Assembly: GCF_024832785.1 (NCBI RefSeq)
Contig: NZ_CP116615.1
Coordinates: forward strand, 4,526,001 to 4,590,000
Reading direction: 5' to 3'
DNA length: 64,000 bases
From: Fontisphaera persica
Lineage (GTDB): Bacteria > Verrucomicrobiota > Verrucomicrobiia > Limisphaerales > Fontisphaeraceae
Both the position numbers and the translations under genes were made by a program. This document shows, in pieces, positions 1 to 64,000 of the stretch (position 1 is the stretch's first letter; every line of letters starts with the position of its first letter). The notes beneath the pieces are model-generated. The model was not told where the DNA came from. It did not search any database and saw only the letters and a list, made by a program, of their open reading frames with translations.

Positions 1-51
1 TGAGACCAGGAGCAACTGAACTTGGCGGTCAACCTCAACACGTGTTCCACC

Positions 52-828
52 ATGCATCACCAATCCGTAGGTTTTATAGGCGGGGGGCGCATCACGCGCA
101 TTTTCCTGAGCGGCTGGCAAAAAGCCGGCAAGCTGCCTGAGCGGGTCGTGGTCAGCGATGTCCATGCCGAAGTGTTAAGCCGGCTCAATACGGCGCATCC
201 CGCGGTGCAAATCACCGCGGATAATGCGGCGGCGGCGGCGCAGGACCTCGTGTTTCTGGCGGTGCATCCGCCGGTGATGGTTGAGGTGTTGAACGGCATT
301 CGCGCGGCCTTGCGTCCGGAGGCGGTGGTGGTGTCGCTGGCGCCCAAGTTCACGCTGGGCCGGCTGCGGGAGCTGTTGGGTGGTTTTGGGCGGCTGGCGC
401 GGGTGATTCCCAATGCGCCTTCGCTGATGGGGCTGGGGTATAATCCGATGGTTTTTGCGGCGGAGCTGGGCGCGGCGGAGCGGGCGGAAATTGCGGCCTG
501 GCTGGAGCCGCTGGGGGAGCATCCGGAGGTGGCGGAGGAGAAATTGGAGGCGTACGCCTTGTTGAGCGCGATGGGGCCGACTTATTTCTGGTTTCAATGG
601 CAGGCGCTGCGGGAAGTGGCGCTGGGGCTTGGCTTGACGGAAGGGGAAATAGTGCCCGCCATGAAGCGAATGGTGTGCGGCGGCGCGCGGACGCTGCTGG
701 AGTCAGGGTTAAGCCCCGCGGAGGTGATGGATTTGATACCGGTGAAGCCGCTGGCGGAGATGGAAGCGCAGGTGACGGAGTTGTACCGGACGCGGCTGCC
801 AGCGCTGCATCAAAAAATCAAGCCCTAA
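52..828 (+). CDS. Pyrroline-5-carboxylate reductase-like protein (ProC family)
   Basis: Predicted NAD(P)H-dependent reductase of the ProC family, which makes proline from pyrroline-5-carboxylate in the cytoplasm. The 258-residue product opens with a Rossmann dinucleotide site (VGFIGGGRIT) and keeps the family's later pattern of VSLAPKFTLGRL followed by RVIPNAPSLMGLG. The all-helical C-terminal half is present, but the usual SPGGTT-type substrate loop is not recognisable; LIPVKPLAEME stands there instead, so substrate specificity may differ. I chose the ATG at 52; the frame stays open upstream to a TTG at 22, but the Rossmann fold begins directly after the ATG. The gene converges on the RND permease gene, with a 57-base gap. 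proA lies 5.6 kb away and is not in the same operon. The family call is fairly sure; the exact substrate is less so. Confidence 0.75.
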   Translation: MHHQSVGFIGGGRITRIFLSGWQKAGKLPERVVVSDVHAEVLSRLNTAHPAVQITADNAAAAAQDLVFLAVHPPVMVEVLNGIRAALRPEAVVVSLAPKFTLGRLRELLGGFGRLARVIPNAPSLMGLGYNPMVFAAELGAAERAEIAAWLEPLGEHPEVAEEKLEAYALLSAMGPTYFWFQWQALREVALGLGLTEGEIVPAMKRMVCGGARTLLESGLSPAEVMDLIPVKPLAEMEAQVTELYRTRLPALHQKIKP

Positions 829-885
829 TCCTCATTGCCATTCCCGTCCGCGGGCCACGCCGCGGGCCAGCGCCCCGTGCGGTGG

Positions 886-3800
886 TCAGACGGCGGATTT
901 TTTGCGGTTGACCATGTAGTAGAGCACCGGCACGGCCATGCGGCTGATGAGGAGGGAGGCGATTTCACCGGCCATGAGGGAGATGGCCAGCCCCTGGAAA
1001 ATGGGGTCAAAGAGGATGACACTGGCGCCCACCACCACGGCCATGGCGGTGAGGAGCATGGGCCGGAAACGGACGGCGCCGGCGTCCACGACGGCTTCGG
1101 CGAGGGGCATGCCTTCACGGAGGCGTTGCTCGATGAAATCCACGAGGATGATGGAGTTGCGGACGACGATGCCGCCGCCCGCCATGAAGCCAATCATGGA
1201 GGTAGCGGTGAAGAAGGCATGGAGGGCGCCGTGAGCGGGGAGGATGCCCACCAGCGAGAAGGGGATGGCGGCCATGACGACGAGGGGGGTGACGAAGGAG
1301 CGGAACCAGCCCACCATGAGGAGGTAAATCAGGATGCAGACGGCGCCGAAGGCGAGGCCGAGGTCGCGGAACACTTCGATGGTGATGTGCCATTCGCCAT
1401 CCCATTTCATGGCGGGCTGCGCCTCGGTGAAGGGGAGGACGGCGTTGTAGATTTTGAACTCGCTGACGCTGCCGCCGAACTGGCGCGGGTCAATCTGGCG
1501 GAGCTTTTGGTTCATCTGGAGGATGGCATAGACGGGGCTTTCGGCTTCGCCGGCGACATCGCCAATGACATAGGTCACGGGCATGAGATTTTTGTGGTGA
1601 ATGCTTTTGTCGGTGAGGGTGTATTCGACTTTGACCAGCTCGCGCAACGGCACCAGGGGCGGCGGGGCGTCACGGCCGGGTTCCGGGAGGGCGTTGGCGT
1701 CGCCGGAGCGCACGCGCAGGGCGAGCAGCTCCTCGGGCAGGGTGCGGAATTGGCGCGGGACTTCGAGCACAAGGGGGACATCTTCCTTTTCGCGGGGCAG
1801 GTGGACGAGGTCCACCGGCAGGCCGCTGACGGCGATGCGGAGGGTTTGGGAGATGGTTTCGGCGCTGATGCCGTGGAGGGCGGCCTTTTCCTTGTCAATG
1901 ACGAAGCGGGCCTTGGGCTGGTCGGCCTCGATGTACCAGTCCACGTCCACCACGCCGGGGGTGGACTGGAAGATTTTTTTCACTTCCTCGGCCAAGGCGA
2001 GGCGGGCTTCCTCGGAGGGGCCGTAGATTTCGGCGACGAGGGTTTGGAGGACGGGGGGGCCGGGGGGGACTTCGGTGACGGCGACGCGGGCGCCGTAACG
2101 GCGGGCGATTTCGGTGACGCGGGGGCGGACGCGTTTGGCGATGTCATGGCTTTGGGCCTTGCGTTGATGTTTGTTGACGAGGTTGACCTGGATGTCGGCG
2201 ACATGGGCGCCGCGGCGGTTGAAATAGTGGCGGACCAGGCCGTTGAAGTTGAAGGGGGCGGCGATGCCGGCATAGACCTGGTAGTCGGTGACCTCGGGTT
2301 CAGTGCGGACGGCGGCGGCGATTTCGCGGGCGGCCTGGGCGGTGACTTCCAGGGCGCTGCCTTCGGGCATGTTGAGGACGATTTGGAATTCGCTCTTGTT
2401 GTCGAAGGGGAGCATTTTCACCTTGACCCAGCCGAGGCCGACGGTGGCCATGGAGGCCAGCAGGAGGATGACGATGCCCACCAGGAAGGCCCAGCGCCAT
2501 TGCCAGTGGGTGATGAGCGGCCCCATCATGCGGCGGTAGAGGCGGGTGAAGAAGTCCTCCTCATGCTCGAAATGGGAATGGGGGCTTTGGGGGGCCGGGC
2601 CGTCACTCCCGGCCGGGGCGCTGGCGGCCGGGAGGGCGTGTTGTTTGAGGAGGCGGACGGCGGCCCAGGGAGTGACCATGAAGGCAATGGCGAGGGAGAA
2701 GAACATGGCGGCGCTGGCGCCGATGGGGATGGGCCGCATGTAGGGGCCCATCAGTCCGCCCACGAAGGCCATGGGCAGGACGGCGAAGATGACGGCGAAG
2801 GTGGCGAGGATGGTGGGATTGCCGACTTCGCCCACGGCTTCGACTGCGACGGTGAAGAGATTACGGCCGCGGTTGTGGGGCAGGTGGTAGTGGCGGACAA
2901 TGTTTTCCACCACCACGATGGCGTCATCCACGAGGATGCCGATGGAGAAAATCAGCGCAAAGAGCGTGATACGATTCAGCGTGAAGCCGTAGAGGTAAAA
3001 AACCAGGAGGGTGAGGGCCAGGGTGCTGGGGATGGCCAGGGCCACGATGCCTGACTCGCGCCAGCCGAGCACCACCATGATGAGCAGGGAGACACTGACC
3101 ACGGCGATGGCCATGTGGAAGAGCAGCTCGTTGGATTTTTCGGCGGCGGTTTCGCCGTAGTGGCGGGTGATGGAAATGTCCACATCGGCCGGGATGACGG
3201 TGCCTTTGAGGGTGTCCACTTTGCGCAGCACTTCTTTGGCGACATCAATGGCGTTGGCGCCGGGGCGTTTGGCGACGGTCAGCGTGACGGCCGGCTCCTC
3301 GCGGCCCAGGACGCCGCGGGCGGCGCCGCGGCCGAAGAAAACGTATTGGGAAGGCTCCTCGGGGCCGTCGAGGATGTCGGCGACTTCGCGCAAATAGACG
3401 GGCCGGCCCTGGAAGACGCCGACGACAATCTGGCCCACTTCTTCGGCGCGGGTGAGGAAGCCGCCGGTTTCGATGGCGATTTCGCGGTTGTCGCTGGTGA
3501 GGCCGCCGGCGGCGTATTGGCGGTTGGCCTGCTGGAGCATGGGGATGAGGCCGGCGGCGCTGAGGTTGCGGGAGGCGAGTTTGACAGGGTCCAGTTGGAC
3601 GCGGACCTGGCGGCGGGCGCCGCCGATGAGCATGGTTTCCGCCACCATGGGCACCTGCTTGACAGCGTCGTCCACCTGGGCCGCCAGCCGCCGGAGGGTG
3701 AGGTGGTCGTGGTTGGGGCTGTGGAGGGTCAGGGCGAGGATGGGGACGTCATCAATGCTCTTGGGTTTGATGAGCGGGAAGGAGACGCCGTGGGGGATGC

Positions 3801-4206
3801 GGTCGAAGTTCTGCTGCAATTTCTGGTTCAACTTGACGAGACTGTCCTCGATGTCCTCGCCGACTTTGAAGCGCACGATGACGAGGCTTTCGCCGGGGCG
3901 GGAGATGGAGTAGATGTATTCCACGCCGGCGATTTCCCAGAGGAGTTTTTCCATGGGGCGGGTGACGCGCTCCTCCAGCTCCTTGGCGCTGGAGCCGGGC
4001 ATGGAGACCATGACGTCCACCATGGGCACCTTGATTTGCGGTTCTTCTTCGCGGGGCAATTTAAGCACCGCGCCCACGCCCAGCAGGATGGAGGTGAGGA
4101 TGATGAGCGGGGTGAGTTTGGAATCAATGAACGCCCGCGCAACGGTTCCCGCCACGCCCAGGTGGGCGGGAGCTTCAGCACCGGAGTTGGGATGGGATGA
4201 GGCCAT
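886..4206 (-). CDS. Efflux RND transporter permease subunit
   Basis: Inner-membrane proton-driven pump of the resistance-nodulation-division (AcrB/CusA-like) superfamily. The protein has 1106 residues, a normal length for a 12-helix RND permease. After a short cytoplasmic N-terminus comes the first membrane helix ([18 protein letters not shown]) and then the porter domain, with [18 protein letters not shown] and [10 protein letters not shown]. The transmembrane relay segment [15 protein letters not shown] carries the paired aspartates expected for proton translocation. The second half repeats this architecture and ends with the helix bundle containing [24 protein letters not shown]. The ATG at 4206 follows the adaptor gene by 46 bases on the same strand, so adaptor and permease form an operon. 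No outer-membrane TolC-like gene is present here. Substrate (drug, metal or other) cannot be told from sequence alone. Confidence 0.93.
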
Positions 4207-4252
4207 GGCTTGAGAAGGTTGGAAATCCCCGCTGACCCTGGTTGTGCTTGGG

Positions 4253-5275
4253 CTAGCGGACGGTCAGGGGTTGGCCGTCCACCAATTGCAACGCGCCCTC
4301 GACCACCACGATTTCATTGGTGCGGACGCCGGAGACGAGCTCTACTTCGCCATCCAGGCGTTTGCCGGTTTTGACGAGGCGCAACTGGGCCTTGCCGTTG
4401 GCGGCGACAAAGACCATTTCCATCTGGCCGCGCACCACGAGGGCGGAAGCGGGCACGCGCAGGGTGGTGGTCTGGCCCACCGGCACGGCGGCGCGGCCAA
4501 AGAGGCCGGAGCGCAGGCCGGGGGTGCGGGGCAAATCAAGTTTGACGCGGAAGGTGCGGCTGCCGGCGTCGGCGACGGGGTCCATTTCGCCCACGACGCC
4601 TTCCAGGGGGCCGGGGAGGGTGGAGATATGGACGCGGAGGCGGTCGCCGAGTTTGACGCGGTCAATGAGGGCCTCCGGCACATCGGCTTCCAGGCGCAAC
4701 TGATGGGGGTCTTCCATTTCGAGCAGCGGCGTGCCGGGAGCGGCGAGGTCGCCGACATCGGAAAGTTTGCGGGTGATGAGGCCGTTAAAGGGCGCGGTGA
4801 CCCTGGCAAAGCTGAGCGTGGTTTCGATTTCCTGCACATTGGCGGCGGCCACGCCGGCTTGCATGGTGGCGCGGTCCAACTCGGCCTGGGGCGCGGTGCC
4901 TTCGGCCACCAGGCGTTGCATGCGTTTCAAATCGGCCTCGGCCTGGACGCGCACGGCCTGGGCTTGGAGTAGGCGGGCTTGAATTTCGCGGGCGTCAATG
5001 CGGACGAGCAACTGGCCCTGGGTGACGGTCTGGCCGGGGGCGACGAGGAGGTCTTCCACGCGTCCGCTGATTTTGGGGGAGATGGTGGCGCGGAGTTTGG
5101 GGCGCACCGTGCCCACCACTTCTTCGGTGGCCACATAGACGCGGGCGGCCACCGGCTGGACCTTGACGGTGGCGGCCGGGAGGTTTTCCGGCGGGGGCGG
5201 GGCCGGAGGTTGATGGCAGCCTGCGGTCCCCAGCAGGGCCAGGGCTGCGCCCGCCGTGAACAGGATATTCCTCAT
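4253..5275 (-). CDS. Efflux RND transporter periplasmic adaptor (HlyD/MFP family lipoprotein)
   Basis: Membrane-fusion adaptor that links the RND permease encoded just downstream to an outer-membrane channel. From the start at 5275 ([20 protein letters not shown]) the product is 340 residues and begins with a lipoprotein signal ending in a lipobox (LGTAGC), so the mature protein should be lipid-anchored in the periplasm. The barrel-sandwich/lipoyl half is seen in [14 protein letters not shown] and in [25 protein letters not shown], flanking a helical hairpin rich in Ala, Gln and Glu. An in-frame ATG at 5320 would add 15 residues ahead of the signal; I prefer 5275 because the signal peptide then starts correctly. 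It is the first gene of the efflux operon, and a palindrome lies directly upstream. Confidence 0.9.
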
Positions 5276-5338
5276 AACCCGTGTGTTTTGGTTGCGGTTG
5301 TGCTGGCTGGTGCCTTTCATGAGACGACTTTATTCAAA

Positions 5339-5356
5339 CATTTTGGGGCCAAAATG
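5339..5356. promoter_or_regulatory. Palindromic operator-like site upstream of the efflux operon
   Basis: CATTTTGG, two bases (GG), then CCAAAATG: two perfect 8-base arms with a 2-base spacer. It lies 63 bases upstream of the preferred adaptor start (5275) and 18 bases upstream of the alternative one (5320), where a repressor site for an efflux operon would be expected. No regulator gene is adjacent, so the binding protein is unknown. The regulatory role is inference; the symmetry is directly visible. Confidence 0.45.
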
Positions 5357-5465
5357 AAAACATTGATTTTCGGGCCATTGGCCACCATCCGCGCCTGCCT
5401 GGCCCCTGGTCAGGCTCGTTTCCTGCCTCGCCTTCCCGGCCGGGCCGGCGGACCGGCGTGGGGAA

Positions 5466-5633
5466 TTATTTGCGGGCGGAGAGGTAAAAAATCAGGCCCA
5501 TGATGGCGCCGTAGAGGGCGCCGCGCCACCAGGTGGAGGTCAGGGGGCAGGCGCCGGAGGAGCATTGGCCGAAATAGCCCATGACTGCGCCCAGCCCCGC
5601 CCCGATGCCCATGCTTAAGACGGCTTGCAGCAT
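5466..5633 (-). CDS. Small DUF6132-like membrane protein
   Basis: A 55-residue protein (starting MLQAVLSMGIGAGLGAVMGY, ending LIFYLSARK). It has two glycine-rich membrane helices separated by a short loop with two cysteines (FGQCSSGACPLTSTWWRG). Length and cysteine loop match my recollection of the DUF6132 family of small membrane proteins, whose function is unknown. The ATG at 5633 lies inside the 3' end of the DUF2892-like gene (which ends at 5615), an overlap of 19 bases in another frame that suggests translational coupling. Together with thioredoxin upstream it forms a three-gene redox-flavoured operon. The cysteines may be thioredoxin substrates, which is inference. Confidence 0.7.
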   Translation of the reverse strand: MLQAVLSMGIGAGLGAVMGYFGQCSSGACPLTSTWWRGALYGAIMGLIFYLSARK

Positions 5634-5851
5634 GTGTCATTGGTGGGTTTGCAGCAAGGGCCGCCCTGGCCGATGCCAAGTTTTTTGAAGATGTTTTCCG
5701 CCGGGCAGAAACCGGTGAACGCGCTTTGAATCAGGTTCAGGCCCACAAAGGCGGTGAGGGCATGGCCCCAGGGGGTGACCCAGTGAGCGAGGGCCGTGCC
5801 GATGAGCACCATGGTGCCCGCCAGAATCCGGATGGCATTTTCGGTTGTCAT
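5615..5851 (-). CDS. DUF2892-like inner-membrane protein with C-terminal cysteine pairs
   Basis: A 78-residue protein starting MTTENAIRILAGTMVLIGT. It has two hydrophobic helices and the pattern typical of DUF2892 (the membrane part of YgaP-like rhodanese proteins), including LTAFVGLNLIQSAFTGFCPAENIFKKLG. The tail carries two CC pairs (GGPCCKPTNDTCCKPS), an unusually cysteine-rich end that suggests metal or thiol chemistry. I chose the ATG at 5851 because the first helix then begins properly; the frame extends upstream to 5887 without family similarity. It follows thioredoxin by about 40 bases and overlaps the DUF6132-like gene. The family is reasonably sure; the function of the family is not established beyond an association with sulfur and redox proteins. 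Confidence 0.75.
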   Translation of the reverse strand: MTTENAIRILAGTMVLIGTALAHWVTPWGHALTAFVGLNLIQSAFTGFCPAENIFKKLGIGQGGPCCKPTNDTCCKPS

Positions 5852-5890
5852 ACGCCTGTCGTTGGTGGTTGGTGAGTTGATGGGCAAGGG

Positions 5891-6229
5891 TTAGACGGTG
5901 CGCGCTGCGGCCGCCTCACGGAGCCATTGCGCCAGATATTGCGGTGGCATGAAGCCCTCCACCTGGTCCACCGGGCGGCCGTCCCGGAACAAAATCAGGG
6001 TGGGCACGCCCGTGATGCGGAAACGGCCGGCGGTCCTGGGGGAATCATCCACATTCACCTTGGCAAACTGGATTTCGCCGGCCATTTGGCTGGCCAACTG
6101 TTCCAGGACCGGCGCGAGCATGCGGCAGGGGCCGCACCAGGGGGCGTAAAAGTCCACCAGGACCGGCAGCGTGGCTGCGCGGAGGGTCTGGTCAAAATTC
6201 GTGTCATTCAGTTCGATGATGTTTTTCAT
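5891..6229 (-). CDS. trxA: Thioredoxin
   Basis: Cytoplasmic thiol-disulfide oxidoreductase of 112 residues, the usual thioredoxin length. The active site WCGPC is at residues 31-35 after VLVDFYAP, and the conserved cis-proline segment is present (RITGVPTLILFRDG). I chose the ATG at 6229 (MKNIIELNDTNFDQTL); the longer form to 6238 would need a GTG and adds three residues. It is the first gene of an operon with the DUF2892-like and DUF6132-like membrane proteins, which suggests a dedicated role in keeping cysteine-bearing membrane proteins reduced rather than the general trxA role. It is transcribed divergently from proA across a gap of about 180 bases. Confidence 0.93.
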   Translation of the reverse strand: MKNIIELNDTNFDQTLRAATLPVLVDFYAPWCGPCRMLAPVLEQLASQMAGEIQFAKVNVDDSPRTAGRFRITGVPTLILFRDGRPVDQVEGFMPPQYLAQWLREAAAARTV

Positions 6230-6411
6230 AATCTTCACTCGTCATTCGTTCCACAGGCATAGAGCCGTGAGCCGCCGGAAAGTTACAACGGCGATGCGCG
6301 AGCCGGCGCACTCGCGGGGCCCAAGATTGTGGCTGGGGCCGGGGGGAAGGGTTATTACTTTTCGATGACAGGGGTGCGGGAGTGTTCTAAAATGGGGAAG
6401 TTTATTGAGCT

Positions 6412-7707
6412 ATGATGACGTTGCAGGAACAAATGACGCAACTGGCGCGGCAGGCGCGGGCGGCGGCGCGGGAGCTGGCCACCTGGAGCACGGCGCAGAA
6501 GAATGAGTGTTTGCTGGCAATGGCGGAGGCGCTGGAGCGGCAGGCGCCGGCATTGCAGGCCGCGAACGCGGAGGATTGCGAGGCGGCGCAGGCGGCCAGG
6601 TTGTCGGCGGCGATGCTGGATCGTTTGCGCCTGGACGAGAAGCGGATTGCGGCCATGGCGCGGGGGCTGCGGGAGGTGGCGGCACTGCCGGATCCGGTGG
6701 GGCGGGTGCTGGATGAACGGGTGCGTCCCAATGGCCTGCGTCTGCGCAAGGTCAGCACGCCCATTGGGGTGATTGTGATTATTTATGAGTCGCGTCCGAA
6801 TGTGACGGCGGACGCGGCGGGGCTGTGTTTCAAGTCCGGCAACGCCACGATTTTGCGCGGCGGCAAGGAGGCGCTGCGGTCGAATCAGATGATTGCGCGG
6901 CTGATGGTGGAAGCGGCGCGGGAGCGGGTGCCGGCCTTTCCGGAGCATGCGATACAGGTGGTGACCACGCCGGAGCGGGAGGCGATTCCGGCGTTGTTGT
7001 CGCTGACGCAATACATTGATTTGTGCATGCCGCGCGGGGGGGAAGGGTTGATTCGGGCGGTGGCCGAGTGCAGCAAGGTGCCGGTGATCAAACATTACAA
7101 GGGCGTGTGCCATGTCTTTGTGGAGCGCGCGGCGGATTTGGACATGGCGGAAAAAATCGTGGTCAACGCGAAGTGCCAGCGTCCGGCGGTGTGCAACGCG
7201 ATGGAAACGCTGCTGGTGGACCGTCCGCTGGCGGAGACTTTTCTGCCGCGCATCGCGGCGGTGCTGGCGGCGAAGAAAGTGGAGCTGCGCTGTGATGCGG
7301 AGAGCCGCAAGATATTGTCGGAGCATCCTCCCGCGCAGACCAGCGCCTGGAAAATCCGCCCGGCCAGCGAGCAGGATTTTTACACGGAGTACAATGATTT
7401 GATTTTGAATGTGCGGGTGGTGAACGGGGTGGCGGAGGCCATTGCGCACATTGGCCAATACGGCTCGGCGCACAGTGATGCGATTGTGACGCGGGACGAG
7501 GGGGCGGCGCAGGCGTTTTTGCAAGGGGTGGACAGCGCGGCGGTGTACTGGAATGCCTCGACGCGTTTTACGGATGGGGGTGAGTTTGGCATGGGCGCCG
7601 AGATTGGCATCAGCACGGACAAGGTGGGGGCGCGGGGGCCGATGGGGCTGGAGGAATTAACCAGCTACAAGTGGCTGGGGTACGGCTCCGGGCAGTTGCG
7701 CACGTGA
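6412..7707 (+). CDS. proA: Glutamate-5-semialdehyde dehydrogenase (gamma-glutamyl phosphate reductase)
   Basis: Second enzyme of proline synthesis, reducing gamma-glutamyl phosphate to glutamate-5-semialdehyde with NADPH in the cytoplasm. The 431-residue length fits ProA. Family segments seen in order are PIGVIVIIYESRPNVTADAAGLCFKSGNA, cut here as PIGVIVIIYESRPNV and CFKSGNATILRGGKEA, then the catalytic cysteine region NAKCQRPAVCNAMETLLVD, and near the end ASTRFTDGGEFGMGAEIGIS and LTSYKWLGYGSGQ. Two adjacent ATG codons occur at 6412 and 6415; I list the first. The next gene begins 10 bases after the stop, so proA probably leads a three-gene operon with the ATP-grasp-like protein and the MarC-like protein. 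Confidence 0.95.
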   Translation: MMTLQEQMTQLARQARAAARELATWSTAQKNECLLAMAEALERQAPALQAANAEDCEAAQAARLSAAMLDRLRLDEKRIAAMARGLREVAALPDPVGRVLDERVRPNGLRLRKVSTPIGVIVIIYESRPNVTADAAGLCFKSGNATILRGGKEALRSNQMIARLMVEAARERVPAFPEHAIQVVTTPEREAIPALLSLTQYIDLCMPRGGEGLIRAVAECSKVPVIKHYKGVCHVFVERAADLDMAEKIVVNAKCQRPAVCNAMETLLVDRPLAETFLPRIAAVLAAKKVELRCDAESRKILSEHPPAQTSAWKIRPASEQDFYTEYNDLILNVRVVNGVAEAIAHIGQYGSAHSDAIVTRDEGAAQAFLQGVDSAAVYWNASTRFTDGGEFGMGAEIGISTDKVGARGPMGLEELTSYKWLGYGSGQLRT

Positions 7708-7717
7708 GGGCGAGGGC

Positions 7718-9088
7718 ATGAGCCACGCGCCCGCCAGCCAGCCGGCCGCCCCGCTTTCCGCAGCGCTCTGCGCGGCGCAGGCGGCATATTTGCGCGGGCA
7801 GATGCCGGCGGGGGGATTGTTTGCGGGGCAGCGGTGGCGCATGGCGTTGCGGCCGTTTGCGCTGGGGCCGGCGCTGGCGCGGGAGCTGGAGAGCCTGGGG
7901 CGGGTGTTGCTGCAATTTTATCAGGCGGCCAACCTGCTGTATCGCCGGAGCCGCGCGGGCGAGATGCCGGAGTGGGTGGCGCGGTGGCTGGACGCGGGGA
8001 AACCGGCTGAATTGTTGGCGTGGCAGAATCATCCGGCGTGGCGCAAGGAACTGCCGCGGGTCATCCGTCCGGATTTGTTGCTGACCGAGGAGGGCTTTAG
8101 CATCACGGAACTGGACAGCGTGCCGGGCGGGATTGGCCTGACCGCCTGGTTGCAGCAAAGTTACGCCGCGGCGCCGCTGGCGGCGGCGCAGCCCCTGAGC
8201 CTGGTGGGTGGCGAGCGGGGCATGGCGGAGGGGTTTGCCTCGATTTTTGGGGAGGCGTCCCGGGTGCGCATTATTGTTGCGGAGGAAGCCGCCACCTACC
8301 GCCCGGAAATGGAATGGCTGGCGGCGGCGCTGGGGCAGGAGCGTTTTAGTGTGCACGATGCCCGCTTTGAGGGGGTGGAGCGGGGCGAGGCGGTGTATCG
8401 TTTTTTTGAATTGTTTGACCTGGCGAATGTGCCGTGTGCGCCGGGTTTGTTTGCGCGGGCGGCCCGCGGGGAGATTCTGCTGACCCCCCCGCCCAAGCCG
8501 GCACTGGAGGAAAAAAGTCTGCTGGCTTTATTCTGGAATCCGCACTTGCAGGACTATTGGCGGCGGGAGCTGGGGGAGGGGTTTCAAGCGCGGTTGCGAC
8601 GGCACGTTCCCTACACGTGGATGGTGGATCCGGCGCCGCTGCCGCCGCATGCGGCGATTCCGCGGCTGGAAATCGGCTCTTGGGGGGAGCTTAAACGCCT
8701 GTCGCAACGGCAGCGGCAGTTGGTGTTGAAGGTCTCGGGGTTTTCCGAGCTGGCATGGGGGGCGCGCGGGGTGCATGTGGGGCACGATCTTTCGGCCGCG
8801 GATTGGAGCCAGGCGGTGGACCGGGCTTTGGCGGATTTTGCGCGGGCCCCCTATATCTTGCAGGAGTATGCTCATCCGCGGGTGGTGGAGGCGGAGTATT
8901 ATGATGAGGAACGGGGGGAGCCGGTGAAGATGGCTGCCCGGGTGCGGTTGTGCCCTTATTATTTTGTGAGCGGGGACTTTCCGCAGGCCCGGGCACGGCT
9001 GGGCGGCGTGCTGGCAACGTTGTGTCCGGCGGATAAAAAGATTATACACGGCATGGCTGATGCGGTGCTGGCCCCTGGTGCGCCATGA
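7718..9088 (+). CDS. Hypothetical protein, possibly ATP-grasp-like
   Basis: A 456-residue soluble protein that I do not recognise with certainty. The segment FSITELDSVPGGIGLTAWLQQ resembles the acid-binding loops of glutathionylspermidine-synthase or circularly permuted ATP-grasp proteins. Later segments LVLKVSGFSELAWGARGVHVG and APYILQEYAHPRVVEAEYYDE look like the nucleotide-binding Lys and the metal-binding acidic part of an ATP-grasp fold. That would make it a ligase joining a carboxylate to an amine, but this is inference. A GAGGG ribosome site precedes the ATG by a few bases. The stop overlaps the start of the MarC-like gene by four bases (ATGA), and proA ends 10 bases upstream. A link to proline or glutamate metabolism is possible but not shown. 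Confidence 0.6.
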   Translation: MSHAPASQPAAPLSAALCAAQAAYLRGQMPAGGLFAGQRWRMALRPFALGPALARELESLGRVLLQFYQAANLLYRRSRAGEMPEWVARWLDAGKPAELLAWQNHPAWRKELPRVIRPDLLLTEEGFSITELDSVPGGIGLTAWLQQSYAAAPLAAAQPLSLVGGERGMAEGFASIFGEASRVRIIVAEEAATYRPEMEWLAAALGQERFSVHDARFEGVERGEAVYRFFELFDLANVPCAPGLFARAARGEILLTPPPKPALEEKSLLALFWNPHLQDYWRRELGEGFQARLRRHVPYTWMVDPAPLPPHAAIPRLEIGSWGELKRLSQRQRQLVLKVSGFSELAWGARGVHVGHDLSAADWSQAVDRALADFARAPYILQEYAHPRVVEAEYYDEERGEPVKMAARVRLCPYYFVSGDFPQARARLGGVLATLCPADKKIIHGMADAVLAPGAP

Positions 9089-9720
9089 ATCTGGGTGAAT
9101 ACATGCTGTTGTCCACCAGTTCGCTGTTCGTGATCATGGATCCGATTGCGCTGGTGCCGGTATTTCTGGCGATGACGCCCAAGGATACGCCCAAGCGGCG
9201 CATTTATTTTGCGCGGCTGGCCTGTCTGGTATCGGCGGGGGTGTTGATTGTTTTTGCCCTGGTGGGCCAGTGGATATTCAAGTTTTTGGGCATTACGCTG
9301 CCGGCGTTTCAGATGGCGGCCTGTGTGGTGCTGTTGCTGGTGGCGCTGGATATGTTGCAGGCCAAACCCACGTCCACCCGGGAAAGTCCGGAGGAAACCG
9401 AGGCGGGCGCGGCCAAGGAGGACATTGCGATAACGCCGCTGGCGGTGCCATTGCTGGCGGGGCCGGGGGCGATTTCGACGACTTTGTTGTTGCAAAGCAA
9501 GGCCACGACGGCCGGGCACAAGATTGCGTTGCTGGGGTGCATTGGGGTGGTGTGCCTGGCCAGCTATGTCATCTTGCACCTGGCGGCGCGGGGTGGCAAA
9601 TGGCTAAGCCCCATTGCCATGAAAATTGCCACGCGCCTGATGGGATTGTTGCTGGCGGCCATAGCTTTCCAATTTCTGTTGAACGCGTTGCGCGAGTTAT
9701 CCCGCTCCGGATACTTTTGA
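9085..9720 (+). CDS. MarC family integral membrane protein
   Basis: A 211-residue membrane protein with six predicted hydrophobic helices, the size and pattern of the MarC/NAAT family (proposed amino-acid exporters or transporters; function not firmly established). It begins MNLGEYMLLSTSSLFVIMDPIALVPVFLAM, split here as SSLFVIMDPIALVPVFLAM, the family's signature first helix with its DPIA motif. Later ITPLAVPLLAGPGAISTTLL matches the conserved repeat of the second half. The ATG overlaps the stop of the upstream ATP-grasp-like gene by four bases, implying translational coupling. Confidence 0.88.
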   Translation: MNLGEYMLLSTSSLFVIMDPIALVPVFLAMTPKDTPKRRIYFARLACLVSAGVLIVFALVGQWIFKFLGITLPAFQMAACVVLLLVALDMLQAKPTSTRESPEETEAGAAKEDIAITPLAVPLLAGPGAISTTLLLQSKATTAGHKIALLGCIGVVCLASYVILHLAARGGKWLSPIAMKIATRLMGLLLAAIAFQFLLNALRELSRSGYF

Positions 9721-9869
9721 GTGGGCAAGATTGAGAGATAAAGCCCATAGTAAGAGCTATTTGGCTGCGTTTTGGGGCGGGCAAGGGGCGGAAGGCTCCG
9801 CTTTTGGAGCCACCGGCTGGCAGTATTCCTGCTTGTGAGAGGGGTTCTTATGTTCTATAAATTTGGATA

Positions 9870-10328
9870 ATGCGACTCATGCCCGGCAGAAAACGCCCAT
9901 GGGCCAGGGGCGCGGGCGGTTTTACCTTGGCGGAAGTCATCATCGCCATTGCCCTCAGCGCCATGATTTTGGCTTCCTTGGTATCCGGCTATCTGACCGC
10001 TGCCCGGCGGGCGGAGTGGACGGCGATGTCGGAAGCGGCCCAGCTCAAGGTGGTTAGCCGGATGGAGCAGGTGCGGGCGGCGCGGTGGGACCCGCTGGCG
10101 GTGACGCCGGTGGATATGCTGGTGGCGAGCAATTTTCCGGTATGGATTGAGGAGTTGTTCACACCGCTCGGGGGGACGAATGTGACCCTGGCTACCAATG
10201 TGGTGAGCATTCAAACAATTTCGGTCAATCCGCCGTTGAAGCTGATTCGGATTGAGTGCCATTGGCGGTTTTTGAACAACCGGCTCTACACCAACCGTTT
10301 AATATTGTATCGCCAACCTGACACATGA
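9870..10328 (+). CDS. Prepilin-type N-terminal methylation protein (GspI/PilV-like pseudopilin)
   Basis: A 152-residue pseudopilin. The N-terminus has a basic leader (MRLMPGRKRPWARGAGG) and the prepilin peptidase site G/FTLAEVIIAIAL, with Glu at +5, followed by a hydrophobic helix. Such proteins are processed by PilD-like peptidase and assemble into type II secretion or type IV pilus-like filaments. The stop overlaps the next gene's ATG by four bases, and a third related gene follows, so this is a minor-pseudopilin operon. The assembly ATPase, platform protein and secretin are not in the window, so whether it serves secretion or pili is open. Confidence 0.8.
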   Translation: MRLMPGRKRPWARGAGGFTLAEVIIAIALSAMILASLVSGYLTAARRAEWTAMSEAAQLKVVSRMEQVRAARWDPLAVTPVDMLVASNFPVWIEELFTPLGGTNVTLATNVVSIQTISVNPPLKLIRIECHWRFLNNRLYTNRLILYRQPDT

Positions 10329-10957
10329 AGCGCAGGCGCATCCCCAATCTGACATCGGCGAAGCGTCCCGAGGCCGGGGCGGCGGGGGCGTTTACGCTGC
10401 CGGAGCTGATGATAACGGGGGCGATTTTGGTGCTGTTGCTGGCGGCGGTCATCAGCGGGCATGTGTTTGGGTTGCGTTTTTTGCGGTTGATTGAAATTGC
10501 TGCGGCGACCAATGAGAGCGACCGGCGGCTGGTGCGCCTGCTGTCCAGCGATTTGGCGTCCGCCACTTTTTGGGAAATTGGGTCGGGCAGCGAAACCACC
10601 TTCAGCCGGCTGGGGCCGAACCGGTTGCAAAAGGCCAACGCGCTGCAAATCTATTATGTGGCGTGGGAAACGAGCCAGACGCAGTACACGCGTTATTACT
10701 TGAGCGCGAGGGAGGACATGTTGTTTCGGCTGCATTGGCAGGATAAGGCGCCGCAATTAATGTCCACCTCGATTATTAATTCGGGGATATTCACGCTGGA
10801 GGATGCGGCCGGGAATATTTTGTCCAATCGCATTCAGCAGCCGGTGCTGGGGGTGAACATTCAGTTTCGGGATTTCACGAGCCGGACGTGGGGGCTGGAT
10901 CGGGACAAGGAGACGCACTGGTTGCGGGCGCGATTCAAGACGCGCACGGCGGATTGA
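10325..10957 (+). CDS. Prepilin-type protein (GspJ/PilW-like)
   Basis: A 210-residue protein with an N-terminal prepilin-like segment: a basic leader, then GAFTLPELMITGAILVLLLA. Residue -1 of the predicted cleavage is Ala rather than Gly, which is tolerated less often, while Glu at +5 is kept. The globular part is rich in Thr, Ser and aromatic residues, as in minor pseudopilins. It overlaps the upstream pseudopilin gene (ATGA) and lies 9 bases before the PilX-like gene. By order it takes the GspJ place in a GspI-J-K type set; this is a positional argument, since the globular domain is diverged. Confidence 0.72.
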   Translation: MKRRRIPNLTSAKRPEAGAAGAFTLPELMITGAILVLLLAAVISGHVFGLRFLRLIEIAAATNESDRRLVRLLSSDLASATFWEIGSGSETTFSRLGPNRLQKANALQIYYVAWETSQTQYTRYYLSAREDMLFRLHWQDKAPQLMSTSIINSGIFTLEDAAGNILSNRIQQPVLGVNIQFRDFTSRTWGLDRDKETHWLRARFKTRTAD

Positions 10958-10966
10958 GATGGGGAT

Positions 10967-12679
10967 ATGCGCGCTGCATGGCCCATAGTACGCGCCCGGC
11001 GAGGTTACGCCCTGCTGCTGGTGCTGGTCTTCATGGGGGCCAGCTCGTTGATGCTGGCGGGGGTGATGCAATGGATTTCCTCGCGGGCGCGGATGACGGC
11101 CCGGCAGCAGGCGTTTCAGCGGGCCGCCGCGGCGGCGGAAAGCGCGTTGCACAAGGTGCTGGCGAGCATGGGGGCGGATTTTAATGCGGAGGATGAAGCC
11201 AAGGTGTTTTCGCAGGTGGGTCAATACGCGCGGCTGGTGCCGACCAAACAGGAGCATCCGGAGTGGGAGCGCATCAGTTTTTTTGATTTGGAGGGAAAGG
11301 CGGACCGGGTGAGCGTGTCGCGGGTGGAGACGTGGCGCTATGGTCCGTTGCGGCAGCGGTACCAGGGGGTGAATGGGTATTACGCGCTCTATCGGCTGGC
11401 GGCGGGGGCGCAGATGGAGGCCATGCCGGGCACGACGGTGGGGGCGATGGTGCAATACGAGGTGCAACTGGCGGAAATTCCGGTGTTTTATTATCAGTTT
11501 TTCAGCGCCATGGATTTGGAGTTTACGCCCGGGAGCAGCATGACTTTTGCGGGACGCATCCATGCCAACGGCAATTTGTACGCCTACCCGGATGGCGCCA
11601 GCCTCACTTTTCGCGGGGACGTTTCCGCCGGGGGGCGGATTCTCAGCGAGCCGAATCCCGAGGATCCCGTGACGCGGGCGGGGGGCACGGTGAGTTTCCG
11701 GGCCAAGGCGGATGAGAACGCGCGGCATTTGAAGCTGCCGCTGGAGGTGGCGCAGCAGCCGTCCACGTTGCGGGCGTTGATTGAGCCGCCGCCCAAAAAT
11801 GAAAAGCCAACCTCGCCGCTGGGGCGGCAGCGTTTTTACAACAAGGCGGATTTGTTGATTACGTTGAACAGCGCGGGTTTTTCGGCGACGAGCGGGCAGT
11901 ACAACAATTTTACACGGAGCCTCCCGCGGTCGCTGATTACCAATTTTGTGTCCACCAATGTGTTTTTCGACAAACGCGAGAGCCGGCAGGTGCGGGTGGT
12001 GGATTTGGATGTGGCGCGTTTTTCCTCGTATGCGCTGTTGTTGCGCCTCTATCTGGGGCGGGAGGCGCGCACGGTGTACGTTGTCAATGAGCTGCCGGCG
12101 GCGCCGCAGACGATGAACGCGGTCCGGCTAATCAACGGGGAGGTGCTGCCGTCGGGCGGATTGACGGTGGCTTCGCCGCAGCCGGTGTATATCCGGGGGC
12201 ATTTTAATGCGCCGGAAACGTTCCGGGGCACGACCAACACCACGCAATGCCTGCCGGCGGCGATTGTGGCGGATGCGGTGACGGTGCTTTCGTCCAGTTG
12301 GAATGACCAGAACAGCCAGGCGCCGGTGACCTCGCGGCGGGCGGGGGCGACTACGGTCAACGCGGCCATTATCACCGGGATTGTGCCGACCGGGGGGGGG
12401 TTCTACAGTGGGGGGGCGGAGAATTATTTGCGGCTGCTGGAGGACTGGCGGAACATCACGCTGACGTTCAACGGGTCCATGGCGGTGTTTTATCCCAGCA
12501 TGGTGGCCAATTCGCCGTGGGGCGCGTTGGACGATGTGTATTATCCGCCGCGCCGGCAGTTTTCCCCGGATGGCAATTATAAGGACGCGGCCAAACTGCC
12601 CGCGGGCACGCCGATGTTGCGCACGGTCATTCTGGCAGATTACCGGTTGCTGCCTGTGCCGGAGGCCGCCAAAAAATAA
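10967..12679 (+). CDS. PilX/GspK-like exported protein
   Basis: A 570-residue protein with a short basic N-terminus followed by a hydrophobic helix (RRGYALLLVLVFMGASSLML), the pattern of PilX- and GspK-type proteins that lack the FTLxE motif. An Ala-rich amphipathic stretch follows (ARQQAFQRAAAAAESAL), as in pilin alpha-1 helices. The remainder looks like beta-rich extracytoplasmic protein, with segments such as GSSMTFAGRIHANGNLYAYP and LTFRGDVSAGGRI. It is the third gene of the pseudopilin operon and much larger than normal GspK (about 330 residues), so it may be a lineage-specific tip or adhesin component. No catalytic motif was seen. Confidence 0.65.
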   Translation: MRAAWPIVRARRGYALLLVLVFMGASSLMLAGVMQWISSRARMTARQQAFQRAAAAAESALHKVLASMGADFNAEDEAKVFSQVGQYARLVPTKQEHPEWERISFFDLEGKADRVSVSRVETWRYGPLRQRYQGVNGYYALYRLAAGAQMEAMPGTTVGAMVQYEVQLAEIPVFYYQFFSAMDLEFTPGSSMTFAGRIHANGNLYAYPDGASLTFRGDVSAGGRILSEPNPEDPVTRAGGTVSFRAKADENARHLKLPLEVAQQPSTLRALIEPPPKNEKPTSPLGRQRFYNKADLLITLNSAGFSATSGQYNNFTRSLPRSLITNFVSTNVFFDKRESRQVRVVDLDVARFSSYALLLRLYLGREARTVYVVNELPAAPQTMNAVRLINGEVLPSGGLTVASPQPVYIRGHFNAPETFRGTTNTTQCLPAAIVADAVTVLSSSWNDQNSQAPVTSRRAGATTVNAAIITGIVPTGGGFYSGGAENYLRLLEDWRNITLTFNGSMAVFYPSMVANSPWGALDDVYYPPRRQFSPDGNYKDAAKLPAGTPMLRTVILADYRLLPVPEAAKK

Positions 12680-12856
12680 AGGAGTCCCGCTGGTGGCGGG
12701 GGGATGGGGCCGGGGTGACGGTGGGTTGGGGTGAGGCCTTTTCGCCGGTTGCGAGCTGCCGGTGGCCTGCCGGCGTGAGGGCGTGCGGTGGGGGCTGGGG
12801 CATGGTTTTTCTGCTGTTCATTGGCGGGGATTGCGCTAAGTTGAGGCGCGGCCAGT

Positions 12857-13951
12857 ATGAAACGGATTTTAGTGCTCGAAGATGATGAGATGTTTCGAAA
12901 GGTGCTCGTGGACACCTTGCGGCGGGAGAACTACGAAGTGTGGGAGGAGTCCGATGGGGCACGGGGGCTGGAGCTGGCGCGCCATCAGTTGCCGGATTTG
13001 ATTTTGAGCGATGTGTACATGCCCGGGCTGAATGGCACTGAGGTGCTGACCGCCTTGCGCGCCGACCAGCATACGGCGGTGATTCCGTTCATTCTCATGA
13101 CCTGCGAGACGGACAAAATGTCCATGCGCGCTGGCATGGGACTGGGGGCGGATGACTATCTGGCCAAGCCCTTTTCGCCGCGGGTGCTGGTGGAGGCGGT
13201 GCGGACGCGGTTGAAGCGCCACGAGCAGATGCAGGAGCGGGCCGAGGAAAAAATGGAGGCGCTGCGGGCGAGCCTCAGCACCACGCTGCCGCATGAATTG
13301 CTGACCCCGCTGGCGGGCATTCTGGGTTACGCGGAAATGATCCGCCTGGATTTTGACACGCTGCGGCCGGGGGATATCATGGAGATGACGTGGGGCATTG
13401 AGAAGTGCGCCCAGCGGCTGCAGCGGTTGATTCAAAATTACCTGTTGTACGCGGACATGGAGCTGCTGCGGAAAAAGGCGGAGCAAATCCGGCCCAACAG
13501 CCGGGACTTTTTGACGCATACGCGGCGGGTGGTGTGGAAGACGGCCCGCTGCGTGGCGCTGCGCCACAACCGCCAGGATGATTTGACCTCCGAGCTATCC
13601 GATGGGCCGGTGGCCTTGAACGAGAATTACCTGAGCAAGCTGGTGGAGGAGTTGGTGGACAACGCCTGTTTATACTCGCCGGCCCGCACGCCCATCCGGA
13701 TTGCGACCCAGCATGCGGGGCAGGAGTTCACGTTGCGGGTCAGCGACCAGGGGCGCGGGATGACCGCGCAGCAAGTTCGTGAGATTGGGGCTTTCAAGCA
13801 GTTTGACCGCCAGAAATATGAGCAGCAGGGGATGGGGCTGGGCTTGTTCATTTGCAAGCGGCTGAGCGAGATTTGTGGCGGCCATTTCCACATCGAAAGC
13901 GCGCCCGGGACGGGGACGACGGTGACGTTGACGCTGCCGGTCAAGGCATAG
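12857..13951 (+). CDS. Receiver-histidine kinase hybrid (REC domain first)
   Basis: Cytoplasmic two-component protein of 364 residues. Residues 1-115 form a receiver domain with the acidic pocket (LVLEDDEMF), phospho-acceptor Asp52 in LILSDVYMPG and Lys104 in YLAKPFSP. A coiled linker leads to a phospho-acceptor box with His146 in TTLPHELLTPLAGILGY. The ATPase domain shows an N box (ELVDNACLYSP), a G1 box (VSDQGRGM) and a G2 box (GMGLGLFICKRL). No membrane helix or sensor domain is visible, so it probably receives phosphate from another kinase or senses through the receiver. REC-HK order occurs in many bacteria and in cyanobacterial hybrids. No partner regulator is adjacent; it lies between the pseudopilin operon and glyS. 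Confidence 0.9.
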   Translation: MKRILVLEDDEMFRKVLVDTLRRENYEVWEESDGARGLELARHQLPDLILSDVYMPGLNGTEVLTALRADQHTAVIPFILMTCETDKMSMRAGMGLGADDYLAKPFSPRVLVEAVRTRLKRHEQMQERAEEKMEALRASLSTTLPHELLTPLAGILGYAEMIRLDFDTLRPGDIMEMTWGIEKCAQRLQRLIQNYLLYADMELLRKKAEQIRPNSRDFLTHTRRVVWKTARCVALRHNRQDDLTSELSDGPVALNENYLSKLVEELVDNACLYSPARTPIRIATQHAGQEFTLRVSDQGRGMTAQQVREIGAFKQFDRQKYEQQGMGLGLFICKRLSEICGGHFHIESAPGTGTTVTLTLPVKA

Positions 13952-13961
13952 GCGGGCTGAG

Positions 13962-13977
13962 GCCCCCTGTTGGGGGC
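13962..13977 (+). terminator. GC-rich hairpin after the hybrid kinase gene
   Basis: GCCCCC, loop TGTT, GGGGGC: a short strong stem 11 bases after the kinase stop codon. It has no T-run, so it may be a weak terminator or an mRNA-stabilising hairpin. Confidence 0.35.
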
Positions 13978-14111
13978 AGGGGGCCGGGGAAGGATTCAGG
14001 GCCGCCCTGCGCCGCGGCGGCCGGTGGGGGGGTGTTTTGCCTGAATTTCACGCCGCGCCTGATTCCGCCCGCTTGACAGGGAGGGCGGGTTGTCCAACAC
14101 TGCCAGCCTTT

Positions 14112-15902
14112 ATGGCAGAACCGAAAACCAATGAGTTGATGGAGAAAATCGTGTCGCTGTGCAAGCGGCGCGGGTTCATCTATCAGTCCTCGGAAATTTA
14201 CGGCGGCATCAACGGGTTTTGGGACTACGGCCCGCTGGGGGCGGAGTTGAAACGCAATGTGCGCGAGTGCTGGTGGCGGTGGATGGTGCACCGGCGGGAG
14301 GACGTGGTGGGGTTGGATGCGACCATCATCATGCATCCCAACATCTGGAAGGCGTCGGGGCACGTGGACACGTTCAGTGACCCGATGTGCGACTGCCTGC
14401 TGACCAAGAAACGTTTTCGGGCCGATCAAATTGAGCCGCAGTCCGGCATCGTTCATCACTACACCGGCGCGCGCAACCCGCTCACCGGCCGGGAGATTCA
14501 GGAGCCGTACGCGGTGCTGCTGGCGCCCGGCAAGCCGCCGGAAAGCGCCCGCAAGACGGCGGTGCAGTTTTACCGCGAGCGGGGGCTGGGCAAGGAAGGC
14601 CCCGTGGAGCTGCTGGGGGAGCGGACGGAAAAGGTGGAAAACTCGCAGCGGTTCAATCCGGAGAACGGCTCCTTGCTGACCGAGCCGCGGCCGTTCAATT
14701 TGATGTTCAAGACGTACGTGGGGCCGGTGGCGGACGAGGAGAACGTGGCCTACCTGCGGCCGGAGACGGCGCAGGCGATTTTTGCGCAGTTCAAGAACGT
14801 GCTGGAGACATCGCGCATGAAGGTGCCGTTTGGGATTGCGCAGATGGGCAAGGCCTTCCGCAACGAGGTGACGCCGCGCAATTTCACCTTCCGCTCGCGG
14901 GAGTTTGAGCAAATGGAGCTGGAGTTTTTCATCAAGCCGGACGAAGCCATTGAGGCGCAGGCGGGGGCGGTGGCGCAGGTGGGGGCCAGCGGGCATCCGG
15001 GGGAGCCGCAGCCCAACTGGGGGTGGCAGGCGTGGCACAAGTACTGGGTGGAGGAGCGCATTCGTTTTTACGAAAGCCTCGGCCTGCCGCGCACGCGGCT
15101 GGAGGAGTACTGGCAAAAGCCGGAGGAGCTGGCGCACTACGCCAAGGCCACGGTGGACATATTGTATCAGTTCCCGTTTGGCACGCAGGAGCTGGAGGGC
15201 ATTGCGGCGCGCGGCGATTTTGATTTGTCGCAGCACCAGAAGCACAGCGGCAAGAGCATGGAGGTGTTTGACGAGGAGGTCCGCACGGCGTGGAAAAACC
15301 TGCCGGAGGAAAAACGGGCGGCGATGCAGCGGCGGTGGGTGGAAGAGAAGGTGGCTGCCCTGTTGAAAAAAGGCGTGGGGGAGGCGGACGCCCGGGCGCA
15401 GGCGGAGCTGGCGGCGCAGCAGTATTTCGACAAGCTGGCCAGGGGCAGCTACATCCCGCATGTGATTGAGCCGTCGGCCGGGGTGGACCGGCTGGTGCTG
15501 GCGCTCATTTGCAACGCCTACCATGAAGAGGAGGCGGTGGACGAGAAGGGCAAAAAGGAGACGCGCGTCATCCTGCGCCTGCATCCGCGGGTGGCGCCCA
15601 TCAAGGTGGCAGTTTTCCCGCTGTTGAAGAACAAGCCGGAGCTGGTGGCGAAGGCGCGCGAGGTGTACCAGATGCTGCGGAGCGAAATGGTGGCGTTTTA
15701 TGATGAGGCAGGCTCGATTGGGCGGCGGTACGCGCGGCAGGACGAGGCGGGCACGCCGTTCTGCGTGACGATTGACTTTGACACGCTGGGCGAGACGCCC
15801 GAGCTGAAGGATACCGTGACCTTGCGGCATCGCGACACGGCGGAGCAGGAGCGGGTACGGATTGCGGAGCTGCTGCCGCGGCTGCAGGCGGCGCTGCGGT
15901 GA
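14112..15902 (+). CDS. glyS: Glycine--tRNA ligase (homodimeric class II type)
   Basis: Charges tRNA-Gly with glycine in the cytoplasm. The 596-residue protein is the single-chain alpha2 class II form (GlyQS/GARS-like), not the alpha2beta2 form of E. coli. Family segments include CKRRGFIYQSSEIYGGINGFWDYGPLG at the N-terminus (seen as SSEIYGGINGFWDYGPLG), motif 2 AQMGKAFRNEVTPRNF with FRSREFEQMELEFF, and motif 3 around PHVIEPSAGVDRLVLALI. The anticodon-binding domain occupies about the last 110 residues (VAPIKVAVFPLLKNK onward). I chose the ATG at 14112; the frame continues to a TTG at 14037 with no similarity. dapL follows after 34 bases. There is a somewhat longer insertion (about residues 85-190) than in short bacterial forms. 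Confidence 0.95.
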   Translation: MAEPKTNELMEKIVSLCKRRGFIYQSSEIYGGINGFWDYGPLGAELKRNVRECWWRWMVHRREDVVGLDATIIMHPNIWKASGHVDTFSDPMCDCLLTKKRFRADQIEPQSGIVHHYTGARNPLTGREIQEPYAVLLAPGKPPESARKTAVQFYRERGLGKEGPVELLGERTEKVENSQRFNPENGSLLTEPRPFNLMFKTYVGPVADEENVAYLRPETAQAIFAQFKNVLETSRMKVPFGIAQMGKAFRNEVTPRNFTFRSREFEQMELEFFIKPDEAIEAQAGAVAQVGASGHPGEPQPNWGWQAWHKYWVEERIRFYESLGLPRTRLEEYWQKPEELAHYAKATVDILYQFPFGTQELEGIAARGDFDLSQHQKHSGKSMEVFDEEVRTAWKNLPEEKRAAMQRRWVEEKVAALLKKGVGEADARAQAELAAQQYFDKLARGSYIPHVIEPSAGVDRLVLALICNAYHEEEAVDEKGKKETRVILRLHPRVAPIKVAVFPLLKNKPELVAKAREVYQMLRSEMVAFYDEAGSIGRRYARQDEAGTPFCVTIDFDTLGETPELKDTVTLRHRDTAEQERVRIAELLPRLQAALR

Positions 15903-15936
15903 AATGATGCGGGATGGCGTATTTCAGTGATTGTTT

Positions 15937-17175
15937 ATGGCTTATCTCAACGCGCATTACCTTAAATTAAAGGCGGGTTATTTGTTTCCGGAGATTGCCC
16001 GGCGGGTGAAGGCATTTGCGGAGCAGCACCCGGACGTGGCGCCCCGGATTGTGCGGTGCGGCATCGGGGACGTGACGGAGCCGCTGCCGCCCGCGTGCAT
16101 TGCCGCGTTGCACAAGGCGGTGGACGAAATGGCGCGGCGCGAGACGTTCCGGGGCTACGGGCCGGAGCAGGGGTACGAGTTTCTGCGCGCGGCCATTGCG
16201 GAAAATGATTTTCGCGCCCGCGGGCTGGAGGTGGCTGATGACGAGGTGTTTGTCAGTGATGGGTCGAAGTGCGATTGCGGCAACATTCTGGACATCCTGG
16301 GGCATCAGAACACGGTGGCCATTCCTGATCCGGTGTATCCGGTGTATGTGGACACCAACGTCATGGCGGGGCACACGGGGCCGGCGGATGAATCGGGGGC
16401 GTATGCGGGGCTGCGCTATCTGCCCTGCACGCCGGCCAATCAGTTTGTGCCGGAGCCGCCGCGCGAGCCGGTGGACGTGATTTATTTGTGTTCGCCCAAC
16501 AATCCGACGGGCGCGGTGGCCACGCGGGCGCAGTTGCAGGCGTGGGTGGAGTATGCGTTGAAGCATCAGTCTTTGATATTGTTCGACGCGGCCTACGAGG
16601 CGTACATAGCCGACCCGGCGCTGCCGCGTTCGATTTACGAAATCCCCGGGGCGCGGGAGTGCGCCATTGAATTCCGCAGTTTTTCCAAAAATGGCGGTTT
16701 TACTGGCGTGCGCTGCGCGTACACGGTGGTGCCCAAGTCGCTGCTGGCGATGGATGACCAGGGCCAGCGGCGGCCGCTGCATCCGCTGTGGAATCGGCGC
16801 ATGGCCACCAAGTTCAACGGCGTCAGCTACGTGGTGCAGCGGGCCGCGGAGGCCCTCTACACGCCGGAGGGCAAGGCGCAGGTGCGGCAGTTGATTGACC
16901 ATTACATGGGCAATGCGCGCATTTTGCGCGAGGGTCTGCAAGACAGCGGCCTCACGGTGTATGGCGGTCAAAACGCGCCCTATCTGTGGGTCAAGACGCC
17001 GGCGGGCTGGAATAGCTGGCAGGCGTTTGATGCGTTGCTCCAGCAAATTCAGGTGGTGGTGACGCCGGGGAGCGGATTTGGCGCGCAGGGCGAGGGCTAT
17101 TTCCGCGTTTCTTCCTTCAACAGCCGGGCCAATGCCGAGGAGGCCGCCCGGCGTTTCCGGCAGATGAAGTGGTAA
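15937..17175 (+). CDS. dapL: LL-diaminopimelate aminotransferase
   Basis: PLP enzyme that converts tetrahydrodipicolinate directly to LL-diaminopimelate, a one-step bypass used in plants, chlamydiae and other PVC-group bacteria for lysine and peptidoglycan. The 412-residue length fits. Diagnostic segments are the N-terminus [20 protein letters not shown], the [10 protein letters not shown] substrate loop, [24 protein letters not shown], and the PLP-binding Lys251 in [14 protein letters not shown], with the final RVSSFNSR arginine motif. I use the ATG at 15937 ([10 protein letters not shown]); a TTG two codons upstream is less likely. It lies 34 bases after glyS and may be cotranscribed with it. 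The presence of DapL supports the verrucomicrobial assignment of the window. Confidence 0.95.
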
Positions 17176-17267
17176 GCCCCTGAGCGCCGGCAGGCGCGCG
17201 GGGTGGGGGGCAGGCGCACGGCGCAGGTTGGGGCGAAAGCGGCGGCGGGGGGAATGGCCCCGGGCTT

Positions 17268-18422
17268 TTACACCTGCCGGCCGAAGGAAATATCGCTGGT
17301 GGCAAAGTTTTCCACGCTGCGGGTTTTTTCGTGGAAATGGCGGGCGTTTTGCAGGACGCCCGCGCGGGTGTAGAAGCGGGAGTCGGGCGGCAGCGGCAGG
17401 CGGACCCACTGGCCGGTGTGGGCGGATTCATAAATGGCGGTCACCAGCTCCACGGTGCGGCGGCCCTGGATGCCGTCCACCACGAGGGTTTCCTGGCCGA
17501 GGATGGCGCGGATGAAATTGGCCACCTGGGCGTCGTGGCCGGTGGCGGTCAACTCCGGCATCTCTTCATACATTTTTTGCAGCTCGGCGAGGGTCTCGGC
17601 CGCGTCTTCCGGGAAACCGTTTTCCTTTTGCACATAGGCCTTGGGCGCCCAGGGGATGGAGAGCTTGGCGCGCTCGCACTGGAAGACCAGTTGCTGCTCC
17701 TCGCCGTGGTGGACGAGGGAGGCGGTGAACTGGCCCAGGGCGCCATTTTCCAGGCGCATGAGGGCGGCGGAGAAGTCTTCGACTTCGGAGTTTTGGTGAT
17801 TCAGGTTGGCGGTGAGGGCCAGGAGCTCGCGGGGGAGGCCGGCCATCCAGAGGAACAAATCCACATGGTGGACGGCATGGTTGAGGGTGCAGCCGCCGCC
17901 TTCTTTGGCCCAGGTGCCGCGCCACCAGAGGTCATAGTAACGGCTGCCGCGCCACCAGAAACTGTCCACCTGAGCGTGCAACAGCCGGCCGAAGCGCCCG
18001 CTTTCGAGCAGGCGTTTGACGCGCATCATGGGGGTGCGAAAGCGGTTCTGGGCCACGACACTCAGGATGCCCCCGCCCTGCCGGGCGGCTTGGAGCATCT
18101 GGTCGCACTCTTCGAGGGTGGGGGCCATGGGTTTTTCCACCAGCACATGCTTGCCGGCCTGCAGGAGGGCCACGGAGGCTGCGGCATGTTCAAAGGGGGG
18201 CAGGCAGAGGGACGCGGCGTCAAAGGCGCCCCATTGGAGGAGCTCAGCGTAGCCGCCAAAGATGTGGGCGGACGTCAGATGGTATTTGGCGGCTTTTTCC
18301 CGGGCCTTGTCGGGATACAAATCGGCGAGGGCCACGATGGAGCATTCGGTGGGCAGTTTGAGATAGCCCTGGATGTGACTGTCGGCAATGGCGCCGGTTC
18401 CAATAATTGCAACGCGCAGCAT
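17268..18422 (-). CDS. Gfo/Idh/MocA family oxidoreductase (cytoplasmic)
   Basis: NAD(P)-dependent sugar- or polyol-type dehydrogenase of 384 residues. The Rossmann domain starts at residue 1 (MLRVAIIGTGAIADSHIQGYL), and the family's EKP motif is in GKHVLVEKPMAPTLEECDQM. The C-terminal alpha/beta domain has GGGCTLNHAVHHVDLFLWM, where the family's catalytic His/Asp region lies. No signal peptide is present, unlike the related partial gene at 63455. It is transcribed away from the ETF pair, and the 171-base space between them should hold both promoters. Substrate is unknown; PVC bacteria carry many such paralogues, often linked to polysaccharide breakdown. Confidence 0.9.
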   Translation of the reverse strand: MLRVAIIGTGAIADSHIQGYLKLPTECSIVALADLYPDKAREKAAKYHLTSAHIFGGYAELLQWGAFDAASLCLPPFEHAAASVALLQAGKHVLVEKPMAPTLEECDQMLQAARQGGGILSVVAQNRFRTPMMRVKRLLESGRFGRLLHAQVDSFWWRGSRYYDLWWRGTWAKEGGGCTLNHAVHHVDLFLWMAGLPRELLALTANLNHQNSEVEDFSAALMRLENGALGQFTASLVHHGEEQQLVFQCERAKLSIPWAPKAYVQKENGFPEDAAETLAELQKMYEEMPELTATGHDAQVANFIRAILGQETLVVDGIQGRRTVELVTAIYESAHTGQWVRLPLPPDSRFYTRAGVLQNARHFHEKTRSVENFATSDISFGRQV

Positions 18423-18593
18423 GGCTGGTATTTAACGGAAAGCGCGGCGCAAGGCCACGGAAAAGCGGCGGGCGGGTGGCGGGGCGTGGGCGGTTGTTGT
18501 TCCTGGGGATGGCGGTGGCGGGGGGCGCGTAAAATCCTTGCCAATCACGCGGGAGTTGTGGCCTGCTTTGCGGCGCAATATGGCTTTGAGACT

Positions 18594-19403
18594 ATGAGCA
18601 ATGCTTATCAAATCGTGGTCTGTGGGAGCGTGGTGCCTGATCCGCTGCAAACGTTGGAGCCGGTGACCGGTCCCACCGGCCCGGCGTTGAAGAATGAAAT
18701 GATGCTGCCCATGGTGCTGGACCCGTGGGCCAGCCATGCGTTGTATGAGGCCGCCCATCTGGCGGGCAAGACGCCGGGGAGCAAAGTGTGGCTGGTGAGT
18801 GTGGGCCCCAAGCCCAAGCTGCAGCAGGTCATGATGACCATTGCGCAAAAGGTGCCGTTTGAACTGGTGGCGCTGGACGGGCCGGCATCGGGTTTTACGG
18901 ACGCCGCAGAGACGGCGGCGGCGCTGGTGGAGGCGATTCGCGCGCTGCCGGGGCTGGAGCTGAGCCGGTTGTTGTTGTTTGGCGGGTGGGAATCGGCCTC
19001 GCGCGGGGCGGGCGCCACCCTGGCGATGGTGGGGGAGCATCTGGGCATCACCGAGCAGTTTCAAGGCGTGGACGAGCTGACGGTGCAGGCGGATGGCACG
19101 CTGCGCATCCTGGAGCGGGTGGAGGGGGGGCGCCATCAGATTAGCGTGTGCTCCGGGCCGCCGGCGGTGCTGGGGTGGGCTACGGGCAATCTGCCGGAGC
19201 CGCGGAATAATCCGCAAATTGGCATGACCAACATGCGGGGCATCATGCCCGCGCTGCAGAAAGCCAAACCGGTGAAACTGGCGGGGGAGGGGCTGACGTA
19301 CGCGCAGGTCACGTTGCCGCGCCAGCAGCGCGAGACGCGCATTATCAAGGATTGGACGCCGGAGCAGGTGGCCGAGGACATCGTCAAGTGGTTGAAAGAT
19401 TAA
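18594..19403 (+). CDS. Electron transfer flavoprotein beta subunit (divergent)
   Basis: Predicted ETF beta subunit, 269 residues, which with the alpha subunit carries electrons from FAD dehydrogenases to a quinone oxidoreductase. Recognisable parts are the N-terminal strand IVVCGSVVPDPLQTLEP, LDPWASHALYEAAHLA (the equivalent of the usual NPFDEIAVEEAL), the ADP-fold segment LLLFGGWESASRGAGATLAMVGEHLG and the closing LPEPRNNPQIGMTNMRGIM ahead of KPVK. I chose the ATG at 18594; the open frame extends far upstream only because of antisense coding bias. The alpha gene follows after 24 bases. The sequence is clearly of the family but well separated from typical beta-oxidation ETFs, so its electron donor may be unusual. 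Confidence 0.85.
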   Translation: MSNAYQIVVCGSVVPDPLQTLEPVTGPTGPALKNEMMLPMVLDPWASHALYEAAHLAGKTPGSKVWLVSVGPKPKLQQVMMTIAQKVPFELVALDGPASGFTDAAETAAALVEAIRALPGLELSRLLLFGGWESASRGAGATLAMVGEHLGITEQFQGVDELTVQADGTLRILERVEGGRHQISVCSGPPAVLGWATGNLPEPRNNPQIGMTNMRGIMPALQKAKPVKLAGEGLTYAQVTLPRQQRETRIIKDWTPEQVAEDIVKWLKD

Positions 19404-19427
19404 ACCCCGTTTTGCAACACGCGATTT

Positions 19428-20468
19428 ATGGAAACGATTTTAGCGCTTTTGTTTGTGGAAAGTGACGGTTCCCTGGCCAGCCCGGCGCTGGAAACCGCCG
19501 GGGCCGCCCGGCAGCTTAGTGAAGCGTTGGGCGGCGCGCCGTGGGTGGTGGGCTTGGTGGGTGAGTCCACCGCGGGCGCCGTTGCCCAACTGGGTGGCTG
19601 CGGGGCGACGCGCTGTCTGCAGGTGGTGGGGCCGGAGCTGGCGCAGGCGCGCTATGCCACCGATGCCGCCGCCGCCGAAGGCCTCGCGCGGGCCGCTGCG
19701 GCCACGGTCATCCTGGCGCCGGCCACGTCTCGCGCCAACCGCATTCTGGCGGGGGTGGCGCATCGCCTCAAGGGGCGGGTGGACACGCACATCACTGGCT
19801 TGACGGTGGCGGCGGGGCAGTTGACCGCCACGCGCTGGTTTTACCGGCAGCGCATGGAAGCCGTCCTGCGGCGCGCGCAGCGCCCGTGGTGTTTGGCGGT
19901 GGAATCCGGGGTTTTTCCGGCGCTGTCCGCGCAAGGGGCGGCGCTGGCGCCGGAGACGGTGGCGTTGCCGACTGGCAGCGCCCCGCGGACGCAGGTCACG
20001 GGATTTGCCGCGCCGGCGGCCGATGCGCAGACCATCCGGCCGGATGCGGAAGTGTTGTTCGTGGCGGGGGCGGGTTGGACGAAGAAACAGGCGGACGGCC
20101 AGACGCACGTGCCGGAAGCCGAGCAGTTGATTCTGGATTTTCTGCGCCTGACGCGGGCCTCGCTGGGCAGCAGCAAGTCGCTGGTGGATTTGAGCGGCGA
20201 GGGGCAGGCGGTACTTTCGTTTTTGACGCATCTCAATCAAATCGGGCAGACTGGTTCGACGCCGCGGCATCCCAAGGGGCTGGCCACCTGCTGCCACGGG
20301 GAGGAGCCGCACACGGTGGGCTGGCGATTCATCACCGAGCGCCGCGCGGTGAATCTGGACCCCAACTGCGGGTGGGCGCGCGGGAAGGCCGATGTGTTGT
20401 ACGTGGCGGACGCGTTTGCCGTGATGCGGAAGGTCAACGCGCTGCTGGCGGCGCGCGCGGCGGGTTGA
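19428..20468 (+). CDS. Electron transfer flavoprotein alpha subunit (divergent)
   Basis: Predicted ETF alpha subunit of 346 residues, partner of the beta subunit encoded just upstream. The N-terminal domain and the FAD-binding C-terminal domain are both present. Family landmarks are EVLFVAGAGWTKKQ (the usual VSGGRG position), LVDLSGEGQ, IGQTGSTPRHPKG and, in place of the common GISGAIQH and INKDPEAPIF segments, CCHGEEPHTVGW and AVNLDPNCGWARGKADVLY. The Cys-Cys pair before the histidine is not typical. No ETF-quinone oxidoreductase or acyl-CoA dehydrogenase gene lies nearby. The annotation as ETF alpha is sound by gene pairing and motif order; the altered FAD pocket could indicate a specialised or bifurcating variant, which is inference. 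Confidence 0.83.
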   Translation: METILALLFVESDGSLASPALETAGAARQLSEALGGAPWVVGLVGESTAGAVAQLGGCGATRCLQVVGPELAQARYATDAAAAEGLARAAAATVILAPATSRANRILAGVAHRLKGRVDTHITGLTVAAGQLTATRWFYRQRMEAVLRRAQRPWCLAVESGVFPALSAQGAALAPETVALPTGSAPRTQVTGFAAPAADAQTIRPDAEVLFVAGAGWTKKQADGQTHVPEAEQLILDFLRLTRASLGSSKSLVDLSGEGQAVLSFLTHLNQIGQTGSTPRHPKGLATCCHGEEPHTVGWRFITERRAVNLDPNCGWARGKADVLYVADAFAVMRKVNALLAARAAG

Positions 20469-20543
20469 GGCGCCCATGGTTTTTGCGGCGGGGGGCGCGG
20501 GGTTAAGATGGGGCTGGCGGCCGTCACCCCGCCGCCGCAGCGT

Positions 20544-21137
20544 ATGCGAATCATCAGTGGCATGGCCGGCGGCACGTTGCTCAAGGCGCCCAAAGGTTTG
20601 GAGGTGCGCCCCACCCCGGATTTGGTGCGGCAGGCGGTCTTTAACAGCCTGGGGGCGCGGGTGGCGGGGGCGCGGGTGCTGGAGCTGTTTGGGGGGACGG
20701 GCGCGCTGAGCCTGGAGAGTCTGAGCCGGGGGGCGGAATTTGCGCTGTGCATCGAGCTGTCGGCCAAACATGCGCGTTTCATTCAAGACAACGCCCGGGC
20801 CTGCCGTTTTCCAGCAGGGGCGCTGCAAGTGCGGGTGATGGATGTGTACACGGCGCTGCCGCAACTGGCGGCGGCGGGCGAGCGGTTTGATTTAATTTTT
20901 GCGGACCCTCCTTACGGCGAGAAAAATGTGGGGCGCCGCTCGCAATCCCATGCCCAGCGGCTGCTGGATCATCCGGCGTTGCCGGCTGTGCTGCAATCGG
21001 GAGGGCTGTTCATTCTGGGCCATGCCCGGCGGGATGTTTTGGAAATTCCGGCGCCGTGGGAGGAAAAGAAGGTGCTCAAGCACGGCGATTCGTGGATGCG
21101 CTTCCTGCGCAAAAGCGAGGGCGGCGGGACGGATTAA
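20544..21137 (+). CDS. rsmD: 16S rRNA (guanine(966)-N(2))-methyltransferase
   Basis: SAM-dependent methyltransferase that modifies G966 of 16S rRNA. The product is 197 residues and begins MRIISGMAGGTLLKAPKG, the classic RsmD start. It continues with RPTPDLVRQAVFNSL, the SAM-binding glycine loop VLELFGGTGALSLESLSRGA and the catalytic motif DPPY at residues 121-124 (IFADPPYGEK). I chose the ATG at 20544, since the open frame upstream has no similarity. It follows etfA by 75 bases on the same strand and ends overlapping (by four bases) the convergent DCC-family gene. Confidence 0.93.
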   Translation: MRIISGMAGGTLLKAPKGLEVRPTPDLVRQAVFNSLGARVAGARVLELFGGTGALSLESLSRGAEFALCIELSAKHARFIQDNARACRFPAGALQVRVMDVYTALPQLAAAGERFDLIFADPPYGEKNVGRRSQSHAQRLLDHPALPAVLQSGGLFILGHARRDVLEIPAPWEEKKVLKHGDSWMRFLRKSEGGGTD

Positions 21138-21532
21138 GTGACTTTCTCCCTGGGTTGGGGCGCTGGAGGGCAGTTGGCCTGGCAGCAGCCCGCAAGCCGG
21201 GAACGCCGGGCGGCCACGGCACGGTAAAGCCACTCCGCCGCGCGCAGCATTCCCGGCAGATAGAGCAGCAAGGCCGGCAGGGTGAGCAACGGCAGGCGCA
21301 ATCCCACAAAGCGCAGCGCCTGAGCGCCGCGGTAGATGCGGCCCTGCGCGCTGAAACAATGAATGGCCTCCAGGAGCTGGCGCATGGAGACCCCGCGGCG
21401 GCGGGCTTCCATTTCCGCGTCGTGGGCCGGCACGCAATGGAGGCAGCCCAGCCAGTCCAGGCGTTGCAGCCAGCGCACGGTCCGGCAGCAGAACGGGCAG
21501 TGTCCGTCGAATATGAGGTGATGCTGCTGCAT
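21134..21532 (-). CDS. DCC-family thiol-disulfide oxidoreductase (DUF393)
   Basis: A 132-residue member of the DCC1-like/DUF393 family, small thioredoxin-fold proteins of uncertain role. The family signature FDGHCPFCCRTVRWLQRLD is at the N-terminus with a CPFC pair, followed by the conserved VPAHDAEMEARRRGVS stretch and the helix-rich remainder LPALLLYLPGMLRAAEWLYR. The C-terminus adds a further CC and C (GCCQANCPP), which may bind metal. The stop codons of this gene and rsmD overlap by four bases in convergent orientation. The GH29 gene starts divergently 89 bases away. Confidence 0.87.
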   Translation of the reverse strand: MQQHHLIFDGHCPFCCRTVRWLQRLDWLGCLHCVPAHDAEMEARRRGVSMRQLLEAIHCFSAQGRIYRGAQALRFVGLRLPLLTLPALLLYLPGMLRAAEWLYRAVAARRSRLAGCCQANCPPAPQPREKVT

Positions 21533-21621
21533 CCGGCTAAAGGTGGCGCGTCAAGGCGCGCAGGGCAAATTTTCCAAAGACGGCTTGACGCACTGACCGG
21601 GGTGGGCGTAAGGGGAAGGCC

Positions 21622-23652
21622 ATGAATACATCGCAGCTCGCTTCCTGGCTCCGGTCACTTGTGCCCACCGCCGCCGTGGCAACCCTCAGGCGCCCGTGGG
21701 GCCATGCCTTTCCGCTGGTTCTGGCCTGCGGCGTGGGCTGGTACCTGATGAGCATGGCCGCGGCGCTGCCGGCCGCCACGAATCTGCCCCCCATAGCGCG
21801 CGGGCCTTATACGGCGGACATGGAATCCCTGAAACAATACCAATATCCCAAATGGTTTCAGGACGCCAAGTTTGGCATCTGGTCGCACTGGGGGCCGCAA
21901 TCGGTGCCGATGGCCGGCGACTGGTATGCGCGGCATCTTTACACGCAAGGACACCGGCAATACCAGCATCACCTGGAGCATTACGGGCATCCCAGCACGA
22001 ATGGATGGAAAGACATCATCCCCTTGTGGAAGGCGGAGAAGTTTGACCCGGAGCGGCTGATGGCGTTGTACAAGCGGGCGGGGGCGCGGTATTTCGTGAG
22101 CATGGGGGTGCATCATGACAATTTTGATTTGTGGAATTCGCGTTTCCAGCGGTGGAATGCGGTGAACATGGGGCCGCAGCGGGACATTGTGGGCGCGTGG
22201 CAGAAGGCCGCAAAAAAATACGGGCTCTATTTTGGGGTGTCCGAGCATCTGGGGGCGAGCTTCACGTGGTGGCAGGGCAACAAGGGCAGCGACAAAACGG
22301 GGCCGCTGGCGGGGGTGCCCTATGACGGGGCCAATCCGGCCTATGAGGACCTTTATCATTTTCGGGCCGAGCCGGGGGACACGGGGTGGTACAGCAAAAA
22401 TCCGCGCTGGCAGCAGATGTGGTTCAACCGCATCAAGGATTTGGTGGACCAGTATCATCCGGACTTGTTGTACACGGACGGCGGGGTGCCCTTTGGCAAT
22501 GAGGTAGGTTTGAGTTTGATTGCCCATTATTACAACAGCGACCGCCGGCGCAGCGGGACGCGGCCGCAGGTGGTGTACACGTGCAAACAACGCTCGGAGG
22601 GGCGGTGGGTGGAGGATTTGGAGCGGGGGGTGATGGCGGGCATCAATCCGCAGCCGTGGCAGACGGATACTTCGATAGGGGACTGGTTTTACAATAAAGA
22701 TTGGAAATTCCGGCCGATAGACTGGGTGGTGCACATGCTGGTGGACATCACGAGCAAAAACGGCAACCTGCTGCTGAATGTGGTCCAACGCCCGGACGGC
22801 ACGCTGGACCCGGAGGTGGAGCAAATGTTGGAGCAGTTGGGGGATTGGATGGCGATAAATGGCGAGGCGATTTACGGCACGCGGCCGTGGATAACCTACG
22901 GCGAGGGCCGGGTGCGGGCGTCGGGTGGGCATTTCAAAGAGGATTTCCAATACACGGCGGCCGACATCCGCTTTACCACCAAGGGCGAAACGTTGTATGC
23001 CTTCCTCATGGGCTGGCCTTCGAGCCGGGAGGTTTTGATTCGGTCGCTGGCGGCGCGGGCGGGTTCTGGCGTGGTTACGGGGGTGAGCCTGCTGGGGCAC
23101 AAGGGCAAGCTGGCCTTCCGGCAGGATGCGCAGGGTTTGCAGGTGACGCTTCCCGAGAAAGCTCCCTGCGCGTATGCCGTGGCGTTGAAAATCACCGGCA
23201 AACGGATGCGTGATTTTACGCCGGCGCCGCCCCTGTTGCCGGTGGCGGAGCCTAATGCTCAAGGACATTTCAAGCTGCCGGCCGGCGATGCGGAAATTCG
23301 CGGCAGCCGCTTGAAGACCGAGCAGCGCGGCGGGCGCGAGAATCTTGGTTTTTGGGATGATGCGCGGGAATATGCGGTATGGCGTTTGCGGGTGCCGGCG
23401 GCCGGCACGTACGAGGTGACGGCGCTGTGCGCCACGGTGCATCAGGGCAGCGAATTGCGGGTGGAGGGAGGCCAGCCGGTGCTGGAGGCCGTCATCCCGG
23501 CCAGCGGTTCGTGGGACGTGTTTCAGCCTGTGAAACTGGGCCGGTTAACGTTTGCCGAGGGCGGGGAGAAGCAACTGGTGGTGCGGCCCAAAAAGGCCGA
23601 AACGTGGAAGGCCATCAACGTGGCGGAGATTCAATTGACGAAGGTGCCGTGA
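21622..23652 (+). CDS. Alpha-L-fucosidase, GH29
   Basis: Exported glycoside hydrolase of family 29, releasing L-fucose from glycans. The product is 676 residues. A hydrophobic segment at about residues 30-48 (FPLVLACGVGWYLMSMAAALP) acts as signal or anchor after an unusually long N-region, so a later start is possible. The catalytic TIM barrel runs from about residue 70, with WFQDAKFGIWSHWGPQSVP, RYFVSMGVHHDNFDLW and the likely nucleophile Asp286 in LLYTDGGVPFG. A C-terminal beta-sandwich follows, including GTYEVTALCATVHQG. A good ribosome site (AGGGGAAGG) precedes the ATG. Fucosidases are abundant in verrucomicrobial polysaccharide degraders. No sulfatase or transporter gene is adjacent. Confidence 0.92.
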   Translation: MNTSQLASWLRSLVPTAAVATLRRPWGHAFPLVLACGVGWYLMSMAAALPAATNLPPIARGPYTADMESLKQYQYPKWFQDAKFGIWSHWGPQSVPMAGDWYARHLYTQGHRQYQHHLEHYGHPSTNGWKDIIPLWKAEKFDPERLMALYKRAGARYFVSMGVHHDNFDLWNSRFQRWNAVNMGPQRDIVGAWQKAAKKYGLYFGVSEHLGASFTWWQGNKGSDKTGPLAGVPYDGANPAYEDLYHFRAEPGDTGWYSKNPRWQQMWFNRIKDLVDQYHPDLLYTDGGVPFGNEVGLSLIAHYYNSDRRRSGTRPQVVYTCKQRSEGRWVEDLERGVMAGINPQPWQTDTSIGDWFYNKDWKFRPIDWVVHMLVDITSKNGNLLLNVVQRPDGTLDPEVEQMLEQLGDWMAINGEAIYGTRPWITYGEGRVRASGGHFKEDFQYTAADIRFTTKGETLYAFLMGWPSSREVLIRSLAARAGSGVVTGVSLLGHKGKLAFRQDAQGLQVTLPEKAPCAYAVALKITGKRMRDFTPAPPLLPVAEPNAQGHFKLPAGDAEIRGSRLKTEQRGGRENLGFWDDAREYAVWRLRVPAAGTYEVTALCATVHQGSELRVEGGQPVLEAVIPASGSWDVFQPVKLGRLTFAEGGEKQLVVRPKKAETWKAINVAEIQLTKVP

Positions 23653-23670
23653 GCGGGGGAACTGGCCGCC

Positions 23671-24495
23671 TTACTCGCCGGAGACACCGCCCCCTGCGGC
23701 GGGGACGCCGATGTTGCGCCAGCTTTCGGTGACCGCCCACATGTTGACGGGGGCGACGGTGGTGCCGTAGCGCATGAAGCGGGCGCTGCCATCGGCGAAG
23801 ATGTAATTGGCGCCGCCGGAGGTTTCGGAGCGGCGGTTGGCGTTGTTGTGCTTGTTTTGGTCAAGCTGGGTGATGTCTTCGTAAGTTTCGTAGTCAAAGT
23901 ACCAGTGGCGGGATTCCAGCTCACGCTCACCAAACACGGCGGTGGCGGTGGTGTCCTTGATGGCCGACTCCGGCACGCCCACCTCGTTGGTCATGGCGAT
24001 GCGCCGCCAGTTGCGCAATTCGCCGCCGCTGAGGCCCTGGCGGCTGAAGTATTCCAGGTACCAGTCATTGAAGGAGTTGTAGATGTAGCTGCGCGGGGCA
24101 AAATCGGCCGGGTACAAACCATTCAACCAGGCGGGGGGGCTGGCCGGCGGGGGCGGTTCGCCTTCGGACGGGCAGCGGAGGACATTCAGATTCTGGTAGG
24201 TGGGCTGCAACCGATGGGGCCAGCGCGGATGGTTGATGTCGTTGGGGACGGGGTGCGCCCGGGGCAGCAGGCGGCCTTCGTTGTCATCAATGTAAAGTTT
24301 CAGCGCCATGCCCAGTTGGCGGAGGTTGTTGAGGCATTGAATGCGTTTGCCGGCTTCCTTGGCGGAGGCCAGGGCGGGCAGCAGCATCCCCGCCAGGAGG
24401 GCGATGATGGCAATCACCACCAGCAGTTCAATCAGGGTGAACGCCTTGCGCCAGCCCCGGGTCTGGGTTGTTCCACGATGTGCCATACAATTCAT
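23671..24495 (-). CDS. Exported pilin-like protein with prepilin N-terminus (H-X9-DG type)
   Basis: A 274-residue protein of the abundant PVC family with a type II secretion/pilin-like N-terminus. A basic leader (TRGWRK) precedes [20 protein letters not shown], then the typical [20 protein letters not shown]. Near the C-terminus is [15 protein letters not shown], the DG signature after which the family is sometimes described. Such proteins occur in dozens of copies per genome in Planctomycetes and Verrucomicrobia; function is unknown, possibly surface fibres. A second start at 24486 is possible and changes little. It lies on the opposite strand from both neighbours. Confidence 0.88.
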
Positions 24496-24638
24496 CTGAC
24501 TTAAAAGACGCTTGGGCTATTCAGTATGTTACAGCCGAGTGCGGCCGCGTGGCCCAAGCCGGACTGGCGCGGGCGGGCGGATCAGGTATAAGGAAGCGGC
24601 ATGTGGATTGAATGCTTTGCGGTTGGCATGGGTGGACA

Positions 24639-26372
24639 ATGAAATATCGGTGGAACATCGCGCCGGTGGAGCCGTTGTGGGTGGAGCGCCTCACGCGTGA
24701 GCTGGGGGTGCCGCCGCTGCTGGCCCAATGCCTCATCAACCGGGGGCAGGGGGAGCCGGCGCAGGCCGCCCGTTTTCTCAACCCGCGCCTGCGGGATTTG
24801 CAGGATCCGCTGCTGATTCCGGGCATGGAGGACGCCCTGCAACGGTTGTGGCGGGCGCGTGAGGAGGGGGAGGTGGTGGTGATTTTTGGGGATTATGACG
24901 TGGACGGGGTTTCCGCCACGGCCCTGTTGCAATTGTTTCTCAGCCGCCACGGGTGGGTGGTGCGCACGTATTTGCCCCATCGTTTGGAGGAGGGTTATGG
25001 CTTGACCGAGGAAGCGGCGCGCAATTGTCTGGCGCATCATCCCACGCGCCTGTTGCTGGCGGTGGACTGCGGCACCACCGCCGTGGAGACCATTGGCCGG
25101 TTGCGGGAGGAGGGGGTGGAGGTCATCGTGCTGGACCACCACCAATGCGCCGCCACACTGCCGCCGGCGGCGGCGTTGGTGAATCCCTGCCGGATTCATC
25201 ATCCGGACGGGGGCGGCACGGGGGCTGGTTTTACTGAGCTTTGCTCGGTGGGACTGGCCTTCAAACTGGCGCACGCCCTGACCCGGCACGGGCGGCGACT
25301 GCATTTGCCGGAATTTATGCACACAGATTTGCGGCCCTACCTGGACCTGGTGGCGCTGGGCACGGTGGCGGACCTGGCGCCGCTGCGGGGGGAAAACCGG
25401 ATTTTGGTGGCGGCTGGCTTGAAACATCTGGATACCACTCCCCGCGCCGGTTTGCAGGCGCTCAAATCCGTGGCGCAGGTCAAGGAGCCGGTGCGGGTGC
25501 GGGACATTGGCTTTCAACTGGGTCCGCGGGTGAATGCCGCCGGGCGGCTGGAATCGGCCGAGGAAGCCCTGCGGCTGTTGCTGGCGGAAAGTTTGGAGGA
25601 GGCGGGGCCGCTGGCGGCCAGTTTGGACCGCCGCAATCGGGAGCGGCAGAGCCTGGAGAAGCAGATGATTAGCGCGTTGCTGGAGCAACTGGAGGCGACC
25701 TTTCAGCCGGAGCGCGACTATGTGATTGTGGCCGGGCATCCCGATTATCATATCGGGGTGGTGGGGATTGTGGCGGCGCGGGTGCTGCAAACATTTTACC
25801 GGCCGACGATTATTGTCGGGGGGGATGGCCCGTGGTTGCGCGGCTCGGGCCGGAGCATTGAAGGGTTTGACCTGGCGGCGGCCTTGCAAGAGTGCCATGA
25901 GCTGTTGGAGCGGCACGGCGGCCATAAAATGGCGGCGGGGGTGACGCTGCGCCCGGAGAAGCTGGAGGCTTTGCGCGTTCGTCTGAATGAGATTGCCCGG
26001 CGGCAGCTTCGGCCGGAGCAACTCACGCCCCCGTTGCGGCTGGACGCGGAGGTGGCGCTGGCGGAATTGACGCTCGAAAGGGTGGGGGCCCTGGAGCGAC
26101 TGGCGCCCTTTGGGCAAAACAATCCGCCGGTGCAGCTTTGTGTGCCGCGCCTCAGTAATCAGCGGGCGCCGCTGCGCATGGGGAGCGCGCAGCAACACCT
26201 GAAATTGTGGGTCACCGACGGGAATTCAACGCTGGAAGCGGTGTGGTGGAATGGGGCGGGGCAGCACTGGCCGGTGGGGACGTTTGACCTGGCGGTGGCG
26301 CCGGTGGTCAATCGTTACAACGGGCAGGCCACCGTGCAACTTACGGTGCTGGACTGGCGGCCGGCCGGTTAA
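24639..26372 (+). CDS. recJ: Single-stranded-DNA-specific exonuclease RecJ
   Basis: 5'-3' single-strand exonuclease used in recombination and mismatch repair, of the DHH phosphoesterase superfamily. The product is 577 residues, the usual length. Metal-binding motifs are FGDYDVDGVSATAL (Asp85, Asp87, Asp89), the later aspartate in LLAVDCGTT, and the DHH motif at residues 166-168 in VIVLDHHQCA. The DHHA1 domain shows GHPDYHIGVVGIVAARV and GGHKMAAGVTL, and an OB-fold closes the protein. The ATG at 24639 fits the RecJ N-terminus (MKYRWNIAPVEP); upstream in-frame codons do not. purM converges, with 7 bases between the stops. Confidence 0.95.
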   Translation: MKYRWNIAPVEPLWVERLTRELGVPPLLAQCLINRGQGEPAQAARFLNPRLRDLQDPLLIPGMEDALQRLWRAREEGEVVVIFGDYDVDGVSATALLQLFLSRHGWVVRTYLPHRLEEGYGLTEEAARNCLAHHPTRLLLAVDCGTTAVETIGRLREEGVEVIVLDHHQCAATLPPAAALVNPCRIHHPDGGGTGAGFTELCSVGLAFKLAHALTRHGRRLHLPEFMHTDLRPYLDLVALGTVADLAPLRGENRILVAAGLKHLDTTPRAGLQALKSVAQVKEPVRVRDIGFQLGPRVNAAGRLESAEEALRLLLAESLEEAGPLAASLDRRNRERQSLEKQMISALLEQLEATFQPERDYVIVAGHPDYHIGVVGIVAARVLQTFYRPTIIVGGDGPWLRGSGRSIEGFDLAAALQECHELLERHGGHKMAAGVTLRPEKLEALRVRLNEIARRQLRPEQLTPPLRLDAEVALAELTLERVGALERLAPFGQNNPPVQLCVPRLSNQRAPLRMGSAQQHLKLWVTDGNSTLEAVWWNGAGQHWPVGTFDLAVAPVVNRYNGQATVQLTVLDWRPAG

Positions 26373-26379
26373 GGGGGCA

Positions 26380-27432
26380 TCAAATCACCCGCGTCACGCC
26401 GCGGCCTTTGACGATTTCTCCAATCAGCCAGGCGCGATGGCCATGGCGCTGAATGAAGCGCAGGACGGCATCCGCCTGGCCGGGGGCCACCATGGCGACC
26501 ATGCCGACGCCCATGTTAAAGACCTGGTACATTTCCTCGTCCGGCACCTTGCCGGCTTCGGCGAGCAGGCGGAAAATGGGCAGGACTTCCCAGGCGCCCT
26601 TGCGGATGACGGCATCGCAGTGAGGCGGCAGGACGCGGGGGATGTTGTCCACAAAACCGCCGCCGGTGATGTGGGCAAACGCCTTGATGGCGCGGGGCTG
26701 GCCGGGGCGGTTGAATTTTTTGAGGAGGGCCTGCACGACGGGGCCGTAGCTGACGTGCACCTTGAGCAGCTCATCGCCCAGGGTGTTGTCCAGCTCTTTG
26801 ACGTAACTGGCGGGTTTGAGGCGCAGTTGCTCGAAGAAAATTTTGCGCGCCAGCGAGTAGCCATTGGTATGCAGGCCGCTGGAGGCCAGGCCAATGACGG
26901 CATCGCCCGGCTTGACGCCGCGGCCGTCGAGCATGGCGGATTTTTCCACCACGCCGACGATGGTGCCGCTGACGTCGTACTCGCCGGGTTGGTAGAAGCC
27001 GGGCATCTGGGCGGTTTCACCACCAATGAGGGCGCAGCGGTTTTGGGCGCAGGCCAAGGCGAAGCCTTTGATGATTTCCGTGAAGACGCGCGGCTCGAGG
27101 GAGCCGGTGCCCAGGTAATCGAGGAAAAACAGCGGCTCGGCGCCGAGGACGGCGATGTCATTGACGCAATGATTCACCAGGTCCTGGCCGATGGTATCGT
27201 GGCGGTTCATGGCGAAGGCGATTTTGAGCTTGGTGCCCACGCCGTCCACGCTGGAGACCAGCACCGGCTGGCGGTACTTGCGGGTGTCGAGCGCAAACAA
27301 GCCGCCAAAGCCGCCCACTTTGCCGAGCACTTCGCGCCGGTGGGTGGCGGCCAGCAATTTGGGCAGGCTGGCTTTGACGCGGTTGCCCAGGTCAATGTCC
27401 ACCCCCGCTGCCGCATACGCTTTCTGTTTCAT
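26380..27432 (-). CDS. purM: Phosphoribosylformylglycinamidine cyclo-ligase
   Basis: Fifth step of purine synthesis, ATP-dependent closure of the imidazole ring to give AIR. The 350-residue length is typical. It starts MKQKAYAAAGVDIDLGNRVK, then GGFGGLFAL, the catalytic-site stretch LVSSVDGVGTKLKIAF, and HDTIGQDLVNHCVNDIAVLGAEPLFFLDYL (seen as LVNHCVNDIAVLGAEPLFF), then CALIGGETAQMPGFY and the C-terminal ITGGGFVDNIPRVLP. It stands alone between recJ (convergent) and the capsid cassette (divergent). Confidence 0.96.
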   Translation of the reverse strand: MKQKAYAAAGVDIDLGNRVKASLPKLLAATHRREVLGKVGGFGGLFALDTRKYRQPVLVSSVDGVGTKLKIAFAMNRHDTIGQDLVNHCVNDIAVLGAEPLFFLDYLGTGSLEPRVFTEIIKGFALACAQNRCALIGGETAQMPGFYQPGEYDVSGTIVGVVEKSAMLDGRGVKPGDAVIGLASSGLHTNGYSLARKIFFEQLRLKPASYVKELDNTLGDELLKVHVSYGPVVQALLKKFNRPGQPRAIKAFAHITGGGFVDNIPRVLPPHCDAVIRKGAWEVLPIFRLLAEAGKVPDEEMYQVFNMGVGMVAMVAPGQADAVLRFIQRHGHRAWLIGEIVKGRGVTRVI

Positions 27433-27625
27433 GCGGCGGTTATGTTGGGCGAACGCCGCAGCGGGTCAACTTAATTTCCAAGCCAGGGTTTCAGGTTCAG
27501 GCCGGCACACGCGGGGGAGAGGGCGGGCGGTTTTCCGGTCTTCGGCGGGGAATGGTTGGGTGGGCGGGGTTTGGCGCTCCCGGAGCAGTCATGACGAGGG
27601 GGTGTTGCGGCAGGCTCGCGGCGTG

Positions 27626-28366
27626 ATGAATGCAACTGTCATTCGCGAGGGCAAAACAAACCGGGAAACCTCCCCCGATGGTCTCCCGCAGGACTTCACC
27701 GGCCGTCTGGTGACCTTGAGCACCGGACAGGCAGGACTGCGCAGCGCGCTGCCGGTGTGCGCTTCCCCGGCGCCGCCGTCCGGCCCGGGCGCCGCCGGGG
27801 ACGTGGCGCTGCCGTTGCTGGATTTCATTGCCAGTGACGCCACGCTGGACCGGGCGCAGGAAGTGATTGTTCCGGCGGGGTGGCGGCTGGAAAATTTCCG
27901 GCGCAACCCGGTGTTTCAAAACGCGCATCATTACGACAACATCCTTTTCACCCTGGGCCGCGCCACGGACGTGGAGGTGCGCGGTGATCAATTGTGGCTG
28001 CGGGTGCAGTTCGCCACCCACATCAATCCGCTGGCCCGCATGGCTTATGAGCTGTACCGCGGCGGTTTCCTGCGCGCCGTGAGTGTGGGGTTTATTCCGT
28101 TGCGCTGGGAAAACGGCCATGAGCACACGCCCTGGCGGCGGCGTTTTCTGGAGCAGGAACTGATTGAAGTCAGCGCCGTGCCCGTGCCGGCCAATCCCAA
28201 CGCGCTTGCCCTGGCCGCCAAGGCCGGCGTGGTCAGCCGCGCCGATGTGTGCGCGCTTCACGAGCTGCTGGAGATGACGTTACGGGAATTGCCGGCCCGT
28301 TCCGTTGCCCCGGCGCACTGGGCGCGGCTGGCGCAGGCGACGTCGCGTTTGCTGCGCTCGATGTAA
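27626..28366 (+). CDS. HK97 family prohead protease
   Basis: Predicted capsid maturation protease (HK97 gp4-like, peptidase U35), which cleaves the delta domain of the capsid protein during procapsid assembly. The 246-residue product shows the family pattern: FIASDATLDRAQEVIVPAGW, NPVFQNAHHYDN with candidate catalytic His101 or His102, GFLRAVSVGFIPLRW with candidate Ser153, and the closing LIEVSAVPVPANPNAL. These fit the Ser-His catalytic layout known for the family. I chose the ATG at 27626; the frame is open for 145 codons upstream, but that part overlaps purM antisense. The capsid gene follows after 51 bases. The catalytic residues look intact, which argues against simple decay. Confidence 0.88.
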   Translation: MNATVIREGKTNRETSPDGLPQDFTGRLVTLSTGQAGLRSALPVCASPAPPSGPGAAGDVALPLLDFIASDATLDRAQEVIVPAGWRLENFRRNPVFQNAHHYDNILFTLGRATDVEVRGDQLWLRVQFATHINPLARMAYELYRGGFLRAVSVGFIPLRWENGHEHTPWRRRFLEQELIEVSAVPVPANPNALALAAKAGVVSRADVCALHELLEMTLRELPARSVAPAHWARLAQATSRLLRSM

Positions 28367-28417
28367 GACGCTTTTGCTGCCCACCTCTGAAACCCAACCT
28401 CAACCCCCATCCCTACC

Positions 28418-29611
28418 ATGGAACCAAAACAACTCGACGAACTCACCGCCACGCTGGGCGACATTCACGCCGGCGTCACCCGCGTGCGCGATCATCTCAC
28501 CACCCACGATCAACAACTGGAGGCGCTGCGGCTGGACCTGGACGCGCTGCGCCGCCGCCAGGCCGAGCGCGCTCCGTCCGCGCCGCCCGCCGGCCGGGTG
28601 AGCGACGGCTGCGCGCGGCACCTGGCCGCGGTGGTCATTGCGGGCGCGCTCAAGAGCGGGCGGCTCGACGCGCTGCCGCACGGCCCGCGGGACTCGCTGG
28701 CCGGCCTGTGCCGCGAGGTATTGGGCGCGGAATACAAGGCGGCGCTCACCACCAGCGACCTTCCGCTGCCCACGCAGTTTTCCGGGGAAATTGTGGAGCT
28801 GGTGGCGCAATACGGCGCGGCGCGGCGCTATGGCACGGTATTTCCGCTGGGGGCGGGCGTGGTGAAGCTGCCGCGCCTGAAAACCGACCCCGTGTTTGGC
28901 CTGATTGCCATGAGCGCCAGCGTACCGGAGAAATCGCCGCAAGTGGAGTGGGTGACCTTCTCGGCGTCCAAGTGGGGCGGGCTCATCCGCATTCCGGCGG
29001 AAATTGAGGCGGACAGCGCGGTGGCCATTGGCCAGTTCATCGCGCGGTATGCAGCGCGGCAACTGGCGCGCATGGAGGACGTGGTCTTTTTCACCGCCGA
29101 TGGCACCAGCACCTACGATTCGCTGCAGGGGCTGACCAAATCCACGATTACCAACGGCATGGTCAGCCAGATGGCGGCCACCAAGACCCGTTACTCGGAT
29201 TCCACGCTGGCGAACTGGCGGGCGTTGCGGGCGGTGCCGGATGCGGCGGTGCTGGGGAGCGGGGCATATTATTGCCATCCCTCCTTCGAGCAGCACCTTG
29301 CCAGTTTCAATGCCAGCGGCGACCGGCCCTACAACGCCAATGCCGCCCGCGGGGCCACGCTGGATGGGTTTCCAGTGCGCTGGGTGGACACCTTGCCGCC
29401 GTACAGCACAGCGGCCAATGCGGCCAAGGTGTTTGCCCTTTTTGGCGACCTTTCTTACCAATACCTCGCTGTGCGCGGCGGTGTGAACATTTCAGCCAGT
29501 GTGGATGCCGCCTTCAGCACGGATGAAATCCTGGTGCGCGCCCTCGAGCGCTTCACCATTGGCCTGATGGCCACCGGCGCGGTGGCGGGCCTGCAAACCG
29601 CAGCTTCCTAA
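28418..29611 (+). CDS. Phage major capsid protein, HK97 family
   Basis: Predicted HK97-fold shell protein of 397 residues. Residues 1-60 form a charged Leu-rich helical segment (LGDIHAGVTRVRDHLTTHDQ) like the scaffolding delta domain, followed by a Pro/Arg-rich linker where the protease would cut. The main fold follows: LTTSDLPLPTQFSGEIVELV (N-arm), VEWVTFSASKWGGLIRIPAE (E-loop and spine region), RMEDVVFFTADGTSTYDSLQG and GATLDGFPVRWVDTLPP. The last residues (ILVRALERFTIGLMATGAVA) match the closing A-domain strand of the family. It lies directly after the protease gene, as in HK97-type phages. An encapsulin is less likely, because encapsulins lack a delta domain and a protease gene. Confidence 0.9.
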   Translation: MEPKQLDELTATLGDIHAGVTRVRDHLTTHDQQLEALRLDLDALRRRQAERAPSAPPAGRVSDGCARHLAAVVIAGALKSGRLDALPHGPRDSLAGLCREVLGAEYKAALTTSDLPLPTQFSGEIVELVAQYGAARRYGTVFPLGAGVVKLPRLKTDPVFGLIAMSASVPEKSPQVEWVTFSASKWGGLIRIPAEIEADSAVAIGQFIARYAARQLARMEDVVFFTADGTSTYDSLQGLTKSTITNGMVSQMAATKTRYSDSTLANWRALRAVPDAAVLGSGAYYCHPSFEQHLASFNASGDRPYNANAARGATLDGFPVRWVDTLPPYSTAANAAKVFALFGDLSYQYLAVRGGVNISASVDAAFSTDEILVRALERFTIGLMATGAVAGLQTAAS

Positions 29612-29664
29612 GCAAGGTTGGCCTCCCCTCCCCAACCCTGACCCCACCCACCCCACCCCCCCAC

Positions 29665-29701
29665 CCCCGGCCGTCCGTTTTCCCTTCGCGGACGGCCGGG
29701 G
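29665..29701 (+). terminator. Strong hairpin between capsid gene and next gene
   Basis: CCCCGGCCGTCCG, an 11-base loop, then CGGACGGCCGGGG: perfect 13-base arms. It lies 53 bases after the capsid stop and 31 bases before the next start. There is no T-run, so it could act as a partial terminator or an RNA-stability element that keeps capsid mRNA in excess over downstream genes. Confidence 0.6.
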
Positions 29702-29732
29702 CTTCCTAAAAACCCTTAATTCCCTACTGCTT

Positions 29733-30683
29733 ATGAATTTCCTGCGCGTCTTTTGTTTTTGGCTTCTTTCCCTGGCTTGCGCCGCGGCGGCAGTGGTTAC
29801 CGGCAACATCAAGGATACGGCCCTCAACCCCGCCGCCACCAATCTGACTTTCACCCCCCTGTCCACCCCCATTGCGGATGCGCCCACTATCATTTTCAGT
29901 GCGGTGCAAACGGTGCCAACCGATGCCAATGGCCAGTTTGCCCTGACTTTGGCGCCGGGGGATTACAAGGTCACCATAGGCGGCAACGCGGCGGATTCCT
30001 TCCTCATTTCCGTGCCGCCCGGCGCCGGCACGCATGCCTGGACTGACCTGGTTACCGGCGCGTTGACCTACCGGTATCCGTATTCGCCGGCGTATGTGGA
30101 CCGGATTATCGCCATTGCCAAAGGCGATTTGTTTACCTTTGACGGCACCAACGTCGTGCGCCTGCCCGCCGGTGGCGGCGGTGATTTTCTGGCGGCGGAC
30201 TCAGCCACGGCCACGGGTTTGCGCTGGCGTCCGCCCCCGCAGGCGTGGCGGCAGGCGGTCATGGCGGAGATGCCCACCTACACCAACACCAGCGCGGTGA
30301 TTCCGGTGGACGACACGCCGCCGCTGGCCAGTGAAGGGCTGCAAGTGCTCAGCGCCACGATAACCCCGCAATCGGCCGGTGGTTTTATTCAGGTGCAATT
30401 TTCCGGTTTGGTTTATGCCGGCGCCAATGTGATGGTCACCGCGGCGCTTTTTCGCAACAGCGAAACTTCGGCCGTGGCGGCGGTGACGGATTCGTTTACG
30501 GTGGGGCAGACCCGGCACGTGACCTTGCTGGCCCGGGTGTCTGCGCAATCCACCAACACCCAGACCTTTGCCATACGCATCGGCCCGGCCTCGGCCACCA
30601 CCATTTTTTTCAATGGCAATGCCAGTGGGCGTCTTTTCGGCGGCACGGCGGCGCAGCGGTTGATTTTGACGGAAACGGACTGA
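29733..30683 (+). CDS. Secreted protein of the capsid cassette, tail-fibre/decoration-like
   Basis: A 316-residue protein with a clear Sec signal peptide (MNFLRVFCFWLLSLACAAAA). A small beta-sandwich resembling carboxypeptidase-regulatory or Ig-like folds follows (TDANGQFALTLAPGDYKVTI). The middle contains GDLFTFDGTNVVRLPAGGGG and DSATATGLRWRPP, a pattern seen in phage tail fibres, and the C-terminal half (SAGGFIQVQFSGLVYAGANV and after) looks like a beta-rich receptor-binding or coat domain. A signal peptide is unusual for a phage virion protein, which normally assembles in the cytoplasm. The gene lies between capsid and connector genes, behind a strong hairpin and ahead of a terminator. The exact role is unknown. 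Confidence 0.6.
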   Translation: MNFLRVFCFWLLSLACAAAAVVTGNIKDTALNPAATNLTFTPLSTPIADAPTIIFSAVQTVPTDANGQFALTLAPGDYKVTIGGNAADSFLISVPPGAGTHAWTDLVTGALTYRYPYSPAYVDRIIAIAKGDLFTFDGTNVVRLPAGGGGDFLAADSATATGLRWRPPPQAWRQAVMAEMPTYTNTSAVIPVDDTPPLASEGLQVLSATITPQSAGGFIQVQFSGLVYAGANVMVTAALFRNSETSAVAAVTDSFTVGQTRHVTLLARVSAQSTNTQTFAIRIGPASATTIFFNGNASGRLFGGTAAQRLILTETD

Positions 30684-30709
30684 CCGGCCGGTATGGATTG
30701 GCCGGTTTT
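30683..30709 (+). terminator. Rho-independent terminator-like hairpin
   Basis: ACCGGCC, a 10-base loop, GGCCGGT, then TTT and TGCT. It begins at the last base of the stop codon of the secreted-protein gene. The short T-run makes it a plausible intrinsic terminator, which would separate the connector gene from the upstream three genes. Confidence 0.55.
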
Positions 30710-30747
30710 GCTGGGCGAAAGGAATCATCCTCTTCTGGTATCTGGTT

Positions 30748-31395
30748 ATGCTCACCCAACTTCCCACTCTGAAAGCCCGTTTGGGCATTCCCGCGTATGA
30801 AATTGGCCACGATGCGTTGCTGGCGGACCTCATTCGCTTTGTCACGGCTCGCTTCGAGCTGGAATGTCACCGCCGTTTTGCGCGGCGCGAAAATGCCTCT
30901 TATGATTTTCGGGCCGATGCGCTGGACGTGCGGGTGGACCGCTACCCCATTGAGAGCGTGAGCGGTTTTTTGCTGCGCCGCGCGGGCGGCGGCGACTGGG
31001 AAACCTTGGCGGAAATCACCGCGCAAATTTCCGTGGCCGAGGCGGTGATTGAACTGGGCCGGCCCCTGGGGCAGCCCCACGAAAAGGCGCGCGTCATCTA
31101 CACCGGCGGCTATGTCCTGCCCGGCAATACGCCGGCGGCAGGACAAACGGCCCTGCCAGACGAGCTGGAGCAGGCCGCCATTGAGCAAATCACCTACCTG
31201 TTTGAAAACCGGAACCGCCTGGGCCTGGTGAGCGTGGGGGGCGGCAGCGGGGCCATTGATATTTTGCGCGACTTGAACTTGCTGCCGCCTGGCACGTCGC
31301 AGACCTCGGGCACCGTGTGGTTCAAATACGCCCAGGTGGACCTCCTGCCCAGCGTGCGCCTCATTCTCCGTCATTACACGCGTCTGTTGTGGTGA
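30748..31395 (+). CDS. Phage head-tail connector-like protein (gp6-like)
   Basis: A 215-residue protein resembling HK97 gp6/SPP1 gp15-type head completion proteins, which attach to the portal ring. The N-terminal helices (ALLADLIRFVTARFELECHRRF) match the family's opening, where an alpha-helical hairpin is followed by the segment RVDRYPIESVSGFLLRRAGG, the usual hydrophobic-Pro-hydrophobic strand pair. Near the middle VIYTGGYVLPGNTPAAGQTALPDELEQAAIEQITYLFENRN (seen as IYTGGYVLPGN and LPDELEQAAIEQITYL) is strongly reminiscent of DUF3168/gp6 neighbours. It closes the cassette. No portal gene, which such a connector would need as a partner, is within the window. Confidence 0.7.
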   Translation: MLTQLPTLKARLGIPAYEIGHDALLADLIRFVTARFELECHRRFARRENASYDFRADALDVRVDRYPIESVSGFLLRRAGGGDWETLAEITAQISVAEAVIELGRPLGQPHEKARVIYTGGYVLPGNTPAAGQTALPDELEQAAIEQITYLFENRNRLGLVSVGGGSGAIDILRDLNLLPPGTSQTSGTVWFKYAQVDLLPSVRLILRHYTRLLW

Positions 31396-31482
31396 GCCGC
31401 CCAAAAACGGGTCTGCGAAGCGCGGCTGAAGAGGAACGAATGGCTCCTTGCTTTCGCCGTCGAAGTGTGCTTTGGTAATTCC

Positions 31483-31968
31483 ATGACTCCTCCAACATTG
31501 GAGCCGCGCCGGGGCGTGGCAAAATCTCACCTTTGGCTGGCAGTATGGGTGGCGGGGTTGTTCACGGCAGCCGCTCAGACCTCCAAGGTGGACTGGTTCA
31601 CCATCAGCGCCGGCGGCGGCACGAGCACGGGGGGCGTGTACACCTTGCAGGCGGTCATCGGGCAGCCTGCGGCCAGCCGGTTGAGCGGCGGCCCTTACTC
31701 CCTCGAAGCGGGTTTTCTGGCGGCGGTGGGGTTGGTGCAAATTCCCGGGGCGCCCAAGTTGGAGCTGACGCTAACCAACCATCTCGCCCGGGTGGCCTGG
31801 CCGCTGCCGGCCGAGGGGTATCGCCTGCAGAAAACCACCACCCTGGAAGGCAATCCCATCCCGTGGGGGCCGGTGAGCGGCGCGTACCAGACCAACAGCA
31901 CTCACGTCTTTGTGCTGGAGCCGCTGGTGCCTGGCCGCCAGTTTTTCCGGCTGGAAAAAACTCCTTAG
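31483..31968 (+). CDS. Small exported protein of unknown function
   Basis: A 161-residue protein with an N-terminal signal-like helix (SHLWLAVWVAGLFTAAAQTS). The mature part carries a repeated pattern, TSTGGVYTLQAVIGQPA then RLSGGPYSLEAGFLAAV, of a kind that is common in short exported verrucomicrobial proteins. The C-terminal half (LELTLTNHLARVAWPLPAEGYRLQ) looks like a beta-sandwich of the fibronectin or LamG type. I use the ATG at 31483; an earlier start at 31465 would place charged residues oddly before the signal. It is unrelated in type to the capsid cassette upstream and ends 3 bases from the convergent M16 gene. Function unknown. Confidence 0.6.
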   Translation: MTPPTLEPRRGVAKSHLWLAVWVAGLFTAAAQTSKVDWFTISAGGGTSTGGVYTLQAVIGQPAASRLSGGPYSLEAGFLAAVGLVQIPGAPKLELTLTNHLARVAWPLPAEGYRLQKTTTLEGNPIPWGPVSGAYQTNSTHVFVLEPLVPGRQFFRLEKTP

Positions 31969-31971
31969 CCG

Positions 31972-33462
31972 TCAGTTCAACGGCAGCGGTTTCATTGTGA
32001 GCGGGTCGCGCAGGGGGAGGTCCACCATGGGTCCCCGGGAAAGGTCTTTGAGCGCCACAGGGTGTTGCGGGTGCCCGAGGAGGATGTCCGGCTTGTGACC
32101 CACCACCAGAATCACGGCGCGCTCCGGTTTAAGCAGGCGCTGCGCCACCCGTTGCACATCCTCGCGTGTCACGGCGGCCACCCGGGCGCGGTATTTTTCA
32201 AACCAGTCCGGGTCCGTGAAATAGCGGCCGGTTAACTCTTCGTCCGCGAGGGCGGACACGATTTGCGCCTTGGTGGCGAACTGGCGCGGGAAAGTGTCAA
32301 TGAAGGCGCGTTTGGCGGTCTCCAATTCCTGCTCACTCACCGGTTCGGTGGTGATGCGCCGCATTTCCTCCAACACAATGCTGGTGGCATAGGCCACGGT
32401 GCGGGACTTGGTCTGGAAACCGGCTTGAAACAGGCCGCGGTAATACACCCCCGGGCTGAGGCGCGTGCCGGCGGAGTAGGCCAGCCCTTCGTCGCTGCGC
32501 ACGCGGTTCATGATGCGCGAGGTGAAGCCGCCGCCGCCCAGAATGTGATTCATGACCTGGGAGGCAATTAAATCGGGGTCCCCGCGCCGCACGCCGGGGA
32601 GGAGGATTTGCACGCGCCCTTGATTGACGTCCTTCTCGGTGAGGTAGATGCCCGGCTCGGCCATGCGGTATTCCGCTGGCGGCGGGGGGGCCTTGTCGCC
32701 CTGGTGCGGCCAGCCGGCCAGCAGGGTCTCCAGTTTCTTTTTCATTTCCTCGCGGTCAAAATCGCCGCTCACGGCCAGGATGAAATTGGCGGGATGCACC
32801 CAGCGCTGGTGAAACGCCAGCAAATCCTCGCGGGTGATGGAGGCCAGCGAGGCCTCGGTCATGTGCCAGTTGAGGAAGAAATCCTCGCCGTAGGCGAGGA
32901 AGCTGGACTGATAGCTTTCAATGGTGGCGGACTCATCGTTGCGTTCTTTGAGGCTTTGGAGGAGCTGCTGTTTGCGGAGGGCCAGTTTGTCCTCCTGAAA
33001 GCGCGGGGTGGCTAGTACCTCGCGCAACAGGCGCAGGCCCTCGTCCACATCCTTGCTGAGGAGGTTCAGGCTGACGCTGCCCCGGACGTCGCCGAGGCTG
33101 GAATTGAGGTTGGCTGCCAGAAAGGCGAGGCGCTCTTCCAGGTCTTCGGCGCGGCGTTGGGTGGTGCCGCCCCGCGCCAGGAGGTAACCGGTCAGGTCGG
33201 CCAGTCCGGCTTTGCCTGCCGGCTCGAGGTAACTGCCGCCGCGCAGCAGCACCACGATGTTCACCAGGGGCAGGGCGCGGTCCGGGGCCAGGTAGGCCAC
33301 CGTCCCCTGGCTCAGCACCACGCGGTAATCCGCCGCCTTGGGCGGCTCATATTGCAACGGCGGGAATTGCAATTTCTCCGGGCGGTCCGGAATGGCGTCG
33401 GCCGCTCCCAACGGCCCGACGGCCAGCGCCATGAGCAAAACGGCCAGGTATCTTCGCATCAT
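31972..33462 (-). CDS. M16-family peptidase-like protein, non-catalytic partner
   Basis: Exported M16 (insulinase/mitochondrial processing peptidase) family protein of 496 residues with a signal peptide (MMRRYLAVLLMALAVGPLGA). The zinc motif HxxEH is absent: at its place the sequence reads GLADLTGYLLARGGT. The C-terminal domain retains the M16 Arg/Tyr region (RSDEGLAYSAGTRLSPGVYY). Such proteins pair with a catalytic M16 subunit to form the heterodimeric chamber. The catalytic partner lies immediately upstream (24-base gap) on the same strand. A GGAGATTT ribosome site precedes the start. Confidence 0.88.
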   Translation of the reverse strand: MMRRYLAVLLMALAVGPLGAADAIPDRPEKLQFPPLQYEPPKAADYRVVLSQGTVAYLAPDRALPLVNIVVLLRGGSYLEPAGKAGLADLTGYLLARGGTTQRRAEDLEERLAFLAANLNSSLGDVRGSVSLNLLSKDVDEGLRLLREVLATPRFQEDKLALRKQQLLQSLKERNDESATIESYQSSFLAYGEDFFLNWHMTEASLASITREDLLAFHQRWVHPANFILAVSGDFDREEMKKKLETLLAGWPHQGDKAPPPPAEYRMAEPGIYLTEKDVNQGRVQILLPGVRRGDPDLIASQVMNHILGGGGFTSRIMNRVRSDEGLAYSAGTRLSPGVYYRGLFQAGFQTKSRTVAYATSIVLEEMRRITTEPVSEQELETAKRAFIDTFPRQFATKAQIVSALADEELTGRYFTDPDWFEKYRARVAAVTREDVQRVAQRLLKPERAVILVVGHKPDILLGHPQHPVALKDLSRGPMVDLPLRDPLTMKPLPLN

Positions 33463-33486
33463 AAATCTCCTTTGCTTGGCTGCGCC

Positions 33487-35037
33487 TTATTTAGGGACGG
33501 CAGCGGTGGCCGGTGCAGGGGTGCCCGCCTTGCGGTGGTACAATGCCACTGTGCGATTTTCGCGAGTGAGGTATTTCCGGGCAACGCGCTGCACGTCGGC
33601 GGCGGTGACGGCCTGGATTTTGGCGCCGGCCTCGTTGATTTCCCGCCAGTCGCCCAGGCCGTCATTAAAAATCAACTGAAACAAAATCGCGGTGTTGGAG
33701 GTCAGCTTGCGATACTCCGCCGCAGCGAAATTGTTTTTGACCTTTTGCAATTCCTCGGCGGGCACTTCCTGTTTTTTGAGTTCTTCGAGCACCTCGTAAA
33801 TGGCCTGTTCCAGCTCGGCCGGCGTGCGCGGCTCGCGCACTTCGGCGCTGATGCCGAAGAGGCCTCCCCATTTCATGGAGTCCTGCGAGGCATAGGCGCT
33901 GGTGGCGAGCTGGCGGTCGAGGACGAGGCGCTTGTAGAGCCGTCCGGTGCGGCCGTTGAGCACCTGGGCGAGCACCTGGAGGGCGTAGCCGTCGCGGTGT
34001 TGGAAGGGGACACTCTGCCAGACCACATCCACCCGCGGGTTGGTATCGGCCTCGGCCAGCATCCGCTGCTCGGCGGGCTGGGGCGGCTCAAGGGTGATGA
34101 CTTCCGGGGCGGCCTGGGACCCGCGGGGAATGCGGCCGAAGTAGCGCTCGGCCAGGGCCACGGCGGTGTCGGGTTGAAAGTCGCCCACGAGGATGGCGGT
34201 GAGATTTTGGGGCGCGTAATAAGTGGCATAGAAAGCGTCGGCTTCCGCCTTGGAAATGGAGGCGACATCGGAGGGCCAGCCAATGATGGGCCAGTGGTAG
34301 GGATGCGCCTTCCAGACCATGGACTCGAAGGCTTCTTCAAACTTGCCCAGCGGGGTGGCCTCGACGCGCAGGCGGCGCTCCTCGTACACCACGTCCCGTT
34401 CGGCGTAGAACTCGCGGAAGACGGGGCGGTAGAGCCGTTCGGATTCCATCCACATCCACAACTCGAGCTTGTTGGCGGGGACGGTGATGAAGTAGGCGGT
34501 CAAGTCCTTGCTGGTGAAGGCATTCATGCCGGAGCCGCCCTGGGCGGTGTAAATGCGGTCAAACTCGTTTTTGACCAGCAGCTCGCGCTGCTGGCGGATC
34601 AGCTCCTGGAAGCGCTGGTTCAGCTCCCGCCAGCGCGGGGTTTGGTGCTCTGGTTTCTGCCAGTCGTCAATTTCTCCCCGGCGGTAGGCGGCGCGGACCT
34701 TGGCTTCCTCCACGCGCATGGCTTCGCGCACGCGGTCCTGCTCGGCCATGATTTGCCGGTCTTTTTCGGCGTCTTTGGTGCCGATGGTGGGCGTGCCTTT
34801 GAACATCATGTGCTCGAAGAGATGGGCGATGCCGGTGATGCCGGGGCGCTCGTTGGCGCTGCCCACGTGGGCCACCCAGCCGCCGGCAATGGTGGGTTCG
34901 TCATGCCTTGGCACCATGAGCAGGCGCAGGCCGTTGCTGAGGCTTTTTTCAATGACCGGCACTTGTTGCGCGGCTGTCGGCCCCACGCAGAGCAGGGCCA
35001 TGAGCAACCCGAAAAGGCGTGCAGATTGCATAACCAT
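33487..35037 (-). CDS. M16-family zinc metallopeptidase, catalytic subunit
   Basis: Exported zinc peptidase of the pitrilysin/PqqL-like M16 family, 516 residues from the start at 35037. After a signal peptide (SARLFGLLMALLCVGPTAAQ) comes the inverted zinc motif HLFEH at residues 72-76 (GIAHLFEHMMFKGT), with the downstream glutamate region NAFTSKDLTAYFITVPANKLE. An insertion after the zinc site is rich in charged residues (RVREAMRVEEAKVRAAYRRG), which is longer than in compact members. It forms an operon with the non-catalytic M16 gene that follows. I chose 35037 over the longer frame to 35073, since the signal peptide then starts with few leading residues; 35031 is equally possible. Confidence 0.92.
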   Translation of the reverse strand: MVMQSARLFGLLMALLCVGPTAAQQVPVIEKSLSNGLRLLMVPRHDEPTIAGGWVAHVGSANERPGITGIAHLFEHMMFKGTPTIGTKDAEKDRQIMAEQDRVREAMRVEEAKVRAAYRRGEIDDWQKPEHQTPRWRELNQRFQELIRQQRELLVKNEFDRIYTAQGGSGMNAFTSKDLTAYFITVPANKLELWMWMESERLYRPVFREFYAERDVVYEERRLRVEATPLGKFEEAFESMVWKAHPYHWPIIGWPSDVASISKAEADAFYATYYAPQNLTAILVGDFQPDTAVALAERYFGRIPRGSQAAPEVITLEPPQPAEQRMLAEADTNPRVDVVWQSVPFQHRDGYALQVLAQVLNGRTGRLYKRLVLDRQLATSAYASQDSMKWGGLFGISAEVREPRTPAELEQAIYEVLEELKKQEVPAEELQKVKNNFAAAEYRKLTSNTAILFQLIFNDGLGDWREINEAGAKIQAVTAADVQRVARKYLTRENRTVALYHRKAGTPAPATAAVPK

Positions 35038-35133
35038 TGCCCGCAATATAGACGCGGGGTGGAGAAGTGACAATGACCAATGACCCCTCCGTTCCGCCTT
35101 GTTTTACGCCGGGTAATCCGGCAGGGTAGCGGC

Positions 35134-35880
35134 ATGATCACGCCGGTCTGTCAAAAATGCCGCAAGACCATCCCTGCCGAGGACGTGAATGTGGCGCAGG
35201 ATGTGGCTTTCTGCCGCTGGTGCAATGTGGCCTATGTGCTGTCGGAATTGACCCACGAGGCCGAGGCCTCGCCGGCGGTGGATGTGAGCCGTCCGCCGGA
35301 GGGCGCCTCGGTGCGGAATGATGGGGTATGGCGGGTCATCCGCGCCACGCATCGCTCGTGGGGCAGCGCGGCCGGGTTGTTGTTTTTCTGTCTGTTCTGG
35401 AATGGCATTGTCTCGGTGTTTGTGCTGCTGGCGCTGGCCTCGACGCTGATGCATCTGGGGGTTACGCTGCCGGAGTGGTTTCCGGCCATGGACATGAAAA
35501 AGAATAGCATGCCGCTGGGCATGACGATTTTTCTGTGGATTTTTCTCACGCCCTTCATCCTGGTGGGGCTGGGCATGTTTTTTGCGTTTCTCAGCAGCCT
35601 GATGGGGCATACGGAAGTGCGCTTGCGCTCCTCCGAGGGGGTCATTTACAGCGGCATAGGCCCCTTCAAATGGCCCCGGCGTTTTGTGCCGGCGGAGGTG
35701 AAGAAAGTGCGTCTGGCCGAGGAGTTCAGCACAAGTGCCAAGGGCCACACCCGCAGCAGCAAAACCATTGTGCTGGAGCTGGAGAATGGGAGAACCATCA
35801 AATTTGGCAGCGCGTTGAATGATGCCCGCCGGGCCTTCATGGTGGCGGCGCTGCGGCAGGAATTGGCAAACCGCCTTTGA
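35134..35880 (+). CDS. Zinc-ribbon membrane protein of unknown function
   Basis: A 248-residue protein starting MITPVCQKCRKTIPAEDVNV. The N-terminus has a four-cysteine zinc ribbon (CQKC about 20 residues before CRWC). Two transmembrane segments follow (AAGLLFFCLFWNGIVSVFVLLA and GMTIFLWIFLTPFILVGLGMFFAF, quoted in part), then a C-terminal domain with VIYSGIGPFKWPRRFVPAEV resembling a PH-like cytoplasmic fold. I chose the ATG at 35134; the frame extends to 35080, but the ribbon begins at this start. It is a single gene, transcribed divergently from the M16 pair. I do not recognise a specific function. Confidence 0.65.
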   Translation: MITPVCQKCRKTIPAEDVNVAQDVAFCRWCNVAYVLSELTHEAEASPAVDVSRPPEGASVRNDGVWRVIRATHRSWGSAAGLLFFCLFWNGIVSVFVLLALASTLMHLGVTLPEWFPAMDMKKNSMPLGMTIFLWIFLTPFILVGLGMFFAFLSSLMGHTEVRLRSSEGVIYSGIGPFKWPRRFVPAEVKKVRLAEEFSTSAKGHTRSSKTIVLELENGRTIKFGSALNDARRAFMVAALRQELANRL

Positions 35881-35895
35881 TGGCTGCCGCGGAGC

Positions 35896-37161
35896 CTAGT
35901 AGGGTTGCAACCGGCGGTAGGCCGTCATTTGCAAGGGGGTTTCGGAGGGGTAATGAAGGAGCATGTCCGGCAGCCGCATCAACACCCACGGCTGATAGAC
36001 ATCGGCGCCGTTTTTGGTGAAGACGATGTCATCGGCAATATAAACGCACATGTGCACCGCCCGCGAAACCGGACCGGGCTCAAAGAGCAGAATGACATCG
36101 CCAAACCGGCTGGGTTTGTCCACGCGCTCATATTCGGTGGCCAGGCAGGCCTGAATGTATTGGGAGTCCAGAAAGCGGTGGTCCGGGGTTTCCCGTCCAA
36201 AATTCATGCTGGTCCAGAAACAATCCGGCGCGCGGACCATAAAGCGGTTGGTGGGATGGGGATAGGTATAAAGCAGCGACTGGGCCAGCGGCGGAAAGAA
36301 ATAGGAGACGTTGATGCTGGCCCCGCCCGGCGCGCGCGCCATGCTTTCCAACAAGGGCTTGAGGTTGCGGTTGCGCCGGGGGGAGCCCCAGTAATCAAGC
36401 AGTGGCCCCACCTCGGCACGCTCCGGCACGCGCAAAGTCACCAGCAGAGTGGGCACGCGGGAGAGGGCGCGCGCCAGGGCATTGACTTCGTTGGTCGGGA
36501 GGGTCAGGCGGAAGTAATGGGCGTCATAGAAGCAAAGGCGGTTGTTTTGCACGCACATCATGCGGCGAATGGCCGCCAGGGTTTCCGCGCTCAACCCGCT
36601 GCGGGAAAACCATTCGTCAAAGCCGTCCGGGCGGTACACAAAGGGGTAGCGCTGGGTGAGATTTTCCGGATGCCGGGCCAGTTCGGCGTAGAGACGCATG
36701 CGCAACTCCGGCGTCAAATCCCGCACCAGCTCCAAGGGCGGTTGAATGACGACGGTCTGCCCCCCCACCTGCCAATGATTGGTGTCCAGCAGACGGGCCA
36801 GCAGTTCCGGCGGCGGATTCAAGGCGCGAATAAACTCCTCCAGTTGGGCGGCATTGAATCCGGAAAAATGCCAGCGCACGGGCGGCAGGACGATTTTGTC
36901 TTCGTGGAAATATTCCTCCGGCCGTTCAATCACAATGGGCGTGACTTCCAACTTCCCCCAGGGTTGTTCGGCGGTGACTGCCGCAGCGGATGGCCCGGAG
37001 GGAGAAACCGGCCGGATTTTTTGCCGGTTGGCCAGCGAATTCCACAAAACGGCCACCCCAATGCCCAACGCCAGAAAAACCCCGTTCCACGGGCTTAAAC
37101 GCCAGCGCCCGGACGACTTGCGAGCCGTCCTGGATTGCGCTGCTCTACCCTTGAGCTTCAT
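35896..37161 (-). CDS. Membrane-anchored protein of unknown function, possibly NlpC/P60-like at the C-terminus
   Basis: A 421-residue protein with a basic N-terminus and one membrane helix (WNGVFLALGIGVAVLWNSLA), then a Pro/Ser-rich linker and a large extracytoplasmic domain. The C-terminal part contains RFGDVILLFEPGPVSRAVHMCVYIADD (seen as GDVILLFEPG and RAVHMCVYIADDIVFTK). This resembles the GDV-LF / HVGIYIG-D pattern around the catalytic His of NlpC/P60 and CHAP amidases, and the upstream segment APDCFWTSMNFG could supply the Cys. If right, it would be a cell-wall or peptide amidase; this is inference from short motifs. It converges on the zinc-ribbon gene and is divergent from the alpha-2-macroglobulin gene. 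Confidence 0.55.
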   Translation of the reverse strand: MKLKGRAAQSRTARKSSGRWRLSPWNGVFLALGIGVAVLWNSLANRQKIRPVSPSGPSAAAVTAEQPWGKLEVTPIVIERPEEYFHEDKIVLPPVRWHFSGFNAAQLEEFIRALNPPPELLARLLDTNHWQVGGQTVVIQPPLELVRDLTPELRMRLYAELARHPENLTQRYPFVYRPDGFDEWFSRSGLSAETLAAIRRMMCVQNNRLCFYDAHYFRLTLPTNEVNALARALSRVPTLLVTLRVPERAEVGPLLDYWGSPRRNRNLKPLLESMARAPGGASINVSYFFPPLAQSLLYTYPHPTNRFMVRAPDCFWTSMNFGRETPDHRFLDSQYIQACLATEYERVDKPSRFGDVILLFEPGPVSRAVHMCVYIADDIVFTKNGADVYQPWVLMRLPDMLLHYPSETPLQMTAYRRLQPY

Positions 37162-37509
37162 GCCAACGCCGTCATATACAACAAAAGACGAGGGTGTATG
37201 CCTGAGAGGTTACGTGGGGGTAAGGAGAATTATATACCGCTGAATAAGAAGCTATTATTGTGTTTATCAGTTTGATAAAAAATAAAGACATGGACTCAAG
37301 CGGGGTGGGTTTGGCCGGTAAAAATGAAGACAGGCGTTCATGGTTTCATCTGGACCATGTCCTATCAGGACTGCTTGCCCACACACCAGGCCGGCGCTGG
37401 CGGTGGCGGGCGTATTCTGTCACGGGTTTATATCTGAGGGCGCTGAATGAATGGTGGAGCATCATTCAGGTTTTGCCGTCCAAAACAGAGAATGGTACAT
37501 ATTGACGTT
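37162..37509. other. Divergent intergenic region, comparatively AT-rich
   Basis: This 348-base gap is the longest without a gene. It separates the divergent NlpC-like and alpha-2-macroglobulin genes and is visibly AT-richer than the surroundings at about 37220-37300. It must contain both promoters, but I cannot fix the -35 and -10 elements with confidence. An inverted repeat CATGGT/ACCATG lies near 37340-37360, and two hairpins sit just before the alpha-2-macroglobulin start. No convincing small gene was seen. Confidence 0.5.
37443..37486 (+). promoter_or_regulatory. Two leader hairpins before the alpha-2-macroglobulin gene
   Basis: CTGAATGA, an 11-base loop and TCATTCAG (37443-37469), directly followed by GTTTTG, CCGTC and CAAAAC (37470-37486). 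Both stems are perfect. They end 24 bases before the preferred start at 37510 and could form a leader structure or operator half-sites. The role is inference. Confidence 0.35.
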
Positions 37510-40500
37510 ATGCGCACCTGGCTCATCCTTTTGGGGACGGTTTTAGCCGTTCAACTTCAACTGCAGGCGGGCGTGCGGGATGCCCAATGGAAGAAAGTGG
37601 ACGAGGCCATCAACCAGGGCCTGCCCAAATCGGCCATTGAGGCGCTTGAGCCTATCATTCAAGGGGCGACCAAAGACAAGGCGTGGGGGGAGGTGGCCAA
37701 GGCGGTGTGCCGGAAGATTGTGCTGGAGGCCAACATCCAGGGCAACAAACCGGAAGAGAAAATCACGCGGCTGCAGGCAGAAATCGCCAAAGCCCCCGGG
37801 GAGTTGAAACCGGTGTATCATGCCATTCAAGCCACCTGGTACTGGCATTATTTCATCCAAAACCGCTGGCGTTTCGTACAACGGACGGCCACTGCCGCCG
37901 AGCCGGGCAAGGATTTCACCACGTGGGATTTGCCACGGTTGTTTGCGGAAATTGACAAGGAATTCACCGCGGCGCTGGCGGCGGCGGACGTTCTCAAGAA
38001 GATGCCGGTGTCCCAATTTGATGATTTGCTAATCAAAGGCTCGATACCCGACAAGTACCGGCCCACGATGTACGATTTTCTGGCGCACGAGGCCCTGCAA
38101 TTTTACACGTCCGGGGAGCAGGCGGCGGCCAAGCCGCAGGATGCTTTTGAAGTACCAGCCACCAGTCCCATTTTGGATGGGCTGGCGGCTTTTCTGGCCT
38201 GGAAGCCGGAGACCACCGACACCGAATCGCCCAAGTTGAAGGCCATTCGCCTGTACCAGGACTTGTTGCGGTTTCATCAACCGGACAGTGACCCAACGGC
38301 GTTGTTGGATGTGGATTTGGCGCGGTTGCATTACGGATACAACACGGCGTTTGGGGATGAAAAGCGGGCGCGCTACAAGGCGGCGTTGAAGGCTTTTGTG
38401 GACCAGTGGACCGACCACGAGCTGGCGGCCATGGCGTTGCATCACTGGGCGTTGGTGGTGCGGGAGGAAGGGGATTGGGTGGAGGCCCACCGGCTGGCGT
38501 CGCGCGGCGCCAAGGTGTATCCCAAAAGCGCCGGCGGCCTGATGTGCCGGAATCTGGTGCGCGAGATTGAGAGCCGCGAACTGAGCCTGAACACCGAGCG
38601 GGTATGGAATGCGCCCTGGCCGAAAATCCGCGTGCAGTACCGGAATATCGCGGAAGTGCATTTCCGGCTGGTGGCGTGGGACTGGGACGCGACCTTCCAG
38701 AAACGGGGCCGCCGTCCGGAGTGGCTGGATGATGCCGGGCGCAAGGAAGTGCTGAAGCGCGCTCCTGCGCATGCCTGGTCGGCCAAACTGCCCCCCACCA
38801 CGGATTATCAGGGACGGGTGGAAAGCCTGGCGGCGCCGGAAAATCTGAAGCCTGGTTTTTACTATTTGCTGGCGAGCGCGAAGGCGGATTTCTCCGACCA
38901 GGATAACGTGGTTCATTTCACCGACATTTGGGTGAGCGATTTGGCGCTGGTGCCGCGCACGTTCAACGGGATGGTGCAGGGTTTTGTGCTTGAAGCCCTG
39001 ACCGGCGAGCCGGTGGCCAATGCCGAGGTGCGGAGCTGGCATTGGGATAATCAGGGCAATCGGGTGGCCAACGCGCCGGTGCGCACGGATGAAAACGGTT
39101 TCTTTGTGCTGGATGTGCCGTCCCAGCGGGGTTACCTGCTGCACGTGCGGCATCAGGGCCGGGAGCTGGCGTCGCAAAACGAGTACTGGGCGTCGCCTCC
39201 GGTGCGCCGGCGGCCGGCGTCGCAAACCTTGTTCTTCACCGACCGGGCGCTGTACCGCCCCGGGCAGACCATTTCGTTCAAGGGCATCTGTCTGCAGGTG
39301 GACCAGGAACAGGACAAGTATGAGCTGCTGCCGGGGCAGAAGTTGACGGTGGTTTTTGCGGACCCCAACGGCAAGGAAATTGAGCGCCGCGAGGTGCGGG
39401 CCAATGATTTTGGCAGTTTCAGCGGCAGCTTCACCGCGCCGCGGGACCGGGTGACGGGGCGCATGCGTATTTTTGTGCAGGGCGGTCCCAATGGCAGCGC
39501 CAGCGTCAGCGTGGAGGAATACAAACGCCCGAAATTCCAGGTGAGCCTCGACGCGCCCAAAACGGCGGCGCGGTTGAATGACCGGGTGGAGCTGGGGGGC
39601 AAGGCGGAGAGTTACACGGGCGCGGCGGTGGACAATGCGCTGGTGAAGTACCGGGTGGTGCGCGAGGTGCGGTACCCGATTTGGTGGCGCTGGTATTATT
39701 GGTGGAATCCCGATCCGTCATCGGGGGCGCAGGAAATTGCGCACGGCAGCACTCGCACAGGCACGGATGGGACATTCAAGGTGGAGTTTGTGGCCAAGCC
39801 CGACCTTTCCATTTCGCCGACCAACGAGCCAACCTTCCACTACACCGTTTACGCCGATGTGACTGACAACACCGGCGAGACGCGCTCGGCACAACGGGCG
39901 GTGATGGTGGGGTACACCGCGTTGCAAGCCAGTTTGTCGGCCGAGGAATGGCTGACTGGCGAAAAACCGGTGGCGATTGCGCTTTACACCACCACGCTGG
40001 ACGGCGAGGGGCAGGCGGCGGAAGGTTCGCTCAAGATTTATCAACTGGAGCAGCCGGCCACCGTCATACGGCCGGAGCTGGCGCCCCAGTATTATCCGCG
40101 CCAGCGCGGCGGCGGGCTCGAGGGCGGGGCGGACAAGCCCGGGCCGACGGCGGACCCCAACACGTGGCCGTTGGGCAAAGTGGTGGCCGAGCGCGGGCTG
40201 ACCACTTCCACCAACGGCCGGCAGACGGCCAGCTTCAATCTGGGGCCGGGGGTGTACCGGGCGATTTTCGAGACGCAGGACCGTTTTGGGAAACCGGTGA
40301 AAGCGATGCTGCCGTTGCGGGTGCTGGAGCCCGCGGCGGAGAAACTGAATCTCAAAATCCCCAGCCTGCTGGCCGCCCCGAAATGGCAATGCGAGCCGGG
40401 GGAGGAGTTCATGGCGTTGTGGGGCACCGGCTATGACACGGGCCGCGCGTACATTGAAATCGAGCATCGCGGTAAAATGATTCAGAAGTACTGGACCCGT

Positions 40501-43500
40501 CCGGGCCGGACGCAGGAACAAATCAAGCAGGCGGTCAACGAATCCATGCGCGGGGGGTTCACGCTGCACGTCACCCAGGTGCGCGAGAATCGCGCTTATC
40601 TGGAAAGCCGGTGGGTGGAGGTGCCCTGGAGCAACAAGCAGCTTGGGGTGAAATGGGAGCGGCTGGTTTCCAAACTTATGCCCGGCCAGAAAGAGACGTG
40701 GAGCCTGGTGGTCACCGGCCCCAATGCCCAGAAGGCGGCTGCCGAGATGGTGGCCGCGCTCTATGATGAATCGCTGGATGCCTACCTCAAACACAACTGG
40801 ATGCGGCGCTTTAATGTGTTCCGCACGGATCACTCGCAGTTGAGCCGGCAGTTTGAAAACACGCTCAAACATCTCAATCATCTCTACGGCGGCTGGCGCG
40901 AGGAGTATGTGGGCGTGGACTGGCGATACCGTTCTTTCCCCCCTGACCTGACCCAGAATCTTTGGGGCTATCAATACTTCTTCGGCGGTCGCGGCGGGCG
41001 CGCCGTCATGGCCCGCCGGGGCGTGGAGATGGAAATGGCCGATGCCGCGCCCATGGCCGCCATGGCCGCCCCGGCCCCGCCGGCGCCCGGCATGGCCGGT
41101 GAAAACGCGGCCCTCCGCCAGACGGGTGCTCCCATGGACATGGCCAAGGCCGAAAAGCAAAGTGACCGCGGCCTGTCCGAGGAACGCAAGAGCGCCGGGC
41201 GTGACGAGGGCGGCGGTGCGGCGCCGGATTTGAGCAAGGTCAGCCCGCGCAAAAACCTGAATGAAACGGCGTTTTTCTTTCCGCAACTCATCGCGGACAA
41301 GGACGGGGTGGTGCGGCTGGAGTTCACCATGCCGGAGGCACTGACGACGTGGCGCTTTCTGGGGTTTGCGCACGACAAGGAGCTGCGCTCCGGATTCATT
41401 GAGGACAAGGTGGTGACCGCCAAAGATTTGATGGTGCAACCCAACCCGCCACGCTTTTTGCGAGAGGGCGACACGCTGGAGTTCACCGTAAAAATCTCGA
41501 ATCAATCCACCGAGCGCCAGACGGGCAAGGTGGTGCTGAGCTTCCGCGAAGCCGCCACCGACCAGCCGGCGGACAAGAAACTGGGCAACACGCGCAATGA
41601 GGTGGCCTTTGACATTCCGCCCAAGGAATCGCGCACGTATGCCTGGCGCCTGAGCGTGCCTGATGGTCTGGGTTTCCTGATTTACAAGGCGGTGGCTTCC
41701 ACGGGCAAACTGGCCGACGGCGAAGAAGGGCATCTGCCGGTGTTATCGCGGCGCATTTATGTGACGGAGTCGCTGCCGCTGCCCATTCGCGGGCCGGGGA
41801 CAAAGAAGTTTGAGTTCACCAAGCTGGTGAAGAACCGCTCGGGCACACTGCAGCATCAGGGGTTCACCGTGCAAATGGTTTCGCAGCCGGCGTGGTATGC
41901 CGTCATGGCGCTGCCGTATCTGATGGAGTATCCGTATGAATGCTCCGAGCAAATCTTCAACCGCTATTACGCGAACACGCTGGCGCGGCACATTGCCAAC
42001 AGCGACCCCAAAATCCGCCGCATCTTTGACCAGTGGAAAAACACGCCGGCACTGGACAGCCCGCTGGAGAAAAACCTGGAGCTGAAGTCGGTGCTGCTGG
42101 AGGAAACGCCGTGGTACCGGGATGCTCAGAATGAGAGCCAGGCGCGCCGGAATGTGGGCATATTGTTTGATGACAACCGCCTGAACTATGAGCTCAATCG
42201 CGCCCTGCAAAAGCTGGGGGAGATGCAGATGAATGACGGCCGCTGGCCGTGGTTTCCCGGCGGGCCGGGGGATGATTACATCACCCTGTACATCGTGACG
42301 GGCTTTGGGCGGTTGCGGCATCTGGGCTGCGACCTCAAGGTGGACCCCGCGCTGAAGGCGCTCGGCCGCCTGGACGAGTGGATGGACGAACGGCACCGGG
42401 AAATCCTGCGGGTCATGAAGAATCCGGATGCATACGTGCCCAGCGCGCTGGATGCGTTGTACCTCTATGGCCGGAGCTTTTTCCTGAAAGACAAAGCCGT
42501 GGCCAAGGAGCATCAGGATGCGGTGCAATTTTTCCTGAAGCAGTCGCGCAATCACTGGCTTAAGCTGGCCAACCGCCAGAGCCAGGCGCACCTGGCGATT
42601 GCCATGAAACGGTGGGGCGGAGCGGAGAATGGCGATACGGCGCTGGCCATCATGCGGTCCATCAAGGAGCGGTCGGTGTCCAACGAGGAGATGGGGATGT
42701 TCTGGCGTGATTTGGAGCTGTCGTGGTGGTGGTTCCACGCGCCGATTGAGACGCAGGCGATGATGATTGAGGCCTTTGACGAAGTGATGAATGACGCCCG
42801 GGCGGTGGAAGATTGCAAGGTCTGGCTGCTGAAGCAGAAACAAACTCAGAACTGGAAGACCACCAAGGCCACCGCCGATGCGGTGTATGGTTTGCTGCTG
42901 CGCGGCAACAACCTGCTGTCCAGCGATGCGCTGGTGGAGGTGAGCGTGGGCGGACTGGCGATTAAACCGGAGAAGGTCGAGGCCGGGACGGGCTTCTACG
43001 AAAAACGCTTCAGCGGCGCCGAGGTGAAGGCCAAAATGGGGCAGATTACGGTGAAGAAAACCGACCCGGGCGTGTCGTGGGGCAGCGTGCACTGGCAATA
43101 TCTGGAGGACATGAGCAAGGTCACGCCTTACGAGGGCACGCCGCTCAAACTGAAGAAGACGCTGTATGTGAAGACGCACACCAAAAAAGGCCCGGTGTTG
43201 GAGCCGGTCAAAGGCCCCATCAACGTGGGGGATGAACTGGTGGTGCGGATTGAATTGCGCGTGGACCGGGACATGGAATACGTGCATTTGAAGGACCAGC
43301 GGGGGAGCGGGGTGGAGCCGGTGAACGTGCTTTCGCGCTATCGCTATCAGGATGGCCTGGGGTACTACGAGAGCACGCGGGACACGGCGAGCCATTTCTT
43401 CATCAGCTACCTGCCCAAGGGCGTGTACGTGTTTGAATACTCCACGCGCGTGCAGCATCGGGGCACTTATCAAACCGGCATGGCGTCCATCCAGTGCATG

Positions 43501-43554
43501 TACGCGCCGGAGTTCAACAGCCACTCGGAGAGTTTTAATCTGGTGGTGAAGTAG
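37510..43554 (+). CDS. Alpha-2-macroglobulin family protein with thioester motif
   Basis: Very large exported protein (2014 residues) of the bacterial alpha-2-macroglobulin family, thought to trap invading proteases in the periplasm or at the surface. A signal peptide is at MRTWLILLGTVLAVQLQLQA. An N-terminal helical, repeat-like region (about residues 25-360) precedes the MG domains, which include the MG2 signature FFTDRALYRPGQTISFKGI. The A2M core is marked by LNETAFFFPQLIADKDG and TMPEALTTWRFLGFAHD. The thioester motif is YPYECSEQIF, with Cys1478 and Gln1481. A Met/Ala/Pro-rich low-complexity insert lies at about residues 1160-1250, in the position of the bait region. I chose the ATG at 37510 because it gives the signal peptide. 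No penicillin-binding pbpC partner is adjacent. Confidence 0.93.
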   Translation: MRTWLILLGTVLAVQLQLQAGVRDAQWKKVDEAINQGLPKSAIEALEPIIQGATKDKAWGEVAKAVCRKIVLEANIQGNKPEEKITRLQAEIAKAPGELKPVYHAIQATWYWHYFIQNRWRFVQRTATAAEPGKDFTTWDLPRLFAEIDKEFTAALAAADVLKKMPVSQFDDLLIKGSIPDKYRPTMYDFLAHEALQFYTSGEQAAAKPQDAFEVPATSPILDGLAAFLAWKPETTDTESPKLKAIRLYQDLLRFHQPDSDPTALLDVDLARLHYGYNTAFGDEKRARYKAALKAFVDQWTDHELAAMALHHWALVVREEGDWVEAHRLASRGAKVYPKSAGGLMCRNLVREIESRELSLNTERVWNAPWPKIRVQYRNIAEVHFRLVAWDWDATFQKRGRRPEWLDDAGRKEVLKRAPAHAWSAKLPPTTDYQGRVESLAAPENLKPGFYYLLASAKADFSDQDNVVHFTDIWVSDLALVPRTFNGMVQGFVLEALTGEPVANAEVRSWHWDNQGNRVANAPVRTDENGFFVLDVPSQRGYLLHVRHQGRELASQNEYWASPPVRRRPASQTLFFTDRALYRPGQTISFKGICLQVDQEQDKYELLPGQKLTVVFADPNGKEIERREVRANDFGSFSGSFTAPRDRVTGRMRIFVQGGPNGSASVSVEEYKRPKFQVSLDAPKTAARLNDRVELGGKAESYTGAAVDNALVKYRVVREVRYPIWWRWYYWWNPDPSSGAQEIAHGSTRTGTDGTFKVEFVAKPDLSISPTNEPTFHYTVYADVTDNTGETRSAQRAVMVGYTALQASLSAEEWLTGEKPVAIALYTTTLDGEGQAAEGSLKIYQLEQPATVIRPELAPQYYPRQRGGGLEGGADKPGPTADPNTWPLGKVVAERGLTTSTNGRQTASFNLGPGVYRAIFETQDRFGKPVKAMLPLRVLEPAAEKLNLKIPSLLAAPKWQCEPGEEFMALWGTGYDTGRAYIEIEHRGKMIQKYWTRPGRTQEQIKQAVNESMRGGFTLHVTQVRENRAYLESRWVEVPWSNKQLGVKWERLVSKLMPGQKETWSLVVTGPNAQKAAAEMVAALYDESLDAYLKHNWMRRFNVFRTDHSQLSRQFENTLKHLNHLYGGWREEYVGVDWRYRSFPPDLTQNLWGYQYFFGGRGGRAVMARRGVEMEMADAAPMAAMAAPAPPAPGMAGENAALRQTGAPMDMAKAEKQSDRGLSEERKSAGRDEGGGAAPDLSKVSPRKNLNETAFFFPQLIADKDGVVRLEFTMPEALTTWRFLGFAHDKELRSGFIEDKVVTAKDLMVQPNPPRFLREGDTLEFTVKISNQSTERQTGKVVLSFREAATDQPADKKLGNTRNEVAFDIPPKESRTYAWRLSVPDGLGFLIYKAVASTGKLADGEEGHLPVLSRRIYVTESLPLPIRGPGTKKFEFTKLVKNRSGTLQHQGFTVQMVSQPAWYAVMALPYLMEYPYECSEQIFNRYYANTLARHIANSDPKIRRIFDQWKNTPALDSPLEKNLELKSVLLEETPWYRDAQNESQARRNVGILFDDNRLNYELNRALQKLGEMQMNDGRWPWFPGGPGDDYITLYIVTGFGRLRHLGCDLKVDPALKALGRLDEWMDERHREILRVMKNPDAYVPSALDALYLYGRSFFLKDKAVAKEHQDAVQFFLKQSRNHWLKLANRQSQAHLAIAMKRWGGAENGDTALAIMRSIKERSVSNEEMGMFWRDLELSWWWFHAPIETQAMMIEAFDEVMNDARAVEDCKVWLLKQKQTQNWKTTKATADAVYGLLLRGNNLLSSDALVEVSVGGLAIKPEKVEAGTGFYEKRFSGAEVKAKMGQITVKKTDPGVSWGSVHWQYLEDMSKVTPYEGTPLKLKKTLYVKTHTKKGPVLEPVKGPINVGDELVVRIELRVDRDMEYVHLKDQRGSGVEPVNVLSRYRYQDGLGYYESTRDTASHFFISYLPKGVYVFEYSTRVQHRGTYQTGMASIQCMYAPEFNSHSESFNLVVK

Positions 43555-43596
43555 AATCCCGCGGAAGAAAGAGTGGGGCGCCGGCCGCCCGCGGCT

Positions 43597-44751
43597 TCAC
43601 CAGGCCGCCTCGAGGATGGTCAGGAGCTCCGCGTGGGTCAGGGGCAGGGGGTTGGCCTTCATGCTGCTGGCTTGCGCGGCTTTTTGCGCCAGCTCCGTAA
43701 AGTGGGCGGGAGCCACGCCATAAGCGCGGAGCGGCGGAATCCCCAAATCCCGGCACAAGTCTGCCACCCAGCGGATGCCATCCTCGGCCGAGGCGGCGGG
43801 GTTTTGGGTGAGGAGGCGGGCAATGCGCTGGTAGCGCTCGCGCAAGGGGCTGTGCGGCACGCGGGCGTCCGCCGCCTGTAAATTCACGCGCATCACCGGG
43901 GCCAGCAAGGCGGCGCAGACGGCACCATGGGGGGCGGTGAAGCTGCCGCCCAGCGGGGCGGCAAAACCGTGGACGGCGCCCAGCCCCGCATTGGCCAGGG
44001 CCAGGCCGCTGAAGAGACTGGCGAGGGCCATGTCTTCGCGGGCGTCCAAGTCGGCACCGTGGGCGAAGGCCCGGCGGAGGGCGCGGCCTGCGCGTTTGAG
44101 TCCTTCCTCGCACAAGGCATCCACCAGGGGATTGGCGCGGCAGGAGACGTAAGGTTCGATGAGCTGGGTGAGGGCGTCCATGCCGGTGGTGGCGGTGAGC
44201 GCTGGCGGCAGGTTGCGGGTCAGCTCTGGGTCCACAAACGCGGCGCGGGCCAGCAGGAGGGGGCTGCGGAGGCTGACTTTGACGCGGTGGGCCGGGGAAG
44301 CGAGGACGGCGTTGCGGGTGACTTCCGTGCCGGTGCCGGCGGTGGTGGGGATGGCCAGGAAAGGGGCGGGCGGCGTGGTCAGCGGCTGGCCCCGGCCAAT
44401 GACTTCCAGATAATCGAGCAACTCGCCGGTGTTGGTCATCATGGCGGCGATGGCCTTGCCGGCATCCAGGGCGCTGCCGCCGCCAAAACTCAGCACCAAG
44501 TCGGCCCCCGCCTGGCGCGCGAGGGCCGCGCCCTGGCGGACGTGCTCGACGGTCGGCTCGCCGGCCACTGGGAAGCAGGTGGTCTGGACCCCTGCGGCCT
44601 GCAGCCATTGCTGGAGAGGTTGGGCGCGTTCCGGGTGGGCGCCGGTCACAATCAGGGCGTGGCGGCCCAGGGATTGGGCCAGCGTGGCGGCTTCGCGGGC
44701 GCATCCCCGGCCGAACACGATGCGCCCTGCGGTGGCAAATTCAAAGCGCAT
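43597..44751 (-). CDS. Iron-containing alcohol dehydrogenase
   Basis: NAD(P)-dependent group III alcohol dehydrogenase of 384 residues. The nucleotide-binding segment is DLVLSFGGGSALDAGKAIAAM, followed by PTTAGTGTEVTRNAVL and ALTATTGMDALTQLIEPYVS, which carries a metal-binding Asp. Further metal ligands are the histidines in GLGAVHGFAAPLGGSFTAPHG. It is the last gene of a three-gene operon with DJ-1 and an ABM-type monooxygenase; the upstream stop is only two bases away. The set suggests detoxification of reactive aldehydes or quinones, but substrate is not determined by sequence. It converges on the alpha-2-macroglobulin gene. Confidence 0.93.
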   Translation of the reverse strand: MRFEFATAGRIVFGRGCAREAATLAQSLGRHALIVTGAHPERAQPLQQWLQAAGVQTTCFPVAGEPTVEHVRQGAALARQAGADLVLSFGGGSALDAGKAIAAMMTNTGELLDYLEVIGRGQPLTTPPAPFLAIPTTAGTGTEVTRNAVLASPAHRVKVSLRSPLLLARAAFVDPELTRNLPPALTATTGMDALTQLIEPYVSCRANPLVDALCEEGLKRAGRALRRAFAHGADLDAREDMALASLFSGLALANAGLGAVHGFAAPLGGSFTAPHGAVCAALLAPVMRVNLQAADARVPHSPLRERYQRIARLLTQNPAASAEDGIRWVADLCRDLGIPPLRAYGVAPAHFTELAQKAAQASSMKANPLPLTHAELLTILEAAW

Positions 44752-44752
44752 G

Positions 44753-45064
44753 TCACCAGCCGGCGTCGGCGGGGAAAAGGTTGGTGTACTTCACGCTGGA
44801 GCGCGGCACGGCCATCATGGGAGCGACGGCATCACGCCAGGCGGCGTAGTGGGCGGTCTCCTTGTGGGCGGCGGGGGCCTCGGCGGTGCGGTACACTTCC
44901 ACCAGCACAAAGCGGGTGGGGTCATCGGCCTGTTGCACCACATCAAACCGGGCAATGCCGGGTTCCTGGACACTGGCCCTGGCGTTGGCCAGGGTGGCTT
45001 CCTTGAAGGCTTCCACGCACTCAGGTTTGACCTGCACGTGGACGTGAACGACGAGCATGCTCAT
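44753..45064 (-). CDS. Putative quinol monooxygenase (ABM domain)
   Basis: A 103-residue antibiotic-biosynthesis-monooxygenase (YgiN-like) protein: a small dimeric ferredoxin-like fold, often acting on quinols or as a heme-free oxygenase. Matching segments are [39 protein letters not shown] and [20 protein letters not shown], ending with the YTNLFP motif ([13 protein letters not shown]). A start at 45064 (MSMLVV) or 45058 (MLVV) is possible. It lies between DJ-1 (23 bases) and the alcohol dehydrogenase (1 base), so these three are cotranscribed. Confidence 0.9.
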
Positions 45065-45086
45065 GCGCGGGGCTGCGGGCAGAGGG

Positions 45087-45629
45087 TTAACACATAATGG
45101 CTTTGGCCACCTCCTGGGCGGCGGCATCGCCGGCCAGTTGGCGGACCAGTTCCAAACCAAATTCCAGCGCGGTGCCGGCGCCGCGCGAGGTGATGAGGGG
45201 CCCGTCCACCACCACTTTTTCATGGGCCAGCGCTTGGGGCAGCTCGGAGTGGACGGAAAAATGGGCGGTGAAACGGCGGCCCTGAAGCAGGCCGGCATCG
45301 GCGAGGACGGTAGGGGCGGCGCAAATGGCTGCCACGGGTTTGCCGGCCTGGACAAACTGCTGCGCCAACTGGGCGGGGCGGCCATCGGCGCGCAGGCCTT
45401 TGACGCCCGGCCCGCCGGGGATGAACAACAAATCAAACGGCTGGCCGGCCACTTCGGCCAACGGGGCATCGGCGCGGACGGTGATGTGGCAGCGGCCGGT
45501 GACCCACGGTTCGCCGGTGAGGGAGGCCATCACCACCTCGATGCCGGCGCGGCGCAGCAAGTCCACCGGGGTCAACGTTTCGATTTCCTCGAACCCCGGT
45601 CCCAGCAGGCATAAGACGCGTTTGGACAT
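45087..45629 (-). CDS. DJ-1/PfpI family protein
   Basis: A 180-residue DJ-1 superfamily protein (YajL/DJ-1 type), implicated in oxidative-stress response and glyoxal chemistry. The conserved glutamate is in [14 protein letters not shown] (about residue 15), and the nucleophilic Cys103 sits in the elbow [31 protein letters not shown] closes the fold, as in YajL. I chose the ATG at 45629 ([12 protein letters not shown]). It leads the operon with the ABM monooxygenase and iron alcohol dehydrogenase, which strengthens the reading as a response to reactive carbonyls or quinones. Confidence 0.93.
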
Positions 45630-45710
45630 GGCAGGGCGTAGCATAGCGAAACCTGGGCGGCTGGCAATGGCGCAGCGGGCGGGTGTTGGGCATATTTCTT
45701 TTTCCCTGTC

Positions 45711-45738
45711 TTGACATGAGAATCTTCATTGTTAGGCT
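45711..45738 (+). promoter_or_regulatory. Sigma-70-type promoter for rpmH
   Basis: A perfect -35 TTGACA (45711-45716) is followed by 16 bases and TAGGCT (45733-45738) with an extended TG just upstream (TGTTAGGCT). Transcription would start near 45745, leaving an rpmH leader of about 90 bases. TATAGT at 45753-45758 is an alternative -10 without a good -35. Confidence 0.5.
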
Positions 45739-45832
45739 CGCCGGCTCCATGTTATAGTATGGGCTTGCGGCGCGGGCGCCGTCCGGCATCGGCGGGAAAG
45801 GCGGGGCGTCGCAGGCAAGGCAAAGAATAATT

Positions 45833-45970
45833 ATGAAACGGACTCTTCAACCGTCGAAAATACGCCGGAAGCGGCAGCATGGTTTTCTGGCCCGCAATTC
45901 TTCCAAGAGCGGGCGCAAGGTATTGGCCAACCGCCGCCGGGTGGGGCGCAAGCGTTTGACGCCGGTATAA
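45833..45970 (+). CDS. rpmH: 50S ribosomal protein L34
   Basis: A 45-residue, strongly basic protein of the large ribosomal subunit. It reads [20 protein letters not shown] and ends [12 protein letters not shown], a clear L34. It is too short for a typical 60-residue ORF cut-off. It starts the conserved rpmH-rnpA-yidD-yidC-jag cluster; rnpA follows after 15 bases. dnaA, often on the other side of rpmH, is not here. Confidence 0.97.
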
Positions 45971-45985
45971 GCCCCGGAGGCCGGC

Positions 45986-46354
45986 ATGAAACCAGCCGCG
46001 TCCCAAGGGTTGCCGCGGGAACGGCGATTGCGCCGGTCGGGCGAGTTTGGCCGGCTGCGCCGGGAGGGCCGGCGGCTGGTGGTCGGCTGTTTGATTATGA
46101 ATTGGCAGCCCGCGCCGGAAGGCGCCGGGAGCCGGCTGGGGGTGGTGACCTCGCGGGCGCTGGGTTCGGCCGTGGTACGGAGCCGGGGCCGGCGCTTGAT
46201 GCGCGAGGTGTGGCGGCGGCATCAAAACGCGCTGCGCCAGCCGGTGAACATGGTGTTGGTGGCGCGTCCGTCGCTGGCCGCGAAATCTTTTGGGCAGGTG
46301 GAGGCCGATTTTTTGCAGGCGCTCCGGCTGGCCCGTTTGTTAAAAGACTTGTGA
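45986..46354 (+). CDS. rnpA: Ribonuclease P protein component
   Basis: Protein subunit of RNase P, which matures the 5' end of tRNA. The 122-residue product opens with [20 protein letters not shown] and carries [28 protein letters not shown]. That is the family's RNR region with [10 protein letters not shown] instead of the consensus RNRIKR. GGAGG precedes the ATG. The stop overlaps the yidD start region by four bases. Confidence 0.92.
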
Positions 46355-46620
46355 ACATCGCCCAGGCCATGATGTGCGGGGGCATCCGGCTCTATCGCGC
46401 CGTGGTGTCGCCTTTGTTGCATGGGGTGCTGGGGCCGGGATGCGGCTGCCGGTTTTCGCCCACGTGCTCGGAGTACGCCCTGGAGGCGGTGCGGCGCCAT
46501 GGAGCGGCGCGCGGCGGCTGGCTGGCGGTGCGGCGGGTGTGCCGGTGTCATCCGTGGGGCGGGGCGGGTCTGGACCCGGTGCCGCCGGATTCCTCGCCGC
46601 GGCCCATCGGAAAGTTTTGA
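46351..46620 (+). CDS. yidD: Membrane protein insertion efficiency factor YidD
   Basis: Small membrane-associated protein (89 residues from the GTG at 46351) that helps YidC-dependent insertion. The signature is [22 protein letters not shown] and [20 protein letters not shown], then the cysteine- and tryptophan-rich [18 protein letters not shown]. An ATG at 46369 would give 83 residues; the GTG overlaps rnpA and suits translational coupling. The usual YidD order and spacing (rnpA, yidD, yidC) is kept. Confidence 0.93.
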
Positions 46621-46623
46621 AGC

Positions 46624-48396
46624 ATGGATCGCAAAGCTGTCATTGTTCTGGTTGTTTCCTTTCTGCTGCTGGTGGCGTGGTATCCGCTGGTGAACCTGAT
46701 TTATCCGCCGGCGCCGCTGCCCGCGCCGACCAACCAGGTGAGCCGGGCTGGCGCCACGAATGTGGTGTTGACCAATGCCGCGCCGACCACCTTTTTGTCG
46801 GCCGCGCCCACCAATCTGCCGCCGCGGCCCCGTCCTGCGCCGGGGACACCGGAAAAAGTTGAGCGGCTGGTGCATGATGGCATCACTTACATCTTCACCT
46901 CGCAGGGCGGCGGTTTGAAGGCTATTGAGCTGGACCCGAAAAAATATCCGCAGACCATCCGGCGCAAAAAAAGCGAGCAAGCGCAGGAGCCGGGGGTGGT
47001 GCTGAACCGCGGCGCGCTGGCGCCGGTGCTGGCGTTGGGGGGGCATCCCGCGCTGGAGGAAGACGGGATTTATGAGCTGCAGCGGGTGGGGCCGGGGGTG
47101 CGGGCGGAGAAAACGCTGAGCAACGGCCTGCACATCGTCAAGGAATTCCTTCCCACCACCAACTACCTGGTGAAAGCGCTGGTGCGCATCGAGAATCGCG
47201 GTACGCAGCCGGCCATTCTGCCGACGCATGAAGTGCTGGCGGGGACGGCCTCGCTGGTGAATTCCAAGGAAGAGGTGATGCAATTGGGCGTTTTTGTGCG
47301 GGACACCAAGCGCACCAAGCATCTGGATGAAGGCTGGTTTGCCAACCGGACGCTCGGCTGTTTTCCCGGCACGCCCCGGCTGACCTACCGCTCGGAAGGG
47401 GAGCCGGTGACGTGGGTGGCGGCGCACAACCGGTTTTTCGCCCTGGCGGCCATTCCCGCCCTGCCAGCCGCCGAGGCGGTGGCGCGCAAAGTGGAGCTGT
47501 CGCTGGGGGAAAAAGACGCAGCGAAAAACATTGGGTTCGAGGCGGCGCTGGTGTTTCGCGGGCAGACGGTGGCGCCGGGGACGTCGGTGGTGCATCACAT
47601 CACGTTGTATGCCGGCCCCAAGGAATACAACGGCCTGGCGCGGCTGGCGGAGCAGATGAAGAATGATTTGGACCACCTGATGAAGTTCAACGGGTTCTTC
47701 GGGTTTTTCTCGAAGGTGCTGCTGCTTTCGATGAATGGCCTACACGATGCGTTCAAGCTGCCCTACGGACTGGCCATCATCGTGATAACCATCATCATCA
47801 AGCTGCTGTTCTGGCCGCTCACCAAAGCCAGCACGCGCTCCATGAAACGCCTGGCCGAGCTGCAGCCGGAAATGAATAAAATCCGGGAGAAATACAAGGA
47901 TGACCCGCAGAAGATGAACCGGAAGATGATGGAGTTCATGAAGGAGCACAAGGTCAGCCCGCTGGGCGGCTGCCTGCCGATGCTCATTCAGATTCCAGTG
48001 TTTTTCGGGTTTTATTTCATGATTCAGAGTGCCATTGAACTGCGCGGGGCCTCCTTCCTGTGGGCGTGGGATTTGTCGGTGCCGGACACCGTGGCCACGC
48101 TGGCGGGATTCCCCCTCAACCCGCTGCCGCTGATCATGGGCGCCACCATGTTCTGGCAGGCCAAGTTGACGCCGCCGTCTCCCGGGATGGACCCCACGCA
48201 GCAGAAAATCATGCAGTACATGCCGCTGATTTTCCTGTTTGTGCTGTATAACATGTCCTCCGGCTTGACTTTGTATTGGACGGTGCAGAACATCCTGACC
48301 ATCGTGCAGACGAAAATCACCAAGACGCAAGACGCGAAGAATCCACCGGCCGCGCCCGCGCCCGCCCCGGCCGCTCCGGCGCGGCGCAAATCCTGA
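46624..48396 (+). CDS. yidC: Membrane protein insertase YidC
   Basis: Inner-membrane insertase/chaperone of 590 residues. It has the Gram-negative layout: an N-terminal helix (VIVLVVSFLLLVAWYPLV), a Pro/Thr-rich linker, a periplasmic beta-sandwich domain (about residues 75-345) and the conserved five-helix core. The core begins GFFGFFSKVLLLSMNGLHDA and includes PYGLAIIVITIIIKLLFWPL, the cytoplasmic hairpin KASTRSMKRLAELQPEMNKI, then PLGGCLPMLIQIPVFFGFYF and the final LTLYWTVQNIL. It lies 3 bases after yidD and 29 before jag. Confidence 0.97.
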   Translation: MDRKAVIVLVVSFLLLVAWYPLVNLIYPPAPLPAPTNQVSRAGATNVVLTNAAPTTFLSAAPTNLPPRPRPAPGTPEKVERLVHDGITYIFTSQGGGLKAIELDPKKYPQTIRRKKSEQAQEPGVVLNRGALAPVLALGGHPALEEDGIYELQRVGPGVRAEKTLSNGLHIVKEFLPTTNYLVKALVRIENRGTQPAILPTHEVLAGTASLVNSKEEVMQLGVFVRDTKRTKHLDEGWFANRTLGCFPGTPRLTYRSEGEPVTWVAAHNRFFALAAIPALPAAEAVARKVELSLGEKDAAKNIGFEAALVFRGQTVAPGTSVVHHITLYAGPKEYNGLARLAEQMKNDLDHLMKFNGFFGFFSKVLLLSMNGLHDAFKLPYGLAIIVITIIIKLLFWPLTKASTRSMKRLAELQPEMNKIREKYKDDPQKMNRKMMEFMKEHKVSPLGGCLPMLIQIPVFFGFYFMIQSAIELRGASFLWAWDLSVPDTVATLAGFPLNPLPLIMGATMFWQAKLTPPSPGMDPTQQKIMQYMPLIFLFVLYNMSSGLTLYWTVQNILTIVQTKITKTQDAKNPPAAPAPAPAAPARRKS

Positions 48397-48425
48397 GACC
48401 GCCGCCGGCCGCCCTCCCTTTGCCT

Positions 48426-48881
48426 ATGCCTGCACAACCCAAACTCATCCTGGAAACCCTGCTGAAAACCCTGGGCTTCGAGGCCACCGTCGAGGAACAC
48501 CAGCTTGACGATGGCCTGCTGCTGGATGTCAAGACGGAGGACTCCGGCCGGCTCATCGGGCGGCAGGGCCAAACGCTCTCCAGCCTGCAATACCTGACCA
48601 ACCGGCTCATCTACCAGCAGGACCCCCACGCGCCCAAGGTCACGGTGGATGTGGCCGGTTACCGGAGTCAGGCCCGCGAAGCGCTGGTGAAAAAGGCGCT
48701 GGCCGCGGCGGAGAAAGTCCACCGCTGGGGGGATGTGGTGGAGCTGGAGCCGATGAATGCCTTTGACCGGCGGATTGTGCACAACGCGCTGAAGAACGAC
48801 CCGCGAATTGAAACCAAATCCGTCGAGGTCGAAGGCACTGACAAGAAGGCCATTTTGCTTCGACCCAAGGCGCAAGCCTAG
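48426..48881 (+). CDS. RNA-binding protein Jag/KhpB-like (KH and R3H domains)
   Basis: Cytoplasmic RNA-binding protein of 151 residues. The KH domain shows GRLIGRQGQTLSSLQYLTNR with the GxxG loop. The R3H domain shows MNAFDRRIVHNALKNDP with Arg and His four residues apart (RRIVH). Members of this family (Jag/KhpB) often follow yidC and regulate cell-wall synthesis or mRNA in Gram-positives. This form lacks the N-terminal Jag_N domain. It ends the rpmH cluster; the typical mnmE gene does not follow. Confidence 0.9.
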   Translation: MPAQPKLILETLLKTLGFEATVEEHQLDDGLLLDVKTEDSGRLIGRQGQTLSSLQYLTNRLIYQQDPHAPKVTVDVAGYRSQAREALVKKALAAAEKVHRWGDVVELEPMNAFDRRIVHNALKNDPRIETKSVEVEGTDKKAILLRPKAQA

Positions 48882-48897
48882 GCCGGGGGCAGAGGTT

Positions 48898-49758
48898 TCA
48901 GCGCGGGGGCAGACTCGCGCGCGCCTTGACCTCGCGCACCATCCGTTGCCAGTGGCGGCGGAGGAAAGGGGGATGGCGCAGGCTGTCCAGCACGTAGGCG
49001 CGGTCGGCGCGGGCGAGGTCGAGGGTGGCGGTAATCATTTCCTCCTGATACCATCCTGCCTGCGCCAGCGGCAGGCCGTTTGGCTCGCGAATGAAGGAGT
49101 CGCCGCTGGAGGTTTGCAGGCCGTCGGGCGATTCACCCACCGTGTTGGCCACGCAGTGGAAGATTTTGGTGTTGGGCCCCACGGGCTGTTGCGCCCGGCC
49201 CGAGGTGCGTTTCCACGTCACCGCCTCGATTTCGTCCGAGCTGCAGGAGGGATGGAAGAGAATCTGCGCGCCGGCCATGGCGGGCAGGCGGTACAACTCG
49301 GGGTGCCGGCCGTCCCGGCAAATGACCAGCGTGCACCAGATGCCGTCGAGTTGAAACAGTGCCAGCTTGTTGCCGCCGCGGCAGTATTTTTTTTCATCGC
49401 GGCCGGCCATGTTGACCTTGGCGTATTCATAGACAATGCGGCCGTGGGGGTTGATGACATGCGCCAGATTGAGGTAACGGGTCCCCGCTTTTTTTAGCGT
49501 GCCGACGATGGCCCAGAGGCCCGCGTGCGCGACGGCCTGGCAAACGGTGTTCAGCGCGGCTTCGACCCGGGCGGGCCGCAGGGTGATGGCGTAGGGGAAG
49601 TAGTAGCTGGTGAGGCAGGCCTCGGGAAACAACACCACCCGGCTGCCGGCGGCGGCCGCGGCCTTGAGATAATGCAGCACGCGCTCCAGGTTGTACTCCA
49701 GCGGTTTGGCCCAATGCAGTTGGACACACGAGACTTGCAGCGTTTTTGGGGTTTGCAT
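48898..49758 (-). CDS. Carbon-nitrogen hydrolase (nitrilase superfamily)
   Basis: Predicted amidase or carbamoylase of 286 residues. The Glu-Lys-Cys triad is visible: Glu46 in VVLFPEACLTSY, Lys114 in VYEYAKVNMAG and Cys147 in TLVICRDGRHPEL. The loop after the catalytic cysteine (LYRLPAMAGAQILFHPS) is the standard continuation. It is a lone gene, convergent with jag and divergent from nrfHA. Substrate is not obvious from sequence; members hydrolyse nitriles, amides, N-carbamoyl compounds or omega-amides. Confidence 0.92.
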   Translation of the reverse strand: MQTPKTLQVSCVQLHWAKPLEYNLERVLHYLKAAAAAGSRVVLFPEACLTSYYFPYAITLRPARVEAALNTVCQAVAHAGLWAIVGTLKKAGTRYLNLAHVINPHGRIVYEYAKVNMAGRDEKKYCRGGNKLALFQLDGIWCTLVICRDGRHPELYRLPAMAGAQILFHPSCSSDEIEAVTWKRTSGRAQQPVGPNTKIFHCVANTVGESPDGLQTSSGDSFIREPNGLPLAQAGWYQEEMITATLDLARADRAYVLDSLRHPPFLRRHWQRMVREVKARASLPPR

Positions 49759-49855
49759 AATGCCGGTTGCCGCCTATGGATGCCACAATCGGCGTCGAGC
49801 GCCAACCTAAAAGGAGGGCCGGCCGGGGCGCGTTGCCGCCGGTGGCGGGGGCATT

Positions 49856-49869
49856 TTGATCCGGGTCAA
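49856..49869 (+). promoter_or_regulatory. FNR/CRP-family binding site upstream of nrfHA
   Basis: TTGATCCGGGTCAA, one base away from the FNR consensus TTGAT-N4-ATCAA. Flanking bases extend the symmetry to TTTTGA-N6-TCAAAA. Its centre lies near 49862.5, which puts it at about -41.5 if transcription starts 7-8 bases after the TATAAG at 49891. That is the class II activator position. An oxygen-responsive FNR-type regulator, or a nitrite-responsive CRP-family relative, is expected. Confidence 0.7.
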
Positions 49870-49890
49870 AAAATTCGCCCTTTCGCTCAG

Positions 49891-49896
49891 TATAAG
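49891..49896 (+). promoter_or_regulatory. -10 element of the nrfHA promoter
   Basis: TATAAG, one mismatch from TATAAT, 21 bases downstream of the FNR-like box and 39 bases upstream of the nrfH start. Its spacing to the box matches FNR class II promoters. Confidence 0.6.
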
Positions 49897-49935
49897 CATT
49901 GCTTGGGGCGGGCGTTTGATTAAGATGCCGACGTC

Positions 49936-50439
49936 ATGGACAAGCTGACCCGCATGACCAAATTTTGGGGCATCTGCGCCGGGGTGGCGGTGGGCGTTGC
50001 CGTGGGCGGGGGCTTGTTCACGTTTGTCTATGCGCGGGGTGCCTCCTACCTGACCAATGACCCCCAGGCGTGCGCCAACTGCCACATCATGCGCGAGCAT
50101 TACGAGGCGTGGGTCAGGTCCAGCCATCGCAGCGTGGCCACGTGCAACGATTGCCACACCCCGCCCGGCGTGGTGGCCAAGTACGTTACCAAGGCTGAGA
50201 ACGGTTTTTTTCATTCGCTGTATTTCACCACGGGTGATTTTCCCGATCCGTTGCGCATCAAGCCGCGCAACCGGAGCGTGACCGAACAAGCCTGTCGCAA
50301 ATGCCACACCCCCATTGTGGAGGCCATTGAGGCCCACCAGGGCAACGACACCCTCTCGTGCATGAAGTGCCATGCCGACGTGGGGCACCCTTTGCGGGGG
50401 GCGTTTGCGCCCGACCTGACCACTGCCTATGAGCGCTGA
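49936..50439 (+). CDS. nrfH: Cytochrome c nitrite reductase small subunit NrfH
   Basis: Membrane-anchored tetraheme quinol dehydrogenase of the NapC/NirT family, 167 residues, which passes electrons from menaquinol to NrfA. One N-terminal helix (about residues 10-30) is followed by four CxxCH heme sites: residues 46-50, 70-74, 120-124 and 142-146. The number and spacing fit NrfH. The nrfA ATG lies inside its 3' end (11-base overlap), so the two are translationally coupled. Expression is probably controlled by the FNR-like box upstream. Confidence 0.95.
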   Translation: MDKLTRMTKFWGICAGVAVGVAVGGGLFTFVYARGASYLTNDPQACANCHIMREHYEAWVRSSHRSVATCNDCHTPPGVVAKYVTKAENGFFHSLYFTTGDFPDPLRIKPRNRSVTEQACRKCHTPIVEAIEAHQGNDTLSCMKCHADVGHPLRGAFAPDLTTAYER

Positions 50440-51826
50440 ACCGCAAATACCCGAAACTGTCCGGAGCAAGGCCATGCGCGTGGCCTTGTTGACCATCATC
50501 GTGGCCTGTGGGGTGACCATTGTGGGCCTGGCCTTTCTCACCACGATTGTGGAGCGCAAACAGGAGGCCAAAAATCCCTTCTTCCGCGTGGTGGAGCTGA
50601 ACGACGACACCCAGGACCCGGCCATCTGGGGCAAGAATTTCCCGATGCAGTATGACGATTACAAGCGCACGGTGGACCAGGTGCGCACCAAATACGGCGG
50701 CAGCGAGGCGATGCCGCGCACGCCCACGCAGGCGGATCCGCGCTCGGTGGTTTCCCAGTCGCGGCTGGAGGAGGACCCGCGCCTTAAGACGATGTGGGCC
50801 GGGTATGCCTTTGCGGCGGACTTTCGCGAGGAGCGGGGCCATGCCTTCATGCTGGAAGACCAGACATTTACGGGGCGGCAGCGGGTGGTGAAACAGCCGG
50901 GCACGTGCATGCATTGCCATGCGTCGGTGTATGTGCCGTACAAAAAACTGGGCAACGGCGACCTCTTCAAGGGCTTTGAAAAGATGAACTCGATGCCGTG
51001 GGCCGAGGCGCGCCCGCTGGTGGAGCATCCGGTTACCTGCATTGACTGCCATGACTCGCAAACCATGGCCCTGCGCATCACCCGCCCGGGTTTCATCGAG
51101 GGCATAACCGCGCTGAAGGCCGCTCAGGGAGTGAAAAATTATGACGTGAACCGCGACGCCACCCGCCAGGAGATGCGCTCCTACGTGTGCGCCCAATGCC
51201 ACGTGGAATATTACTTCAAGGGCCAGGAAAAACGGCTGGTGTATCCGTGGCACCATGGCCTGAAGGCCGAGCAAGTGCTGGCTTATTATGATGAAGTGGG
51301 GCACCGCGACTGGGTTCATGCCGACACCGGCGCGCCGGCGCTCAAGGTGCAGCATCCGGAGTTTGAGTTGTGGAGCCAGGGCATCCACGCCCGCAGCGGG
51401 GTGGCGTGCGCCGACTGCCACATGCCGTTCAAGCGGGTGGGGGCCACGAAAATCAGCGACCACCATGTCCGCAGCCCGCTCTTGAACATTTCCCACGCCT
51501 GCCAGACCTGCCACAAGTGGCCTGAAGCGGAGTTGAAGGCGCGGGTGGAGACCATTCAGGACCGGACCTACCAGTTGCGCAACCAGGCCATGGACGCGCT
51601 GATGGATTTGATTGCCGATCTCAAGAACGCCCGCGCCGCCGGCCTGGCCACCAACCATCCGGCGCTGGTGAAGGCGCAGGATTTCCAGCGCAAGGCGCAA
51701 TTCTTCCTGGACTTTGTGGAAGCGGAAAATTCGATGGGCTTCCACGCGCCGCAGGAAGCCGCGCGCATTTTGGCCGAGTCCATCAACTTCGCCCGCAAAG
51801 GCCAGATCGCCATCCGGGACCGGTAG
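50429..51826 (+). CDS. nrfA: Ammonia-forming cytochrome c nitrite reductase, CxxCH variant
   Basis: Periplasmic pentaheme enzyme that reduces nitrite to ammonium with six electrons. The 465-residue product has an uncleaved or cleaved N-terminal helix (MRVALLTIIVACGVTIVGLAFL). It has five heme motifs starting at Cys160, Cys204, Cys254, Cys327 and Cys358. The first is CMHCH (160-164), where most NrfA enzymes carry CxxCK with lysine as catalytic-heme ligand. The heme spacing and segments such as YFKGQEKRLVYPWHHGLKAE (calcium and active-site region) and GVACADCHMPF show it is a true NrfA. It forms an operon with nrfH. Confidence 0.95.
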   Translation: MSAEPQIPETVRSKAMRVALLTIIVACGVTIVGLAFLTTIVERKQEAKNPFFRVVELNDDTQDPAIWGKNFPMQYDDYKRTVDQVRTKYGGSEAMPRTPTQADPRSVVSQSRLEEDPRLKTMWAGYAFAADFREERGHAFMLEDQTFTGRQRVVKQPGTCMHCHASVYVPYKKLGNGDLFKGFEKMNSMPWAEARPLVEHPVTCIDCHDSQTMALRITRPGFIEGITALKAAQGVKNYDVNRDATRQEMRSYVCAQCHVEYYFKGQEKRLVYPWHHGLKAEQVLAYYDEVGHRDWVHADTGAPALKVQHPEFELWSQGIHARSGVACADCHMPFKRVGATKISDHHVRSPLLNISHACQTCHKWPEAELKARVETIQDRTYQLRNQAMDALMDLIADLKNARAAGLATNHPALVKAQDFQRKAQFFLDFVEAENSMGFHAPQEAARILAESINFARKGQIAIRDR

Positions 51827-51838
51827 GCAGGCCCGTGA

Positions 51839-52951
51839 TTACAAATGCGTTGGGCCTTCGCCGTCGCCGCGGGTGAGGTGGGCTTGGGCGCAGGTGTGGG
51901 GCCAGGGTTGCAGGCGCGCGGCCAGTGGGGGGGCGGCGGCAAAGATGAAATTGGAAGGCCCGGGCAGCCAGCCGGCCCGGCGGAAAGCTTTGACCCAGGC
52001 CTGATGCGCCTGGTTGGTCACTATCAGGTCCACCCCGCGCCGCAGCAAAAAATCGGTGGCGGCGGCGGCCACTGCGTATTCAGCGCCGGACGCCGCCAGC
52101 ACATCCACCACGGAGCCGACGCGGAGGTTGCCGAAATGGCGACTGTCGCGCATGGGGGTGTCGAGGGCCACGGTCCAGCCCACGATTTCCTGGTGGCGTT
52201 TAACCTGGAGTTTGAGAAAGCGCGGATGCCCCGGGGGGTAGAGCCGATTCAGGGCGGGCAGGGTACGCTCCGCAATGAAGGCATAATGTGGCGCGGCGGC
52301 CTGCCAAAGGTCATCCACCCACGCATCGAAGTGCGGTATTTCAGTGACTTCCACTCCTTGGGGCGGTCCGGCCTGGCGGACGGCCTGCCAGGCGCGCAGA
52401 CCGAGCCAGGCCAGTCCCGTGGCCGCCAGTACCCTGGCTGCCAGGGCGCGTCCGCGGGTACGCTGGAGGAGGGGTAATTCGCGCAACAAAACGGCCGGGC
52501 GCGCGGGATAAAACAAAAACGGCACCGGCACGAGCTGCCAGCGGCTGGCCTGCAAGAGGCGGGGCAGGGGACGGTCCAGGCCGCCCATGCCCAGACAGTA
52601 AAGCAGCGGTTGCTGGCGTTGGGCGTGGAGGAGGATTTGCAGGCCGAGCGCGCCAAATCGGGAATCCACCAGCGCCTCGCTGACGGGGGAATAGAGATAG
52701 CCGACTGCCAGGGTCTCCTGCCCCACGCGGAAGGGCTGGTGTTTGAGCACGTAGCCGCCGCGCACGTCCGGGCCGTCTTTGGCGAGCCACAGCTCTTCGT
52801 AGAGAGGGGAGGCACCGTCCCGGGGAAGCCAGGTGGAAACGGCGGTTTCGGGCAATTTGAAATCGGTAATGCCCCCGGCGCGCAGGCGTGCATTGAAGGC
52901 CTGCACGGCCGGCATATCGTCCGGTGTGGCGCGTTGAATTTGGATGCCCAT
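51839..52951 (-). CDS. GNAT-like acyltransferase of the ACP/FkbH operon
   Basis: A 370-residue cytoplasmic protein with an N-terminal GNAT-like start (MGIQIQRATPDDMPAVQAFN), then WLAKDGPDVRGGYVLKHQPF and GALGLQILLHAQRQQPLLYC. The C-terminal half also looks GNAT-like (FLKLQVKRHQEIVGWTVALD, VVDVLAASGAEYAVAAAATD), so it may be a tandem fold with two GNAT domains. It is the last gene of the four-gene operon; its start overlaps the stop of the deacetylase-like gene by one base. The acyl donor could be the ACP of the same operon, which is inference. No membrane segment was seen. Confidence 0.6.
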   Translation of the reverse strand: MGIQIQRATPDDMPAVQAFNARLRAGGITDFKLPETAVSTWLPRDGASPLYEELWLAKDGPDVRGGYVLKHQPFRVGQETLAVGYLYSPVSEALVDSRFGALGLQILLHAQRQQPLLYCLGMGGLDRPLPRLLQASRWQLVPVPFLFYPARPAVLLRELPLLQRTRGRALAARVLAATGLAWLGLRAWQAVRQAGPPQGVEVTEIPHFDAWVDDLWQAAAPHYAFIAERTLPALNRLYPPGHPRFLKLQVKRHQEIVGWTVALDTPMRDSRHFGNLRVGSVVDVLAASGAEYAVAAAATDFLLRRGVDLIVTNQAHQAWVKAFRRAGWLPGPSNFIFAAAPPLAARLQPWPHTCAQAHLTRGDGEGPTHL

Positions 52952-53883
52952 CAGGTGGTGCCCACGCGGAGCTTATGCCGGAGCCAGCGCCATTCCAAGT
53001 GAGAACGCTCGGCGGGGGTGAGCGTGTGCAGGCCGCGCTGTTGCCGCAAATAATCCAACAACACCGCCACCGGCACAAACCAGCCCGGCTTGCGGCTGAG
53101 CCGCTCCATCAATTCGCGGAATCGCGGGTGCACGCATCCCTGGGCGGCAAACCCCTTGGCCAGGTGGGTATAGACGATGCAGGCGCCGCCTTCGGCCTCG
53201 AGGCGGTCCTGGTGGGCCTCGTGCAACAGCGCATTGAAACTGTCCACGTGTGCGCCTTCGCTGGCGGCAAACCAGGCGGCCACATAGGGGCGGTCGGGGT
53301 CGTAATAGGGCATCCAGGGGCAGGCGGCGAGGGTGTTGATGCCGGGAAAGACAAAATTGCGTACGTAGCTCAATTGGTCGCGGCAGACGTCCCCCCAGAA
53401 ATAAGGGTCGCCGGGCACATGACCTCGATAGCGTCGGGCGTGACGGAATCCGGTGAGCAGCAGGTAGAGCCAGCGGCGGACGCCACTCAAGCGGCCGGGT
53501 CCCCAGTACAGTGCTTCGCGGCAGGTGGTGTGGGTGGCCATGGTGCGCGGCGGGCCGCCGAAGAGGCGGGCGAAGGTGTCGAGTCCGCGCAGGGTCTGCT
53601 CGCGGGTGGAACTGTGGCAGGTGGCGTTGTGCCAGGCAATTTCAAAGCCCTGCTGTTGGAGGGATTGCGCCCAGGCCAGGTAATCCGGGTCAGCGCAAGT
53701 GGCGCCGCCCACGACTTCCGGGGGCTGGGTGGGCGGGAGGGGCCAGACAGTTTTCGTGGTGCGAAAACCGAGGCCGGCGAGCAAATCATAGACGGGCCGC
53801 AATTTTTCGACGGTGGCGGCGTCGGTGTCATCAAACACCGTGAAGGCAAACCGCTTTCCTTCCGGCCACACGATGGGGGTCAT
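52951..53883 (-). CDS. Polysaccharide-deacetylase-like protein
   Basis: A 310-residue protein with features of the NodB/polysaccharide deacetylase fold (or the DUF2334-like relatives). FAFTVFDDTDAATVEKLRPV stands at the place of the metal-binding TFDDG motif, followed later by FEIAWHNATCHSSTREQTLRGLDTF, matching the H-x3-H/S-x2-T motif 2 (IAWHNATCHSST). There is no signal peptide. The start overlaps the stop of the FkbH-MaoC gene by four bases, and its own stop overlaps the GNAT-like start. It probably deacetylates or otherwise processes an amino sugar intermediate in the cytoplasm; this is inferred from the fold. Confidence 0.65.
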   Translation of the reverse strand: MTPIVWPEGKRFAFTVFDDTDAATVEKLRPVYDLLAGLGFRTTKTVWPLPPTQPPEVVGGATCADPDYLAWAQSLQQQGFEIAWHNATCHSSTREQTLRGLDTFARLFGGPPRTMATHTTCREALYWGPGRLSGVRRWLYLLLTGFRHARRYRGHVPGDPYFWGDVCRDQLSYVRNFVFPGINTLAACPWMPYYDPDRPYVAAWFAASEGAHVDSFNALLHEAHQDRLEAEGGACIVYTHLAKGFAAQGCVHPRFRELMERLSRKPGWFVPVAVLLDYLRQQRGLHTLTPAERSHLEWRWLRHKLRVGTT

Positions 53884-56501
53884 GGGACGGAGGGTAGGAC
53901 ACCGGCATGAATTTTACCCGCCACCCAGGCGACGCCCGGCGCCGCCTGGGGATGCGCGATGGCCACCTGGGTGATGACCGAGGAGGTGGAGGCGGAGGTG
54001 TAGTTCACGTGCCCTTGGAACCGGTAGGGTTGGTATTTTTCCAGGGGTTGATGGAAGGTCAGCTCCACGTTGCGGCAGGTGCCGTAGCGGCCGGGGATGC
54101 ACTGGCCGACAAAGGTGGAGACCAGCGAGGTGGCCAGCAGGCTGGCAGTGTCGCAGCGCCAGCGCCAGGTCTCATAATCCACCGGCATGTTGTCCACCGC
54201 GCCCGCCAGCAGCTCGTAGGCCGCGAGCAGGCTGGCATCGGTGATGACGAAGGTGAAGCCGGCCTCCATGCCGCGGGGGATTTGCTCCAGGGCCAGCTCC
54301 GGACTTTGGAGGGGGTCGGTGACCAGTGCCGGGCTGCCGCTCTGTGGGGCGGTGAGGAGGGTGGTGTCCTGCGAAGTTTTTTCGAGCACATACGCCGCCA
54401 AACCGTTGGTAAGGTCCAGGCCGGTGTTGCGGTGGCGGATTTGGAATTCAATCTCCACCGCGCGGACTTCGCGGATGTACTCGGTGATGGTGGCGCGGAG
54501 CAGCAGCGGGTCATCCGGGTAAATGGGGTGATTGAAATTGGCTTTGAGCTGGCGGAACATGGCGCGGCGTCCGGGTTGCTGGACGAGGTCGAGCACGGAA
54601 AGGAACAGCAAGGGGCACATGCCATGGACCAGGAGACCGCCGTAACGGGTGCGGCGCGCAAATTCGGGGTCGGCATGCAGGGCGCTGGCGTCGCCGGTCA
54701 GGGCAATAAACTGGCGCAGCGTTTCGCCGGTGATGGCGAGATTCAGTTCCGCCGACTGGCCGACTTCAATGGAGGGGCGGACGGTGGTCTGGCCGCTGCC
54801 GGCGGCCAGTTGGATGTAATCGGGCAGGGGGTACTTCAAGCCGGTGTTCCAGAGGAACCGGCGGCCATCGGTGGTTTGAAAACCGCTGCGCTGCCAGAAT
54901 TCGAGGCAGAGTTTGTTTTTGGGGGTGGGGAGGTATTCGGCCACCACCTCGTGCGCCCCGGCGGCCAGGGCCTGCTGCACCAGCCAGTGCACCATGGTCT
55001 GCTCCACCTTGCGGCCCAGGACGCGGCAGCTCAACAGGAAATCCACGATTTTTGCCTGCTCCCCCTGCACCTGCAAGCTGGCCAGGCCGGTCAGGCCGGA
55101 GTCGCCCAGCTTGTCTTTCACGCGGAACACCCAGACGGCATGGCCGGGCACCGAAGCCCAGGCGGCCAGTTCGGCTTCCGAGAGGCGCCGCGTGGTGAGA
55201 TTCATCTGATTGGTCTTGTTCAGCAGTTGGGCCGCGCGTGGCAGATTGGCGGGGTTGAGCTTTTCCACTTTGACCTGCAGCTCGAGCCGGCGGAGCCAAT
55301 CTTCCACGGAGGGCACTTCGCGCCGCAAATCGGCCCGGCGGCGCTCGGCCTCGTAGGCGGCCACGCGGGCGCGGTCTTCCTCGCTCAGGCGGGGGTTTTC
55401 AAAGCATTTCAAGGAGAGCAGGGTGCGGGAAAAAAGCATGGGGTTTTCCGGCCATTCCGGCACGAGCACCTCGGGGAGGGCTTCACGGATGCGCGCGCGT
55501 TCGGCGGGCTGGTCATCAATGAACACCACTGATTGCAAACCCAGCCGCAATTCGGCGGCCAGCTCCGCGAGGTTCTGCGCTTTGTCCTGCCAGTTGATGC
55601 GCCAGCCCGCGAAGTCTTCGGGGCGCAGTTGCATTTCGGGATGTTCGCGCAGGGCGGTCAGGGCGGTGGTCTCGTCATTTTTGCTGACGATGCCCAGCAG
55701 AATGCCCTGGCGGGTGAGCGCCTTGAGGGTGCGCTGGAAGTCCGCATACGCCTCGCCGAGGGCGTCATGGCCGCCGACCTGCAATTTTTCCCAGCCCACT
55801 TCGCCCACGATGCCGCCCCAGAGGGTGTCATCGAGGTCCACCACCACGAGTTTGCGTGCCTGGCCGGTGAGGCCCTGCAGGGCGGCTTTCAGGTCGCGGG
55901 CGGCCGCCTGAAACACCGCGTGGTTGAAGGGGATTTTGCCCTGAAACCAGAGCTTGTCCTGGAAGGCTTCCTTGCCACCGGCGATGAACCACGGGACACT
56001 ATCCAGCACAAAAACATTGGGGATGTCCGCCAGGGCTTCGGCCAGGCGGAGATTCATCTGGGCCAGCAGGCGGGCCGCGCCGCGCGCCGGTTGCCAGGCG
56101 GCCAGCACGCCGGCTGGCCAGGTGGCCTGCCACGAGGGCACAAACAGCCACTTGACCCGCCCCGCTGCCGCGGCCACCGCCTGGGCAAAACTGTCCACTG
56201 CCGCCAGCACCGCGCCTGGGTCAGAAGGCAAATTGGCCAGGGCGTCGCGGAAGGGGGGCGCCACCATTTCGGGGCGCGTCCATACCCAGGCAAAGTCGGG
56301 ATGGGCCAGCCACTCCGGGCGTTGGGCATCGGCGAGCATGGGGAGGACTTCGCCGTAATCGCCGGCGATGACTTCCACGGTGGGCGATTCCTCGTTGTTC
56401 TCGAGAATGCCCGCAAAATTCAGCGCATTAAAGTCCGCCAGCAGCAGACCTTTAAGGCTGCGCGGGGCGCCGATGGAAAACGCATGCTGCGAGTCCGTCA
56501 T
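53880..56501 (-). CDS. FkbH-like HAD-IIIC/GNAT protein fused to MaoC-type hotdog domains
   Basis: An 873-residue multidomain protein. Residues about 1-210 resemble the SGNH-like N-domain of FkbH proteins. A HAD-IIIC domain follows, with KLVVVDLDDTLWGGIVGEVG (Asp222, Asp224), Lys274 in IVSKNDET and VVFIDDQPAER at 325-334. A GNAT-like domain ends near 550 (SCRVLGRKVEQTMVHWLVQQ). Known FkbH enzymes load a glyceryl unit from 1,3-bisphosphoglycerate onto an ACP. From about 575 a MaoC-type hotdog follows, with LTGDASALHADPEF (Asp604, His609) and GGLLVHGM. A second hotdog-like domain ends the protein (GQCIPGRYGTCRNVELTFHQ). It lies 39 bases after the ACP gene and overlaps the deacetylase-like gene. 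Confidence 0.85.
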   Translation of the reverse strand: MTDSQHAFSIGAPRSLKGLLLADFNALNFAGILENNEESPTVEVIAGDYGEVLPMLADAQRPEWLAHPDFAWVWTRPEMVAPPFRDALANLPSDPGAVLAAVDSFAQAVAAAAGRVKWLFVPSWQATWPAGVLAAWQPARGAARLLAQMNLRLAEALADIPNVFVLDSVPWFIAGGKEAFQDKLWFQGKIPFNHAVFQAAARDLKAALQGLTGQARKLVVVDLDDTLWGGIVGEVGWEKLQVGGHDALGEAYADFQRTLKALTRQGILLGIVSKNDETTALTALREHPEMQLRPEDFAGWRINWQDKAQNLAELAAELRLGLQSVVFIDDQPAERARIREALPEVLVPEWPENPMLFSRTLLSLKCFENPRLSEEDRARVAAYEAERRRADLRREVPSVEDWLRRLELQVKVEKLNPANLPRAAQLLNKTNQMNLTTRRLSEAELAAWASVPGHAVWVFRVKDKLGDSGLTGLASLQVQGEQAKIVDFLLSCRVLGRKVEQTMVHWLVQQALAAGAHEVVAEYLPTPKNKLCLEFWQRSGFQTTDGRRFLWNTGLKYPLPDYIQLAAGSGQTTVRPSIEVGQSAELNLAITGETLRQFIALTGDASALHADPEFARRTRYGGLLVHGMCPLLFLSVLDLVQQPGRRAMFRQLKANFNHPIYPDDPLLLRATITEYIREVRAVEIEFQIRHRNTGLDLTNGLAAYVLEKTSQDTTLLTAPQSGSPALVTDPLQSPELALEQIPRGMEAGFTFVITDASLLAAYELLAGAVDNMPVDYETWRWRCDTASLLATSLVSTFVGQCIPGRYGTCRNVELTFHQPLEKYQPYRFQGHVNYTSASTSSVITQVAIAHPQAAPGVAWVAGKIHAGVLPSVP

Positions 56502-56540
56502 TAACAGAAGTAAGAAAAAAGCAAAAAGTGCGCCACAAAA

Positions 56541-56855
56541 TTACGATAACTTCTGCTCCAATAGTTTGCGAATATGCTCGGCCAAAGTTCCCAAAGTTGC
56601 AAAGGGGCTGGACTCGGCTGCCATGGTCTGGTCATCGGCCAGCATGATGGGGCAGCCGAATTCTGCTTCAATGCGCTGCTCGGTGAGGACCAGCAAGTTG
56701 ATTAACCCCAGGGAATCGAGCCTCCCACCTTCGCCGGTGAGGCGTTCTTCCGGGTTTTTGGCAAGTCGTTGGTCCCGGCGCAGTTGCAAGTTCAGCTCGT
56801 CCACTGCGCTCCAAAGGATGGCCTTAATTTTTTCCGCATCCGCCGCTTGTCCCAT
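56541..56855 (-). CDS. Acyl carrier protein (dedicated, operon-linked)
   Basis: A 104-residue acyl-carrier-type protein. The phosphopantetheine site is RLDSLGLINLLVLTEQ, with Ser48 in DSL. The helical context (ERLTGEGG before, FGCPIMLADD and LAEHIRKLLEQ after) is that of an ACP, although the residue after Ser is L-G rather than the usual L-D. I prefer the ATG at 56855; the frame is open up to a TTG at 56924, and the longer form would add 23 residues. It is the first gene of the operon with the FkbH-MaoC protein, which by family knowledge needs a cognate ACP. It is divergent from the PVC cytochrome gene. Confidence 0.82.
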   Translation of the reverse strand: MGQAADAEKIKAILWSAVDELNLQLRRDQRLAKNPEERLTGEGGRLDSLGLINLLVLTEQRIEAEFGCPIMLADDQTMAAESSPFATLGTLAEHIRKLLEQKLS

Positions 56856-56967
56856 GGGTACGTTGTTGTTTAAGGCTTGCTCAAGAATGGTTTCAATCAA
56901 GCATGCGGGCTGCCGGTGTGTCAATCTTCGCGTGTGATTATTTGGCCTGCTGGGGACCCATGACGGT

Positions 56968-59900
56968 GTGACACCCTCCGCGGTTGCGTTGCCAAAGGTC
57001 CATTGCCGGTGTAGGCTGCGGCTTGTGCGTTTGGGGTGGCATAGACGGGCGGGCCAATGGCTGGCCGCGTTGTTTTGGGCCCTGACGGGTGGCGGCCTGA
57101 GCTTATTAATATATGCGCAACCTGCGCCGCCTCCCTTGATGTCCGTGCCGGAGGTGGGGCTGCGGGTGGCGGCTGGTTTTCAGGCGCACTGGGTGGCGGA
57201 GCCGCGCTTGACCCCCAATCCGGCGGCCCTGGCGGTGGATGGGTGGGGGCGGGTGTTGGTGGGCGGGGCGGGGTACATTCGCGTTTTGCAAGATGCCGAC
57301 ACCAATGGGGTGGCGGAGGGTGTCACGGTTTTTGCGCTGACCCCTGGCGCGGTGACGGCGTTAGCGGTGGAAGGTGCAGGGGTGCTGGCCATTGTGGACC
57401 AGGCGCTGCTTCGCTACCGGGACAACAATCAGGATGGCGTGGCCGATGGTCCGCCGGAGAAATTGCTCACGTTTACCGGCCCGCCCAATGCGTGGCGTGC
57501 CTTGCGCCAGGGCGCGGACCGCTGGTGGTATGTGCTTTGTGGCGCGGGGGATGCGCCGCAACGCGGGTTTGTGCCGTTGGACAGCTCGCCGGTTTCGGTG
57601 GCTGACGGGGGCGCCTTGTATCGTTTCAGTCCGGACTGGCATGAGTACGAGGTGGTGGCGCACGGGTTTCATCACCCGGGCGGGCTCGATTTTAATGAAG
57701 CCGGGGATGGTTTCACCGCCGAGGGCGAGGCGGGAGCGGACTTTGGCCTGCCGTGGTATGCGCCCGCCAGCGTGCATCATGTGGCCTTGGGCGGACATCA
57801 TGGATGGCGCAACGCCGTGGGCCTGGAGGCGGCGGCAGGCCGGGCGCGGCCGGATTATTATGCGGACACGGTGCGCGCGTTGACGGACTTGGGGCGGGCG
57901 CGCCCCAGCGCGGTGGTGGTGTACCAGCATCATCAATTTCCCGAGCGTTACCAGCACGGCCTGATGGTGGCGGATTGGGTTTGGGGGCGCGTGTTTTTTG
58001 TACCTTTGCATCCCGAGGGCTCCTCCTACACGGGCGCGCCTGAGTTGTTTCTGGAAGCCGAGGGCCGCTCCGGTTTTGCGCCCACGGCGCTGGCGGTGGC
58101 GCCGGATGGGGCGTTGCTGGTGGCCTCGGGGCGCGGGGGGCAAAGCGGCGTTTGCCGCATCGCTCACACCGGGCCGGACCGGGTGGTGCGGGATGTCCTG
58201 CATCTGGTGCGCAGCGCCGGCACACTGGAGTCCACGCTGGTTGTGCCGCAACCGTGGGAGGCGTGGAGCCGGGCCGCCTGGCAGCCGGTGGCGCAACGGT
58301 TGGGGCCGGAGGTTTATGTGCGTGCCGTGGTGGACCCTTTGCGTCCGCCTGAACAACGGGCGCGCGCCATCGAAGTGCTGGTGCACACCTTTGACGGCCT
58401 GCCCGCACGGGAAGCGGCCGTAGCCGCCCGCGCGCCGGAGCCGGAGGTGCGCGCGCGCGCGGCATGGGCCTTGGGGGTGAAGCCGGCGCCGGGATTTACC
58501 GGGGTATTGTTGGAGTTGGCGCTGGATGCGCATCCGTGGCCGCGCCGGGTGGCGCTGGAGGCTTTGCAGGAGCGTTATTTGGAATTGGAAAACCTTTCGC
58601 TGCAAGCGGTGTTGCGCGACAACCTGGGTCATCCGGACACCCGCATCCGCCAACTGGCAGCGCGGCTGGCTGCCCGGCTGCCGCAGGCTGCATGGGAGAG
58701 GTTGCGTCAGGGCTTGCGGGCGGATGCGCCCTCGCGGCTGGGGGCGGCGCTGGCGCTCTTACTTCGGGAGCCTGGCGTTTCCTGGCATACGAATGCGCTG
58801 GAGCTGGCGCTGGGCGCATGGAATGCCACCAGTGATACGGGCCTGCGAACGGAGGCCTTGAGCCTGATGATGGCAGCGCTGGGGGATTGCCGGCGCGTCC
58901 AGCCCGGCTGGGATACGTTTGCCGGGTTTGGGCTGCAAACGTCCTTTCAGGGACATGAAATGGACTTGCGGCGCCTGCGCCTGACGGCCCGCTCTGCCTT
59001 TCCCTCCGGGCAAACGGTTTTGGATGTGGAGCTGGCGCGATTCCTGGCCATGCTGGCCGATGATGAGGCCAGAACTTTGCGCAAGGTGATGGAGCGCATT
59101 CAGGCCAACACCCCGCCCTCCCTGGATTTTCATTATCTTTGTGTGGCGGCCCGGCTGCCGCTGGCGCGCGAGGCGTCCATGACCTCGGCCACCGCCGATG
59201 CGCTTGCCGGCCTGGGCCGCAAACTGGCGGGTGTGCCCCCGGAATCGCTGGCCGGCTGGCAGCCGCGCCTGGTTGAACTGGGCCGGCATTTGCTGGCGCG
59301 GGACCCGGCGCTGGCCGAGGCGCTCGTCCGGCATCCGGATTTTGCCCGCCCGCCCCTGTTGCCGCTGGTGCCGCTGCTGAGTCCGGCGCTGCAACGGCAG
59401 GCGGCGGCGCGTTTTTTGGCGGCAGGGCAGCGGGATGCCAAATTTCCCTGCACGCCGGAGCTGCTGCAAGTGCTGGCCCTGCTACCGCCGGAGCAAACGC
59501 GCGGCTTTTTGCGGCGTCGCTGGCCGACGGTGGATTTGCCGCGCCAATGGGAAATTGCGGTGGAATTGGCGCGCGCCCCGGAAGCGGGGGACCGCGTCAT
59601 TTTCCTTGGCGCTTTGGAGGCCGGGCCGCTGGAAGTGGTGGAGGCCAGTTTGAAGGCGCTGGCGGCCTTGCCGCCGGAAGACAACCCGCGGCATCTGGCC
59701 CCAATGGCCCGCGCCCTGCGCCGCTTTGCGGCCATGCCGGAGCAGGGCGAATTGCGCCAGCAAACTTTGCGGCTGCTGGAGCGCCAGACCGGGCAGAAGT
59801 TTGGGATTACGGAAACCAACCTGTCTGCGGGTGGGCTGATGGCCGATTATCAACCGGTTTGGGACTGGCTGGCGCAGCATCACCCCAACGCGCTGCGGGA

Positions 59901-60372
59901 GCCGCATCTGCCTGCGGCCTTGGCCCTGAAATCTTTGGAGGCGCTGTTGCGCTCGACCCCCTGGGCCAAGGGTGATGCCCAGCGGGGCGCTGCGCGCTTT
60001 GAGCGGTCATGCGCTGCCTGCCACGCCGACCCGTTGCGCGCGCCGCCCCTCGAGCAGGGGGCGGCCCGGCTGCCGCCGCTGGAGCTGTTTCCGCACATAG
60101 CCTATCCGCAGCTTCGCGTTGCGGAGGAATACCGGCTGCGGGAATACCAGCTCACCAGCGGCCAGAGTGTCACGGGGCGTCCGCTCTTTGAGGGGATGGA
60201 AATCCGGCTGGTGCAGACCGCGCAGGGGGTGGTGCGTTTGCGCGCTGCGGAAATTGTGCGCTCGGTGCCGGCCGCCGGGTCTCTGATGCCGGAAGGCCTG
60301 CTCAAGGGGTGGGCGCCGGCGGACTTGGCCGATTTGTGGATGTTTTTGCGCGAGTACCAGGGCTGGCGATGA
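56968..60372 (+). CDS. PVC-type cytochrome c / membrane-bound dehydrogenase domain protein
   Basis: Exported protein of 1134 residues of a type that is frequent in Planctomycetes and Verrucomicrobia. A signal-like helix is at about residues 31-48 (LAALFWALTGGGLSLLIYA). The N-terminal beta-propeller, similar to the soluble glucose/sorbosone dehydrogenase fold, begins near residue 58 and includes PEVGLRVAAGFQAHWVAEPR and DADTNGVAEGVTVFA. A long HEAT-like helical region follows (about 460-980). The C-terminal cytochrome has a single CAACH heme motif (residues 1015-1019). The start here is a GTG at 56968; another GTG at 57025 would shorten the leader. The likely role is electron transfer in periplasmic sugar oxidation, based on the family; no partner enzyme is adjacent. 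Confidence 0.85.
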   Translation: MTPSAVALPKVHCRCRLRLVRLGWHRRAGQWLAALFWALTGGGLSLLIYAQPAPPPLMSVPEVGLRVAAGFQAHWVAEPRLTPNPAALAVDGWGRVLVGGAGYIRVLQDADTNGVAEGVTVFALTPGAVTALAVEGAGVLAIVDQALLRYRDNNQDGVADGPPEKLLTFTGPPNAWRALRQGADRWWYVLCGAGDAPQRGFVPLDSSPVSVADGGALYRFSPDWHEYEVVAHGFHHPGGLDFNEAGDGFTAEGEAGADFGLPWYAPASVHHVALGGHHGWRNAVGLEAAAGRARPDYYADTVRALTDLGRARPSAVVVYQHHQFPERYQHGLMVADWVWGRVFFVPLHPEGSSYTGAPELFLEAEGRSGFAPTALAVAPDGALLVASGRGGQSGVCRIAHTGPDRVVRDVLHLVRSAGTLESTLVVPQPWEAWSRAAWQPVAQRLGPEVYVRAVVDPLRPPEQRARAIEVLVHTFDGLPAREAAVAARAPEPEVRARAAWALGVKPAPGFTGVLLELALDAHPWPRRVALEALQERYLELENLSLQAVLRDNLGHPDTRIRQLAARLAARLPQAAWERLRQGLRADAPSRLGAALALLLREPGVSWHTNALELALGAWNATSDTGLRTEALSLMMAALGDCRRVQPGWDTFAGFGLQTSFQGHEMDLRRLRLTARSAFPSGQTVLDVELARFLAMLADDEARTLRKVMERIQANTPPSLDFHYLCVAARLPLAREASMTSATADALAGLGRKLAGVPPESLAGWQPRLVELGRHLLARDPALAEALVRHPDFARPPLLPLVPLLSPALQRQAAARFLAAGQRDAKFPCTPELLQVLALLPPEQTRGFLRRRWPTVDLPRQWEIAVELARAPEAGDRVIFLGALEAGPLEVVEASLKALAALPPEDNPRHLAPMARALRRFAAMPEQGELRQQTLRLLERQTGQKFGITETNLSAGGLMADYQPVWDWLAQHHPNALREPHLPAALALKSLEALLRSTPWAKGDAQRGAARFERSCAACHADPLRAPPLEQGAARLPPLELFPHIAYPQLRVAEEYRLREYQLTSGQSVTGRPLFEGMEIRLVQTAQGVVRLRAAEIVRSVPAAGSLMPEGLLKGWAPADLADLWMFLREYQGWR

Positions 60373-60580
60373 AGCGCCCGGACGGCGGGCGTCCGCAGGC
60401 GGCATGCGCTGGCGTTCCGGGCCTTTTACGTTCGTTCAGGGCAAACCTGGGCGGGAGGGGGCGGTGGTCACGAGGCAGGGTTCAAGGTTCCCGGCAACAG
60501 CGCATGTAAAACACTGGACAAACCCCCCGGCACAGGCTTTCATTTGCCGGATTTTGCGGGCACCCCGCCGCAAGCTGCGC

Positions 60581-62386
60581 ATGAATGTTGAATTAATAAC
60601 ACGCGCCAAAGCGCTAGGTTTTTCAGATCGGCAAATCGCTCATTTAACCGGCCAGACCGAGGATGCAGTGCGTGCCTGGCGGCTGGCGCATGGCTTGACG
60701 CCCTCCTACCGGCTGGTGGACACCTGCGCGGCGGAGTTTGAGGCGTACACCCCGTACTATTATTCGACGTATGACCGGGGCGATGACGAGGTCAAACCCA
60801 GCGACCGCCCCAAAATCATGATTTTGGGCGGCGGCCCCAACCGGATTGGGCAGGGCATCGAGTTTGATTACTGTTGCGTGCACGCGGCTTTTGCGCTCAA
60901 GGAGATTGGCTTTGAGACCATCATGGTCAACTCCAACCCGGAGACGGTCTCGACCGATTACGATACCAGTGACCGGCTCTACTTCGAGCCGCTGACGCTG
61001 GAGGACGTGCTGCATATTTATCACCGCGAAAAATGCCAGGGGGCCATTGCGCAATTTGGCGGGCAAACGCCGCTAAACCTCGCCCTGGGCTTGCAGCGCA
61101 ACGGGGTGAACATCATTGGCACCTCGCCCCAGAGCATCGAGATTGCCGAGGACCGCAAACTTTTTGCGGCGATGCTGCGCAAACTGGATATTCCCCAGCC
61201 GCCCAATGGCATAGCCACCAACGAGGCGGAGGCGCTGGCGGTGGCGCGCGAGCTGGGCTATCCGGTGCTGGTGCGGCCGTCGTTTGTGCTCGGCGGGCGG
61301 GCCATGCAGATTGTGTATTCCGACGCCGAGCTGGCGCATTACATGCGCTTTGCGGTGGAGGCATCGCCGGAGCGGCCGGTGCTGGTGGACAAGTTTCTGG
61401 AGGACGCCATCGAGGTGGATGTGGATTGCATTGCGGATGTGGGGCTGTACCCCAGTCCGCAGCAGGGGCTGGTGGTGATTGGCGGGATGTTGGAGCATAT
61501 CGAGTTTGCGGGGGTGCACTCGGGGGACGCGGCCATGGTGCTGCCGCCGCATACGCTTTCCCGGGAAATCATCCAAACCATTCGCGAATATACGCATGCC
61601 ATGGCGCGCGAGTTGCGCGTGGCGGGGCTGATGAACGTGCAATACGCCGTCAAGGACGGGCGCGTGTATGTGCTGGAAGTCAACCCGCGCGCGTCCCGCA
61701 CGGTGCCCTTTGTGAGCAAGGCGATTGGCGTGCCCCTGGCCAAGCTGGCGGCCAAAATCATGGCCGGAAAAACGCTGCCGGAGCTGGGCTTCACGGCGGA
61801 AATCTGGCCGACCTATTGGGCGGTCAAGGAGTCAGTGTTCCCTTTCAATCGTTTTCACGGCCAGGACATTCTGCTTTCGCCCGAGATGCGCTCCACCGGC
61901 GAGGTCATGGGGCTGGATGCGGATTTGGGCATTGCCTACGCCAAATCCCAAATGGCGGCCGGCTCGCCGCTGCCCACCTCGGGGCGGGTGTTCATCAGCG
62001 TGAGCGATGCGGACAAACCGCACATTGCGGAGGTGGCGCGGCAGTTTTTGGAGCTGGGCTTCGAGCTGGTGGCAACGCATGGCACGGCGGCGGCCATCAG
62101 CAAGGCTGGTCTGCCGGTCAAGACAGTGTTCAAGCTGAGTGAGGGCCGGCCCAATTCGGTGGACATGCTCAAGAACCGCGAGATTCAACTGGTCATCAAC
62201 ACGCCCTCAGGCCAGGTGCCGCGCGCGGATGAAATCAAAATCCGCACCACGGCGGTGTACACCGGCACGCCCATCATGACGACGCTGGGAGGTGCCAAGG
62301 CCGCCGCGCTGGGCATCGCGGCCCTGAAACAGCGCGGGTACGACGTCAAGACGCTGCAGGAGTATCACGAAGTGCGCCCGGCTTGA
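60581..62386 (+). CDS. carB: Carbamoyl-phosphate synthase large subunit, C-terminal half
   Basis: Cytoplasmic enzyme half for the second phosphorylation (carbamate to carbamoyl phosphate) in pyrimidine and arginine synthesis. The 601-residue product starts in the end of the CarB oligomerisation domain (ELITRAKALGFSDRQIAHLTG, in part), continues with YRLVDTCAAEFEAYTPYYYS and ILGGGPNRIGQGIEFDYCC. It then has the complete second ATP-grasp domain (RPSFVLGGRAMQIVY, VLEVNPRASRTVPFVSKAIG) and the C-terminal allosteric MGS-like domain (FELVATHGTAAAISKAG). The first ATP-grasp half (about 470 residues) is missing; upstream is an unrelated intact gene. So carB is split, with the first half elsewhere. 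I chose the ATG at 60581; the frame extends to 60404 without CarB similarity. Confidence 0.93.
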   Translation: MNVELITRAKALGFSDRQIAHLTGQTEDAVRAWRLAHGLTPSYRLVDTCAAEFEAYTPYYYSTYDRGDDEVKPSDRPKIMILGGGPNRIGQGIEFDYCCVHAAFALKEIGFETIMVNSNPETVSTDYDTSDRLYFEPLTLEDVLHIYHREKCQGAIAQFGGQTPLNLALGLQRNGVNIIGTSPQSIEIAEDRKLFAAMLRKLDIPQPPNGIATNEAEALAVARELGYPVLVRPSFVLGGRAMQIVYSDAELAHYMRFAVEASPERPVLVDKFLEDAIEVDVDCIADVGLYPSPQQGLVVIGGMLEHIEFAGVHSGDAAMVLPPHTLSREIIQTIREYTHAMARELRVAGLMNVQYAVKDGRVYVLEVNPRASRTVPFVSKAIGVPLAKLAAKIMAGKTLPELGFTAEIWPTYWAVKESVFPFNRFHGQDILLSPEMRSTGEVMGLDADLGIAYAKSQMAAGSPLPTSGRVFISVSDADKPHIAEVARQFLELGFELVATHGTAAAISKAGLPVKTVFKLSEGRPNSVDMLKNREIQLVINTPSGQVPRADEIKIRTTAVYTGTPIMTTLGGAKAAALGIAALKQRGYDVKTLQEYHEVRPA

Positions 62387-62715
62387 TCGGAGGGGTTGGT
62401 TTTGCCGGCGGCTGCGCGGGTCTCCTGCACGATTTTTTCCAGGACATTCAGATATTCCGCAAAGGCGCTGCGGCCGGCCTCGGAAAGCGCCAGGGTGGTC
62501 AGGGGGCGGTTTTTGAAAGTGCTCTTGTTCACCACCACGTAGCCCGCTTCCTGCAGCGTGCGGAGGTGGGTGGTCAAATTGCCGTCGGTCATTTGCAACA
62601 AGGCCCGCAGGTCGGTGTAGGAAAGCTCCGGATTGGCCGCCAACAAAGACATGATGGCGAGCCGCCCTTTTTCGTGGATCACCCGATCCAGTTGGCGGAA
62701 GGCCTCCGGGTCCAT
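62365..62715 (-). CDS. Winged-helix transcriptional regulator (HTH_34-like)
   Basis: A 116-residue DNA-binding protein of the small winged-helix class. The helix-turn-helix is in SYTDLRALLQMTDGNLTTHL with LRTLQEAGYVVVNKS and the wing FKNRPLTTLALSEAGRSAF. It has no sensor domain. It is followed by, and probably cotranscribed with, the membrane protein whose gene lies 3 bases upstream, a pairing usual for this family. Its 3' end overlaps the 3' end of carB by 22 bases in convergent direction. The regulated genes are unknown; the membrane partner may be among them. Confidence 0.87.
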   Translation of the reverse strand: MDPEAFRQLDRVIHEKGRLAIMSLLAANPELSYTDLRALLQMTDGNLTTHLRTLQEAGYVVVNKSTFKNRPLTTLALSEAGRSAFAEYLNVLEKIVQETRAAAGKTNPSDQAGRTS

Positions 62716-62718
62716 GCG

Positions 62719-63336
62719 TCAGGAGGATTTATTTTCGGTGAAATAAAGGTAAATGCCGTAGGCCAGATGCGGTAGGCCAAACAGCGCCCCCATCCACAGA
62801 TGCGCGGCAGCGCCGGCGGGGGGTGGGCCGGCGCGTAAAAAGTAACCGCCCAGGCCCAGGCCCACCAGCGCCATCAATCCGCCAAACAAGCGGATGCCCC
62901 GCCGCATGAAAAAGCCGGCGGCATTGACGGCCAGCCCGTAAAGGAGCAGCCATAAGAGCAGCAATTCATACACGCTTTCCGGTTCGGGCTGTCCCAGGCA
63001 CCAGTAGAGGCTCAGGACGACAGCGGCGAGGGCCGGCAGCGCCACCGCTTGCGCCACGCGGCGCATGGGCGGCGACCAGAAGGGTTCGGCCGCCTTGAAG
63101 GCCTGCCGGCGGATTAACAAGCTCACCAGCACGGCGGTCACCGCCGCCGTGCCGCCCCAGAACAGCACGAAGGCGACTGGCTCGCCCAGGTGGGTGGTCC
63201 ACCCCAGCACGCCTGCCGCCAGGCCCAGCACGCCCGTGAGGGTCATCACCGGTGCCAGTGCCCGCCGATACAAGGCGGAGCGCTCCATCAAGGTCCGGAT
63301 GGTATGCAGTTGTTGTGCCGCCCAGTCAGAGTTCAT
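62719..63336 (-). CDS. Multi-spanning membrane protein of unknown function
   Basis: A 205-residue protein with about six hydrophobic helices, among them LAPVMTLTGVLGLAAGVLGW, PVAFVLFWGGTAAVTAVLVS, VALPALAAVVLSLYWCLG and LLLLWLLLYGLAVNAAGFFM. The short N-terminus is MNSDWAAQQLHTIRTLMERS, a pattern seen in membrane proteins paired with winged-helix regulators. I chose the ATG at 63336; the frame runs on to 63603, but that part lies in the space before the divergent oxidoreductase gene. The stop is 3 bases from the start of the regulator gene, so the two form an operon. Function unknown. Confidence 0.75.
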   Translation of the reverse strand: MNSDWAAQQLHTIRTLMERSALYRRALAPVMTLTGVLGLAAGVLGWTTHLGEPVAFVLFWGGTAAVTAVLVSLLIRRQAFKAAEPFWSPPMRRVAQAVALPALAAVVLSLYWCLGQPEPESVYELLLLWLLLYGLAVNAAGFFMRRGIRLFGGLMALVGLGLGGYFLRAGPPPAGAAAHLWMGALFGLPHLAYGIYLYFTENKSS

Positions 63337-63454
63337 GAGGTTACTTTGCCCGGAGATGGAGAGGGCGGCAAGCGTGAAGCCGGGCTGGCAGGCGCCAAGG
63401 TTTGGTGGGTTGAATAAAGCGGAAGGGCCGGCGTCCAATAGGCGTACGCTGCGT

Positions 63455-64000
63455 ATGAAGCAACCCAGGTCTTCTTGTTTTTCGCGCCGCCGGTTTTTGC
63501 GCGCCTCGGCGGTGACGGTGACTGCGGCCACTGTATTGCCGGGGCACATTTTGGGCTTGAACGGGGCCACACCGCCCAGCGGCAAATTGAATCTGGCCTT
63601 CATTGGGGTGGGCGGCCGGGGCGGGGCGAATCTGGACGGGTGCGCCGGAGAGAATGTGGTGGCGTTGTGTGATGTGGACCGGGCGCGGTTGCAGAAGGCT
63701 CAGGAGCGTTTTCCCCAGGCCCGGGGATACCAGGATTACCGGAAGCTGATGGACGAGGTGGGGCGCGAGCTGGACGCGGTGGTGGTTTCGACCCCCGACC
63801 ATACGCACGCGGTGACGCTGATGCGCGCCATCAAGGAGCGCAAGCATGTGTACTCCGAGAAACCGCTGGCGCATTGTGTGCAGGAAGTCCGGGCGCTGCG
63901 GGCGGCGGCGCGGCAGTACCAGGTGGTCACGCAACTGGGCAATCAAGGCCATTCCTCCGATTCCATTCGCCGTTTTCATCAGATGATTCAGAGCGGCTTC
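63455..64000 (+). CDS. Gfo/Idh/MocA oxidoreductase with Tat signal (truncated by window end)
   Basis: The first 182 codons of an exported oxidoreductase. The N-terminus carries a twin-arginine signal (FSRRRFLRASAVTVTAAT), then the Rossmann motif LNLAFIGVGGRGGANLDGC, VVALCDVD and the EKP motif in HVYSEKPLAHCVQEVRAL. The family's later QLGNQGH segment is present at the end. Tat-exported, usually cofactor-loaded, members of this family are characteristic of Planctomycetes and Verrucomicrobia and are linked to glycan breakdown. The 118-base gap to the membrane-protein gene should hold divergent promoters. The 3' end lies outside the window. Confidence 0.9.
   Translation, partial: MKQPRSSCFSRRRFLRASAVTVTAATVLPGHILGLNGATPPSGKLNLAFIGVGGRGGANLDGCAGENVVALCDVDRARLQKAQERFPQARGYQDYRKLMDEVGRELDAVVVSTPDHTHAVTLMRAIKERKHVYSEKPLAHCVQEVRALRAAARQYQVVTQLGNQGHSSDSIRRFHQMIQSGF

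What the first reader, a model, noticed from the sequence alone, without database searches (positions are those of the whole stretch)
51839..56855. Overlapping operon: ACP, FkbH-MaoC fusion, deacetylase-like and GNAT-like proteins
Four genes share strand and overlap at stop/start codons (four bases and one base), after a dedicated ACP gene. FkbH proteins are known to load glyceryl groups onto ACP in polyketide pathways; here the FkbH part is fused to two MaoC-type hotdogs and is accompanied by a polysaccharide-deacetylase-like and a GNAT-like enzyme, with no ketosynthase or NRPS. It could make an unusual acyl or glyceryl unit for transfer to a surface glycan or small metabolite. I know of no described pathway with this exact set.
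Basis: partly seen in the sequence, partly recalled or inferred. Interest (0 to 1): 0.75.

Follow-up and report, generated by a model that had tools for sequence, protein, structure and literature searches.

The report
Acyl-loading operon for sugar decoration
Four neighbouring bacterial genes look like a small assembly line that charges a three-carbon acid onto a carrier protein and hands it to an amine, probably on a surface sugar, and relatives in other bacteria keep the last two genes but swap the charging enzymes.

Summary
The operon is real. On the minus strand: an ACP (56541-56855, 39 bp before the next gene), a FkbH protein fused to two hotdog domains, a CE4-fold protein and a double-GNAT protein; the last three overlap by 4 and 1 bases. 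The last two reach no Pfam or NCBIfam cut-off; predicted models place them with polysaccharide deacetylases (best Z 15.4) and N-myristoyltransferases (best Z 20.8).

The CE4-like/NMT-like pair is rare but coupled: of 320 genomes of the order, the same three hold full-length copies of both, adjacent. Around the pair the acyl-donor module changes: ACP+FkbH-MaoC (window), ACP+FkbH (Lysobacter antarcticus, in an exopolysaccharide locus), ACP+FkbH+epimerase-like VOC, 2-oxoacid dehydrogenase+ACP, or a formyltransferase.

Best reading: FkbH loads glyceryl on the ACP, the MaoC domain modifies it, and the NMT-like enzyme transfers it to an amine, probably on a cytosolic sugar intermediate exposed by the CE4-like protein. 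The chemistry is inferred. The canonical CE4 HxxxH motif is not met, so deacetylation is less secure. The hotdog fusion was not found in 195 other genomes of the order. New variant of a known kind.

The parts
56541..56855 (-). acyl carrier protein, 104 aa from ATG 56855 (frame open to TTG 56924); predicted attachment Ser48 in LDSLG
   Evidence: nearest relatives are ACPs beside FkbH in L031 (43%) and L032 (40%)
53880..56501 (-). FkbH (about residues 1-565: HAD motif VDLDDTLWGG at 221-230, Cys492 in the LSCR motif) fused to a MaoC hotdog (about 575-700, D/H motif GDASALH at 603-609) and a second, degenerate hotdog (about 728-873)
   Evidence: TIGR01686 297.1 bits; PF01575 41.8 bits; 3slr and 3ir3 in PDB by sequence
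52951..53883 (-). CE4-fold (polysaccharide deacetylase-like) protein, 310 aa, probably cytosolic
   Evidence: AlphaFold2 pLDDT 67.4, pTM 0.74; PuuE 3cl6 Foldseek E 1e-4 and Z 15.4, 1z7a Z 15.3; invariant D18 D19 D21 E81 H85 H118 D165 H240 in 6 relatives
51839..52951 (-). double-GNAT protein with N-myristoyltransferase-like fold, 370 aa; conserved extreme C-terminus (TRGDGEGPTHL)
   Evidence: AlphaFold2 pLDDT 81.9; 1iyl_A Z 20.8, 313 residues, rmsd 4.4; C-termini of 5 relatives

Best explanation
The operon encodes a cytosolic, ACP-dependent N-acylation line. (1) FkbH takes a C3 unit from 1,3-bisphosphoglycerate, removes phosphate and loads D-glyceryl on the operon's ACP (inferred from the family). 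(2) The fused MaoC hotdog acts on the glyceryl-ACP, most simply by removing the beta-hydroxyl to give a 2-hydroxyacryloyl/pyruvyl thioester (inferred; the least certain step). (3) The CE4-like protein exposes an amine on a sugar intermediate, such as a nucleotide- or lipid-linked amino sugar (inferred from fold and from neighbours in relatives). (4) The NMT-like double-GNAT enzyme moves the acyl group from the ACP to that amine, perhaps with its conserved C-terminal carboxylate as base, as in NMT (inferred). The product would be a surface polysaccharide with an N-linked C3 acyl group. Shown here: gene content, predicted folds, coupling of the last two genes, exchange of donor modules around them, and repeated location in glycan-type loci. 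Not shown: any reaction.
For: Same four-gene order in Lysobacter antarcticus (L036): ACP 7624-7935, FkbH 7932-9677, CE4-like 58%, NMT-like 43%, with the same ATGA overlap between FkbH and CE4-like genes, in a locus with a TIGR03013 sugar transferase (538.8 bits, cut-off 393.35), a ligase whose best match is TIGR03098 (below its cut-off) and an asparagine synthase. L047: ACP, FkbH, VOC and NMT-like on one strand with CE4-like beside them on the other, and by eye an O-antigen-ligase-like protein and a glycosyltransferase nearby. L068: E1-alpha, E1-beta, E2, ACP, CE4-like 54%, NMT-like 34% in one run with gaps of 1-43 bp (Pfam for E1-alpha and E2). L048: formyltransferase, TIGR03006 deacetylase, CE4-like 64%, NMT-like 48% in one run. 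In the order, full-length CE4-like in 3 of 320 genomes and full-length NMT-like in the same 3 of 320; Fisher p 1.8e-7 on full-length counts, not corrected for relatedness. MaoC-type proteins lie near FkbH in 5 of 56 FkbH loci (L040, L053, L070, L077 and, weakly, L074). N-D-glyceroyl on Qui2NAc4N of the Pragia fontium O-antigen is listed in PMC10609480 (table row and reference). ACP-to-UDP-amino-sugar acyl transfer is proposed for Flavobacterium psychrophilum (PMC6519341 passages). FkbH-to-ACP glyceryl loading from 1,3-bisphosphoglycerate is described in PMC7489565 (passages). NMT's C-terminal carboxylate as base: PMC7048800 (passages).
Against: No enzyme here has been assayed. The window cassette does not sit in a recognisable polysaccharide locus: none of the 22 other window ORFs scanned hits a glycan-biosynthesis family, and the nearest exosortase-family match (below cut-off) is about 450 kb away, the nearest over cut-off about 506 kb. 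CE4 motif 2 (HxxxH) is not kept, and the CE4-like model is of middling confidence, with only one Foldseek match at E 0.001 or better. FkbH of the same clade often occurs without the pair: of 14 genomes searched for the CE4-like protein, the 11 others beside G388, G314 and the Lysobacter genome had none. In L048 the donor would be formyl-tetrahydrofolate, which needs neither ACP nor GNAT, so the NMT-like protein's role there is unexplained; that genome does have a FkbH/ACP/MBOAT/MaoC locus elsewhere (L070). The B. thetaiotaomicron plasmid pairs its CE4-like protein with an ordinary GNAT, not the NMT-like one. The window's sister FkbH proteins in the tree (L034, L035; 97/97) come from an isolate with no CE4-like match.
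Confidence: 0.5

Rival explanations
1. The NMT-like enzyme makes a diffusible N-acyl amino acid or peptide (as FeeM-type synthases do with acyl-ACP), and the CE4-like protein is a hydrolase of that small molecule; the glycan neighbourhood in relatives is incidental.
For: N-acyl amino acid synthase genes are reported beside PEP-CTERM/exosortase genes, and the title of a cited FeeM paper names acyl carrier protein binding (PMC7293339, passages and reference list only). The window genome has exosortase-family proteins. The window cassette stands outside any recognised glycan locus.
Against: The GNAT-like protein matches no NCBIfam family beyond one chance-level line (11.3 bits, E 0.11) and is modelled as a double GNAT, not the single-GNAT type (recalled for FeeM). 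Lysobacter antarcticus has no exosortase match yet keeps the cassette in an exopolysaccharide-type locus. CE4-like genes recur in glycan-type loci.
Confidence: 0.2
2. Protection/deprotection as in the Arn pathway: the variable module adds an N-acyl or N-formyl group that the CE4-like protein later removes, and the NMT-like protein adds a different final group.
For: ArnD is among the fold matches (Foldseek rank 2; Z 11.9), and L048 pairs the CE4-like gene with a formyltransferase.
Against: PuuE and many other CE4 proteins score higher than ArnD by Z; an ACP-FkbH unit is a costly protecting group; L048 also has a classical TIGR03006 deacetylase.
Confidence: 0.13
3. The acceptor is a protein or lipid amine rather than a sugar: a bacterial NMT-like acyltransferase for C3 units.
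For: The best structural matches over the whole chain are protein N-myristoyltransferases.
Against: Identity in those alignments is 6-10%; the coupled partner has a carbohydrate-esterase (CE4) fold; neighbours in relatives are glycan-type genes.
Confidence: 0.1
4. The set feeds a polyketide or nonribosomal pathway, as in methoxymalonyl-ACP or tetronate formation.
For: FkbH and a free-standing ACP are part of those operons (PMC7489565 passages).
Against: The FabH-like partner of the tetronate operon and the dehydrogenase and methyltransferase partners of the methoxymalonyl operon are not in this operon; none of the 22 other window ORFs scanned hits a ketosynthase or NRPS family.
Confidence: 0.04

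Closest known systems
FkbH/ACP glyceryl-loading pair of tetronate and methoxymalonyl-ACP pathways
   Same: FkbH domain over its NCBIfam cut-off, HAD motif, adjacent dedicated ACP
   Different: MaoC and second hotdog fused; no FabH-like enzyme, dehydrogenases or methyltransferase in the operon; CE4-like and NMT-like genes follow
ACP-dependent R-group transfer to Qui2NAc4N in Flavobacterium psychrophilum O-polysaccharide (wfpC-G; PMC6519341, passages only)
   Same: Dedicated ACP and an acyltransferase proposed to acylate a sugar amine
   Different: There the acyl chain is thought to be built by ketoacyl-ACP synthases and a reductase, and the transferase is PglD-like; here FkbH would load it and the transferase is NMT-like
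N-myristoyltransferase (double GNAT)
   Same: Whole-chain predicted fold (Z 20.8 to 1iyl_A); conserved extreme C-terminus
   Different: About 8% identity, no PDB sequence match for the family profile, bacterial, probable ACP donor
CE4 polysaccharide deacetylases (PuuE, ArnD, WbmS among the matches)
   Same: Predicted fold; DD motif and several invariant His/Asp
   Different: HxxxH motif 2 not kept; no Polysacc_deac_1 match
XrtA/PEP-CTERM-type exopolysaccharide loci
   Same: The Lysobacter cassette lies among genes of this type; L048 carries TIGR03006
   Different: The window cassette lies about 450 kb or more from the nearest such matches, and the Lysobacter genome has no exosortase match

Membership tests
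FkbH (TIGR01686) | score over the curated cut-off | tested here: met
   297.1 bits against 146.65
FkbH (TIGR01686) | HAD catalytic motif DxDxT | tested here: met
   VDLDDTLWGG at 221-230
FkbH (TIGR01686) | dedicated ACP alongside | tested here: met
   ACP 39 bp upstream
FkbH (TIGR01686) | loads glyceryl from 1,3-bisphosphoglycerate | not testable with these tools
   needs an assay
MaoC-type hydratase/dehydratase | score over the curated cut-off | tested here: met
   PF01575 41.8 bits against 27
MaoC-type hydratase/dehydratase | D/H pair in the first hotdog | tested here: met
   GDASALH aligned with GDENPLH (L053) and GDASPLH (L040)
MaoC-type hydratase/dehydratase | D/H pair in the second hotdog | tested here: not met
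   GAVDNMP at the aligned place
CE4 polysaccharide deacetylase | NodB-like fold | tested here: met
   3cl6_A Z 15.4, 212 residues, rmsd 3.3; but model pLDDT 67.4 and only one Foldseek match at E 0.001 or better
CE4 polysaccharide deacetylase | canonical HxxxH metal motif | tested here: not met
   window has H85-x4-H90; a His at +4 in 1 of 6 relatives only (L068), at +5 in 3 of 6, none in 2 of 6
CE4 polysaccharide deacetylase | Pfam Polysacc_deac_1 match | tested here: not met
   only DUF2334 at E 0.19, below cut-off
N-myristoyltransferase | two adjacent GNAT domains | tested here: met
   model aligned 1..365 with NMT chains, Z 20.8
N-myristoyltransferase | sequence homology to NMT | tested here: not met
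   no PDB sequence up to E 10 with the 4-row profile; no Pfam match up to E 1
N-myristoyltransferase | C-terminal carboxylate as catalytic base | not testable with these tools
   C-terminus conserved in 5 of 5, but model pLDDT is under 50 there
FemX-type double GNAT | closest fold | tested here: inconclusive
   not among the 50 listed entries, which excludes nothing
N-acyl amino acid synthase, PEP-CTERM-associated | NCBIfam match | tested here: not met
   no such family among the matches (that a model for it exists in the library is recalled)
Glycerate-utilisation operon (tetronate) | FabH-like partner in the operon | tested here: not met
   operon content
XrtA/PEP-CTERM exopolysaccharide locus | EpsB-type and exosortase genes nearby | tested here: not met
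   nearest exosortase-family match about 450 kb from the window cassette

The most novel reading that the evidence does not exclude
A modular acyl-swap system: a conserved CE4-like/NMT-like pair N-acylates sugars in the cytosol using interchangeable donor modules (FkbH-ACP, 2-oxoacid dehydrogenase-ACP, formyltransferase), and the window's FkbH-MaoC fusion turns 1,3-bisphosphoglycerate-derived glyceryl-ACP into a pyruvyl-type ACP thioester. That would be a new route to C3 acyl groups and, to my knowledge, the first NMT-like enzyme to use an ACP donor.
Probability: 0.25. Interest if true: 0.72.

Novelty: new variant of a known kind. Interest (0 to 1): 0.55.

Why it matters
Bacterial surface glycans carry various small N-linked acyl groups. 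N-D-glyceroyl is listed for Pragia fontium, but the passages I saw name no enzymes that attach it. This cassette gives a testable gene set for loading and transferring such a group, links FkbH chemistry to polysaccharides, and points to a bacterial NMT-like transferase family that matched nothing by sequence in the Pfam, NCBIfam and PDB searches made here.

Tried and rejected
PDB sequence search with the CE4-like profile gave only unrelated chains (best E 0.19), and with the NMT-like profile none; folds had to be predicted. FemX-type proteins did not appear among the 50 rows, which excludes nothing. The G406 CE4-like matches are short fragments and were not counted as full-length; the G654 match runs off a contig end; both were left out of the Fisher count. 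The G431 NMT-like match (E 7e-8, partial) lies in an ordinary-looking GNAT, by eye, in a glycan-type locus and was also left out. A test whether the window, Lysobacter and L047 FkbH proteins form one clade was borderline (p-AU 0.053), so neither a single origin nor repeated capture of FkbH is claimed. Sub-cut-off TIGR03013 matches mean little: the same search rings in 9 of 14 control genomes, 0 over the cut-off. Proteins upstream of the L034 and L035 ACPs had no Pfam match, so the '?GNAT' label I gave them in the tree is unproven. The paper on Bordetella wbmS gave nothing on function (PMC3849452 passages).

Literature searches: FkbH with polysaccharide, O-antigen, acyltransferase or glyceryl (0 papers; 28: 20 of 251 listed; 31: 2; 65: 15 of 19 listed) and glyceric acid or glyceroyl in O-antigens (15 of 97 listed; 80: 15 of 123 listed). 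No listed title or opening of an abstract describes this gene set. Passages of seven papers were seen; none was read whole. The library holds open-licence papers only, so absence from print is not shown.
Full report
Observation. On the minus strand the window holds ORFs 56541-56924 (ACP; 104 aa from ATG 56855), 53880-56501 (873 aa), 52951-53883 (310 aa) and 51839-52951 (370 aa). The last three overlap by 4 and 1 bases; the ACP lies 39 bp upstream. The 873-aa protein carries FkbH over its cut-off and MaoC over its cut-off. A second hotdog follows: the free-standing MaoC-type protein of L070 matches both halves (25% over 577-702, 33% over 728-819), and the alignment shows the D/H pair only in the first. 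The 873-aa protein has one match in the 4.73 Mb genome, itself.

The last two proteins. Neither reaches a curated cut-off in Pfam or NCBIfam. A model of the 370-aa protein from a four-row alignment has mean pLDDT 81.9; the 50 entries listed by VIA-align are, by title, N-myristoyltransferases (Z 19.5-20.8; Foldseek likewise), and the alignments run to residue 359-365 of 370. Five of five relatives end in [TN]R[GS]DG[ED]GPxx[LI]. In NMT the C-terminal carboxylate is the catalytic base (PMC7048800 passages); that it is so here is inference, and the model is weak there. The 310-aa protein modelled at pLDDT 67.4. Foldseek ranks PuuE (E 1e-4), ArnD (E 1e-3) and another deacetylase first, with only one match at E 0.001 or better and unrelated barrels further down; VIA-align puts PuuE and other CE4 proteins on top (Z 15.4 and below), with GH57 enzymes lower. 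Across six relatives D18, D19, D21, E81, H85, H118, D165 and H240 are invariant, but the second His of HxxxH is not. So it has a CE4 fold with an altered metal site; deacetylase activity is plausible but not shown. A hydropathy scan shows no strong N-terminal hydrophobic stretch in the four window proteins or in the eight relatives of the last two that were tested; the two highest 19-residue means (1.92) are internal, in the MaoC domain and in one NMT-like relative. They probably work in the cytosol.

Relatives. FkbH itself is common: 42 of 288 genomes of the phylum have a relative at E 1e-10 or better. A scan of species genomes with the FkbH protein gave 12 loci. Lysobacter antarcticus (L036) has ACP, FkbH (no MaoC), CE4-like (58%) and NMT-like (43%) in the same order, with XrtA-type exopolysaccharide genes around them, although no exosortase match was found in that genome. 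The pair is rare: in the window's phylum 2 of 387 genomes have the CE4-like protein (the window's own and G314), in the order 5 of 320 (three full-length, one at a contig end, one as fragments), in a sample of the Lysobacter family 1 of 297 (L. antarcticus itself). The NMT-like protein is found in 4 of 320 of the order: the same three full-length, plus one partial match to an ordinary-looking GNAT. The same-genus genome shown, G397, has neither. So the cassette is patchy, which fits horizontal transfer but does not prove it.

Modularity. Around the CE4-like/NMT-like pair the neighbouring module differs: ACP+FkbH-MaoC (window); ACP+FkbH (L036); ACP+FkbH+VOC, with the CE4-like gene beside them on the other strand (L047); E1-alpha/E1-beta/E2+ACP (L068; Pfam for E1-alpha and E2); formyltransferase+TIGR03006 deacetylase (L048). 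A more distant CE4-like gene (31%) follows an ordinary GNAT gene in a region with an annotated O-antigen ligase on a Bacteroides thetaiotaomicron plasmid. This exchange is the main new result and suggests that the pair is the constant acceptor side and the rest a donor side. The formyltransferase case fits least well, because formyl transfer needs no ACP. The converse does not hold: of 14 genomes with FkbH or pair relatives searched, only the three already known (G388, G314, L. antarcticus) have the CE4-like protein; the 11 others do not.

FkbH side. The window FkbH falls in a 12-row clade (100/100 support) from seven named phyla plus candidate division KSB1, distinct from the 16 other FkbH proteins in the tree. 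Within it a VOC protein like methylmalonyl-CoA epimerase (TIGR03081, below cut-off) follows FkbH in 4 of 12 rows (L031, L032, L033, L047), and a MaoC is fused in 1 of 12; some of the other contigs are too short to tell. Among 56 FkbH loci examined (the window not counted), a MaoC relative lies in the fetched stretch in 5 (one weak) and a VOC relative in 11 (two weak) (stretches differ in length, so these are lower bounds). L070 has FkbH, ACP, MBOAT and MaoC relatives; an SDR-like ORF after them was named by eye. L077 has a MaoC-reductase fusion overlapping FkbH. So thioester-modifying enzymes recur beside FkbH. The proposed chemistry (epimerisation at C2 by VOC; beta-elimination by MaoC to a pyruvyl-type thioester; reduction to lactyl where a reductase is present) is inference. 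A search with the hotdog part found, in 195 other genomes of the order, three weak matches (E about 1e-7 to 5e-7) in open frames of 146, 161 and 489 aa, too short to hold a FkbH fusion.

Context. The window cassette lies between a cytochrome c552/NrfA gene and a DUF7133 protein, not in a recognised glycan locus; 22 other window ORFs were scanned, not all. The genome has four exosortase-family matches, one over the cut-off, and two TIGR03013 matches, none over the cut-off; the nearest is about 450 kb away.

Precedent. [quoted passage not shown] ACP-to-UDP-sugar acyl transfer proposed: PMC6519341 (passages). N-D-glyceroyl on Qui2NAc4N in Pragia fontium: PMC10609480 (table row and reference). N-acyl amino acid synthases near PEP-CTERM genes: PMC7293339 (passages and references). 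These make the N-acyl-sugar reading plausible and keep the small-molecule rival serious.

Verdict. A real, scattered arrangement of known enzyme types, not described in any paper that my searches listed; mechanism inferred, confidence 0.5; new variant of a known kind.

Noticed in passing
window 49936-51826, + strand: NrfH-like protein (Cytochrom_NNT) followed by a cytochrome c552/NrfA; by eye all five heme motifs in the NrfA are CxxCH, with no CxxCK.
   Followed up: no
window 28418-29611, + strand: Phage capsid family protein (PF05065) in a stretch where GC skew dips to about zero; possible prophage remnant.
   Followed up: no
window 60404-62386, + strand: Carbamoyl phosphate synthase large-chain half with an MGS domain, 660 aa; looks like a split or short large subunit.
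   Followed up: no
window 37447-43554, + strand: 2035-aa bacterial alpha-2-macroglobulin family protein.
   Followed up: no
L053 2738-8498; L070 6194-11997: FkbH, ACP, MaoC and MBOAT clusters, with transketolase-like (NCBIfam) or SDR-like (by eye) genes beside them: a possible O-acylation counterpart of the cassette.
   Followed up: partly
L037 7311-10373: FkbH with an N-terminal left-handed beta-helix-like part, next to a beta-helix-like protein ending in a carrier-like domain (by eye).
   Followed up: no
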